Assembly (NCBI GenBank): GCA_033065855.1 | Contig: JAVXUO010001056.1 | Coordinates: forward strand, 62,001-126,000 | Direction of reading: 5' to 3' | Source of the DNA: Escallonia rubra | Taxonomy: Eukaryota > Streptophyta > Magnoliopsida > Escalloniales > Escalloniaceae | DNA: 64,000 nucleotides | Shown here: positions 1-64,000 of the stretch, piece by piece | How positions within the stretch are numbered: the first letter of the stretch is position 1 | Layout of the letters: every line of letters starts with the position of its first letter | Notes under the pieces: generated by a model | What the model was told of the DNA's origin: nothing | The model's database searches: none | The model's input: the letters and a program-made list of their open reading frames with translations, nothing else | Position numbers and translations under genes: made by a program

Positions 1-634
1 AGACAGAATGAACATTTGCCCTAATTTGTTAAAATTTTTAGTGGATGCAACGTAATAAGCACCACAACGAGTGCTTTTGCACTTCTCCAATTCTGTTTTT
101 CTCCAAGAGACACTATAGTCTATCCATTAATTCTTTTTAACTTCGTAAGCTGAAAGATAGAAATATGTAACTTGGTATAACTTCTATAGTTAGGCATAGC
201 TATATGTAACAAACAGAAACCTCAAGAGTGCCGTGTACAATTAACCCCAATCGTAATAAACCTTGGGTCCAAATTCCTGTGGTTCAACGCCACAAAGCAG
301 AATCCATGTCCATATTCTACCCATAGGATTCTGCAACTTACAGATCTTTGGTCGAGAACCGATGAAGTGTGCTCATGCTGTTCTTTTGCATGCCAAGCGC
401 CGAAAGGGGTTAGGTCACCAAATAACTGTGCGAGAAGGGCCGAACGTCAATAATTTAATTTCGAAGAACCTCATCCTTCCCGGCACCGAAATCTATTTTT
501 TGATCTACAAGCGATAAAAGAAATAATTCACAATCATTTGTACAGAAAGCATTTCCCCCAAGCCCATCTCTGATAGAGGGCAACTACCCTGTCATGGTGT
601 AAATTACAGCTCCATCAATTCAGATCGTGATAAA
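1..634. other. Region 3' of the glycosylase gene, no gene recognised
   Basis: This stretch lies downstream of the minus-strand glycosylase stop codon and so should hold its 3' UTR. An open frame at 263-517 on the plus strand has no recognisable domain, no homologue I know and no splice context, so I do not call it a gene. Nothing else stands out. Confidence 0.4.
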
Positions 635-3600
635 TTACTCCGTGGATAAGTTCAAGTCATCAATGGCTCCTGCTAGCCCCAAGTCAGCTGCATCCCCGGT
701 TCGTTTCCCTTCTGCATTCGCCTTGAAATTGTCGTCTTTAACATTTGGCTCTCCTGCAGCTATACACTCTTGGAATCTGAAGCAACTGATGAGATGGTCA
801 TTTGTTATTCCAGCTACTTGCATGAACGAGTACACGACTGTAGGCCCTACCCCTCGGAACCCTCTTCTCACGAGGTCTTTGCTTATAACATCTGCTTTTG
901 ATGTCTTAATTGGAACTTGCCGGGGATAGCGGAACTGACCAACTGTTGCCTTATGGTTGACAAATCCCCATATATACTTGTCAAAGGACCCAAACTCTTC
1001 TATTATCTACATGATGAACACAGCACAGAAAATTAGACTGATGTCACGATACAGTTTATTGATTGTAATGTGTGGAAAATGCTAAATTTGAGCATGCTAA
1101 CTGTCAACAGGTGCAGAGTTGACAGAAATATACAGCAAGCGGAAATACCATCATTGGTAAACCATATTCTTTTACCAGAAGCATAATACCTCCAATCTCC
1201 CTCAGTTTCAAACATAAAGAAACCTTAACTAACCCAGTTCGTAGTGAGATTGGCTTCAACATAGAAAGACGACTAGCAGCATGCTACCTAACAACTAACG
1301 GGACAAACTTCCCATACAAATGAGAATGGTCCATAAGCAAAGTGAGGAATGCAAGAAGAAAGATAAAAATTGAAGGAAACAAGCACAAACCTTGCATATT
1401 TGCCGTGCATTCTCAATGATCCCTCGCAACTTGAGTTCTGAAAGAAGAGAGCTTGCAGGGCTTCCTGGTGTTACTGTCTTCTTCTCATTTATTTTTGACA
1501 TGGCAATAGGATCAAATTCCTGAAATACTTCCCTGAGTACAAATACAGGTCATTTCCGTTCACCTAAGTTGACAGCCCGTGAATGGCAGTTTTTTAATTT
1601 GATAAATGAATTCCTTTTTCTGATTCTAAAAAAAAAAAAAGTCTATACAAAGACTGTAATATGACCCATACCTAAACAAGTGCCTTTTATTTAGAATGGC
1701 AGGCCATGTTAGTTCCGCCAAAGCGGTGGATAAGCTAAGCAATTCAAACAGTTTCCTGCAAGAAGTCAAGGAGATTAGAAAATTAGCACAGAGAAAACAA
1801 AATAGTACTCTGAATAACATTGAATGGGCACTTACTTGTCATCATGGACAGGAACTCCCCATTCATCGTCATGAAAAGCCACGTAACAAGAATCTTTTGA
1901 AAAAATAACACCAATTAGCATTGTAACTGAAATAATATATTTAGGATGCCAGAGGACTAGTAGTGAATCTAATGATGATGTGATATAGGTACAATTCGTA
2001 TATTATATAGATACCAGCAACAAAAACAACAAGACCAGCAGCATTTGGCAAAAGAAGAGGTAAGGCTACCCTCCCCCTCAAGTTGAAACTATCCACTGTT
2101 CTTCATCTTCATCAGAATATATATAATGGGAAAAGTGCTCTCCCCACCCCACCAAAAGGAACAGAACAAGAGAGACAGAACAGGCATATCCCAGACTATT
2201 CTTCATAAATAGGTGGTGCCCCACAGCCAAAGAAAAAAAGTGGCCGTACTCTCTGTTGGACTTCTTGCACTAATTTCTAGTCCTATTGTATCTTTGCCTA
2301 TACTACAGCAATCCTTCGGCAATTAATAACTTGGTTCTGATTTTTATTTTGGTTTGCAAATTAGATATTTTTTTTAACAAATAAACCATGGACAACGCAG
2401 CGAAACGAAAGATAACTTGCTTCAAGGCACAACTCATCTGCGAAATCTACAAGAGCCATTTCGTCGCCTGGTAATTCCTCATTCAGTTAAGAAGAAATGG
2501 GACTCCAAGCAGAGTGAAGTTGAGACAAGGGAATCCGGTTCTCACCCGCCATTTAGCCAACATGATACCACCGTCTTTAGCTCTCTAGAACGCAGCAGCA
2601 TAAGAAATTATTCCTCCTAATGAACAGTAAATCACCTTCTACATATTTTTTGTGCCTGTTAACACGATTCTTACTTACAAAAGAAAAAGAAGGGGCAAAC
2701 TAAGAGACCACCAAGAAGAGAGAATCACAAAATTAGGGTGCACGTAAAGGCACAAAGATTAAGCTGCAACAAATGTCTCCAAAGATACGCGTGCCATTGA
2801 GGCCCTATCAATCAGTATTGCACATCAGGCATCAACCGTAAACGCTAGCAAGTCATCAGTATCATACACTCCGAAAGCCAGCATCTAATTACAGTCCTCT
2901 AAACCTAGAGAAACGATGGGCCATCTCTCAGGATTGGTCGATGACATTCTTGAACTTGATCTCATAAAGTAGTTCTCCATTTTTCATAACTAGGCTCACT
3001 AGTCTGCATCTGCATATATTCTGGGAAATTGCTGGTTTGTTTCTTTCATGCCCAAGTTACCTCAAACATTTGGATATAATGAACAGGAATTCTACAATCT
3101 GGACAAACCAAACGCACGTCACACACAATTGGCATTGTCTTGAGATATCTATAGGTTTCTAGGTATAAATTGAGGCCAGCGATTCTCTTTTCTTCCAAAA
3201 CAGGTCCAAAGATTCTTAGCCTTAGTTTCTATTTTTCCAGATGTATCATAAGGTTGGGGTTAATTAGAGGTACAGGAGCACAACATGACAGCGATCTAAA
3301 GGAAAGGTAACCGTGGGCCAGGGCGTGCATCTTAATATACTTAATCTGAAATGTCTTCGCACTGATTGACCATACCAAGTAATTCTCCATAATTTACGGT
3401 TGAATTATTCACATTTAAAAGCAACTGCATGCCAGAAATGCCTCCCCCATCCACATCCCATCAGTATTTCATGATTGCTCAATTTATTTGTCAAGGAAAG
3501 AAAAAAAAAATACGTTTCTGGAACTTTGTTTTCCAAAGTTTTGCAAACAATTTTGTGAGAAACTCGAATATGCAAAGCCTCATCTTGCAAATAGGTGCTT

Positions 3601-5290
3601 TTCATTGAAAAACACCTGAATGTGGGGGTATAGATATGTTGAGTTAATAAAGGCACCAAATATGTAATTTTTCACTTTTACATCCTCCACTAGACGGAGT
3701 TGCTAAGTGGCATTTGCGCTCATTAACATTTCTAATATATTTTAAGAACAAAGAATTCTTTTACTTTTTTTGCTTAGAGCTATAAGTCTATAACCATGTC
3801 ATCTATCCATAACTATGTCATATCGCACTTACCAGGAAAATACGACATTCTAAAGAAGACATCAGTTTTTTACCTACTGAAAATGATATAAAGAAGCACA
3901 GCTGAAGGAGAAAGGCTGCTCTAGTTAATATATAGGCAGAATGGGTGAATAGTAAACTTCCCAAAGAGTGACTTTAAACCTTGACTTAGATATATCTCAC
4001 TTAGAGAAGTTTTCTTGCACGAGCAAGAACATGGGACATAAACTACAGAAGTCATCCAAAACAACAAGATAGAGACAACACAACAACGAACCTTCACATG
4101 ATACTGCAATCAATTCACGAATGTTTAAGATACAAATGCCTGCACAGAGACGAGCATGCAATCATGCACACAAACACACATGCACTAACACACACAAAAA
4201 CACAAAACACACAAACTCACATATTCATTTAACATAATCACTGGTCCCCATGAACATGTATATGTTCATGCCTACATATACATAATTACCAACTCAACAT
4301 TCAAATTCACCAATTTGTTTTGCTGCACATTAGAAAGTGATAGTTTGGCATCTCAGATTTAGTTGTCGCAGTGTAACCAAGTGACATATTAGGCAGATCT
4401 TAACCATGACCGAATGAAGACAAGGAGGGCAAATATTCAGATTTCTCCTTTAGGTCAGTATAGTATGGCTTAAACTCTATTGCACAACATTTTAAAGCCA
4501 TCTAACCCGACTAATTAATAAGTATCACGTTCTAGAAACTCCTCACACGCAGAACCAGCACCATAACAAAGCTAGGGAAACAACACGAAAGTAATACCAA
4601 GTTTTCTTCTGCAATCCAATGAACTCTTAGTACAGTCTTCACATGTTTAGCATTTGTGACCAAAGGATCGAGTTAATGTTCCCATAACAAAGAATGATGC
4701 CCTCAACTGCCACAATCAATGCATTCACGAAGAGATCATAGTATGCAAAGACCTTGATAAATAGCCAACAGAGAGAAGAAAAACATACCAGTGTTTGGTG
4801 TCACCCAGGCACACCTTTTCTTGACGGCCGAACTTTCAACCTGAACAGCCGGTAAGCAGTCGGAATCAGCCTTCGGGGCGCATTGCTTCCTCCGAGTCGG
4901 CGTCAGAGTTGGGCTCCGTCTACTGATCCTCCCGGTAGATGGCCGGCTCTGCGATGAATCGGACGAGGCGTCGGACGAGCACGACGCGTTCAGAGACAAA
5001 TTCGACAAGTTTGACTTCAGTACCTTCAATACTTTCTTGTCCTGCTGCCTCAGAATCGAAGGCACGGAGCTGAAGTTCGGTGGAGACGGCGATTGATTGG
5101 AAACTGCTAATGACGGTGCTTTCTTTCCTTTCGCCTCGCCGATTTCGTGCGATTTCTCGACATTGCTCTTCGGCTTAGAGGCCGGCTTACGGAGTTCTAC
5201 CGATCTGGCCTTGTTTCCGGCCGGTCCGAGGACCGGTCGGGGTTCGGATTCGGGGCAATTCATCGATCTGACTCGCGGTGGACCCGACAT
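635..5290 (-). CDS. DNA-3-methyladenine glycosylase I (Tag family), 5 exons
   Basis: Predicted base-excision repair glycosylase that removes alkylated adenine from DNA. Exons on the minus strand are 5290-4789, 1893-1836, 1755-1672, 1532-1391 and 1006-635; they sum to 1158 nt (385 aa) and every junction has GT and AG. Residues 1-160 are a Ser-rich, basic, low-complexity extension typical of plant homologues. The Tag domain follows, with KRCAWVTPNT, CYVAFHDDEWGVPVHDD, FELLSLSTALAELTWPAIL and, near the end, FRGVGPTVVYSFMQVAG and NDHLISC. The Cys of KRCAW, the His of FHDDEW and the His and Cys of DHLISC match the four zinc ligands of E. coli Tag. The position of the E. coli catalytic Glu (E38) reads Ser and Tyr16 reads Phe, by alignment from memory. 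Intron 1 is 2.9 kb. Whether it acts in nucleus or organelle cannot be judged from sequence. Confidence 0.93.
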
Positions 5291-6686
5291 TGAATAAACT
5301 AGGGTTAGCCAAGATGTAGCTAGTAGTTAGGGCAGAAATGCCGCCAGTGCTGAGATATTGGTGAAGGTGAGGAGTTGCATTGTGGATGTGCAGTGGGGAA
5401 ATGCAGCGAATCGGAATTCGGAGCTCTCTGTATTGTGAAGAGACACGAAAATTTGAAGTTAGTGAGGAGCTAAAAGTAGTGACAACTGGTTTCTGGAACC
5501 CTAGATGAGGAGCTGAGGGATTTGGATGGCGGTGGTGCGGTGGGGAAGGTGGCAGTGGTGGTGGTTGCCGGCCGGTGGCCGTGCCGGGAGTGTGTGGGTA
5601 ATCGATCGGAGAGAGAAGACTTCACGACGGCCAGGAGAAGATGTTTCTAGAAAAAGAAAAAAAAAAAAAAAACTAGTGTGTATTCTACTGTGTTGTGATC
5701 TTGTGTATGAATTTGTCGGGAAGATTTAAGAACCGTAGCCCGTAAGGGAGTGACACATCAGCTTTTGAAGTGAGCTCACTGGGCCAGCAAACCCGCCCGC
5801 ACCGGTCATTCCGGTCCGATAATGTTTAGTACTACCAACGATGTAAGTGATAAAGTAAAAGAATTTTGAACGACAAACAAAGTTATTAAAGTTTGTGACA
5901 CTTCATAAGATAGTTTTAACAATAAGGTCTACTAATGTTTTGTGTTTTGTTCGGCACTAGAGTACCATCAAGAACTTTGCCGCATGTCGGCCCTACCCTG
6001 CTCGAAAGGGCGCGTAGGTCAGTTGGCACGGACTGTCCAGCTTAACCAGAGGTCTCGAGTTCGAGCCCTGGGAATGCAGTTCGAGCCCTGAGAATGCAGC
6101 TGCGTTAAAATTTGATGGGAAGAGCTTTGCCGTCCATGTGGTCCGACCCAACTCGAAAGGTGTGACAAACTTTATCACCCTTTTTCGACCAAAAAAAAGT
6201 ACCATCAAGAATATTATTGAATTTTTAGGAACGACTTTTGTTAATGAAAACGAGTTTGATGAGTTGTGTAAACTTTAAACCGTTTTAAAGTGAGAGTAAC
6301 AAATCCCGATCACCTTATCTTGTTAAGCATAACAATATTGAGGAATGTTAGCCTTTAATCCTTTACACTCGCATATTTTTGTTCGTACGTAATTGATCGG
6401 TAAAATCTTAATATTTATTTGTTTTAGTACATTATTCATCGACAAATGAAATTGAAAACAAAAACACCACAGAGCGTTGATCTCGGAAACTTGTTTATAC
6501 AGATATTGCCAAACACTATCCATCCCAAAAAATGTACGAGGCAAGAATGGAAGTGAGAACTGAGGGACCAACCTATCCAACCACCTTCCACACATTCAAA
6601 TCCCAACCTCTGCTTGTGCTATTGTACAAGCATCTTCGTACCCATATAACCAAGAACACCAAGAGGAAATGGACTGAAGTGTATCC
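5291..6686. other. Divergent intergenic region between the glycosylase and PNSB1
   Basis: About 1.4 kb holding the 5' ends and promoters of two divergent genes. It contains a 16-18 base A run near 5655-5672 and the SINE at 5975-6197. The short frames here have no recognisable product. I could not pick confident TATA boxes for either gene. Confidence 0.5.
5975..6197 (+). mobile_element. tRNA-derived SINE with 14-bp target-site duplication
   Basis: The element is flanked by the perfect direct repeat AGTACCATCAAGAA at 5961-5974 and 6198-6211 and ends in an A-run just before the right copy. Inside are a pol III box A (TAGGTCAGTTGG, 6015-6026) and box B (GAGTTCGAGCCC, 6057-6068) spaced as in a tRNA. 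Just after box B the unit GTTCGAGCCCTG-GAATGCA is duplicated in tandem, giving a second box-B-like motif. Target-site duplication, tRNA-like head and A-rich tail together define a SINE. It lies between the divergent glycosylase and PNSB1 promoters. Confidence 0.85.
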
Positions 6687-9600
6687 ATGGCTACGACTTC
6701 TTTACTACCAAAATCCATCTCACCCTTCCTCTCAAACCCAGCTTCAATTCCCCCAACCCACTTCACCAATGTCTCCTTCCTAAACAACCCATCAGACCAA
6801 TCTTCTTACACCACCAAACCAAGCACTACTCGACCAAATGCCAAGAAGAACCCCTGGCTCGACCCTTTCGACTATGGCGATGACCCGGAGATGGAGTACG
6901 GGTCGTTTTACTCGGAGGGCAAGCAAGACGAGGACCCCAGGCCACCTGATAATCCCGATAGCCCATACGGGTTCCTTAAGTTTCCGATGGGGTACAGTGT
7001 GGAAGTTGCTTCACTGGGATTGAAGATTAGGGGGGATGTTCGGAGGTGCTGCTGCGTGATTTCTGGTGGGGTTTACGAGAACTTGCTTTATTTTCCCGTG
7101 ATTCAGCTGATTAAGGATAGGTACCCCGGTGTTCAGGTGGACGTGATTGCGTCGGCCAGAGGGAAGCAGACCTATGAGTTGAACAAGAATGTGAGGTGGG
7201 CTGATGCTTATGATCCTGACGAGGACTTCCCTGAGCCTGCAGATTATACTGACATGATTGGCATTATTAAGGTTTGGAATTATAGACATTGTCTCCATTA
7301 CCAATGATCATATACATGTAGTGTCATTGTTTATGGCGGTTACTTTGTTATACTAGATACACTGCTAGAATACTTGTCTGCTATACGCATTGCTTATCTG
7401 CATTTGTGTTTTGTGCATGCTACTTGTTTGTGTTCGCGTCTAGCCATACGCCAATGTTGGTCGAACCCATGACGCGTAAAGCCAAAAGAACACCATAAGA
7501 CTTGAGATTTATTTCCTTATAATCCCACTTTGTGAGATGTTACAAAAGGGGGATGAAAACACGTGAGGGACAGGGAGAGACACATCTCTCAACCTTCCCC
7601 GTAGCTTGCTAGATCAAAAGAAAATGACTCTTGGACGATGGAAATATGGATTGGGCTTGCATAGTCTCATTCACTGAGGGTCGTTTGCTCGTGATGTTCA
7701 TTGCACGTGAAATAGCAATTGAGATTCTAGAGATTGGTGTACTGATTTTCCGTCTATATGCAATGTACGTGTTCACGCACACCCGTATTCAGTTAAGTCT
7801 CAAATACCCTCACTAGTGATTAATAGTTATGCACCATAGAATTTCAAGTGTCCCTCTTGCTCAAGAAGTGACCTATACTGTTTCATCCTAGCTATGAGCA
7901 GAGTGCCACAGAAACGGGGCATGGCTGGTGTCACCTGTGCGTAGAAGACCTGGAAAGCGTGTAGAAGGCCCAACGAGAGAGAAAAAAAGGATCAAACCTG
8001 ATTCCTGCCGTTGAGTTCGTTTCTTTGAAAATACCCGTGGTTTCAAACTTAGAAAAAAAGTAAGTGGTGGTGCTGATCCGAAAATCTGCTGACGATATGC
8101 TACTTTTTTGGCTTTGATGCTCTTGATTTTTCAACACCCCAATGATGTTTAGGTAGGGATTAGAAATCACATGAGCAATTCCCTTTAAAGTTGCTGCATC
8201 ATCCTAGAGATACTCATCCCCTCCTCGCATACTAGGTGCATGAAGTATTCACTTCCGAAATAAACTTGGAAAACATATTTTAGAGCTTGCTTGGGCCCTG
8301 AGATCACTACGGGGATTGGTTCCTACTTAGATATCAGGAGGGATCCAATGTTTAGATGGAGTTGTGATGAGTGTCACCTTGTGCTCGCTTGCAGGGTAGG
8401 TACTACGATATGATCTTATCAACCAAACTGGCAGGGCTTGGGCATGCAGCATTCTTGTTTATGTCAACGGCCCGAGACAGAGTTAGCTACATATACCCCA
8501 ACGTGAATGCTGCAGGAGCTGGACTACTTCTATCAGAAACATTTACACCAGATAGTATGAATCTCTCAGATGGTGGATATCACATGTGAGTTTTATTACC
8601 AGAATACTAATTTTTGTAGACATGCACCTATCCAGTGTAAAGATATCTATACACAGATTTTGATATGAAACTTGTGCTTGTTAGTTAGCAATCTGCAGCA
8701 GGGAGAGTTTCTAAAGAGTTTTTGAACTCCCGATAACGCTAAAATACAAACATTAGTTAAATCATGCGTAAATGTTTGGCAGGATTTTGATTCTGTTTGA
8801 AAGGATAGTATCTGACAGGCTGACAGCGTTCCTTATCGACTTTGTCCTGTATAGGTACCATCAAATGATCGACTGGTTGGGGAGACCAGGTCGCAATGTA
8901 CCAAGGCAGGCCGTGCCCCCACTAAAAGTATCGATCTCTAGGAAACTGAAGGAGTTTGTAATGGCAAAGTATAAGAACGCTGGTGCAGAGAAAGGGAAAT
9001 ACATTGTCATTCACGGTATACAATCAGATTCAAAAGCTTCTATGCAGTCCAGGGGAGACACTGATAGCTTGCTACCCATCAACTTGTGGGCGGAAATAAC
9101 CAAAGCAATAAGGTATTAGACTTGTTGTTTTTCTTCGTAAAATTCCAAGAATACGCAGGATTATGCACGACTAGAGTATCCCATTTCCTGAATGCTTCGT
9201 AGTTGATCTTATTTGGCTGCTTTCAGCAAGAACTGTACACTTATGTGAAAGGAGTACTAAATAGATCCTAAGATATTATCTTTTATGGTCTGTCATGTCT
9301 ACAGGGGAGTCCGTCCAGTCTTTGTCATTCCTCATGAGAAAGAAAGAGAAAATGTGGAGGACGTTGTTGGTGAAGACGCCAGTATCGTTTTTATCAGTAC
9401 CCCTGGACAGGTATGTCTTTCGGCATCCATTAGTTTAGAGAGCCCAAACAACTATCAACTCCTGCTTCTGGTCTAACAACAGTTACCTCTCTAGTCATTC
9501 ATAGAGATAAACAAATGGTGATCTTTTGAGACAACTAACCAAACACTAGGTTCGCTCATTATATGTTCCACTTCATGAAAATAATCCTGTAAGAAACCTC

Positions 9601-10136
9601 ACCCAAAAGACAGTACATTCTCGCATGAATGGTTCTGGGAAAGCAGCAATTTTGCATGTAAGTTTGATGAACATAACAGCAAGCAATGGTCATTTCTGAT
9701 TGTGGTCTGTGTCTCTCTGGTATAGTTGGCTGCTCTTATCAATGACTCGATTGGGGTAATAGCTACAAACACAGCAGCTATCCAGCTTGCACATGCTCGC
9801 GAAAAACCCAGGTACTTCTTCTGTCGAATCAGCTCGTTTGCTAACTTACCTTGGCCAAACCTCAATTTACGTTCCTGCTCGACCGTCACTTGCATTGACA
9901 TGACTGTAACATGTACCTACTTTAAGAACTAGACACTAACAAAGTTGTGCTTCTGGTGCCTTTTCAACAGCGTCGCATTGTTTTGCTCGGAAGAGAAGGG
10001 GAAACTTTTTGTCCCAAACGCAGAGGAAAAGAGATGCATAGTTCTTTCATCGAAGACGGGGAAGTTGATAGATATAGACATCGAAGCTGTTAAGAATGTT
10101 GTTCCAGTCTTTGAATTGCCTTTGGCTCTTGTATAG
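6687..10136 (+). CDS. PNSB1: Photosynthetic NDH subunit of subcomplex B 1, chloroplast, 6 exons
   Basis: Predicted nuclear-encoded subunit of the chloroplast NADH dehydrogenase-like complex (NDF1/NDH48 in older names), needed for cyclic electron flow around photosystem I. Exons are 6687-7271, 8395-8585, 8855-9112, 9305-9410, 9726-9811 and 9971-10136; total 1392 nt, 463 aa, all with GT-AG junctions. The first 50 or so residues are rich in Ser, Thr and Pro with few acids, as expected of a transit peptide. Family hallmarks are NPWLDPFDYGDDPEMEYGS, RPPDNPDSPYGFLKFPMGY, LKIRGDVRRCCCVISGGVYE and LSTKLAGLGHAAFLF. The segment LAALINDSIGVIATNTAAIQ resembles the nucleotide-sugar motif of GT-B heptosyltransferases. 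Length fits the family. The ATG has a good context and follows the first stop-free stretch. Intron 1 is 1.1 kb with nothing recognised inside. Confidence 0.95.
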
Positions 10137-10996
10137 CAAACAATGCTCCCCTGTCATTTGGATTTAATTCTCTTCTAACGGTATACTGCACAGTCCACCT
10201 ACGGCAAGAACGCCTTTACACTCACATTTGCTTATGGAAGTTGGCTGCTGAACCCATTTGTAATTAATTCCCAATTCAAGGTATATTCGCGGGCAAATTG
10301 CGGTTGGGAGGTCCAGAATTTATGCAAGAGCGAGTACCGAGATCCTAACACCAACTTAATGATAGAAATTGATTTTTTTTTAAAAAAGCTATAAATAAAA
10401 GCCATTTGAGATTTACTACTTGCGAACGTTTTGACGTGATAATTTCAATGGCTTTAGCGACCATTGTAGAGCTCAAATGTCATTTCCCTAAGACTATTAC
10501 GACCCATCGGTACCTCAACGGTTAAAGGCGCAGGTTTAGAAGGCCAGACTTTTGAGATGATGTAACTATTAACATTTAACAGCTAGAAAAGCAAACTACT
10601 GTTACTGAATAGCACTCCTGAAGGGGGATCCTGCCCATATGATGAAACCCCTCGAACGCTTTCGTGGTAGCGTATAACATGTTGAAGCACCACCCACCAC
10701 CGTCCAAAGAGACACCAGGGTTTTAGAATATTCTTGGTCTTGCAAAAAATAACCAAGAAGGTGAGGCTTATTTTATAGCAAAGTTATCGTGTATAGTAAT
10801 ATTCCGTGGGGGGTAGCCATAGTTCAGTCTAGACAAGAACTGGCTGCCTATTTCGGGTCCTGCGTCTGTATTTTCTTCTGATAAGATAACCCTGATACAG
10901 AGAGCACAATTTCCTCAACTTTATACAGCTTTGAGAGTTCTCATATTTTATAAACAGAGACAACTGCGAAAACAACCAACAAAACAATATGGTGTA
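10137..10996. other. PNSB1 3' flank
   Basis: This is downstream DNA of PNSB1, which converges with PLMT. No coding region, tRNA or clear repeat is visible. The phrase AACAATATGGTGTA near the right end is the left copy of the duplication around the next retroposon. Confidence 0.4.
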
Positions 10997-11448
10997 TTGG
11001 TTTGCTGTCCGGTTTTACGTTTGTCTCGTGGTTTAGGTGTCAATGCTGGGGGAATTTTATGCACCAGGCAAGGTTGACTGCTTCTTGGCTTTGCGCAGTG
11101 ATCCCTTTGGGTGTCAATTACGCCTTTGATTATTCGTCCGGCTCCAGTTGTCTTCCTCATTGTAATATTTATGTCATTGTGTTTATGTTCGTGTTTTGTT
11201 GTATTTAGTTTTAAAATTGTACTTGTAATCCCTAGCAAGTTACGAAAAAAGTTAGGCTAAAGTGTAGGATATACTCTGCTTTAATCTAATTATAATTTGT
11301 ATAGGGTTGTTAGGCTTGTTGTTAGTCTATAGTGTTATTTGTAGCAATTGTTATTACCTTTCCTGTCTGTAAAATAGTTGATCTAGCCGGGACGGCTTGT
11401 AAAAAATTTTTATATATGAAATATTTCTCCTCTTAACCAAAAAAAAAA
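10997..11448 (+). mobile_element. 5'-truncated poly(A) retroposon with 16-bp target-site duplication
   Basis: The insert is bounded by AAAACAATATGGTGTA at 10981-10996 and 11449-11464 and ends in an A-tract (11439-11452) on the plus strand. Its 3' part (from about 11226) is clearly related to the 3' part of the element at 61930-62161: both carry AGTGTAGGATAT, TGTCTGTAAAATAGTTGAT, TAGCCGG-ACGGCTTGTAA and ATATTTCTCCTCTTAA before the tail. No reverse transcriptase is encoded. This is best read as a short LINE-mobilised copy. A third partial copy of ACAATATGGTGTA follows at about 11474. Confidence 0.8.
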
Positions 11449-11464
11449 AAAACAATATGGTGTA

Positions 11465-11838
11465 AAGCAAATCACAATATGGTGTAGATTTGCAGACATA
11501 AATTGAAAACTGAAAGTAAAACCCAATCCTTTGCCATCAAGGTGCTCAACACCAATCTCTCATTCTCAGAATTCAGAATTGTTCAAGCTGGGGAATCATC
11601 GTAAGGATGCACATAACTCAGAGATATTTAACGCAGGATGGCGAACGATCATAAGTTTGATGAATTTTTTTGTGCACTAGTCAATGCGATTGACGAGGCA
11701 GATGAATAAAGCTAACAAAATTTGATGTTCCGCGGAAAAATTAACCACCACGTCACCTTATGCAGAAAAGAGAAGCAAAATGAGAACTTTCTGGGGCATT
11801 ATTAGCTCCAACTGGCTGGTTAGTGTCAACCGATGGGT
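11465..11838. other. PLMT 3' flank
   Basis: This is downstream DNA of the minus-strand PLMT gene, presumably including its 3' UTR. No other feature was recognised. Confidence 0.35.
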
Positions 11839-14800
11839 TCAAGAAAGTGGCTTGGCACGAGTTGTTGGATCTTCCTTAGATTCCACTTGTATCATGAATA
11901 CATAGCCCAGTACCCACAGGAGAATGTATAGGAAGGGAACCCAAGCTAGACAAGCAAGAAGACTCAAGATACTACCAACATATTGCGGATCCTTTATCAC
12001 CCCGAATGGAAATTCTGATACCCATGGAATGTTCTTTCCAAAGCGCACACCGTAGTAAGTTCCCGGTTCACCAAGCAATTGATATACCCTGTAACATCGT
12101 GTTTTAGCAAGAGTGTAAGACCATATACATCTGAAATGCAAGTATGCAACATATAGAGTATAAGACCATATTAGTAGAATGAAGCACATAAAAACTCGCA
12201 TTGCACTTGCAGCTATACTCGATTGGTTCCAACAAGTAATTTCAAATGAGTTCCAGCACCCTATCTTTTGAGCCCAAGCATAGTCACTGGTAGTTTTTCG
12301 TACCATCAGAAGTTTGACATTTTGTTCTTGTAACCCAGCAATGCCAGAGTGTAGACCAAGAGCAGGAGTAGCAGTTGTGAAAATTGGCACAGCTATCCAG
12401 TGTTGACATATGATTTTGCAGTTAAATGAATAAACTACCTATATATACATGGGCAAAGCGAATATGTTGCTAGCCTTAGGCTACTTGCCCAAGGTTAGCA
12501 ACCAAAACTACGTAGTTTTAAGATGTTATAATTATAATTAAAATCCTTTCTTACTCCTAACTGATTCGAAGTCCTTATATTTTTTTCTCACAAACTACAA
12601 CTCTCCACTGCCGACCTCCATCTCCAGCCTCCACTCTCCATCTCTGTCTGCCAGTTTTCAGAGACGCAAATGTATCCTTAATATTGTAATCGTCTTTTGA
12701 TAATTAGCGAAATAATTCGTTCAACAAGAACCAAAAAAAATATGCTCAAATGGTCATCAGTCTTCCACCACCACCGATCATGACCACCGGTCCACCACCA
12801 CCACCACGAGCCCACCACCTTTCCTCCTACCGACGAGTCAACCACCACCATCGCCATCTATTCCAGATGTGAAGCCCACTCTAAAACTGTACACCATCTT
12901 TATAATCAATTCATCACAAGTGAAACCCAATTCAAACCAAATCCACTATATTGCAACGAGCACAAAGCTCAAATATGCAGTTTGTTGTCGGCTGTGTTAA
13001 TCAGAATTGATGGTAGTTAGTTGCTACTGTAGATGGTGACCAGTGTGGTGGGCTTGGCAGTGGTGGTGGATCGATCGCGGTGCAGTTGATGTCAAAAAGT
13101 CACGGGGTTGGGTGATGGGATTTGTGGCCGGCGATGGTGGGTCGGTTTCCGTAATTGTGACGGGTCTACAGTGGTCGGTTTCTTGGTGGGGTTGGTAGGT
13201 CGCCGGTGCGGAGGCTGGGTGAGGCGGCAATGGCTGATCTCATTTGGAGGAGAGAATGAGAGAGGCTTGGCAGTGGTGTGCTATGGTTTGTGATGGTGGG
13301 GTTGTGGAGGCCGGCCGACAATGGGATTGTCTGGTGTTGGCTGATCTGATGAGAGAGAGAGAGAGAATATGACGGGGAGAGAAAAAAAGGGCAAAAAGAG
13401 TTATAAAAAGCTGAACAAAACGACGTAGGTTTGGTGGCTAGCCTTAGGCAACTTGCCTAAGGCTAGCAACATATTCGCTATTCCCTATATACATTTGTTG
13501 TACCTCTGCAGTCTGTAGCATATGGAATTTGATCTGGTTGCTGTTATTGTTACATTCACCTTTATTGGATCTCGATACTGATGAGATTTAAGAAAATGAA
13601 AGTCTTAAGTTGAAGACTAAAAGCAGTGCAAAGGAAATAATGCTAGCTAAAAGAAAGTGTAAAACGAACTTCAAAAGAACTATATGGAAAGAATAAGAAA
13701 GAAACCCACTATCCAGCCGCAAACTGTAAAAGGTGCCAGTCAGCACAAAATCAGTGTCAGATTTGTCTCCACCATTTAGTAACCTCATTACTGGATTCTA
13801 TACACATGAAAAACATTAGGAGAAGACCGCTACTAAATGGCTCATGGTCCCCTGTTGGTGTGCACATGTCCAACTAACAGGCCCCAGGACACGCCTAAAG
13901 GACTCGTGATCATTACGCAGTATGACGTACTAAAGGCTCACGTCATGTGGGGGGCGCCACAACTCAGTAGCAGCTTGTGGCCCCCAGGTGTTGTGGCCCT
14001 CTCTGCAGTAACTTACGTGTTTTCAAATAAATTAAATAAGGCAGGGAGCTCTGCGCCGCATACCTTACGGCTTTTCTCTTTATTAACAATTGTGTGTGTG
14101 GCCTTGTAAATTCGACGTGACATCACTCCTTTAGTGGGATAATTGTGTGAGGAAGCTGAGCAAGGTTGCACTCCTTACTATGGAGTGGTGACCTAATCCC
14201 TTGCCTGCACTTTCAGGAGATGTTAGTTAGATATAGCACCTCCTATTGCGTCGCAATAACCAACCAACCTCAAGCAACCTTGAACCCATGAAAACCAACC
14301 TTGCACCCTTTGGTCAGTCAACCAAAAAGCTAGAAACCAGACACCTTAGATTTTGAAGACTTGCCCATGCCAAGCAATGGTTACCTATTGAAATGCTTGC
14401 ACCTTTTTGCCAATCAAGTAAGCATCTTCTAATTTGCAAATAGGACTCTTGGACACTGCCCCTTCTCTGGCTCATAATTCATTCCAATCTCGTATTCATT
14501 TGATTCCTGTGTCTCACACCTCTCTCAGGTTGTCTATTCTCCTCCCTTGGTTTACTTGGTACTATCTTGGTCTACCAGACCATAAACATTGTCCAGGTAG
14601 TACGTGACCTCATTCAGCAGTTGATGCTTGTTTAAATAAGGCTGTGAACAAGAGTAACCAAATTAAGATGAAAAGTCAAAATTGCAGCCTTCTCATCTAA
14701 ATCAGCAAGGTCACCAAAAGAATTCGCATGTTGTGGCAAACTGCCATTAAACCGTAAAACTTGGCACACTTCCTAGCTTTTTAACAATGTATTTCCCATC

Positions 14801-16068
14801 TGCACTTGCAAACACACTTGTGCAGTTTCAAGGCAGAAGAAGTATTGATTAGCTGCACATCGATTAACGTGTGCAATTTATTCTGTACTTACTGGTGCAT
14901 AAAGTTTGAAAAGCAAACAGCAGATGACCATAACATGCCCTGCAAAGCGTTAGCACACAGACCTTGGGACGGGCTTTCATAGCCGTTCCACCATTTCCCA
15001 TCATTGTCATGACAGTCCTTGGAATGGACTCCACCAACTTACTCTGTCCTAATTAATAAAGACTTCTAAAGGATCTCGTCATACATCTTCTACTTAAGAG
15101 CTTTTAACACAAAAAGAAACATATATCTACTAAAAAATGAACTCTTGTGATAAACTTTAAGGTTTTCAAACTATAAATTGGAATAGATATTTTCAAGATG
15201 TACACGTCTTTTTGTGCGAGTAGATGATCTTTGATGCCTTAGCTTTTAGTCTTTCACTATTGCTAAAGTGCTTTCTGGAAATACATATCCTGATTGGAGC
15301 AAAAAGATTAGCTAAACTAAACAAGAAATATCTAGTGTTCAAGGTTCAAATTCATGACTACTTGAAATTGTTCTGGTTGGAAATCAAACCTAATTGCCAT
15401 GCAACAACAATTCTAAAATTTCAAGTCTGGGTCCACAATACGTGAACCATTTACGCCTACATTGTTACTAATCAAACTTCAAGTTGGAAAAAGCATAGCA
15501 TCCTGTTAAATGAATGGCAGTGAAAAATGAACTCGGCTAATGAAACAGGAATCCGTGGTGCTCCTAATTTCAAAAACCGTAATGCATTGAACTCAGTACC
15601 TAAATCCATAGCTAAACAGTATCCTATAACAAAACTTACAAGAGTGAAAAAACCGAAGTCAGCTGTAGACTACTTGTACTTTCAGTGAAAATACTTGTAT
15701 ACCCAAGTTACAAATTTCCCCCACAGGAACCCCAGCTACATACATTTCAAGATTGAAACATAAGAACAGACATATATCGTATAAATACACACACAGATGG
15801 AGGGGAGTGAAAGAAGTGACCTGAAATTGAGGAACTGGCCGAAGAGGAATAGGGGCCAGAAGTAGAGAGGGGGCGGCCAAGAGAGGGTGGACACGGAGAA
15901 GAGAGAGACGAACTGAAATAGCTTTAGAAAGTGAGAGACCATGGCCATGAGCTTGCAAGGGTCTTTGCCCCTGCTGCCGCATAGATCCACCCATGTCTGT
16001 GGGTACGTCCACAGCCAGTAGTAGAAAGGGAATGGCACCAGCACCCCTACGCATGCCCACATCCCCAT
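11839..16068 (-). CDS. PLMT: Phosphatidyl-N-methylethanolamine N-methyltransferase, 2 exons
   Basis: Predicted ER membrane enzyme that makes the last methyl transfers from S-adenosylmethionine onto phosphatidyl-N-methylethanolamine to give phosphatidylcholine. Exons are 16068-15821 and 12088-11839 on the minus strand, 498 nt, 165 aa, which is the usual plant length. The start is ATG GGG ATG TGG; a GTG two codons upstream is not needed. Exon 1 carries GVLVPFPFYYWLWTYPQTWV and STLSWPPPLYFWPLFLFGQF; exon 2 carries QLLGEPGTYYGVRFGKNIPW, FPFGVIKDPQYVGSILSLLA and the C-terminal ESKEDPTTRAK. Several hydrophobic segments fit a small polytopic membrane protein. The AG|G codon split across the intron gives the Arg of NFR-VYQ. 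The single intron is 3.7 kb and contains the TIR transposon at 12451-13485. Confidence 0.94.
12451..13485. mobile_element. Mutator-like TIR element with 9-bp duplication, in the PLMT intron
   Basis: The insert is flanked by the perfect 9-bp repeat TATATACAT (12442-12450 and 13486-13494), the size expected of Mutator-like elements. Terminal inverted repeats of about 65 bp start GGGCAAAGCGAATATG on the left and, read inward, GGGAATAGCGAATATG on the right. Each TIR contains a hairpin of its own, near-perfect on the right (GCTAGCCTTAGGC-AACTT-GCCTAAGGCTAGC) and imperfect on the left. The interior is rich in CCACCACC on the left and GGTGGTGG on the right and encodes no transposase, so the element is non-autonomous. 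Confidence 0.85.
13495..15820. other. Remainder of the PLMT intron
   Basis: No exon, RNA gene or bounded repeat was recognised. The plus-strand frame at 13837-14109 has no known domain and is treated as chance. Confidence 0.4.
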
Positions 16069-16554
16069 TTTCACTCTGTAGCAAACTTCCTCGGATCAGG
16101 GTCAAGGCACTGGCAAGCCGAAAACTACAATTGTGTGTTGAAAACTAAGGAGCGTAGGCATGGGCTAGGGCCCGACTGGAAAATCATTGCGAGTTTTGGG
16201 CCTATTGGTCCAATTGTTTATCTTTCTCTTTTTCTTTTTTTGTTCCCCGTATAATTTTTCCTTTAGAAAACGTTACGCCCTCCGATTTCAGTCTAATTTA
16301 GGCTTTAGGAGAACACAATCAAGACATTATATGACTTGATTCGGCGATGTTTTTATGTTCGTGCAATGAGATGCAAAGTCCTAAAAAGACCCCTCTTGAA
16401 CCTCGTGAGTCGTGATATAAGGTGAGAGAATAAACTTTCAAAGCTTAAACATCTTGTATGATAGCGATGCAAGTTGTGTCAACCTAAAAACGAAATGAGT
16501 TTGTTAAAATTTGCCTCGGGGGCTAATGCTCCTGAGTCACCGGATAGATCATAG
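16069..16554. other. Upstream region of PLMT
   Basis: This is the presumed promoter side of the minus-strand PLMT gene, ending at the putative left edge of the copia element. No clear core-promoter motif or other feature was seen. Confidence 0.35.
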
Positions 16555-17003
16555 TGTTGAATTTGATCGGTCCAATCTAATTATGTGGTTTGACGGGTCA
16601 TATTAATGTTGACTATTTATTTGACATGGACATTAATTAATTAAATTACTAAATAATTTTATGGGACTATTTAATTTTATCATCAAATACACTAATTATT
16701 TATAGTGTATATGAGGCATATAGACCCTAATGTTTGGCTAATCTTTTGCCTCCCAAACTAATGAAAAATATACAACTCTACTACATCATCAAGAATAGAG
16801 AAGAGTACTGAAGATCAATACCAAAGGAGATATGTTTGCTTCTGTAACTTAGCGTTCTTTCATCATCGAAATAAAAGCTCTTAGTAATCTATGACTTCCT
16901 TCGATTCCAATGAGTTCAAAACCCTATTATTCTTATGTTTATGCTATTGTAAGATTTTAATGGTCTCGATTATGGAATAAAGATAAATGAAATAATCTAA
17001 GTA
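16555..17003 (+). repeat. Candidate 5' LTR of the copia element
   Basis: The stretch starts TGTTGAATTTG and ends just before TGGTATTAAAATC (17006-17018), which resembles the initiator-methionine tRNA primer-binding site used by Ty1/copia elements. Length fits a short copia LTR. No matching 3' LTR was found, so the boundaries are tentative. Confidence 0.4.
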
Positions 17004-17078
17004 TGTGGTATTAAAATCACGTTAATCAATTGCATGAACATAGAACTTTCCTTAGATTCTTGGAATATTTAATGAATT

Positions 17079-17491
17079 TGGGCCTGTTGCATTGGCCCAG
17101 ATTTTGTAGGCTGGATGTAAATTTTGGGCTGAAAATTTGTGGCCTGTTGGTTAGCCGTGTGGGCTGTTCGTTCGGCCTTGAAGATTGGCTTAGCAAAAAA
17201 AGGCCATGTGGCCTGTTAAATGGCCCAGCCGAAACGCATGTGGCCTGGCCAGTTGGTGTTATGTTTTAGCCCAGCAAAAGAGCATGGTGGCCTGTTAAAT
17301 TATTTAGCCTAGCACAACTGGGCCGAAAGGCCAGACCTCGGCTATAACTGTTTTGGACCTGTTGGCCAGAGAATTGGGCCCGTTTGGCCATTCATTTGGG
17401 CATAGACTGGGCTATTTTGGCCAGTTAGAAGGGCCTGTTTTGGCCACATAAAAGTGGGCCTTTAGGTGCCGATTTGGGCCTGTTTCGGCCA
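17079..17491. repeat. Cluster of about twenty GGCC motifs
   Basis: Over about 410 bp, GGCC occurs roughly every 20 bp, often as GGCCTGTT followed by another GGCC (for example GGGCCTGTTTCGGCC). Surrounding DNA is AT-rich, so the cluster stands out. It lies between the candidate copia LTR and gag. It behaves like an irregular tandem repeat; function unknown. Confidence 0.6.
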
Positions 17492-18168
17492 CTTATGTTA
17501 TTAGTGATAATATAGTATATTGTAATATTGGCATAAGTTGTTGGGATACAAAATTAATATAAAGTGCTAATATTATTATTAATTTCAAGAATTAGTCTAA
17601 AATTACGAGATCATGCTAAAACTTTATGTTTCGTTTGGCATGTTTAGACTACTATCATGGATATGAAATAATTAGTGGTTCTTACCTATTTTGGTAGTAA
17701 GCGGCCCTACGGAAATTTACTGTGTTTTTTATAAGTCGAGATAATGATAAAATCACATCACGTTACGCTTATTAATTAAAAATATTAATCGGCCCAACAT
17801 AAGATTATGTTTTAAATTTTTAAGGGGAAAGAAAGGAAATAATAAGTTACGTTGGTCAAATTATTTTCTGCCCAAAGGTGATATAATTTGTGCTCGTGTT
17901 GCTTGTAATGATTTCAAATTGCTAAGAATGGAAAAACACTTGTATGTTAATAATTGACCCAACAGAAGGTTATAAGTGATATGTTAAATTTTCTTTTGGG
18001 AAAGTTTTGTGTTTTTACCTTTTCTATACAAATAAATTGTTTATCCCACAATTTATTTTATTATGCTAAATGATGAACTAACTATTTTCATCATGTGAAT
18101 TTTGGGTACTAACATGCATGACTATTGTTATTATTTAACGTATAGTTCTGTTGTAATTACTGACTATA

Positions 18169-18790
18169 TTTGCTTTATTGAATCATTGAACGACACTAAT
18201 TTTAAAAAATGGAAAGAGCAAATTAGCATAATTCTTGGAGTTATGGATCTGGATTATGCTTTGCGGGTTGACGCGCCTGCAACCTTACAGCTGAAAGCGC
18301 TAATGAGCAAAAGGCGGCTTATGAAAAGTGGGAGCGTTCAAACCGCATATCCCTAATGATTATAAAAGGCTCCATTACGACTGCAATTTGAGAAGATATT
18401 CTTGACTCAGAAAATGTTAAGATGTACTTTGCTGATATTGAAAAAAGCAGTTCCAGGGCTCTTCCAAGGCACATGCTATTACTTTCATCACTAAAATGGT
18501 TACGCTCAAGTATAGTGAATTCAGTAGTGTTCGTGAGCATATATTTACCGATGAATGACATGTCTTCTCAACTAAAAGGCTTAGACATAGAAATCTCTTA
18601 GGGTTTTCTCGTGCACTTTATTATAACTTCCCTTCCTGCGTAGTTTGGTCCTTTTAAGATCAACTATAGCACGCAAAGAGAGAAGTGGAAGATGAATGAG
18701 TTGATTTCCATGTGTGTCCAAGAAGAAGAGAGGCTAAAATCCGAACAACTTGATCTCATGTTGCCATAACTGGTCCATCTAAAGGAAAAT
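18169..18790 (+). pseudogene. Ty1/copia gag fragment (degenerate)
   Basis: Frames here read LNDTNFKKWKEQISIILGVM and DLDYALRVDAPA, then after frameshifts and stops MNDMSSQLKGLDIEIS and REKWKMNELISMCVQEEERL. This is the UBN2-type gag of plant copia elements. Stops and frameshifts make it non-functional. It is cut by the LINE-type ORF that follows. Confidence 0.8.
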
Positions 18791-18791
18791 G

Positions 18792-20535
18792 AAATAAATT
18801 TGGCAAAACCATTCCTTTGCCCATGAACACTTGCAATATACTTGACAAACTTAACAGAAACTTCCTTTGGGGTGATACTATAAGTTCAAAAAAAATCCAC
18901 CTTGTCAATTGGACCACTGTTTGTACCCCTAAAAAACAAGGTGGTTTAGGCATTCGTAAGACTAAAGATAACAATGTTGCTATGCTGTCCAAACTTGGTT
19001 GGAAAATCATTAAAGGTGAGAATAAAATGTGGATTGAGGTTATGAAAGATAAATACAAGCTCACCAATAACCCTAGATTTTGGGAAAAGAAAAAGAGAGC
19101 TTCATGCATATGGAAAGGAATCCTAAGCACCAAGGAAATTCTTGTGAAAGGAACCAAATGGATTGTTGGAAATGGTTCCAAAATATCCTTGTGGAAAGAT
19201 TGGTGGTGTGGTGCCAAACCACTAAGTCAAAATGAGGTGAGAGGAGATAATGTGACTAAGGTTATCACTATTTTAGATAATAAGGATTGGAACATTAATG
19301 CCATTGAAAGTAAACTCACAAATTTTGAAAAATGTGAGATAACTAACACTCCCATTGCTAAATACAGCACCTTACATGACACTCCCTGCTGGGGCCTCGC
19401 TGGCAATGGTATTTTCACCACCAAAGGTGCCTTTGACCTGATCTCCACCCACTATACTAGCACTCTACCTGCTGAAACCACCAGTTGGCATACTCTTTGG
19501 AGCATGGAACTACCACAAAAGCTCAAAGGATTTCTCTGGACTGTGCTTCATGATAAGCTCCCTACTAATTCCCTTAGAAAGACTAGAGGAATGACTGACT
19601 CTAGTTTATGCCCTAGATGTAACAGATTTGAGGAAACCACGTTACATGTTCTGTGGAATTGTTCCCACGCCATGAACATCTGGAATAAAACCATTGACCA
19701 CAGGCAGTTACAACATCTTCAAAATCTGCAGATAGTTCCTTGGTTTTGGAAAGGGGTCCTCTTATTTGATAAGCACAACTTTAGCCCTCCTTGGAAAACT
19801 CTTTTTATATCTATTATGTGGACTAACTGGAAATGCAGGAACAAAAGTGTCTTTGACAACAAATACATCAGCCCTTCGGAAGCCCTATATTCCAGCCACG
19901 TGTTTGCAAGGGAAGTTACTGAAGCTTTCAAAGTCTCTATAAAGAAAAATGTTAACAGCACAACTAAGTTGATTATTTGGAAATTCCCAGATGCAGGATT
20001 CATGAAAGTCAATACTGATGGAGCAACCAAAGGCAACCCAGGCCAAAGCGGATATGGAGGAATAGCTAGAAATGACCAAGGAAAATGGATAGAAGGTTTT
20101 TATGGAAATATCGGACAAAGCAACAGCCTAAATGCTGAATTATGGGGAGTTCACAGAGGCCTTATGACCATAAGAGAAAGAAACTGGGGGAAAGCTACTC
20201 TCGAGACAGATTCTACCTCTATCCTCCAACTGATTTTGGAACAAAACACTCAGAACCACCCACTCAGAGCACTGGTGGAGGACTGCCGAATCATCATCAA
20301 GCAAATGGGAAGCGTTCTAACGCACACAATGCGTGAAGGAAATCAATGTGCGGACTATTTGGCGAACCTAGGTGTTGGACAAAACGAGAAGTATGTATGT
20401 ATTAGTGAAGCACCTAGCGAACTGTCTAGCCTTGTTTTGGCTGACCTGTGTGGAGTGGCTCATGTGAGGCCCTCCAAGTAGTATGTCTTGCATCTCTTTT
20501 TCCTTTGTACCAAAAAAGGTAGTGTGTAAAGGAGT
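18792..20535 (+). mobile_element. LINE-type ORF2 C-terminal part (zf-RVT and RNase H) nested in copia
   Basis: A continuous 554-codon frame (18817-20481) matches the end of plant non-LTR retrotransposon ORF2. It opens at the end of the RT domain (NRNFLWGD), continues through the zinc-binding domain with CPRC...H...C (residues about 266-285) and ends with RNase H. The RNase H carboxylates are visible as NTDGA, NAELWG, ETDST and CADYLAN. There is no RT core upstream, so it is 5'-truncated. Copia gag precedes it and the copia zinc knuckle resumes at 20536, so it sits inside copia. A clear A-tail and target-site duplication were not found at the junctions. It is unlikely to be a host gene, despite the long intact frame. 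Confidence 0.75.
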
Positions 20536-22741
20536 AAGAATGCTTATATAACCAAGACTAATGAGGCAAGCTCTTCTGGTACCAAGGGTCCTTCTGATCC
20601 TAAGTGTCACTTTTGTAGAGTTAAAGGACATATGAAGAAAGAATGTCAGAAAATCAAAAAGTGGTTTGAAAGGAAAGCTAATTTATCTATTTTCGTTTAT
20701 TACAAGTCTTATACAATTGATGCTCCTTTAGATACATGGTGGGTTGACACAAGTGCAACTATTCACATAACTGATTTATTGCAAGGATTCCTTTATGTGA
20801 ATAAGCTAAATCAAGGGGATCGTAATGTGTTAGTAGGAAATAGAGAGAAAACTTAAGTTGAAACTGTAGAAACTCTCTATTTAGTTTTCGAGAGTGGCTT
20901 CAATTTGGATTTAGTTGATATTATTTATGTTCTCAGTATGACTAGAAACCTTATTTCAGTTTCTAGACTTGACGCTTATGGATATTCGTTTAAGTTTGAG
21001 AATAAAAGTTTTTCTCTTTTCATTTACTCTATAGCTATTGATTTTGGTTTGTTGGAGGGAAAAATTTACAAATTACGTTTGGATTTTTTTTTACTGAATC
21101 CTTGAAAACAATGAACGTGAATGATGTAATTGTTAAAACTTTCCGTAAGAGAAAATGAGATAATAAAAATTCTGCTAAATTGTGGCATGAACGTCTAGGT
21201 CACTTATCACGAGGCAGAATGGAACGCCTCATTAAGGATATAATTTTTCATTCTTTAAATTTCTCAGATTTTGACGCATGTATCCAATGTATTAAAGAAA
21301 AATCTAGAAAAGGCAATAAATGTGGTGCCACTCGAAGTACGGGTATTTTAAAGGGTATCCACACTGATTTTTATGGACCTTTCCCTATAGCGGGTATTGG
21401 TGGTCATAGATACTTTATCAACTTTATTAATGACTATTCTCGTTATGAATTTGTTTATCTCATTCATGAGAAATCCGAATCACTTGCCATGTTTAAGACT
21501 TACAAAGCCGAAATTGAAAATAAATTCGACCTAAAGATTAAAGTTGTAAGATCTGAGAGAGGGCGAGAATATTATGGAAAATTTTCTGAAACTAGTTGTA
21601 ACCCGAGTCATTTTGCCTTGTATTTGGAAGAATGTGGCATCGTTGCTCATTATACAATACCAGGTACACCCCAGCAGAATGGTATAGCTGAACGGCGAAA
21701 TCGTACTCTCATGGATATGGTACGAAGTATGATATGCCAAAGCACTCTACCAGATTTTTTCGTGGGTTGAAGCATTTAAAATAGCTGTGCATATTCCTAA
21801 CAGGGTTCTCAGTAAGTCTGTGCCTAAAACACCTTTTGAATTATGGACACAAAGAAAACCAAGTTTAGGATATTTTCATGTGTGAGGCTATTTAACTGAA
21901 GCAAAAGTTTACAATCCACATACTAAGAAACTCGATCTCAAGACCTTAAGTTGTCATTTTATAGGTTACCCTGAAAGGTCAAAGGGTTTCAGATTTTACT
22001 GTCCATCACATACTACTAGAACTGTTGAAATTAGGCATACAATATTTTGGAAGATGCTAAGTATAGAGGAGTAGTACATCAAGAATAATAAACCTTGAAG
22101 AAATTAGGATCATATTTATATTGATGTTATCTAAAAGGTTGGTACACCATTACGTCATATAGAGGATAACGATGCACCAAACGTAATACCTAATGATGCG
22201 CCCCCTATTGTGGATCCTGCTTCAATTCCTGCTAATGAGCAACCTTTTCAAAGGTCAGGAAGAGAGAGAGAGAGAGAGACGGACAACCATGCATCTCTGA
22301 CGACTATATTGTGTATCGAGATGAGGCTGACTATAATCTAGGCATAGGAAATGATCCTACATCCTTTAAAGAAGCTATTATGAGCAATCACTCAACTCAA
22401 TGGCTTGAAGCCATGAAAGATAAGTTAGAGTCAATGAAAATAAATGAAGTGTGGGGACCTTGTTGACTTACCTGAAGGGGCCAAAGCTATAGGCTGTAAG
22501 TTGATCTATTTAATGAAGCTAAATCTTAAAGTTAATGTCGAAAGATACAAGACTAAACTCATCGCTAAAAGTTTCACTCAAAGGGAGAGGATAGATTATA
22601 ATAAAACATTTTCTCTTATGTCGAAAAAGAATTCCTTTCGAACAGTCATAGCTTTAACAACTCATTACGATTTAGAGTTGCATCAAATGGATATAAAGAC
22701 TGTACTTCTTAATGGTGAATTGCATGAAAATGTCTATATGC
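20536..22741 (+). pseudogene. Ty1/copia pol remnant: zinc knuckle, protease, integrase, start of RT
   Basis: The order is zinc knuckle CHFCRVKGHMKKEC, protease region WWVDTSATIHIT, gag-pre-integrase LWHERLGHLS, integrase to about 22070, then the RT start ending in LNGELHENVYM. The protease site reads DTS instead of the usual D-S/T-G. In the integrase the motif usually VRSDRG reads VRSERG, so one of the DDE carboxylates is changed. There are stops after VLVGNREKT and several in the integrase-RT linker. The RT is cut at 22741 by CA-rich DNA and never resumes. Confidence 0.85.
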
Positions 22742-23420
22742 ACGTGCACGCACACACGCACGCATACACACACACCCACACACGCACCCACCACACAGAC
22801 CGGCGACCACCTGCATATCACCTAACACCCACATCCACACAGATAGTGGTGACCATCTTATGCACATCCCCAACACACTGGCAACCACCTTCTTTCGATC
22901 TCTCTCACACACGCACAGACACAACCACTCTCATTCATCACCACCTCCGAACCCCCCACCACAGCCATCAAACCCTTAACCCCTCCATGAGCCACAAAAC
23001 CCATCGGCGACCACCACCGTTACTAACCACAATATACACAATCCAAAGCAAACCCAGATCTACAAGAAGAACAACTTTGGGTTTAATTTGTGGGAGATAT
23101 TTTAAATAGGGTGTGATTTGTGATTGCCTCTGTGAATAGGTGTGGTGGTTGTAGTGTATATCGACAATGGTGGGTTTGTTTATGGTGGTCGTGGTGGCGG
23201 GGCAATGGCGGGTTTGTTTTTTGGTGGTGGTGTTGAAGGCAGTGGTGATTGTGCTGAATTGTAGCCATGTCGAGCCACGACCGGAGGGAACCGTGTGTGA
23301 TCTGGCCGATGTTGTGGTGGTAAACTGGTATAATCGAGGAGTGGCTGGGTTGAGTAATTTGTTTTTCTATGATCGGTATGTCCGATTTTTTATTAGTTTT
23401 GTTTACTCCGTGAACCGATA
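22742..23420. other. CA/CCACC-rich then GTGG-rich insert breaking the copia RT
   Basis: The copia RT reading stops in CA-repeat sequence. The first 350 bp are rich in CACAC and CCACC on the plus strand and the next 300 bp in GGTGGTG. This is the same layout as the interiors of the long-TIR elements in this window. I did not find matching terminal repeats or a duplication, so it may be a decayed relative. Confidence 0.4.
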
Positions 23421-24760
23421 AACGTAAAAGTGTATATTTGTGTGATTTCAATAAATAAAGAGAACCGAGTCTAATAAAGATAAACCTCACAAGTGCGATT
23501 GGTTGGTTACGCGAACGTGATTAACCCGACATAATTTAACCTCTCAACGGTTCTGCATAAACATTTGAAAATCACCATTCGCCACTCTCAAAGACGTGTC
23601 AAAGAAACCCAGGTAGCAAGCAACCCATTTGTAGTTTAGCCAAATCCGTCCATGCCATGGCCAATTGACCAACTCCTGCTGTCTCCGAGAATATTTCCAA
23701 GATGAGAAAGTTCATGAACAGAGGATGACAGGCGCTTTAGAATTTTATCACCATCAACATTAGAAGGTCAAGGTACAGTTGACACCGCAGCCGGGTTCCA
23801 TGTAAGATGACAAATTTTCTATGCTGACCACCCATGACGTGTCCTTTTATCTGTCTCTTCACCGGTCCTTTCTATATATATATATATAAAATTGCACACA
23901 TAATGACTGAAGACCATGTGACAGTCACAAACTATGGCACCCATCCACAAAAAAAATCAAAAAAAATTGTGGTGTTAGGCATGATTCTCACCAACCGAAC
24001 CCCATCCCAATTATTTATTGGTAATGGGTACTTTACCGGTTCAGTTTGTACATGAGATATAAACACTATGCTGAGAAAACATAACTGCATAAACAAGAGC
24101 AGGCATCCTATTTTATGGAATTACCCTTGTGAAGAAACAATATTTTAGTGCCCTCGAGACACTCCCTAAGAAGAGGGAATATTACTAAAAAATATATTAA
24201 CTAGCAAACTAGAATTCTATAGACCGGAATTGTTAAATTGAATTTGCAACGGAAAACAAGAGTTACGTTAAAATTTATGCCGAAGTTAAAGAATTAATTG
24301 GCCCTGCCTAGAAACATATTACTGATGAATACAGGCAATGTATTCATAAATAGAATGTAAAATCAAGTGCATAATCATCAACATCGGATGGTATCCTTAG
24401 ATTAAAGATCTAAGTAGCAAATAATTGGCACACTTTTTTGGAGTTGATAACAATTATTGTTGTCCAAACTTAACTACATGGATACAGATGCACATCGGAT
24501 ATCCACCACCTAAGAGAAGAGAAGATTAAGAAGCACATACAACTAATATTCTCACTTCTATTTTGAGCTATACCATTATAATTTACTGCTAAAAATTTAT
24601 GATGTTCATAAGTTTAAGTGTCGCTAAAAAAACTATTTAAATTGAGTTAGTTTCAAATAAGAGTGAAATCATAGAATAATTAGGAGAAGATCAGGGTGAC
24701 ATGGCTAGGAGTGGGACCCACCGAAGCTAGTGGATGTGCCACGTTAGCATGCCCACTACT
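23421..24760. other. Upstream region of the HLS1-like gene
   Basis: AT-rich DNA with no recognised coding sequence or bounded repeat. The right end should hold the promoter of the HLS1-like gene. Confidence 0.4.
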
Positions 24761-24768
24761 TATATAAA
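24761..24768 (+). promoter_or_regulatory. TATA box of the HLS1-like gene
   Basis: TATATAAA lies about 100 bp before the ATG at 24862. A GA microsatellite (24803-24823), common in plant 5' leaders, follows it in the expected 5' UTR. Confidence 0.55.
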
Positions 24769-24802
24769 GGAGACCGGTTGAAGCAACACCTTACTATAGT
24801 CC

Positions 24803-24823
24803 GAGAGAGAGAGAGAGAGAGAG
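24803..24823. repeat. (GA)n microsatellite in the HLS1-like 5' leader
   Basis: About 10 GA units between the TATA box and the start codon. Confidence 0.85.
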
Positions 24824-24861
24824 GGGCATAGCAAGCACGTAGTGCGACTCTGCAGCTAGGG

Positions 24862-27055
24862 ATGGTGGAGGAAAATTTGGCTATGGAGGTGGTGGTGAGA
24901 GAGTACGGTGGTGGAGAGAACGAGAAGGCGGCAGTAGAGGACTTGGAGAGGCGGTGCGAGTATTTTGGACAAAAACAAGGAAAACCATTACTTGTCACTG
25001 ACTTAAGGGGCGATCCAATATGCCGCGTCCGCAATTTTAAGTCGCATGTCATGCTGGTAATTCTTCTTGTTCAAAAGTATCTGAATAAAGTTACATATAT
25101 CTATCTTACTGTTTTCGATTAAACAGTGTTAGGAGTATGATCGTAAGTGCTGTTTAGTTTTTGTTAGTCCATGTCTTTTGATATTCTCTAGCTTTACCAT
25201 GTTTCTGTTGCGTGCTGTTATATTCATAAAATATATGAAACACTTGGCCTAAGTTCTAAGGTCGGTGAATACAGGTTGCAGAATTTGGAGAGGAGAAAGA
25301 AATGGTTGGGGTTATAAGGGGCTGCATCAAAACTGTTACAAGAGGGAAGAGAACATCAAGTGCTTATCCAGTGTACGTACGGCTGGCTTATATTCTGGGA
25401 CTAAGGGTTTGTCCTACACACAGGTGTTCCTCTCTCTCGCTCTGCGTGTGTGTGTGTGTGTGTGTGTGACATTGCAAACTATACTAGTCGAACCTTCATG
25501 TGAAGGGATCATGACTGAAGAAAAGTTAATGGTTTATTGGACATATATACTTTCCATACAAGGGAGTCAAAGTGGTGTCTCACCCGCAATTCGATTATTA
25601 GAAGATAGGGATATCCCGTATTCACGATATCCAATGAGTTACTCGCTTTGACAGCTTAAGCAAAGTTCAAATAATCACTTACTCTAATCTACATATGATT
25701 CATCACTTGTTCCTGTTTGCAATTATTAGTTGACATTTAAACTGCATATGTTACGCATGGCTTTTCATCTATTTGAGATTAACTAGTAGTAAAGAATTCT
25801 GGCTGCAATGGAAAGTAGATAGACATGAACCAAAGGAACTTACCAGCACAGTATATGGGAGAAAGCACAAAAGGGCCTTAGCTGCTAGCTACATGCATGC
25901 CACCATCGTTGGCTCTCGATCATAAGAAATTGTTCATGGAACATATTCCGCACACTCGTGCCCATTTAGTAAAGAGAAAGCACCTTTGGTCAAGCATCAT
26001 TTAAGGCCCCCAAGTGACGAGTGGAAGGTTATAACCTCTTTATTAGGCTTTTAAGTGAATTAAAGAGCACAAGTGGAAGGTTATAATAATCCCACAATTA
26101 ATCATGTAACCTACGTTCCACATGAATGATTACAATTCGATACTGCACTACTCGTTTAATACTGAGATGCTTTGCGTGCAGGCGGCTCGGTGTTGGCATG
26201 AAGCTTGTTCAGCATTTAGAAAAATGGGGCATACAAAATGGCGCAGAGTACGCCTACATGGCCACCGACTATAGAAACACACCATCTGTCAATCTGTTCA
26301 CTCTAAAATGCAACTATGTCAAGTTCCGAACTCCCGGAATTCTGGTGCAACCTGTCCACGCACATGACAAGCCGATAGGCTCTCGAATCGCCATCATTCG
26401 AGTCCCTCCTCACGTCGCTGCATCAATCTATCGTCGCGTCTTTGCCAACTCCGAGTTCTTCCCTCAGGACCTGGGCCTAATTTTGTACAACAAGTTAAGT
26501 CTAGGAACTTTCATGGCCTTGCCTAAAAAGTCCATCCCAAGTTGGGACATGCAATCTGGCGTGTTACCACCTAGCTTTGCCATTTTGAGTGTATGGAACA
26601 CTAAAGAAGTTTTCAGATTACAAGTAAAGGGGGTCACACCGTTGACATACGCCTGTTGCGTAGGGAGCAGGGTGTTGGACAGTTTGATGCCTTGGCTAAG
26701 GCTACCCTCAATCCCAAATGTGTTCAAGCAATTTGGGGTGCATTTCTTGTATGGACTTCACATGGAAGGGAAGGGGGCTGCGCGGCTCATGAAGTCTTTA
26801 TGCCACTTCGCCCATAATATGGCCAGAGATGATGCCGGATGCGGGGCCGTGGTGGCTGAGGTCGGCAAGAGGGATCCGGTTAGAGAGGCAATCCCGCATT
26901 GGAGGAAATTTTCTTGGCCGGAAGATCTATGGTGCATAAAGAAACTTGATATTGCGAAGCAGGATGACAAAGCTAACGAGAGTTATCGGCCTTACGATTG
27001 GATTAAATCTCGATCCTCATCCTCAATTATATTTGTTGACCCACGTGATTTCTAA
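24862..27055 (+). CDS. HOOKLESS1-like N-acetyltransferase, 3 exons
   Basis: Predicted GNAT-family protein related to Arabidopsis HOOKLESS1, which controls apical hook bending downstream of ethylene and light. Exons are 24862-25056, 25275-25423 and 26182-27055; total 1218 nt, 405 aa, close to HLS1. Conserved blocks are VVREYGGGENEKAAVEDLER, TDLRGDPICRVR, MVGVIRGCIKTVTRGK and LAYILGLRVCPTHRRLGVGM. The RRLGVG of the last block is the R/Q-x-x-G-x-G/A acetyl-CoA motif, split across intron 2. Exon 3 holds the family-specific C-terminal half (NKLSLGTFMALP, LPSIPNVFKQFGVHFLYGLH, EDLWCIKKL). A second in-frame ATG at 24880 (MEVVVREY) is closer to the HLS1 start and could be the true one. HLS1 paralogues are several, so I give no symbol. 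Confidence 0.92.
25445..25468. repeat. (GT)n microsatellite
   Basis: About 12 GT units at the start of intron 2 of the HLS1-like gene, some 20 bases after the donor site. Confidence 0.9.
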
Positions 27056-27299
27056 CCTTTTGTAGGATGCATCAAACGCTAGTAGTGATACTTTTTCCTT
27101 TACCACAGTTTGGTTAAGAATTCTGTATAATTTTGAACTGTAAAAAACGTGTCATGTTTCATGATCGAGGTAAGCCGTCTCACGGTTGGATGACTTTTTG
27201 ACGAAGCAGCCTACAATCCTGTTGGCTAAAGAACCAAAAAAAGCAATGATGGACCAACCAAATAGTAAAATAGAATATAGAGTACCAAAAGAAATTATG

Positions 27300-28602
27300 A
27301 TTAACTATACTTAAAACCCTATAGTTTGACAGTTTGTGCACTTTTTATCCTACTATTTTAATTTTGGCATAATTTACTTCACTCTTCGTTAATTTGTGTG
27401 CAATTTATCAATTGACGGGTTGAAGTTTAATTTTTTGGATGTCCATCAATTTTTCAGGGGTAAAATTATCACTCAGTTATTTTTTCAATCGTGGCATCCA
27501 CATCAGCTTCCTAATCCACTTGGCAACCACGTCATACACGCCATTGACCACTAATCAGCTTCTCTCTCTACACTTTCTCTCTCCCTCTCTATGTTATTTC
27601 TATGTTTTAGCCAGAAGCACCACAAAGACCAAACCCATGTCGATGCCAAGACCATCACCACCCAACACCAACACCAAGCCCACCCCATGACCAATACATC
27701 AAAGTCATCACCACCTAATTCGAAAACCCAACACCAAAACCACTATTGTGGTGTCACCACCATCACCACCCAACAACAAACCCACAATCGAGTCGATTTT
27801 TTTGTTTATGGGGTTTTGAGATTAGGGTTTTGATTTTGGATTCAACTTCAGAGGCGTTGGTAGGCATTGGCTTCGAATTGATTATGGCTAGGCTTATTGT
27901 GGTGGTGATGTTTGGTATAAGGGTGGTGTTGGTGGAAGCTTTCGGCGCTGGCAATGGTAGGGCGGTGATGGCTACGGTGGTGGGTGTTGGACAACACTTC
28001 GATACTGGGGATTGGACAATGCTGTTGTGGTAGGGGTTGGACGATGCTACAATGATGGAGTTTAGACCACGCTGGTGTCGGTGGGGGTTTGGAGGGTTGG
28101 CACTGCGGTGATGGTGGAGTTTGGAGCGTGGCAGTCGTAGGTGGTAAAATTTGGTGCGTGGCTATTATGGTTATTGGGGATGCTTTACGGTAGTGGGCGT
28201 GGGTGCTGGGGTTTGGTGCGTAGCTATGGTTGGCGGTGGGATTGGTTTGTCATTGTTGTCGTGGTGGTTGGTACGGCGGGGAAAGTTTTATTCCGATGGT
28301 AATGGTAGAGTGTCTTAACGGAGCAAATTGAGGAGGGTTCTGGGGTGGAGTTTTAGCCATTTTGGCCGGATGGTGGTAAGAGTTTAAAAGACGGAAGAGA
28401 GAGTGCCAAGCTGGATTAGGGACCAAAATGACAATTTTACCCCTAAAAATTTGACAGACATCTAAACAATTGGACTTAATCCCGTCAATTAGTAAATTGC
28501 ATACAAATTAACGAACAATAAGATGAATTATGTCAAAATTGAAATAGTAGGGTAAAAAGCGCACAAACTGTCAAACTATTAGGTTTTATGTGTAATTAAT
28601 CC
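27300..28602. mobile_element. Long-TIR element, 1.3 kb, with 11-bp duplication
   Basis: The repeat AAGAAATTATG flanks it at 27289-27299 and 28603-28613. Inverted repeats of about 180 bp (27300-27483 and 28425-28602) are closely similar and share, read inward, TAGTTTGACAGTTTGTGC, CCTACTATTT and AGGGGTAAAATT. The interior has CCACCACC and ACACCAAC runs on the left and GGTGGTG runs on the right. Frames inside lack recognisable domains. Long TIRs and a 9-11 bp duplication fit a non-autonomous Mutator-like element. It lies about 240 bp past the HLS1-like stop. Confidence 0.85.
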
Positions 28603-28613
28603 AAGAAATTATG

Positions 28614-29499
28614 CAAAGAATCTAGTAGCGCCTTTTAAGGCTTTACACCCTAATATGGCACAAACATTTCAAAAGAGTGTCAACTTTTGGGTGAACAAAT
28701 GCCTCTTTACTCGTTGCTCTAGTCCTTGAATTAAAGACAACCCACTCGACATGAAAGTTTTATAGCATGTTTAATAGAAACTATAGGGCTTTTAAGTTAT
28801 ACAAGCGGCGTATGATGGATTTCCGCTTATAGAGTTGCGATGGCAGGAGAAAAAGGTCTACCTCCCGCCATATTGGCTGCAAGCACTTGATCTCAGATGA
28901 AAAAACAAAAGGACATATAAAGGCGATTAATGCTTTCTAGATAGATATGCAATCGGTGAATTATGAAATGAGAGGATTTGTCGCTGAAGCAATAACTCTT
29001 GATGACATGTTTGCAAGTGTATGGATTATCTATCTCCCATGTGTTCATCTTTTAAGGGCATTTATCTTCGCTCCGTAAGGGACACGATTTTACCAACCAG
29101 CTGCAAGCAGATCGATATTTGGGAGTAACAAACTTGGTCCATGAGTCAAATTTTTGTTTCAACTTATTCTATCCTCAGTGGGGAAAAAGCATAGATTTCC
29201 GGCGAACTTGCTGCTACGATCAGAAATTAAAACACCGATGAATCAAACTGGTACGGCCAACTATGAAAGACACCAATTTGACACCACAGATTGAACAAAA
29301 CAATACATGCATGAGTACAGTTGCTCCTTCCAATTTGACTAGGTAGCGCCTCACTCAACTTAAGAAATGATTAAGCGGAATCTTTACTTTGTAGTCAATA
29401 TCACCAATTGGCAGAGTTTTACCTCAAAGGATCTTCATAATAGAAACTTCCACCATCCAAAATAGGGTAACATAAAGTTTTTAGTAGTGCACCAATAAT
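28614..29499. other. Region between the HLS1-like gene and the ABCC13 3' end
   Basis: The two genes converge here. The stretch should contain the ABCC13 3' UTR. No other feature was recognised. Confidence 0.4.
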
Positions 29500-32283
29500 T
29501 TACATCGCTGAAGCCTTGGCAAAACTTGAAAATCTGGAAAATTCATCTCGTAGAAGAACATGAGGGTTTCCTTGTTCAACCTACGCAAGGGCAAGAGAGA
29601 GAAGAGGTAAAGAATTCGAAGTACATAACAAAAGAGATTCAAAATTGGTTTTTTTAACAGAATTGACCACATTTACATTAGTCGGTAACGTTATTAGTGC
29701 TGACACTCGATGAAGCCCAATAATTGAGCACGGTATGAGGGCTATATACGACAACAGCATACATGAGATGCTTCAGAGAAGCCTAACCATGTTGCAGAAC
29801 TCGTCAAAGCGTGATAGTCCACACTTAATGAGGCCTTGACGCTAAAGGTATTGCTTTAGTTTGTTCTTTTGGGTCTGCTCATGTATAATAGGCTAGATAA
29901 AAAGCTTTTGCCCTGTTTGTCTTAACTATATTGAGAATATTGCATTTTTTCCTGCCTTCATTCTCTCCATCCTTTAATAAAATTGTCTACGGGGTTTTCT
30001 TCTTCTATTCTTCACATTGGCTTCCCGTCCTCTCTCTCTCTCTCCCCCTATTTCTACATCACCTAACGAAGTGTGTTTGCAAATGACCCTTCGACACATA
30101 AAAACTGTCCCTATACCCATTTTTGACTCATTAGTTGCTCTTGTTGATTAGCTGTTGCGCTGGTAAGAAGTCGCTACTTCACCTTTTCACTAACGGGTTG
30201 CTTCCTGGTGCTAGGCTCGTGCAAAACTTAGTATTTATATGACTCGTGACTAAGTGGCCAATATTACATACAATGGCAGTCATTGCAAAGTTAAAAGTTT
30301 TTTCTTTTCTTTACGGCTGTGGGGTTTACTGAAGATAGGTATCTACTTGAGGATTATCTACCAACCAATATTTGTACCCAATAGGTGGTGTCTTTACCTT
30401 CCTCTTGTTTTAATTGGTCTTGCAGCATGATTTTCAGAATACTGCAAACAATGCTCTATATGACACTGCCCTATATTCTGTATTATGGAGAACCTATGTT
30501 CCTCACCAACAATCGAAAAACAAAAGAGTAAGAGATGAATGATGATCAAGCTTTATAAGAAGTTTAGTTGCAATCTAAATTTGTGGAAGCATCTGGTTCA
30601 ATTTCGATGGTTTAGCAATATGCTAGTGGTAAAATAACTTAATAGCTGACCAGCCCTTAATTGCACGAAGCACGGGTAGGAGCAGGAGCAGGGGAGAGAG
30701 CTGGGTTTTCAGGTAGGAGTGGGAGCGCGTGCGGTTGCGAGGTTCCGAGGCAGGAGTATCACAAGAACTGGAGAATCCTGCAACTTAAGTTCAGCCAGAT
30801 GCACAGCACTTTCAAGGAAATGCTTAGCCTTCTACAGCTATATGTGTAATACAGAAATCCTCCAACATGTGTAATGACATAATAAGAACAGCACGTGAGA
30901 GAACTAATATCACTCTTAAAGGTTCACTGTGCAATATCTCGAGCATCTACGTCCTGAAATTCTGTAAGACCACTAGACATCCAACTCTAGAGACCAACAG
31001 GTGGGGGCAAATGGAATATGTTAGCTGGTGGAAGTCAATATCTTTTGCGAAGTGAAGTTGCTATAGCAACTCCAGCAGATCAGAATCCTACTACAGTTTC
31101 TTTTCAAAACGTCAACAAGAAACAGGTACTTCCGAAGGATGAACATACCAGGGTCCCTTGATCAAGAATCAGGATATTGTCCATGTCCAATACAGTTGAA
31201 ATCCGGTGAGCAATTGTGATCACTGTGATGCCCCTGCATTCACTTGCAATGGCATGCTGTACCTTAGACACTGTATGAGTGTCCACGTTGGCAGTGCATT
31301 CATCCAAGCACAGTACCTGAAGTTATGTAATATTGCTCAGCATATTATCTCTCTCTAGAAACACACAATAATGACTTGGAAAGACAGCTCAGGCTCTTAC
31401 CTTGGAAGATTTTAGAAATGCACGTGCAAGGCATAGGAGCTGCCGTTGCCCAACAGAGAACGATAAACCAGACCCTCTGACATGAACATCCAGTCCCCCT
31501 GCAGCTTTAATTTCTTCTCCGACTTGGCATTTCTCTAGAGCCTCCCATATTTTCAAGTCGTCACTCAACCTAAATGGATCTAGGTTATCCCTGTTAAGAT
31601 TTAGCGTTGAACACAAGCAAGCACAACTCAATTGATACCATCAATTATCACTAATGAATAAAGGATCGAATGTTATACGAGAAAGCTAACACCAAACATT
31701 CCGCTACAACAATCATTAAAAATCCCTTAAGGATCACTTCCCAAAGTATCAAGTTACCTTAGAGATCCTTCAAACAGAAATGGAGTTTGGGGAACAATAG
31801 CAAGATGAGAGCGAAGATCTCTTACAGAAACATCAAGTATGCTTACGCCATCCACCAAAATACGTCCTCTACATATTGGGTTGAGGCGGAATATGGCATT
31901 TAAGATACTGGACTTTCCAGCACCTGTTCTTCCAACAATTCCAATCTGATTTGAGTACCAACGTTAATTGTCAGCCTTGGAAAATAGATCACACATTCCA
32001 ATAGTTGAACACACTTTGCCTCCAAATAAAGGTTATTTTAACTGGATGTAAGTTTTCAGGGAAAGATAGGAAAAACATAACACTAATAGCATTACATGTG
32101 TAATTTTATTGGCATAGCTACCTGTGTACCTCCAGCAATCATAAAAGTGAGATCATGCAACGCAGGAGATGAAGATGGCACGTATTTAAGGGTTACATTC
32201 TGGAACTCAATCTGTCCTTGAAAAGGCCACTCCGGATCTAATAGCTGGCATCCCTGGAATTCTTCTTGAGGGATGTCCATATA
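29500..32283 (-). other. ABCC13: ABCC13 exons 32-36 (NBD2 and C-terminus)
   Basis: Exons: 32283-32122, 31945-31758, 31590-31401, 31316-31149, 29580-29500; residues 1200-1461. Domain blocks are [48 protein letters not shown] and [12 protein letters not shown]. The last exon lies 1.6 kb from exon 35 and encodes [20 protein letters not shown], ending SAM-stop, as expected of this class. Confidence 0.94.
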
Positions 32284-35200
32284 CTAGAATGGAGGAATCA
32301 AATTTTCATTTTTGCAATTGGACATTTTCATATACAACTGCATTAAATTTTCATGCAGTCCATACCTGAAGAACTCTCTCGACGGAAACCATTTCCTTCT
32401 CTGTTTCAGTAAAACTCGTCAAAAAGCTTCCTAACAACGATACGATTGGAGCGGCATAAGAAAGAGCCAAACCTACCTGTTGAAGAATGGGCCATCTTAG
32501 AACCCTTTGCTGGTTGCAGATAATACATTAAGCTGAACTAGTAACAGAACTTTCAAAAACTTTAGATCACTGAATGAAGATTGAAATTGAATAGACAAGC
32601 TACATATAGTCAATAAAGGTATTTAAAGGCTTTAACAACTTACCAGCCCAGGAGTACCTAAATTTATGGGTAGATATCCATGAGATCCAATAACAGCCAT
32701 CAAAGCAACAAATGAGACCACCACAGCTGCCAACAACTAAGAGAGCAAACTCGTTACTGTCAAGTGTCAAGTCACCACTTTCTCTGAAAGCTTAAGCTAT
32801 AGAAATGGGGCCCAACATTGTATGTTATGCTAACACTTCCCCTCATGTGCAAGACCCTGATTGCACGTAGAGAGACAAATTAAGGTACATCACCACCGAG
32901 TGTAAAACTGAGAAGAGGCAAAAAAATATAGAGGCGAACAAAATACAAGGGGGAAGAATTGAACTCAAGACCTAGCGAAACCATGTTAACTACCTACTTG
33001 CTTTAAAAGCTTAAACTATTAGCGACTGAGTCCACTGATTTATATCCTGCTCGAGAGTTGCTAATAATTGCAGACGTTTGAACATTTTGTATTACAGCAG
33101 CAATAATCAAGAGCATATATTTTGTCAATTTTAGTTGTAACAAACTATAGAAGTTTATATGGTTACCTGGAGGCGCAAGGAAAGCCACAAACTTGCTGTT
33201 AACTCTGTGTAAGACGTCCTCTGGTACAAAATTACATGCTCGGTGAATCTTGTTAAGAAGAAGTCCTGTTCACAAACAGTCTTAATTGGTTGCTAAATTT
33301 CCTCAATAGCAAAAGATACGCACAACTGTCAGGAAGCAAGCGAAAAACTCAACTTAGCAATAACCAAAAGTTAAAACTCAGAGAATGATCACACAGGTAA
33401 CAACTTATGTCTTTTACTCGTTCACATATGACTGCTCTCAATATTCAGCACTAACAACACAAGGTACACAACTATCATGATCATGAAATGAGTTTCAAGT
33501 CAAACACTATTCGCATGGCCCATCAGGCCCATGGGATGAGTTGGGACATTCACCTAACAGATGGCAGCTATAGACCGGCCCGTAGGGATTTTTAAGGTGT
33601 ATAACCTAAAGACTGCAATTTTTTTTTGGGTGGGGGGTGGGGGTGGGGGGGTGTATTTTCAAGACTCACCAAGCCCAGACCAGCAGGCTTATTATATATC
33701 AAGGTTAGGATGGTTGGCTATATTGCTAACCACTGTGTTTTTTATCATTTCCTCGTGAAATTTCCCGTTTCCCGTCACGTTAACAATCCTTGCAGATGCA
33801 ACATTTGCATTGTAAACTATGCTTATGCCATGTGCAATATCAATTATAATAACTGCCAAGTGCCTGTTGGCATAGAATTGGAAGTGCTATATACGCGAAA
33901 AGCATTAATTCAATCTGGCATATAAGGTGAAAGTGTATCTCATTAACTTGAAAGTAAGCAGATCTCTTATCGTAAGCATAGACAGAAAACCCAAACTTGT
34001 GCTAGTGTCTGGTTTAACTTCATACTTCGTACTGGAAAAGATGTATTTCGAAAATGAAGGGATAAGGCAAAAAAACAGATGATTTTATAACAAAAACATA
34101 AAGAAGAAGAAAAGACGTAAAACCGAACTTAAGTAACATCCCTATGAGAGAGTTAATAGTCTACCATTTCTGCAAATGACTCGTATGACTAGATTATAGA
34201 AAGAGCATATTACTTACCCTAACTAGGAATCTACTTGACTGTGGCTTCTAAGAGGTAGAATGAGACTAACATCTCAGGGATATAGCAATAATGTAACGTA
34301 CAACAAACTAATCAGACTGTCAAGACAGACACAAAAAACCCAGAATTGAAAACCCGAAATAAGCAGCGTTAATGGCAGAAAGTAAAGAGCACAATCCACA
34401 AATGCCATTTGGGCTAAAGCCCACGGCTATAAAGCATGGACACGGGTGCGATACGACTGCGGATAAGGGATACCTCAATTTGAAAATTTTAGGATCGGCG
34501 GGGATACAGCAAATTTTGTACATATTTTTTTAACTGCGTAAACTTGGTATTGAATTTCTAACACACTGAAACAGTTATAAACCGATATGAAACACTGTTT
34601 TAACACACTGAAACATTTTGTCACAAAAATCATAACCCACAACAGATATAAAACAAATAGTTAACAGTAAACAAACTGCTGTAGTGGCATGAAATTTTTT
34701 TGTCCAATTCACAAACCACAAGTCACAAAAAGAATTGGTCCAAGTCACAACCCACAGTTCGCAAAGAGAGAGGAAGACAGAGAAATGAGGACCCGCCATC
34801 TCCAGTGGTCGCTGGTGGTCACCTTGTGGCTGCCGGCCGCTACTCTCTCTCTCTCTCTCTCTCTCTCTGAGTGTCTCCCCTCTTCACATGTGAAGATCTG
34901 CCCAATAAGGCAAGTATAAGTTTTTTATTGAGTCAACTACTCGGTTGACCACTGTACTATTAGGCAAATTCAACTTTGATCACTGGACAACGATTCGTTT
35001 CAAAGTGACCAATAATTTTTTAAATTCATTTCAAGCAGGTCATTCGGTGCCTGCTGCCTCCCCGTTAAGACCCTTTAGTGAGGGATAGATTGGTCTGTTC
35101 ATCTACTTATTTCCCTCTCCCTATTCCCCTCTTCAATTCTTTCCCGCCCGCCTCCTCTCTTCTTTCCCTCTTCCTTCTTCCTCCCCACAACTGCTTTTCC

Positions 35201-35841
35201 CTTCTTCCTCCCCACCCCCACACACGCAACACCCGTAGTCCCACACACACACTGTCACAACCTCACCCCCCAAAAAAAAACAAAACACAGACCACCCCCA
35301 CCCCCACACACAGTCCCCCCACCCGCCCAACACAACACCCACTGTTACACACACGCACACTCTCTGTCATGGTGACACCCCCCACCCCCACATAGAGCAC
35401 ACACACACATGCATACCCCCCTCCCCTCCCCCCCCCCCCCCCCAAAAAAAAAAAAAGCACAACACCCACTGTCACACATACTGTCGTGACAAACCCCCAC
35501 CCCAACAAGCACAACACACACAGCACACAGTACGCAACACTGCCATGCCATTGTAAGCGTATGCACCATGTTTTCTGGAATGGGCTTGCTAGGCTTGAGG
35601 TCACTGGTGAATCTCATGTCGTGCCTTGACCTCTTCTGATGCCTTGTTGCTATCAATTCTCCGTCCAGCTTCTGATTTCTTTTGGATACCAAAAGTTGCG
35701 TGAGGAATCGATTCACTGTAATTGGTTTTGGTCATCTCGACTACTCGATACAGTGTGATGTCTGTCTGTTGTGCGTATGGGGGTGTCACAACAGTGTGTG
35801 TGCACGAGAGGGGTGGGGGGTGCACGTGTTACAGTGTGTTA

Positions 35842-35893
<52 letters not shown>

Positions 35894-38800
35894 GTTGTGC
35901 ATGTGTGAGAGAGACTGTGTGTGTGTGTTCGTTTGGGGGTGGGGGGATGTGTGTTTGACAGTGTTATGTGTGTGTAATGTATATTGTATGCTTTGTGGTT
36001 ACTGGTGAAGAAAGAAGAAGAAGAATATGGGAGAAGATGAAAGAAGAAGGAAAAATAAGGAAATGACAGTTTTACCCCTAAATTAACGGACTTGGATTGA
36101 CATAAGTTAACAGAATGATCTGATTGAAATGAATTTAAAATTTTAGTTGTCATTTTGACACAAATTGATGTCCAGTGACCAAGTTGAATTTGCCTATTGG
36201 TACAATTGTCAACTGAGTAGTTAACTCTTTTTATTTACATTTTGACCCCGGAAACTTCTGTTCTTTGTTTTGACCCCTGAAAATTCTTTTGGAAATATGT
36301 TTTCACCCCATAAGTATCCGATACACACCCGACCCGCATACTATCCGCACCCGAGATTTACGAAATAAAAAATAAAATAAAAGAAAAATTCTGGATAGGC
36401 ACCCAACGAGCACCCACCCGGCACACGACCAGCACCCGCACCCGACGAGCACCTGACCCCGGTGCTTCACCCATTTCGAAGCACCTGTGCTTCAGAGGCC
36501 TACGGCCACGGGGAAGCACAGCACATGAGAGCACTATCATGAAAGACGAAGCACAAAGAGGATGTCACGAAACCCTAGCAAAAGTCACACTGGAGATATA
36601 CTCTCCAATATCTAACTCTATGATGCCTTATATAATGGCGTGATACGCCCAATAATGTAATCATTTTATGCAAAACTGAATAGGGCTAGTAATCCGAATC
36701 ATAAGAGAACATAATGGGTCAAAAATACCGTCTCCCAGCTGGTTAGAAAATATCAGATCTTATTCAAACCCAAAACTTCAGCTAAAATTGGGTCATTTGA
36801 GCTCACTTCAGCTCGTACACTAATAAGTAATAACTGTGTTGAGCTCAAGCTTCAAGTTCAGCTTGTTCCAAAAATGAGCTCAACTAGTATCTTTTGTGAA
36901 CTGGATTGAGTTTGAGCAGTTCTTAGGCTCATTTACTGACAAGATGGCATCGACTCAGGTCATTTGATTATTCTTTGCTCATCAAACAATTCTGATATTC
37001 AGCTAGCTTCGAATCTTGGTTTGTTTGCTTGAGTCTTCAAAAAATAGCTTTAAACAATCACGGTAGAGTCAGACATCTCCTCGGAAGTTTATATCATAAA
37101 CTTTTTATTACCCATATCAAAGCTACCTTAACACAGCATTTACCTGTCAGTTACCCATAAGACAGCCAATGAAGCATCATAGAGAAAAAACTGTAATCCT
37201 CTAACTCTTACCAAATCCGAATACATTCTAAAGAAGTGATCGAGGGAGTTAACTAATACGGCGAGACTACAAAGTCGCTCAGAATTTGCAACATTGGCCT
37301 TTCTTATTTAAGACCTGGTCAATTACTTGCCACGTGAGGAAATCTTATCACACAATACTACTCTTAGCCTTCTATAGCTTCAAAAACGAAATCAGTACTG
37401 GCAGTTAGGCATATAAGAAATGACACTAAATAAGTTGGACCACTGCATGTAGTGATAACAAAGGTATATAAAATCTACCAATGTTGACATACTTACCTGA
37501 GATTTGAATGCCCTTATGGTTGACGATCCATCTAGCGTCTCTGTAAATGATGCATATATTGGTGAACGAGAAACACTATCTAGCCTTCGTAATTCCCGCG
37601 ATGTCGACCTGTAGTAGAACTGAAGAATCTTTCTTTGAGTAGACAACTCAAATGTCTGATAATCTTATTTTGGTGCATAGGGCATATAAATAGCAAAGCA
37701 TTTCGCTTACTGCATATCTTATTTCGATTAAGAAAGTATTTGTTGGATAGTTTCGGCTTTCAACCAAGCTCAAGGTAACACAAGAAGTTCTGAGACATCC
37801 CTTAATTTTATACCACTCAGAGATCAATTATATGAAACTATCCCTGGTAACTTCCCTAGAATCAGCAACAAACATTAACTGAGAAAAGCAAATCAATTTC
37901 CACAAGTATGAGCTCCTAATGCTATGTCTTGTTCAATTTCTAGGATAAGGGAAGGGATGCATTAAGAAGGTTTCTTTCCTGTAGCTTTTGGTATGTGCTC
38001 ATGTTCAGAAAGTTTTCAGATACAGTTTCTGAAAGGGATATCAAGCAACTAAGTTTTGGCAGTTTACGCAAACTCATTAGTAAGCTTATCGGAATGTGCT
38101 ATGGCAGGTATAATGTTCCACCTAGGCAAGTAAAAATTACATAAGCAAAAAAAGCATCACAAGGACTCGCTAATAGGTATGTACAAAATTGTGAATTCAA
38201 ATACGTCAACTCTCACGCACACTTCTCTTCCCCGCCCCCAGCCCAGGCCCCTGTGGGGGGCCAATCCAATCATCAGGAACAGATTTTCATATTGAATTGA
38301 TTATAAAGCATAGTAAATTGTCAAAACCAAAATAAGAGAGAACAAGTACCTGCAATTTGCTGTAGATATACCAAAATGGCAGTAACAGAAGCAAAAACAT
38401 GACCTGCACATATTAAGATTTGAAGTTTAATTTGTGCTGATGTGTGGAATATAAAACTCCTGGTACGTGCAGAACCAAATGAAAAGGCGTTATCACAACA
38501 ATTACCATTATTTACCTGTACGTATGACAGAACCACCGCAATCCCTAAGAGGCCAACAAAATTGGCCAGAAGGATGTTGAGAATAAATGGCAGGGAATCA
38601 TCAATCGTATAAAGATCTGAAGACAACCTACACGAACAATCAATATTTATGATGGAAGATTTTCATATACGTTTTTCTTTTGCAGGATTTCATGCTACCT
38701 ATTCAGTATTCTTCCAGTTGGGGTCTGATCAAAAAAGTTCACGGGTGCATCAACAAGCTTCTTTAACAGTCTATCGTGCACCTGAACAGCAGCACGCAAG

Positions 38801-41800
38801 CCACCAAATGCAAATGAGAATGCCCTCACTAACGTCAGCAAGGAATTCAAGATACAGAACATGCTTAGTATAACCTGCAACATCAATGCCAAAGTCAGCC
38901 AAGACAGTAAAGTCCAACTAAAATACTTAAATACCACAAGCCTCCTTTTCTTTGCACTTCTTTTCAAAAGTCTCTTGAATTCATTAGCTGCCGAAGCATT
39001 CTTTAGACTGGTCATAAACAAAATCCCTGAAGCGAGGTCTTATATTAGTTGCCAAGGAACAATTTTAGAAAGTACAGTCTCCGAAAAACCATCATCGACT
39101 GCTTAGGCATAACCTAAGCTGGTATATGGGCAACGTCGTTAGTGATTCTAAGCACTATTTTCCTTTTGTGGGTTTCCTTTTGGAGGTATGAGAAAAGGGA
39201 ATAGAGTTTTGATGACATGATAATAAAAAACATAACAATACCTGTGGGAACAAAAAATTCCATACTAACTACTAAGTTCTAGGCCATGCTTCTGAAGTTC
39301 TAACTATTTACTGACGGCAACTTCAGAACTGATTGCCTTCTATGCTCAACTCTCTAAAACCTGGCGTTCCTTGAAAACATTGTTAAAAGTCATAGAAGAA
39401 CGAGACGAGATCAGAGAGTTCCTCAGAATGTACCGTCATGAATCAATACCTAAATACTAAGTTTGTACATCCAATTCCTGAGTGTATTGAAGTTAAGAAA
39501 TCGTACCATTAAGCTACAAGAATATCCCCATAAGGTCAAATTAAAAAAGAATATTTACCAGATAAAAGGATGTTGAACGATCTTCTTGCTTCAATCCTGT
39601 GGTGTCAACCCAATATGACAGCCACAGATCACTTCCATTTCGAGAGGCTTGCATTAAAAATGCTGAGAAGCATGTTACAAATGTAATGAACCAACCAGAA
39701 AATGTAGCATAGTTTCTGCAGAAGAAGAAAATTGACTAACTTTTCTTCATCAAACAACAGGCTGAAAGTATAATGTGAAGAGGAAGTAAGGAGCTCAAAT
39801 ACACATCGCAAACGTTGAAACAGTCAAATTTCCTGTGAACAGTGAAATGTTACCCGCTTAAAGATTTACTCACTTGTACACGGTGAATTCAACTCTGCCC
39901 TCCTTCCTCTGCTCAACTTCAATGATATCTTGGGCTTCCTCAGAAACATGTGTGCAGTCACCATCTAGAATGACATCTTCTTGGGATATAATATCTATGT
40001 TTTGTTCTTGTTTTTCAACTTGAGAGGATACGTTAAATTCTTCTGGAGAAGAGAATGCCACGTATGGAGAAGAGAATGCCAAGGATACAGATGACTCAGC
40101 TGGACTTCCTGCCCACGTCACTCGTCCTTTATCCATTACCACCACCATATCAGCCGAAGATATTGCCTGAGGTAAAAGAAAGCCTCTCATATTCATAAGC
40201 CCTTTTGGGGGTGAACAAAAGGTTACTGAAACAATAAAGTACAATTTATGTTTTTCTCGCATTAGTGGGTGCTGATCCATGTAATATCATTTTTCACATC
40301 ACGCTACATATTGGAAGGACCAAATCAGTATTCTAAGGAAGTCATTTCAGACCAAACCATGGTCAGAACAAATGGTTACGTTAGTACAAATTAAAATCAG
40401 ACGATACAGAAAGACAGCAAAAATGGTCCATCAGTACTCAAATGTGAGTAATCTGATCATAGTTCCACTTGTAAAATATTTTTGATAGCTCGCAGTTCAC
40501 AAATCTATATGATACCACTTTGAAGGAATGACCAATCCATTTAGAGCGCATTTTGGCAGTAATGAAAGAAAAATTATGTACTAATTATTTCTGCTTCTAA
40601 GCAGATTCTCTGAACAACAATAGACTGTATACACTTCTCAGAATCCATGTCAAACCACTGGTAATCTATATCACAGTAATATGCTTCCCAAGGCAACTCT
40701 ATGCCAACATGATATTATAACACAGCAATAAAGGATGTATACTTGTTAGTTACACTTACTTCAATGTACAATAACGTGAGAAACAACAAAGAAACATGAA
40801 AATGTCAAGTTAGCTGCATGCTACATTACAATCATGGCCAAGAGCATGTACATTTGTGAATATAGAAAGTCAAGCAATGCATGCAGCCAACAAAATTCGA
40901 AACAGCTAGGGGCAAGAAGGGGTAATGGTACTATCAGGTGCAGGCCTAGGGGTGAGCACCAAACCGTTTAAACCAATCCGAAGCGCTCAAACAGAACCAA
41001 TCCAACCCGAACCGTCCAAAGATCTTAATAGTTCGGTTTAACATTTCTCAAACCGACCTTGATTCGGTTCGGTTCACGGTTTACATTTTTTAAACCAATT
41101 CCAAACCGAACCGAACCGACCTATGATATGTTAATCTATTTTTAGTAACATTCATTAATAATTTCACATATATGGTACTAAGAAAATTCAAATAAACAAA
41201 TCTTGAAAGTTAAAAGAAAAGAAAATAATGAGAACACTTATAACACAAAATTTTCATGACCAATATATATTCTATATTTACTCATTCTTTCTCATACATC
41301 AGTGAGCACTTATATATCAACTGTAACAAGATTATATGCAATTTTAAAAAATATAACTTCAATTTTTAATTATTATTAGATCCAATAGTAATGTGCAAAG
41401 GAACAACATCTTTAAGTGAGCGCAAACCGTTTAAATAGAACCGTTTAAACCAACCAAACCGAACCGTCCAAACCGATGGTGTTTGGTTTGGTTCGGTTCA
41501 CAATTTTCTAAACTGAGGGGTAATGGTTTGGTGTACGGTTTAACCCCCAAACTGAACCAAACCGAACCGTGTTCACCCCAAGGTGCAGCCAACTTGGGGG
41601 CAAGAAGATGCAAAACATAATTACTGAACAAATTTTGAAAATTTATAGCAACTCAAGACTCCCCTAGTTCAGATTGCCTTTATCTCCTTCATATTAAAGA
41701 AAGATAAGCAATAATGAAACTTTGTCATCTGACAGGCACACAACAGAACTCATATAGCAGACAAATAAACTACTCAATGCTAATTCTTTTAAGTTTTTAC

Positions 41801-44800
41801 GTACAGTATATTGATAATATTCAACTACTGCATTAGCGATAATTGCAGGATGTTCTGAGGGAATATCATACTTGCTTCAACCTGATTCCAGTTGCTAAGG
41901 GTCGAATTGGAATGGGTACTCATATAGCAGACATATATCGAATTGGAATCGGTACTACTAGTTCACTCGTTGATATCTCAGCAGAAACTAAGATATTGGG
42001 AAATATAACCTGTATATTATGGGTACAAAGAACACGTGTCTGCTGGTTCATAAGAGGACCAAGAATTGCATTTGATAAAATCCAGCAAGCAACTTGTGCA
42101 TCGACTGCACTGAGGACATCATCAAGCAAAGATAGATCAGAGCCATGGTAGACAGCCCTGTTTGTTGGCAAATATACAAGGATTCAAAAAGATCAGAGAA
42201 CTGCTTCATCATGCTCTTACAAATTTTTATTAACCACTGGAATTGAGAGATATTACCTGGCAAGAGCTAGACGGGCTCTCTGACCACCTGATAAGTTTAC
42301 TCCTTTTTCTCCAATATATGTCATGTCGCCCCCAACCATGCGTGAAATGTCAACATCAAGTGCACATGCCCTCAATACATCAGAATATCTGCCCAATGTA
42401 GAAAATTGATTCGCTGTTGGAAAAATTCATAACAAATGTATGAAGGCAAATAATACCAATAACAATAACAATAGTGAAAAATCTTTTTGGGCGTTTTTAG
42501 CAGAGAATGGGGAGTGGGAGGATGGAAATGTACCATCCCTCCACTTTATCATCCCTAAGTAGAGGAAAGGTGCCCATCTTCGGTGTTCTTTGGATAAGTA
42601 GTAAGGAAAAGTTGAAGGAAAGAGAGGATTTTGTATACTTTTTACATTTTTACCATTTAGATGCATTGCATATAGTCGTTTAAGCGGAAGTTAAACGAGT
42701 GTATTATCGTACTTTCCTTACCTCTTCCGCCCATTTTTGGGAGCAAAAAGTATGGTGGGCCCACCAAAAAGTGCATTTCTCCTACTTTTCCTTCTCTCCA
42801 TTGGTCCATCCCTCCCAAGTAAGGATATTTTTATCCATCCCTCCGTTCTTCCCTTCAAAGTTTTCCATCTTTCCTTTTTCCTCTCATACCATACAAGCTA
42901 GGGAAGAGAAGGTGTTATTCCCTCTGAACAGAGGAAGGAAAGACAGTTCTACTATATTACCACCTTAAATGCATTCAATGTACACATTTAAGGTGGGCCA
43001 CTCTCTTTTCCTCCCCTTCCCCGCACACTTCTGGGCACAACATATGGTGGGCCCAGAAAGAAAGTTCATCCCACCACTTTCCCATTTGCTCTTTACCAAT
43101 ATACCAATAAAACGAACAGTTTTTCCTATACTTATTGTTATTTGTGAAGTCACACCTTCTTGGATCGTAACCTTTTCCAAACAGAATATTTTCACGGATA
43201 GATCCAGAGAGGATCCATGGGCCCTACAGTTCCAGTCAACAAAAAAGAGCATAAGAAAGTTGTAGTTCTCAAAGTTTAGATATATTCTTCCACGCCAGGA
43301 CAACTTATCAACCTGTGGTACATATGAAATAGATCCACTTGAAATAATTGAGCCGTTGATAAGCCTCATTTCTCGGAGAATTGAGTTTAACAAGGACGAT
43401 TTACCAGAGCCAACCTGCAAGCACGTAGGTCAATAACACTGTGGATAAAGAAGAAAAGGATCTTTCATCCGAAAAAGAGGTCCATATGTCAGACGTTTGT
43501 TTTCAAGTTCTGCGGCAATCTCCTTTTTTCCTTTCTTTAAAGTAAAACATAACTCCGTGCCATCATCATGCATAATATCACAAGAACAGAAGTCTCCCAA
43601 CAGTATATAGGGAAAATCAGCAATCCAACATAACTTTCAAGTATAACAGAATGCCTGTAGACCAAACTACATTCTCTAAGAGCTTAGACATAAGGAGGCA
43701 ATGACAGCTGGGCAATTGCATGAAAGTAAAGCGCTTCAATCCTGCAGTCATATTCACGCCCAAATTTTTGCATAATGAGATGCCAGAATGGAGACTTGTT
43801 TTGCTTGCCTTAGTCTGAAAAACAAAAAAGACTCCTGGCAAGACCTCAAGTAGTCCTTAACAACATTGCTGCTGATGCCCAAAGTTATCCTTCTCATCAA
43901 GCGTAAGCGTAATGCAATCTTTTCAACATGACATAGCTGTAGAAGTTTGCTATAACAAGCAACCAATGCATAATATGACACAATAATCCTATACAATGCC
44001 TCCTTTAGATTGGTCCATTAACAAACAGTTAGATATGTAAAAGAAGGGTTTTCCAACCAAGTGGCCACGTTTTGGAAGAAATGTGTCAATAAGCAGCTTA
44101 ATAAGATAAGTATTCTTTTCCGATAGTTGCTGGTAATATCTGAGATGATGAAATTAGGGGCGGGAAAATGGGTGGGTGGATCGGGTTTCGTTGAGGATTA
44201 AGGGTTGTGTATGATGGGTGGCTAACCCACTTTAACCCATTTAGTTGTGGGTTCACTGGGTCATCCCTTAGAAGGGGGTGTATGTGTGTATGGGTGGGGC
44301 CAATTGCAAGTGGCAAGAATTGAATGCAAGACCTTGCCTAACTGTGCGCTCTAATACAATGCTAAGTTACCTGTTGCTCTAAAAGCGTACCCCAACATGT
44401 ATATGATTACTTCAACAGAGTGCCCAAGTGTTAGGTCGAGTTTAGGTATGGAAGGTGGTGATTAGCCACCTAAGAAGAATAGTCGTACCTTGAAGGGGTG
44501 GGCTCCTTATACCAATTGCCTAATTTCGAGCCTCTTCTTTTGGGTAAAGGAGGATTCCACAGTCAGTTATCACAGAGATGAACACTAGAGGTGAAAATAT
44601 TGGTCGCAGAATTCACCTTTCAGTTGCATCCTTTAGAAGGTATTGGGTGCAAAAAGCTATAGACAATGCCAGATGACTCAATCTAGGATTACAGAGTAGA
44701 CACTTTAGTTAAAAGAGGTATCTAACGAAAAAAGTAAAGGAGTGCATAAACAACAAAAGATGAAAAACTACAGATACAGACTTCACCTCTCCAATTACTG

Positions 44801-47800
44801 CAACAAAAGAACCCTTTGGAATGGCTAGAGTCACATGATCCAGTGTCAGCTCCTGCTCTTCCTGACCACTGATTGACCATGAACAACTTGCATCATGGAT
44901 GACAGCAGCCATATCTTCAAATGTAAACTCAGACTGGTTAACGGAGCATGATGATGATAAAGGATTGCTTGGGTGTTCCTGTTGACGTTCATGCTCAGAA
45001 CAAGAGAGAAATCTGCTCAATCGTCGAGTAGATATGATGGCCTGTAATACAAATAGAAGAAATGGAATTTTAGTTGAATAATGGACATTTACGAGAGCAC
45101 TTTACTCAACACTCGAGGCATATGAAAACTTACATCTATTAAACCATTGATGACCCATGGAAATGAGTTTAGCGGAGAGATCAAACTATTAAAGAGGGCA
45201 AGACAAGTGAAAACCTGTAATAAGGATTAGCCAAGAAAACAAACCATGAAATGTTGAAAGAGGTTGTTGCTGGGAACGAGCATATGTACTAGAGATACAT
45301 TGACTATACCGTTGCTGCATCAAGTTGATGTCCCGTTAATGCATAGAGTCCAAATGTGAACAAAGAGAAAAGAGTAGGGGTCGTTGCCCAAAAAAAAACA
45401 CACCACGCGTCCAAGTACTTCCTGGTCTGGTAGAAAACGGCCAAACATGAGTTGAACAGCTTTAAATATCTGTGTACTACAGTAGAGTGGTGAACAATTT
45501 CTTACAGATAAATGCGCCACTTCTGAAGATCTTGTCTTCATCAACCAACCAGTAAAAAGAAGCTCCCAGCCGTACATTTTCAGGGTGCGAATAAACGTTA
45601 AAAGTTCTCCTGTTCTTCTAATTCTGTGAAGCACGTACATGTCAGGTGTAACTATTTCCATGACAGCACATGATTTAGACCCTTAACACTTTAACATAAA
45701 ATTTTATTTTGCCAAATACAGACAGACTGCTTTGGTTTTAGGATAACAGCTGGGTAATGCTGATATGCTTTGGCTGGGTAATGTTGTCGTCGCTACTATA
45801 GGGGTCTAGGGAATTATCCTCCCATGCACAGACACGACTGAGAGCCACGGCTCCACCACAAGGCAAAACCGCCCTCAAAAAGGCCAGTCAAGAAGGTACT
45901 CTTGAGTTCCTTGGAAGGTATTCTAAGGCCAACACAAAGTGTAGCATATTGGATGTGCACAAGGTATTACACTATGAGACCCCACAACAGGTTGGGGAAG
46001 GCATTTTGGATGAATTTCTACATAAAAATTGAAAGAAAGATACCTACTGTCATTTTTTGTACATTATATAGTCTTCTAAAGAGAACTGAAGCTACCTATG
46101 CAAAATCTTGTGAACATTACGGAAGTACTTGAAACTGTAAGCATACATACCTCTCATCCTTTTGCTCCATCATGTTTCTTGTAGCCTTTGCAATCAATTC
46201 AGCAATCCATTTGTTAACTGCAAAGAGAACTATTGATTAGCAGAACATGTTGTTGTGAGTCTATAAGCCCAAATCATAACAGACTAGTCATGTTAGTTAA
46301 TCATAGGGCAAAAAGAGAACCTGACTGACCTGAACAGTAATTATATATTACAGACCATTATAGATGTGTCATAATTTCAGAGATATATAACAAAGTATGG
46401 ATGTCCAAAGCCGCAGCTCTAAATCATGTGAAAGTGGTTAATAAGGTTGCCACTTCGTTCTTAGAAAACAAGAATATAACGGGCTGTAGCACATAGAAAT
46501 TCATAACCATTGATTTACAGATTTTTAATCCCTCAAGTATGTGCTGAAAGTATCCCCACAAGTCTTGTTTGCAAATACAAATATGAAAGATCGCTACCAA
46601 CCTGGTATCAACAATATAGTGATTGCTAATCCAGAAAGAAAAGCAAATTTCACTTGTGTATACAGCAGATACAGTGCAATCCCGATTTGTAAAGGCAAGC
46701 TGACATAGTAAAGCATTAGAGTTAGGATTAGTCAATAGAAAAGTTGACCGATCCAAATGCTGCATGCAAAAAATTGCTCCGTTGACAGGAGTAACTAATC
46801 TGAACCATGTAAGGTTACAGCGACATAAACTAAAAATCATATTTCTTCTAATTCCACCAACTTAGAGCTTCACTATGTTTTACTTACGGGAGCCTCAGAT
46901 GACTAGCAAGGAAACACACTTCATCTCAAGCCAGACTGCAAGGCCTACTAGTAAACATTGATTTTTCGTCATTGTTCCTGTCCTCTGAGAGTTACTTATA
47001 TAGCAAGACAAGTGACTACTTCATTTTACTAGAAGAAGGACTCATGTCTTTGCCAGTTCTACACCATAAGGCTTAAGCAGTTGATAAAAAAAAAATTCAC
47101 TAAAGACCCCCCACCGACCCACCTACAACACCCGCACGCACACACGTGAGATCTCAAAAGGGTTATATTACGTTCATATCGTACGAAATTAGCTATTCGA
47201 GAGAAAACTCAACGGACCAGTCCTAAGGTAATAACAAAAAGGTCTGGAAGACTTAAAATTATGGGAAAGTTATGCTGAATCACAACTGACACTTCCAACA
47301 AGATGCTACTATTTACTAGCGTAATAATCAAAGGCTGCTAATTTATTGTCCACACAGCCACCACTTTAATTTAGAGACTTAGAAACAACTTAAAAATGGT
47401 AAGATAATTGATCATTCCTTATTTGCTGAAGAACATGTCGGAATCACTCCTCTCTACAGCAGAAGAGTTCAATTAAACGATTGAAGAAAGTTCAGAGTAT
47501 TTAACAATTTTAGGAACATAAGGAGACATTAACATACGGTTTGAGCATGAAATACAGTAAAGGAGAAGTTAAAGACCTCCACATATCATGAAAACTGTTG
47601 CACAAGTTGACAGTTCGATCAGCATCCACAGACATGAATGTCTGAATCTCCCCTTCAGAAAATTTTGATCTCTCTGCGAGGCTAACACATAAGCACTGAA
47701 AAAGATGTAAGCGCTAAAATTGATGTCAAGAGAAAATTTTTATTGAATGGACTATACTAGTTACTCATAGACATAAGTTGGGAAAAAACTTCCAATAACA

Positions 47801-50800
47801 ACGGTGGGACTATTTACTGCCATTTTGCTAAAATTTACACACCCTTTTAAAAAGTTATTTGTTGTTAAGGCTTAAATTTTGTTGTTATATACACAGTAGA
47901 CAATAAATAATCATGGAGGGGTGTGTGTCTAGTATAAATGATGTGTAAACAAGAAAGCTGACGCAACGAGCAGGCACCATTTCTCAATCTTTTCAAAGCC
48001 TTAAAATGATAAAATCGGTAATCATGCGATGCTTTATACCCTTTCTCGAGATTAAGTCACTGACATTGCAAAGTAACTTAGTTCAGAGAGAGAGAGAGAG
48101 AGAGAGAGAAATGATTGTAATGATTTGGAAGTCATAAAAAGGACCAAGTTCCTTTAGAACAAAAAGAACTATCCATGTAATTTAAAATGAGGTACGTTAA
48201 CAAAGCTTGAGTCACATATAATATCGGTTTACCTGTTGAAATATAGCAGACATGATACTAGATCGTAGCTTCAACTTTAACTTGGATAGGTGAAAAGTGT
48301 ACTGTGTATCCAGGAAGGATCTGCACCATCGAAGTAACACTCTTTACGCATTACTTTTAAACGAATTGGTGACATGAAGCACATATTCACCAGTCGGATC
48401 ACGTTTAGAAGAAAATATAGTCACACTGGTGAGAAACATCTTATTGCTGCTTTACATGTAACTTCTAACCACATTTGCTCCAACTTTAAAGTCTCATTGA
48501 CTGGGAATAAGTAATGCTCACACTTGCTACTGTCAAAAAGTTGTTCTGAGGTTGCATTTAAACCAATGAAAGTTTATCTAGAGAAAAGTACATGGCTGAT
48601 CACTTGAAAGCATTCAATAGGTATACAGCCCCCTTGTAGTTCAAATTTGGTAAGTTCACACAAGTTGAAGAAGAGATAGGAGAATGAAATTTTCATTGGA
48701 CAAATATATACTGCCATAACGCATTTCCTGTCTGGCGCTGGGAAGGAATAAACCATCACCCCAAAGAGACCAATGTTGGATGAAAAGAAGTAACAAAAGT
48801 AATCAGACTATTAGAAATTACTTTCCGACAGATGTGAGGCCCAAAGATATTGCAAGAATATAGCCATCATAATTCTGAGAACCTGCTTACAGGGAGAGAA
48901 ACAAAGCCATCAATAGGAAAATATGAACATTCTGCTTATGCTGACTAAGATTAATCAAAACCTAAAATCAAAACCAAAACCAAAAAAAAAAAAAAAAGAG
49001 TTGAAAGAAAACTAAATGCTACAGATTAATCTGGCTGCAAATGGCAAATAAAAGGCCACTTCACGTAGATTTATTCCCTGTTGTTAGGATTAACTAGTGT
49101 ATTCTGCAACGTATATCCAACAGCGACGACAAGATTCACATGGCATGAGTACCACTACTGACTTCGAGAATAACATATGTAGTTTCAGTGAAAAGCAGTT
49201 CCTTTCAAGAAAAATGTTGCAAACAGCTAGGAAAGTTATTCATAAATAGATCCGACTTTAACTGGAGGTGAAAAGGTAAACTAGTCCTTCAAAACTGCAC
49301 TCTTTCACATGGCAACGATAAACCTTATGGAGTGACTGAGCTGAAGCCATGGCGACGATTCACACTTGACGATTGGAACACAGAGACCAAGAGTGACTCA
49401 TTGCCATGTCTTCATCCAAACAATAGCAAAACTATATGGTCTTTGTGTGAACTTGAGATGAGATTAAAATGTTCGTTGACAGCATGAATCACAAGTTAAG
49501 TTGCCTTTCAGCAGTTCTAGGATCAGAGAAGGAGGAAGAATCAATCAAATTTGTAAACCTTGTTGAAGAAACCGAATCAGCTTATTGAGAAGCAGCGGGC
49601 TGGCAAAACCGATACAATCATTGATTACCTGCAAAAGGTTAGGAACTTATTTGGTAGAAAGGACTGATCTTGATCTTTTCCTATGCCCTAAGTGCTTTGA
49701 GGTTTTGAAATCGAGCTTTTGACAAGATAAGACTAATGAGTGCCCTGAGTTGGCCCTAAGTAGGATTTCAATCAAAGGAACACGACTCTCAGGGTAAAAG
49801 GGGATTATATATATGGTTAATTAAACATGCCACAAATATTCATCTGACATCACACATCATAAGTTGGCATGATATGACGAGCATATTGAGATCGACCACC
49901 ACTTCATCAAGGAGAAACTGAATAATGGGCTGATCTGTATGCCCCTTGTGAAGTCCAGTCATTAACCTTGCTAAAAAAAGGTCTTGACAGCAAAGTTTTT
50001 ACTCCCCTGGTGTACAAGTTGAGCATGAGAAACATCTACGCACCAACTTGAGGGAGAGTGTTGTGGGGGAAGTAGTTGCCATGGTAAGGGTACTTTTCTG
50101 ATCATCTCTATTTTTAACTTACATAAGAAGTGACTAGAGTGAAAGTAGAGTTAAGCTCTCATTCTGTTTTCCATATCTTCTCTCTCTCCCCCTCTCTTCA
50201 TTCCTTGTTATCAGAACCCTAGAATCATATTTCAACTCACACATAACATGCTGATGTTCGACGCTATTGAAGATTCTCTACAAAAGTGCAACTTTACCAA
50301 TTTTGCGACAAAGTAGGGGAACATGTCAACCTACACCTTTCTGTTGTCGGAACTTAACAAGGAGCTGTTTGTTCTTCACAAATTTGCACATACACAGAGA
50401 CATGATAGATTTTCTCCTCATGTCTCTATTGCTGTTCCAGCGTCAACTATATAGGGGTGGTTTGTGTCCAATCATGATAGCTCTAAGCATGAATTGAAAT
50501 GAAGACAAAAACCAATTAAGGTTATCACTTCAAGACATAACAATACAGACATTGAGCCTGTGAGATCGTCTCTTGAAAATCCTATTTCCATTATTGTGCT
50601 TTGCAGGAAACGAGTTTTGAATCTCGTGTAGGATAATTTAGCAAGAAAAGCTGGAAGAAACTTTTCAAAATCACGCCCACCTTTGGCATGTAGTACAATA
50701 AAACATTTCTTAACCTCCACTATTAATCTGTTTTGATCATGTTTTCACAAGTGCCCAGGAAAAAGTGTAAGCAGGGCGTTGAAATGAAAATTTGTCTCTG

Positions 50801-53800
50801 TTTCGCAGAGCTGTCCAAAAAGAATACTGGAACATTCCGAGAGGATTCACAACGAGTCGGTCACACTTTTGAAGTCCCATTTTTTCTAGTTCTTTGTATT
50901 TGGGTGGAATATAGCTTTGTGAAAACCAAGGTATTGGAGGCATCTCATAATCTCTTCTGTGGTTTTTCTTATTTTTTTACCTTTTTATCTAGACAGGCCA
51001 GATGACTGAAAAAAAGAATACCTTTAGCAAACCAAGACGGAGATATGGCCACCCATATGCACAGCAGATTGCTTTAAACAATGAAGGACGAGAGCATTGA
51101 GTTGTTTGCTGAGCTTTCCAAGAGCTTAGCAGCATATTATAGCAGGAAAATGGATCCATATCAATAGGTAGTTGAAGCAAATCTTCAAAGTCAAGCTGCT
51201 TCGTCACCCCATGCTCCATTACAGAAGCGATGGAATTGAACATTATCAAATGCCAACAGCTATAAGTGATTCCCTTTAACAACCAAGTAAAACAGAAACC
51301 ATTATTAATATTTAATTAAAAGTAAAAATAAATAAATTTAACACAGAACACTTCTAGATGCACTTAGCATTGAAGCATATACTGTCAATACAGTTCTTAG
51401 CCTTCCGACAATCACATCATTGATGCTACAGCCTTGCTATTGTTTGTGGCATAATGTTACAACCTTGCTGATCGACATTATTTAAATCACTAATACCAAC
51501 TGTGTCTAAAGACTAATCTGTAGCAATCTGTATGAGCTACAATTGAAAATGAAGATCTCAGGATTGAGAGTCCCTAACTTTTTGCAAATTATAAATATTC
51601 TACAGTGATTTTTATCAGGACCAATGGAGCTACAACTCCACCCAACTATAGACTTCAAGACCGGATCCTGAATGGGGCTATAAGAACTACACCCTCACGG
51701 GCTACATTGCTAGACCCTAGATGGGCACAAGAAAGATGAAAGCTAACGAGCTAGTAGCTTTCATCCGAAGGAGATACCTAGATGGGCGAGGACTATGATC
51801 ACTACATACCTCGTGGGACTGTGAGAACTGAACCCCAAGGAAGGCTATAAAACTGGGCAGAGACAGGCTGCTTAAAGCTGATCTGAAGGAGATATTTAAC
51901 TACTGTTCTGGCAAGACTTGACGCTGCCCACCCTTGAGTAGTGAGATGTGACATTAGAGCTAAAGATTGTTAGAACATTAACATAACAACCCTTCCCCAC
52001 AGTAAAACGAATTTACCATGGACACCATGCTAAACATTCGGTAATTACATCAACAGTGAAATTATATTGTGAAAGATGAATTGAAAATATCATAAACGAA
52101 GAAGTTTATAGACGAATCCTGTCCAAGGATGAAAGAGAAGTGCCTGCATTTTTGTCATCTAATAAATAACATTCAAAGGATGTTTGGATGTGCTAATGAG
52201 GTTTAAGTTTGTGGGAAAATGTTACTTAGGAATTGGTGACAAGTTAAATATTTCCATTTCATATGTCACTGATAGGCAAGGAGGCTAGCAGGGCCAAACT
52301 GCAAGAGGGGGTTCCTCAAAATTGTAAACACGTGAAATGCTGGTGGAATGGGTCTTTTGTAGACATGCAAATGCTTAACAACTTAATAAACCCAATTTGA
52401 GCTCAAACTTTCGAGGAGGCAATCTCACCAAGAGATAGAGTGACAAGGACTTAATGACACAATACAATGAAGTGCCTAGAGAAACAGATATTTGAAACTT
52501 CTGCATCACTTCTTTGGGATAACAAATCTACTGCTACACCTTAGATGAGTTGCCTAAGTCGGGCATCAAAAACGACGTAGTTTGGATGAGAACTTATAGG
52601 TATTTTTTCATTTCATTGATTTCATAATGTCGTTTTGCCATATCATTTAAGAAACTAATCCAGTTACGAAGTTTCAAAAGCCTGCCTAGACAACTTGCCC
52701 TAACATAGACATATATTCATCCTTCCCTTATTTCTTACTTACACATTAGTCTTAGTCTAGGAAACATCTTGTTGGGACTTGAACTCCCCAACTCCTGCTT
52801 CAAGGTTTCCATTGATGCCACTTAAGCTACACAACAGGCTAATAGAGATTTAGGAAGGAAATCATTTGTTCCTGTAACACATTGCATATATTTACGTGTA
52901 CACACACATCCATTCGACATTGGTGCGTAGCCATTACGAAGATGTGGAGATGGTTGAATTCGATATACACGAGAAGCGGAGTATAAAGAAATACACCGGA
53001 AGAAATTAGAACAAAATGCTAGATCTAAGACAGTTAAGAATCAATTAGAATTACAGGAAATTCTAACTAAAAATTCAGGGAATGTGCTGCTAAAACTAAA
53101 GTACACCACACAGAAATAACAAGAACGCAGAAAAAGTACATACATTGTTTGAACAATGACCTTCTTCAATGTCCAATTTGTGGGAGAGAAGTGACTCTTC
53201 CTTTGAACTATAGTTTGCAAGTAAACATAGTATTAGTAGATTATATTTGTCTGAGAAATACAAGAAACCAAGTGTGGCATCAATGGTACGTAAATTTTGA
53301 ATCCGCTAACAAAACAAGATGTGCATTCCAGGGAGGCAGTACATGTCTATTGTGTTGGCACGATATGTGCAGATGTGTTTACACTAAAACATATACATAA
53401 AATTACATAGATGGAGAGAGAGACAGAATATATGAAACAGATCCTTACAAATGTAATGAAACAGCTAAAAATAAATAACCTAGTGGAAAGCTGGGAAGGT
53501 TCAAATTTATGTTGTTAACTAACCCTGCATAACCTTAAGGAAACCACGTTCTTAAGTGTGACATAATGGAACACTCATGCCAAAAGGTTTCAAAGTTTCA
53601 ACTATCCAAAATCTTATTCCTCTTCCCTGGAAAAGCGGCCTCAAAGACACTTAGAAATGTCAACAAGTCAATAAACACCTCTCTTATATTTTTTTAGGAC
53701 TCACACATTGTTCCATGTCTTCAATATATAGGACTCTTTCCTTACATTCCATGTAACAGCTGAATAAACATACAAAAAGTACAATAACCTCCACATTCAT

Positions 53801-56800
53801 CTGGGAAAAAGTGGGAGACAATTTCATCACTATTCATAAAAAATCATTAAATTCACTTCAGGTAAAAATCTTTCAAAGAAGTTTAAAAACTTTGTGCACT
53901 TCCTATTGAGCTTAAGAACTTTCCCTTTGTCAATCCAACTGTTTCAAAGAAACATATGGTATCCTATCCAACAACACAGTCCTATCAGCACATGAACCCA
54001 GTTGGCCATGGCAGCAATGGATATCACTACAGATAACCCAAACTCCATTCTTCTACTTGGTACATCAACTCAGGAACCTAAGCTTCAGCCTTGATCATCA
54101 GTTAGTTCAACCCAGCCAAATAGAACCATATAGCTAAATAGACAAATCAAATTCTCTAAACTTTTAAAACAGAACTATCTTATAATTGTGTTTTGACTAT
54201 AACAATAAGAGGGAACAACTGCTACCATGATCACCATGAATTCATAAGAATTGCATCAGCTAAATCTACTTATGACACTCAATTAAGTAGAATGGTAAAG
54301 TAAGATTATTGGGTGCTTGCATCATCACGTTGAGCTGGGGTGCATGAAGGTAATGATTCCCAAGTGAAGAAATGTGAAATTGAGATGGATGAAGATAACC
54401 TGAGATATTTCTAGCAATCAAGTCTATTCTCACTACTTCTTCCCATGTTATAGGTCTACCGCTGCATCGTCTTACCCCCGTCAACTAGACACATATCACT
54501 TCTTTCTTACTGAGGCATCTGAAGGCATACGTTACCATCTCAAGAGATGTTCCCTCATCTTTTCCCCTATTGGTGCCACCCCCACCTTCTTGAGGATATC
54601 CTCGTTTCTTCTTCTATATCTCCTTGTGTAGTGGCTCATCCACCAAAGTATTTGCATTTCAGTTGGACATCTTGTGCGTATAATGTTACTTAGTTGCCCA
54701 AAATTCTGAACTATACAACATTGGAGGTAAATATTTCCCTCAATGTGAGAGGAATTTTACGAAATACACCTCATCAATCTCACCGTCCTTGAGCATTATT
54801 CAACCTAGATAACTAAGGTTATCTTTCTTAGCCACTTGTTTCCCATCCATATTCACTTCACTCCCACTTCCCCCCAGTCTTACTACAATTGCATTCCAAA
54901 TACTTTGCCTTAATCTGCTTGACCTAAAGCCGTTGAATCCTTGAGTACTTATCAATAATTCTGACCTAACATTTTAGTTCTCCTCTAGTCTCATCAATTA
55001 ACACTATACCCATCGACAAATAACATCCAGCATGTGGACCTCATCTTGAATAATCTCTCCCAAAAGCCAAAAATGAAAAAGAAATGCAGGGCCCAGTATA
55101 AAAAACTCAACCAGTATTATGGTGAAAGGCTGCTTCCAATTCTTACAATAATTTATTTGTATCACGTAGTGATCTTTTTCTACGCAATTACTATTTCACA
55201 GTCCAGAAGCCAATATCAAAAGTCACATTTTCTTGCCAGCTAAAAACCAAGACAGGGAGTGACATACGGCCGGTCATGCATATCCTTACACTACTTCTAA
55301 ATATGGTCCTAACTTCTTCTTGTCCACTTTTGTCCTTCAACTTTCTCATTGTTCAGTAAGGATTCCTTATCCTATTGACCTTCGAATTTTCCTTGATAGT
55401 TTTGAATGCATCAGGTTACTTCCTTTAATTTTGTCATCCCTACATTACAATGTCCAATACTAACTTTACTACTGCCCACTTTCTTTTTCTAAATCTCACA
55501 TACATTATTCCAGTAGCCATTCAATATGCACACGCCATTACGGTAATCCGACCAAACATATCATAGTAGATGGAGGGAAAAGTAGTGAGTGGATTAACAC
55601 CTTTAATATCAAGCATAACAAACTTTTATAATATGGATAGCAAAGGGTTCAGGAATGGCTGACCTCTTGAGATTTGAGCCCTTTATTCTGATAACATTAA
55701 CCATGATGCCGAACATGATATCCACCAAGGCAACAAAGCTCTCTTTAAGACATGCAAAAGCCTGCCAGAGCCATTTTCACACAATCTCAAGTCAACCAAA
55801 CAATTCAACCGCTAAAGCCACGAAATGTTTGCCACATGCATTCTAGGATTTTTGGCATCAAACTTTAATTTCGTTATTCTTCCGTCATACAGGGGAAACA
55901 TATAACTTTGTAGTGGGCATCATAAGTAAGTCGGTTAAAGGTCTATGATAGATGATGTAATGGATTTTGACATGCTTTTAGTGTCCGAATTGGTTTGAGC
56001 ACAACATCTTCCTCAAGACTCACCAGTGGCAGATATGCATCCAGGGGAAAAAGGATTCAAATTCGACATAACTACATAATAGTGCAAAGTTGATCATGGT
56101 GTTAGAAAAATTATGTACGTTTATCAGGAGCTCTCCCGATAGAAAAGAGAAATTTTGAAAAAAGTATAGCATATGCTAGGATAAATCCTTGGATACTGAT
56201 TTAGATTCTTGACTGAAATGTGGAAGCGAAATAAGCTCCATGAATAACCAAAAAAAAAGCAATCCTGGGTTCACCAGGGTTGCTATATCCCCTATTTAAG
56301 TAAACTATTATGCTAAATCAAGTTGTAACTTAAAAAGGCTTGGGAAAATTTAGCTATGCGCGAACGGAAAAAAAAAATACCTCCAAAGAAGAAAAGGCTG
56401 TCTGCAGATGAGGGACCCCCAAGAAAGGTTTCATGATCCACCAGAAGCACAATAACCGATTCGAAAATACAACAAACCAGTAGTCACACTTTGAGACCAC
56501 CAGAATGGTAACCTACAATTTTTAGCACAAGGGAACCCAGAAGTTGGCTGAGACTTAAACCAGACGCTGTCCGGAACAAACTTCAGAGTACTTTAGAACT
56601 TACCCAGAGAAAAAGTTGAGAGCATCTAACTAGCCATTCATGATAAGAAACAGCATAACCACCTAGCGATTTCCTCACGAGCAGAACCATATCAAAGCAT
56701 GCCATGCATGCTCCGAGAGCAGGTAGAAGGTGCAAGAAGACCTTCTCTGAAGGGTATATCTGTGCAGCTTAGTAAGATCCGTGAGTATATGAAACTACTT

Positions 56801-58497
56801 TCGGTGTAAAAGAATGCATAAGCAAAAACTTACCTGCCACTACCATGAAGTTGAGAAACGAAAGAGAAGCTCATGTTTATATCACTAAAAAGAATTGAAA
56901 CGGACAGAGTGAAGAAAGAGGGGGGTGTGTTATTTACTAACGATCAACAAAAAGAAAGAGCCATTTAGAAACGCTTCCAGATGTGAGTGCCATAATCAAT
57001 ATCAGGAAAGAAAGGAAAAAAAAAGGGAAATAACCTCTTTTTTATCAGCCCGACATTACTAAATTGTATCCGCGAAGCATACTAAGCTATTGAACTCAAC
57101 TGTCGATTGATTATGAGAGAGACCCGGCCAGGTTAATTTCGTTGTTAAAGTTCGAACCATTGGAGCACTTCAGGAGTGTTCAATATATTGTTTATCATCT
57201 AAGCCTTCATCCAAATATTGAGGTCAACTAAAGTATTCAGCTTGCTTTCGAGCTCAAAAAACCATCGCAATTTGGCTCTCAGAAGCAAATGAGTAGGTGC
57301 ACTGAATACCATTCTCGATAGAAATGAATCCTTAAGACGAGAGAGAATGAGAGAGAGAGAGAAGAAAGTAATAAAGCAAAAAGGGAATCCTCAATAAGAA
57401 ATGCAGAGTGTAAACAAGGGAAGTAGTGAAGGCGTATATCCTGCAGTCTGCTTAAGCTCTTTCATTAGTAAATCCACCAAACCTGCCTATCTTTCAGGGA
57501 AGAAAATTTGGTGCCAAAAGATTGGAGGGAAGGAAGACAAATAATCAACCTCAGCCACCTATCAAAGCATATTAACCATGAACTGAAATCTCACCTTCCT
57601 ATTTCCTCTGGCCGTCCTTTTAGTTATGCAAAGCACCACAACTATAACCAATGTCACTAAATTTACTCCAAAACCTAGCACTGTAAATACTGCTAAGGAA
57701 AAACAACCAAATACAGCAGTACTTTTGGTATTATGTCGAACAGCAATATAAACATGAAGTCTTGAATAAAGGATATATGTCATCGAAACACTTTGACATT
57801 CCATTGCCATCCCATACCTGATCACAGAATATAAACTATCAAATCAATTAGAATCACATAGAACACAGGGAGTCACAGTCTTACAAATTTCCCCACCCGC
57901 CTAATTTGGTAAGAAAGCCTAGTAAAGCGACAATAATATGTGATTCACAATCTACGCTTATTCAACAACGCCATTGCTCACATGTCACTACAGACGCTCA
58001 ACTTCAATCGGGACCTGAGAGTTGCCACTTTCTGACGTTTCAACCACTAATGAACTCATGTCAATATACTCAATATTTTTAAATTTTTTTTGGTTAAAAA
58101 TAAATTCCCGTTACCTCCAAGCAGACAGAAATCTGCATGCTTAGCCTAAAAACTTACGAAAATAAAAGGAACGGTGTAATTCACGATATTTATCTTTTTA
58201 GCAGCTGACAAACTCTAATCTAGAGCCAAAGCGAGAGCGTTAATTAGAGCGGCAGAGTTGACACGCTAGGTAGATAGCCGGAGCAACTATAAACAGCACG
58301 AGCGTGGTCCACTTTAGAAGGATTTCGGCAAACACGACTAAAAGGACGAATTGACAAGCTCAACGATGATCTAACGCAGATTCCTCTCGCCGTATTCACG
58401 AGAATCGTGAGGACATCAAAGACAAACCGAGCCTAAAGGAGAGAAAGCGAGAGCGTACGTATGGAGAATTAGGGCAAATAAGCTTCAGCAACTCCAT
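29500..58497 (-). CDS. ABCC13: ABC transporter C family, ABCC13/MRP11 type, 36 exons
   Basis: Predicted full-length ATP-driven exporter of the MRP class, probably at the vacuolar or another endomembrane; substrate unknown. Thirty-six exons over 29 kb sum to 4386 nt (1461 aa) with every phase matching, so no break is evident. Order: N-terminal membrane region, TMD1, NBD1, linker, TMD2, NBD2; exon lists are in the part entries. NBD1 has Walker A VGSGKSS (about 644-650), LSGGQ (about 732) and Walker B LSLLDD with Asp in the catalytic position. NBD2 has GRTGAGKSS (1258-1266), signature FSVGQRQ (about 1360), Walker B VLCLDE with Glu1385, and the H-loop TIAHR. A degenerate NBD1 and a competent NBD2 are normal for this class. 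The start [13 protein letters not shown] follows the ABCC13 N-terminus I know. Introns carry an AT-AC intron and many transposons. Confidence 0.95.
32820..33015 (-). repeat. tRNA-related dispersed repeat in ABCC13 intron 29
   Basis: Read on the minus strand, the stretch contains AACATGGTTTCGCTAGGTCTTGAGTTCAATTC split by short gaps, resembling an initiator-tRNA-like head with box B. A related segment lies at 44290-44395 in intron 18. Ends and duplications were not resolved. Confidence 0.35.
34843..34869. repeat. (CT)n microsatellite
   Basis: About 13 CT units in ABCC13 intron 28, just outside the TIR element. Confidence 0.9.
34930..36227. mobile_element. Long-TIR element, 1.3 kb, in ABCC13 intron 28
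   Basis: Inverted repeats of about 150 bp begin GAGTCAACTACTCGGTTGAC on the left and, read inward from the right, GAGTTAACTACTCAGTTGAC. Flanks share the 8-bp TTTTTATT (34922-34929, 36228-36235). The inner end of the right TIR, AGGGGTAAAACTGTCATTT, nearly matches that of the 27300 element. The interior runs CCCCACCCC and CACACA on the left and GTGTGT and GAGAGA on the right, including a long (GT)n(GA)n tract at 35844-35894. No transposase is present. T-rich duplications are less informative than the others here. Confidence 0.8.
35844..35894. repeat. (GT)n(GA)n microsatellite
   Basis: About 14 GT units followed by 11 GA units within the right half of the TIR element. Confidence 0.9.
40944..41580. 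mobile_element. hAT-like MITE with AACCGAACC motifs, ABCC13 intron 22
   Basis: The 637-bp insert is flanked by the perfect 8-bp AGGTGCAG (40936-40943, 41581-41588), the duplication size of hAT elements. Ends read CTAGGGGTGAGCACCAAACCG on the left and, inward from the right, TGGGGTGAACACGGTTCGG, a common plant hAT terminus. Subterminal regions are packed with AACCGAACC, TCGGTTCGGTT and CCGTTTAAACC. The middle is AT-rich and non-coding. Confidence 0.85.
42450..43148. mobile_element. Possible degenerate MITE in ABCC13 intron 20
   Basis: AATAACAATAACAATAGTGAAAAAT on the left (from about 42458) is matched in inverse by sequence at about 43110-43145, and GTGGGCCC occurs near 42760 and 43050. Similarity is patchy and no duplication was found. 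The right end lies within about 10 bases of the exon 20 splice donor. Confidence 0.35.
44190..44400 (-). repeat. tRNA-related dispersed repeat in ABCC13 intron 18
   Basis: On the minus strand it shows a box-A-like TAACTTAGCATTG and a box-B-like GGTCTTGCATTCAATTC, similar in layout to the repeat at 32820-33015. Ends not resolved. Confidence 0.35.
45134..49628 (-). other. ABCC13: ABCC13 exons 9-17 (TMD1)
   Basis: Exons: 49628-49559, 48882-48822, 48320-48233, 47695-47577, 46699-46602, 46217-46151, 45623-45506, 45426-45310, 45214-45134; residues about 286-558. Recognisable blocks are [78 protein letters not shown] and [20 protein letters not shown], all standard for MRP membrane domain 1. Exon 12 has the coupling-helix region. 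Confidence 0.92.
48085..48109. repeat. (GA)n microsatellite
   Basis: About 12 GA units in ABCC13 intron 11. Confidence 0.9.
52690..52850 (-). mobile_element. SINE-like tRNA-derived element in ABCC13 intron 7
   Basis: Read on the minus strand, box A TAGCTTAAGTGG (52829-52818) is followed by box B GAGTTCAAGTCCC (52786-52774), the spacing of a tRNA-derived head. Target-site duplications were not located. It is a different family from the 5975 SINE. Confidence 0.5.
54260..55075 (-). pseudogene. Decayed LINE reverse transcriptase remnant in ABCC13 intron 6
   Basis: Minus-strand frames, shifted and with stops, read in order [18 protein letters not shown], [38 protein letters not shown] and [16 protein letters not shown]. 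This is the C-terminal order of plant endonuclease/RT LINEs (typically SRTKTEYM, FKYLGS, DGEID, ENRLRWFGH, GRPKKTWEEVV). Many stops show it is dead. It runs in the same direction as the host gene. Confidence 0.75.
57683..57776 (-). other. ABCC13: U12-type AT-AC intron 2 of ABCC13
   Basis: The 94-nt intron starts ATATCCTTTA, an exact match to the U12 5' splice consensus ATATCCTTT. It ends TTTAC, with a branch-like TTCCTTAGC whose A (57694) is 11 nt before the end; the consensus is TTCCTTAAC. Joining exon 2 (...GAC AT) to exon 3 (A GTG CTA...) gives DDIVLGFGVN, as the family predicts. The best GT-AG alternative adds nine or so residues not expected in the family. Confidence 0.85.
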
Positions 58498-58894
58498 TCT
58501 CTGTTCGGCCGGAGCAACACGTTGAGTTGAGGCGGTGGTTCGAAGCGGAGAGGGGGCTCTCTTGACTGTGACATGCAGAGTACTAGCAGTGAACAAATAT
58601 GGGAAGGTGGCAGTAAGTGGAGGTTTGCTGACGTGGCGAGCGGTGAGTGGGTGGGGCCGAGTTTCTCGGACACTTGTGGTGGTTTATGCGTCAGAGGGGA
58701 ATATGGAAAGATTTGGAGGTTCGCGTCCGTGCTTTGCACGTGACATGTGAATCACAGTCCCACTCACGCCGCATGCACAAAGTGATTCCAAGTGCAAAAG
58801 CCTGTACCACATTCACTTTTTTTTTTTTTTTTTGGCCCAATCTTACCTTTATCTTTGATTCCTTTTTGAGCGAAGGAATTAGTGGGCATGGATT

Positions 58895-60100
58895 TTTTTT
58901 TTTTCAAAAGTGTTAAGAACCCTACCATTAATATAAGAACGGTGTCCAGAGAGAACAAGTTCATTAGCATACGGATAACAACTCAATCCGATAGGAATCA
59001 CAATAAAAGTAATACTAACAACTACCAACTATAAATTAATAAACAAAATACAAAAAGTAGGACGAAGTAAGTCCTAAAATCTAAACAGCAACAAAGATAC
59101 AACTAAAACAAAAAACAAGCAAGGGAAAGACCACAACCAAGCACGAAAAGAAAAAACAACTAGATAAATAAGAACAAACAAAACAGATAAGTATCAAATA
59201 AACAGCCAATAAACAACAAACAACACCACACCCCCTACTTCCAGATGTCTTCCCGAAGCACAAGCGCCCGTCCCAATGTTGCATGCTGCATCGACTCCTC
59301 GATCTTCGTGTACCCACGCCGGCGCTGGGATTTTCGTATTTTTCGGCCATCGCTCCGATGACTCGCCTTCCAGAATCCAGACTGTAACGTCGACTCGCAC
59401 CACGTCGCTTAGAGAGCATTGCTTGCCTCTCCGGAGCCACGTCCATCGCCAAGAACCACCGGCTACAACAGCAATCGGACAACCACCACCACCATAGCCC
59501 CATATAGCCACTGTCACCTCCACCACAAGCTGCGCTGAAGCACCATCGCCACCACCTAAATCGAGCCAAACTCACTTTTCTGGAACAAAGGGGGAAGCAA
59601 CTAGGGGAGAGGGGGGAAACAAACCCTAAAAGCGAAAATCCTTTGGCCCAGACTCACCAGTCTCACCTTTTCTTCGCTGACCCACAACCACCACACTCTC
59701 ACTATAACGTTCTCCAGCCTACATCCACCACATAGACACCCCAACGGAGGGACCAACCACATCTTCTTTGACCCACGACAACTCACACCCGATTGCCTAG
59801 CAACTAGCCCAACCTGGACAGCCATACCCAGCAACCCTCACCACAACTTGGCTCTGATGCCTATCACAAAGACCCACCACCGTATCACCGTCGCGGCGTC
59901 GCCTATGGCGAAGGCCACCCCCCCCCCCCCCTATCAACCACAAAACCCAAATTGAAACCCTAAACTTACACAAATAAGAAGACAACTACCTATCACGTCA
60001 CCACCCGCAGGAGGACCGGCGGTGGCGACGGAGCACCGAAGTTCAGAGAGACAGAGCGGTTCGGCGGAGGGGGAGTTTGGGGAAGAGAATTTTTTTAATA
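58895..60100 (-). mobile_element. Poly(A) retroposon with 18-bp duplication, upstream of ABCC13
   Basis: AATTAGTGGGCATGGATT occurs at 58877-58894 and again at 60101-60118. Next to the left copy is a run of T, the A-tail of a minus-strand insert. Long duplication plus tail is the mark of LINE-type target-primed insertion. The 1.2-kb body is GC-rich at its 5' part (near 59230-60060) and AT-rich at its 3' part. It contains a 164-codon minus-strand frame with no domain I recognise and no RT. It may be a non-autonomous LINE or a retrocopy of a cellular transcript. It begins about 400 bp upstream of the ABCC13 start codon. Confidence 0.8.
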
Positions 60101-60118
60101 AATTAGTGGGCATGGATT

Positions 60119-61107
60119 GAATGCTTCCAAGCACATCGTGAGGGTGGTGTCATACGTGATAATTTTAGTGCAGTCAAAAGTTAGAATTGTCAAACTTCAT
60201 CCTTCAGACCGTAAACAAAAGGACGGTTTTGTTTATTAACTTACTTAGATATGCCTCGTAATTTAGCCAGTGCTCGTGAAGGGCTTTTAAAATGTTGATT
60301 CAAATTAATGTTCGTTAAGTCTACTGAGGGACTGTGATCTCGACATCGAAAATTTACAAGTGAGAAGTCTGGGTTGGGAGCTTGAGAATGTGTCGGTCAC
60401 CTAGCTGTTACAATTCAATTTTGGCATTTGCTTTTCACTAATTTAAGATTGTAGGATGAGTGGCTGACCTTAAGCAGAGATATTGCTTTGTGCAGTGGAG
60501 CCATTGAGCAAAATGTGTTTGAATTCATAAATATAAATGCCATTGGGCCGTGTCAGGGAGTTTAAGAGAGCCCAAAAAACAATATGGGTTTAGCCCACCC
60601 ATTGAGCCCTCATTGCGTGATCTTCGAGACGGTTGGAAACACATTGGTCAGCCTTAATTCTAGTATAAGAACTTTAAAATTTTTTTCCCCATTAAAGTGA
60701 GAGATGTCTCACATATTTCATGGGCAGGCATAGGAGTTTATTTTTCGTGGATGTTGTGCATCCCTTGTGATAGTGGCATAATGGAGTTGCTCATGGTGAT
60801 GGTGGTATATTTCATTTCAATCTAAACTTACTCGGCACACCCCCATCAAGTACGCAAATTAGCAGAATACAAATCGTACAATTATAAAAGGAGACCATAT
60901 ATGCGAACGGGAATGATACCATATAACGTTATCATCTACTCTAGAAGCTTTAAGTTGTCAGAGAATGAGTCCAACAATGTTACCATGCAACTAACTTCAA
61001 GTGAGGACGCTATATAAGTTAAGTGTTTTTTTAGCAGAATGCTTTGGAGGTTTTGGACTTTGGAAGTGATTGTAGATCAATCCAAATGTTTTTTCCCCCG
61101 ACGTGCT
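60119..61107. other. Intergenic DNA, nothing recognised
   Basis: AT-rich sequence between two retroposons, with no coding signal or bounded repeat. Confidence 0.4.
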
Positions 61108-62161
61108 TCTCTCTCTCTCTCTCTCTAAATAACTCTCTGACTTCTCTCTAAACCTAGTCGTCCACAGATAGCCTTCGCGGGGGGGGGGGGGGGGGGTTGA
61201 TCCTCACGTCTACCTCTACCTCTCCCTCTCCCCTTTCCTCTCCGTTTTTATTTTTCCAGTTATGGTCTGTGTTGTGTTGTTGTTGTCCATGAGGAGGACT
61301 ACAATGGTGGTCGTCGGCTGATTTGCAGGGTGGATGAAGGTGGGCTTCGCCGGCGTATCTCCCCACATCACCGGAGATGGAGACGCCTAGATCCCACCGG
61401 ATCTATTAAGTGTCGATCTACTAGATCTGATAGATCTACTCGCTTTAGACTGCCGATTTGTACCATCACATGATTGACAGGGGCTTTTAAGGGCATGATG
61501 TTTCAACATCAGCGAAGGTCAGAATCTCACCGGCGGTAGCCGGACTCGTTGTCAACGGTGGAGTTGTTTGCTTGGTGTCTGTGTCTTTGTTTGTTTTTTG
61601 GTATGGGGGAAACTTGCTGCCCTTGTGGGTTTGAGGGGTAGGGCCTCGGGTTGGGGTTTTTATGTGTGTGTTGTTGGGGGGGGGGGGGGGCACTATCCTT
61701 GTAGGATAGTGCGGTCGTTGTTTCGTTGTTCGGTTTAATGGGGTGTTGGAAATGCAGGTGGAAAAAGTGAACCATGCGGTGTTGATAGCCTTTAAGACTC
61801 TCGTCCTTGCGTTGTGGTTCCGTAGGTGATCGAGTACACCTCTGTTGGCGTGATTCCGATTGTCCTCCTTATTATAAATTTGTGTTGTATGTTATATGTT
61901 TGTTGTTTTTAGTGTTAATTTTCTAATCTGTAAGCCTTAGCAAGTTACAAAAAGTTAGGTTGAAGTGTAGGATATGTTCTGCTTTAGTCTAATTGTAATT
62001 TGTATCAGGTTCATAGATTTATAGGTTAGTTGTTATTCTGTAAAGTTAATGGTAACTTTTGAAATTATCTTTTATGTCTGTAAAATAGTTGATTTAGCCG
62101 GAACGGCTTGTAACACTCTTTGATATATAACATATTTCTCCTCTTAATAAAAAAAAAAAAA
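61108..62161 (+). mobile_element. Poly(A) retroposon related to the 10997 element
   Basis: The plus-strand A-tail is at 62149-62161 and the 250 bp before it match the 3' part of the 10997-11448 element (TAGCAAGTTAC, AGTGTAGGATAT, GTCTGTAAAATAGTTGAT, CGGCTTGTAA, ATTTCTCCTCTTAA). The 5' edge is uncertain; I place it at the (CT)n tract because GC-rich non-coding sequence begins there. No duplication was found and no RT is encoded. Confidence 0.6.
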
Positions 62162-62560
62162 GGTAGTGTAGTTTTTGCGTGGTATGAGTCGAGCTGGTGT
62201 GAGGATGCTTTGCCTCTCTCATGAGTCTATCATCATCCCTAAACCTTTTGTTAGAATTACCTCTTGATGTGCCATTGGTAAATTGGATAAGAGTGCACGT
62301 GAAATTCATAGCCTAGTGAAAAACCGTTGTAGCTATGGCAACGTTCGCTTAATGACACTAAATAAATTCGGTCAAAATGTTTCACTTTTAAAAAGTTGGA
62401 GTGAAATTATTACGACGAGAGTTAAATTGCTATAATTAGAATCAGTTATGAGCTTGACCCTTTTTAACGGTATCAATGCTTGAGTTTTATCACAGCCATT
62501 TAATATTCACTTTTGTCGGAAAAGGCCATGAAACATCAATTGTAGCGTTATTGTTAGCAA
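62162..62560. other. Intergenic DNA, nothing recognised
   Basis: Short AT-rich interval between a retroposon and the TIR element; no feature seen. Confidence 0.4.
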
Positions 62561-62569
62561 TAAAAATAT

Positions 62570-63566
62570 GGGCTAATTACACCTATGTTCCTGAAGTTTG
62601 GGGGTAATTACACGCGAGGACACAAAGTTTCAAAATGTAACACTTATGTCCGTTGACAAACGGAATACAAAAATACTTAACGGTTCTGACAAAAAGACCA
62701 AGTTGCCCCTAAATAAAAGTTGAAATCCTGATTTGCCCCTGGGACCACATGAAACCCTAATTTTCATTGTCTTCCCTCCCTCCCCCTTCCTGCAGCACCC
62801 TTTCGCCTATGCCTCCCTGTCGCTTGTGCCTCCCCCTACCCCTTCCCCGTCGCCCCCACCCTACCCCTTTCTCTTCCCCGTCGCCCCCACTCTCCCTCTC
62901 CCCCTTCCCCTTCCCCTTCCCTGTCGCCGGCGTCGCCTTCACTGGTCGATGGAAAAATGAGGGGTGGTTGACCTCGAGATGGCGCCGGTGATAAATCCCG
63001 GGCGGTGGTGGCAGCGACGCGATGGTTGCGGAGGCGTTGGTGATGGTGCTCGGTGAAGGAGCGCCGGAGTTGATCGCCGGTGATAGGGCTGCTGACCGGA
63101 GTTGTTGGTCGTTGACAGATCTGTCGGCAACATCGATCGGACGATTGCAGTGGTGTAGCAGCACGGTGGCTTCAGCGCGATGCCCGCAGAGGCTCGATGA
63201 AGCATCGCTGGAGTTGATCACCGTCGATCGCTTGTGCGGCCGGTAGTGGGGCTGCCGGCGAGTTAGGAGGGGGGGAAGACAATGAAAATTAGGGTTTCAA
63301 ATTTCTTAATCTTCAAATCAATGTTTAAAGTATTAATTGAATTTTTTTTAAAATTACTAGTATATACAGTACAAGGGTAGTTTTGTCATTTTAAAAATAC
63401 GTATTGCTGACATCATTAAAAAAGTACACTTTTTGGACGAAAAACTGACCGATAGACACGGGTGATACATTTGAAACACTTTTGGTCACGGAATGTTACA
63501 TTTTGAAACTTAGTGTCCTTGACTGTAATTATCCCCTAACCTCAGGGACATAGGTGTAATTAGCCC
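62570..63566. mobile_element. Long-TIR element just upstream of the LPA3-like gene
   Basis: TIRs of about 73 bp begin GGGCTAATTACACCTATG on both sides and share AGTTTCAAAATGTAACA. Flanks are TAAAAATAT (62561-62569) and TAAAAATAA (63567-63575), a 9-bp duplication with one mismatch. The interior is C-rich on the left (CCCTCCCCC, CCTACCCC) and rich in GGTGGTG and GCGG on the right. Frames inside are compositional artefacts as far as I can tell. It ends 123 bp before the next ATG. Confidence 0.82.
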
Positions 63567-63689
63567 TAAAAATAAAGCTCAAACTGCTAATTTCCAGCTT
63601 ATTATGTTTAGCGACAAATAGTATCCCCTTCAAGCTCTGTATCACCTGGCCTTTCGTATGGTTCTCCCTCCTTCCCTCCCTATCTGAAC

Positions 63690-64000
63690 ATGGCCATGCC
63701 TGCAGCTTTATCTTCACCTCGCACACACCCATCGACCTCCGCCCCCTCCCCATGCCGCCAGCCTCTCTCCCTCACCCCACCACGCTCTCTCTCCCTCCTC
63801 CCAGCTCGCTCAGTCTACAGCTCCTCCGCATTGAGACTCCATTGTAGACACCCAGTTCAGTGCAGCAAAAATACTGAAGCCCCTCCTGACGCCAGCCGCA
63901 ATGCCGGAGTCCCGGTTTACAAGCCCAAGTCTTACGATGTGCTCGCTGCAGACGCCGCTAGTTCTCTCGCTTATGCTCTTAATGATGGGAAGACTCGCCT
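63690..64000 (+). CDS. LPA3: DUF1995 chloroplast protein, LPA3-like, 5' part only
   Basis: An open frame from ATG at 63690 (a second ATG is at 63696) runs off the window. The first 60 or so residues are rich in Ser, Pro, Thr, Leu and Arg with no acidic residues at the start, as expected of a chloroplast transit peptide. It continues [20 protein letters not shown] and [11 protein letters not shown], which match the start of the mature DUF1995 proteins such as Arabidopsis LPA3 (Low PSII Accumulation 3), a factor in photosystem II assembly. Only 103 codons are visible, so paralogue identity is uncertain. Confidence 0.68.

What the first reader, a model, noticed from the sequence alone, without database searches (positions are those of the whole stretch)
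57683..57776. AT-AC (U12-type) intron in an ABCC13-type transporter gene
The donor is ATATCCTTT, identical to the minor-spliceosome consensus. A branch-like TTCCTTAGC sits 11 nt from a terminal AC. Only this splice gives the family reading across the junction (DDI|VLGFGVN) and keeps the full 36-exon model in frame. AT-AC introns are rare, and the exons on each side are tiny (41 and 88 nt), so automatic GT-AG gene callers are likely to mis-call the N-terminus of this gene.
Basis: partly seen in the sequence, partly recalled or inferred. Interest (0 to 1): 0.75.

Follow-up and report, generated by a model that had tools for sequence, protein, structure and literature searches.

The report
Rare AT-AC intron in plant transporter
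A plant transporter gene contains a rare kind of intron that looks as if it is cut out by the cell's second, minor splicing machine, and automatic gene-finding programs misread the start of this gene because of it, here and apparently in related plants.

Summary
In an ABCC13 gene of Escallonia rubra (minus strand, 36 exons, 58497-29500), intron 2 (57776-57683, 94 nt) begins ATATCCTTT, holds TTCCTTAGC with its A 11 nt from the end, and ends AC. Eight of eight orthologue-guided spliced alignments chose it although AT-AC was penalised and the motif not scored. The other 34 introns are GT-AG.

New evidence comes from annotation errors. Of 146 orthologue models, all 11 that keep exon 2 and run past its end continue Tyr-Pro, as retained ATATCCTT would read. 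Seventeen that enter exon 3 from upstream carry Thr (an AC ending); five do not. None of 61 insertions at other junctions shows Tyr-Pro. The intron thus looks shared across eudicots.

Corrections: 21 GT-AG pairs also stay in frame, none giving the family sequence; some deposited orthologue models use such splices. The branch site has one mismatch. No RNA was available. A new, well-supported member of a known class; modest interest.

The parts
57683..57776 (-). intron 2, AT-AC, 94 nt, phase 2, U12-type signals
57768..57776 (-). 5' splice site ATATCCTTT
   Evidence: last six bases complementary to AAAGGA of U6atac copies in the same genome
57692..57700 (-). branch-site-like TTCCTTAGC, one mismatch to TTCCTTRAY
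57683..57684 (-). 3' terminal AC (followed by AG in the exon, so ACAG)
57777..57817 (-). exon 2, 41 nt, [13 protein letters not shown](I); skipped in the public model
57595..57682 (-). exon 3, 88 nt, (I)[12 protein letters not shown]...
58459..58497 (-). exon 1, 39 nt, [13 protein letters not shown]
57690..57691 (-). decoy AG acceptor (CAG|TAT) inside the AT-AC intron, used by the public model
29500..58497 (-). ABCC13 coding region, 36 exons, 1466 aa and stop

Best explanation
57776-57683 is a U12-type AT-AC intron removed by the minor spliceosome. Inferred mechanism: U11 and then U6atac pair with ATATCCTTT, U12 pairs around TTCCTTAGC and leaves its A as branch nucleotide, and the AC 11 nt downstream of that A is joined. 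This completes a split Ile codon (AT|A) and keeps the ABCC13 N-terminus [25 protein letters not shown]. Shown: the motifs and spacing; that among the pairs enumerated this one gives the family reading; that U6atac genes exist in the genome; that mis-annotated orthologues carry translated traces of the same intron ends. Not shown: the splice in RNA, the branch nucleotide, dependence on the minor spliceosome. GT-AG gene callers cannot make this splice and so skip exon 2, truncate, or run into the intron.
For: 8 of 8 spliced alignments; the donor matches 8 of 8 and the branch 8 of 9 positions, first of the gene's 35 introns on both, the next having 7 and 7; without AT-AC the N-terminal alignment score falls from 612.5 to 591.2. 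Tyr-Pro in 11 of 11 models that keep exon 2 and run past its end, 0 of 61 insertions at other junctions. Thr before the exon-3 Val/Ile in 17 models. The Punica insert is compatible with TTCCTTRAY at 9 of 9 positions, 9 nt before its AC (7 of 500 shuffles as good). U6atac at 8 loci over the cut-off, four of six aligned copies with AAAGGAGAGA. Branch-to-end optimum 11-13 nt, no polypyrimidine tract, AT-AG disfavoured (PMC3584512, passages).
Against: No RNA. The branch motif has a mismatch at the usual branch position. A good AG acceptor (57690) and 21 open GT-AG pairs exist. Five models reaching the exon-3 start lack Thr there. Three of the four longer read-through inserts tested show no convincing branch motif. 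Searches for U12, U11 and U4atac did not complete. Most of the 61 control insertions look like ordinary indels rather than intron read-through.
Confidence: 0.95

Rival explanations
1. A normal GT-AG intron is used: donor GTTTCG at 57789 with acceptor CAG at 57690 or TAG at 57675, giving an in-frame N-terminus 2 or 5 residues shorter.
For: Open frame; best choice when AT-AC is forbidden; acceptor 57690 scores above 29 of the gene's 34 acceptors. Models P0066 (Theobroma) and P0092 (Hibiscus) show the CF|GVN deletion of the second variant.
Against: The donor scores below all 34 GT donors of the gene. It loses residues that 85 of 146 models keep ungapped. Another Theobroma model, P0086, has the full reading.
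Confidence: 0.02
2. A GT-AG intron with donor GTTTAT at 57753 and acceptor ACAG at 57681 is used, putting eight residues (YPLFKTSL) in place of Val.
For: Open frame; moderate donor score, above 8 of the gene's 34; models P0038, P0060 and P0094 appear to use splices of this type.
Against: The start of the insert is the translated ATATCCTT of an unrecognised intron; 85 of 146 models read straight across.
Confidence: 0.02
3. The public model is right: exon 1 runs on to 58429 and joins 57690, and the 41-nt stretch is intronic.
For: It is the deposited annotation (P0001) and stays in frame.
Against: It replaces a family-conserved stretch; the same model lacks 150, 9, 31 and 26 further residues and is labelled partial.
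Confidence: 0.01

Closest known systems
U12-type introns, AT-AC subtype
   Same: 5' ATATCCTT, TCCTTAAC-like branch site, AC end (PMC2831892, passages); branch 11 nt from the end, within the 11-13 optimum (PMC3584512, passages)
   Different: Branch motif TTCCTTAGC has G where the consensus has A; a U-rich stretch precedes it and makes a good decoy AG acceptor
Gene models lost or mis-called because of non-canonical introns (PMC5716242, passages)
   Same: The caller skips an exon beside a non-GT-AG intron
   Different: Here errors at one orthologous intron recur in models from many species and can be read back as evidence for the intron

Membership tests
U12-type AT-AC intron | 5' splice site ATATCCTT at +1 to +8 | tested here: met
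   8 of 8
U12-type AT-AC intron | Branch site TTCCTTRAY | tested here: met
   8 of 9 positions; the mismatch is at the usual branch A
U12-type AT-AC intron | Branch site 11-13 nt from the 3' end (optimum) | tested here: met
   11 nt from the A at position 7
U12-type AT-AC intron | Terminal AT and AC | tested here: met
   fixed by homology in 8 of 8 alignments
U12-type AT-AC intron | No polypyrimidine tract before the 3' end | tested here: inconclusive
   none between branch site and AC, but a U-rich stretch precedes the branch site and CAG at 57690 scores well as a U2 acceptor
U12-type AT-AC intron | Same intron at the orthologous place in relatives | tested here: met
   indirectly, from read-through proteins; no DNA of relatives
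U12-type AT-AC intron | Minor-spliceosome RNAs in the genome | tested here: inconclusive
   U6atac found; U12, U11, U4atac searches not answered
U12-type AT-AC intron | Splicing depends on the minor spliceosome | not testable with these tools
   needs RNA from mutant or knock-down plants
Plant ABCC13 transporter | ABCC layout, two ABC_membrane and two ABC_tran regions | tested here: met
Plant ABCC13 transporter | Closest named relatives are ABCC13 | tested here: met
   best hits bearing that name have 62-66% identity to the query; no tree was built

The most novel reading that the evidence does not exclude
The ABCC13 AT-AC intron is an old minor intron kept across eudicots (read-through traces from Ranunculales to asterids) as a splicing bottleneck: its retention, or escape into the nearby in-frame GT-AG decoys, would give alternative N-termini or no transporter when minor-spliceosome activity is low. 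Retained-intron models such as the Punica isoform would then be real products rather than artefacts.
Probability: 0.1. Interest if true: 0.55.

Novelty: new member of a known kind. Interest (0 to 1): 0.3.

Why it matters
AT-AC introns are about 0.06% of annotated plant introns (PMC6310983, abstract passage). This one lies near the start of a conserved transporter gene and misleads annotation repeatedly, so a good share of deposited ABCC13 N-termini are wrong or missing. The useful general point is that mis-annotated orthologues carry readable traces of the intron ends (Tyr-Pro for ATATCCTT, Thr for AC), so a minor intron can be followed across species from protein databases alone. The biology of the intron itself is ordinary for its class.

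Tried and rejected
Rejected: the 21 open GT-AG pairs (none gives the family sequence); the public model; AT-AG from the same donor to the ACAG two bases on (not among the open-frame pairs); the idea that only one splice keeps the frame (wrong).

Led nowhere: protein search by N-terminal region gave 7 hits, one new. Papers (search listings only, none of these opened): U12-type intron with ABCC13, 0; At2g07680, 3; U12-type, intron, plant and multidrug resistance-associated protein, 1, on another subject by its title; U12 intron, plant, ABC transporter and AT-AC, 1, on a mite; ABCC13, Arabidopsis and splicing, 7, none on this intron by title and start of abstract. U12DB, ERISdb and IAOD are not held, so I cannot say that the intron is unlisted for other plants. 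Branch-motif read-back of three of four read-through proteins was weak. No read-through model was seen among the monocot, magnoliid or Amborella proteins inspected, so the intron's class there is unknown. Rfam and tRNA scans of the window found nothing.

Full report
What it is. The finding lies in a gene on the minus strand. Its joined open frames match plant ABC transporter C family member 13; the best hit is an Escallonia rubra model, P0001, labelled partial. The window's contig is 286,012 bases, the same as the contig listed for P0001, and P0001 is letter-identical to my model in blocks of 490, 431 and 273 residues. The window is therefore E. rubra (asterids, Escalloniales). The 223-base region gave one match in the 566 Mb genome.

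Gene model. I wrote a protein-to-genome spliced aligner that allows GT-AG, GC-AG and, with a 6-point penalty and no motif bonus, AT-AC introns. With eight orthologues the gene comes out at 36 or 37 exons. The consensus has 36 exons, an open frame of 1466 aa, 34 GT-AG introns and one AT-AC intron at 57776-57683, the last chosen in 8 of 8. Two further AT-AC introns appeared once each at the poorly conserved exon 6/7 junction and were left out of the consensus.

The intron. It is 94 nt and phase 2, with donor ATATCCTTT, TTCCTTAGC whose A lies 11 nt from the end, and TTTAC at the end. Published features are ATATCCTT, TCCTTAAC and AC (PMC2831892, passages) and a branch distance of 11-13 nt (PMC3584512, passages). 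About 26% of U12-type introns in Arabidopsis are AT-AC (PMC7367187, passages). Over the gene's 35 introns it ranks first on both motifs (8 of 8 and 8 of 9); the next has 7 and 7. The donor-branch pair occurs once in the window and in none of 100 shuffles; the spacing range was chosen after seeing it, and the first range tried gave none. ATATCCTT alone is no more common than chance.

Rival splices. None gives the family sequence. With AT-AC forbidden the best choice joins 57789 to 57690; its donor scores below all 34 GT donors of the gene, while its acceptor scores above 29 of 34. That acceptor is the one the public model uses, after running exon 1 on to 58429 and skipping exon 2. The public model also lacks exons 4-7 (150 residues), stretches of 9 and 31 residues, and the last 26 residues. 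Deposited orthologue models also show fallback splices: P0038, P0060 and P0094 appear to leave from inside the intron and enter at ACAG; P0066 and P0092 delete five residues. These could be read as support for GT-AG use; I take them as prediction artefacts, because other models of the same species or genus read straight across (Theobroma P0086 against P0066, Trifolium P0061 against P0067, Prunus P0021 against P0125).

Orthologues. Plant DNA other than this genome was not available. I inspected 146 proteins: the 120 listed (of 579 found), one new, 25 new (120 listed of 580). Of these, 85 read ungapped over the junction. Eleven keep exon 2 and run past its end, and all eleven continue Tyr-Pro: P0038 Bauhinia, P0044 Paulownia, P0060 Penstemon, P0067 Trifolium, P0070 Shorea, P0073 Populus, P0087 Erythroxylum, P0091 Macleaya, P0094 Nepenthes, P0120 Punica, P0125 Prunus. 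A retained E. rubra intron would read DDIYPLF, so Tyr-Pro is TAY CCN, bases 2-7 of ATATCCTT. In seven the residue before is Ile, which excludes G as first intron base if the phase is the same; in four it is Leu, which does not.

At the other end, seventeen models have Thr just before the exon-3 Val or Ile (P0001, 15, 32, 44, 45, 54, 70, 73, 87, 88, 90, 109, 111, 120, 121, 125, 139), which needs AC as the last two intron bases; in P0001 the window's DNA shows this directly. Eleven were found by the script and six by eye. Five models reach the exon-3 start with another residue there (P0043, P0124, P0128, P0135, P0140), two of them without the Val codon. Six more enter inside or after the Val codon and cannot be scored (P0003, P0038, P0060, P0062, P0075, P0094). 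Four ungapped models also have Thr in that slot (P0022, P0024, P0039, P0142) and are not counted. The remaining models start downstream or skip the region.

Control and caveats. At other junctions 61 insertions of three or more residues show Tyr-Pro near their start in 0 cases (one protein under 1100 residues was left out, and most of these insertions look like ordinary indels). At this junction the same script listed 11 insertions, 9 with Tyr-Pro; the other two were models without exon 2. Some rows are related: P0088 and P0121 are both Camellia sinensis, P0045 and P0073 the same poplar hybrid. Macleaya is in Ranunculales; the orders of the others are from recall. The Punica insert is compatible with a perfect branch site 9 nt before AC (7 of 500 shuffles as good); P0044 and P0070 reach 8 of 9 (93 and 102 of 500) and P0073 7 of 9 (361 of 500).

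Machinery. U6atac is present at eight loci over the family cut-off, with none in the tool's 14 control genomes, whose nature I did not see. Six copies were aligned (six of eight); four carry AAAGGAGAGA on one strand or the other, complementary to TCCTTT of the donor. Searches for U12, U11 and U4atac did not complete.

What is inferred. That the intron is spliced in vivo, by the minor spliceosome, with the A of TTCCTTAGC as branch point, is inference from sequence. Four of five orthologues from unnamed 'lgn' contigs of 4.6-4.9 kb show the spliced reading; the fifth, P0040, lacks the N-terminus. They are probably cDNA, since the E. rubra gene spans 29 kb, but the source label is not explained.

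Verdict. A genuine, well-supported, apparently conserved member of a known rare class. The predicted mis-annotation is confirmed for the public model of this very gene. That ab initio callers miss non-canonical introns is already published (PMC5716242, passages).

Noticed in passing
window 49629-51021 (-): Intron 8 of the same gene has donor GTATTCTTT (7 of 8 to RTATCCTT) and GTTCCTAACC near its CAG: perhaps a weak second U12-like (GT-AG) intron, perhaps plain U2.
   Followed up: partly
window 29500-58497 (-): The public E. rubra model of this gene lacks exons 4-7, stretches of 9 and 31 residues and the last exon, besides its wrong N-terminus.
   Followed up: yes
window 18793-20481 (+): Long open frame with zf-RVT and RNase-H-like reverse-transcriptase domains, a non-LTR element remnant by its look.
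   Followed up: partly
window 21159-21770 and 22444-23109 (+): Pieces with GAG-pre-integrase/integrase and RVT_2 domains, Copia-type by its look.
   Followed up: partly
window 26126-27055 (+) and 11839-12438 (-): Open frames with a GNAT acetyltransferase domain and a phospholipid methyltransferase (PEMT) domain, likely exons of neighbouring genes.
   Followed up: no
protein P0120 (Punica granatum isoform X2), no window coordinates: A deposited model that appears to retain the whole intron in frame (102 nt), with donor, branch and acceptor traces all readable in the protein.
   Followed up: partly
L002-L009 (genome G000): Eight U6atac loci over the cut-off; L006 and L007 deviate from the AAAGGAGAGA stretch and may be pseudogenes.
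   Followed up: partly
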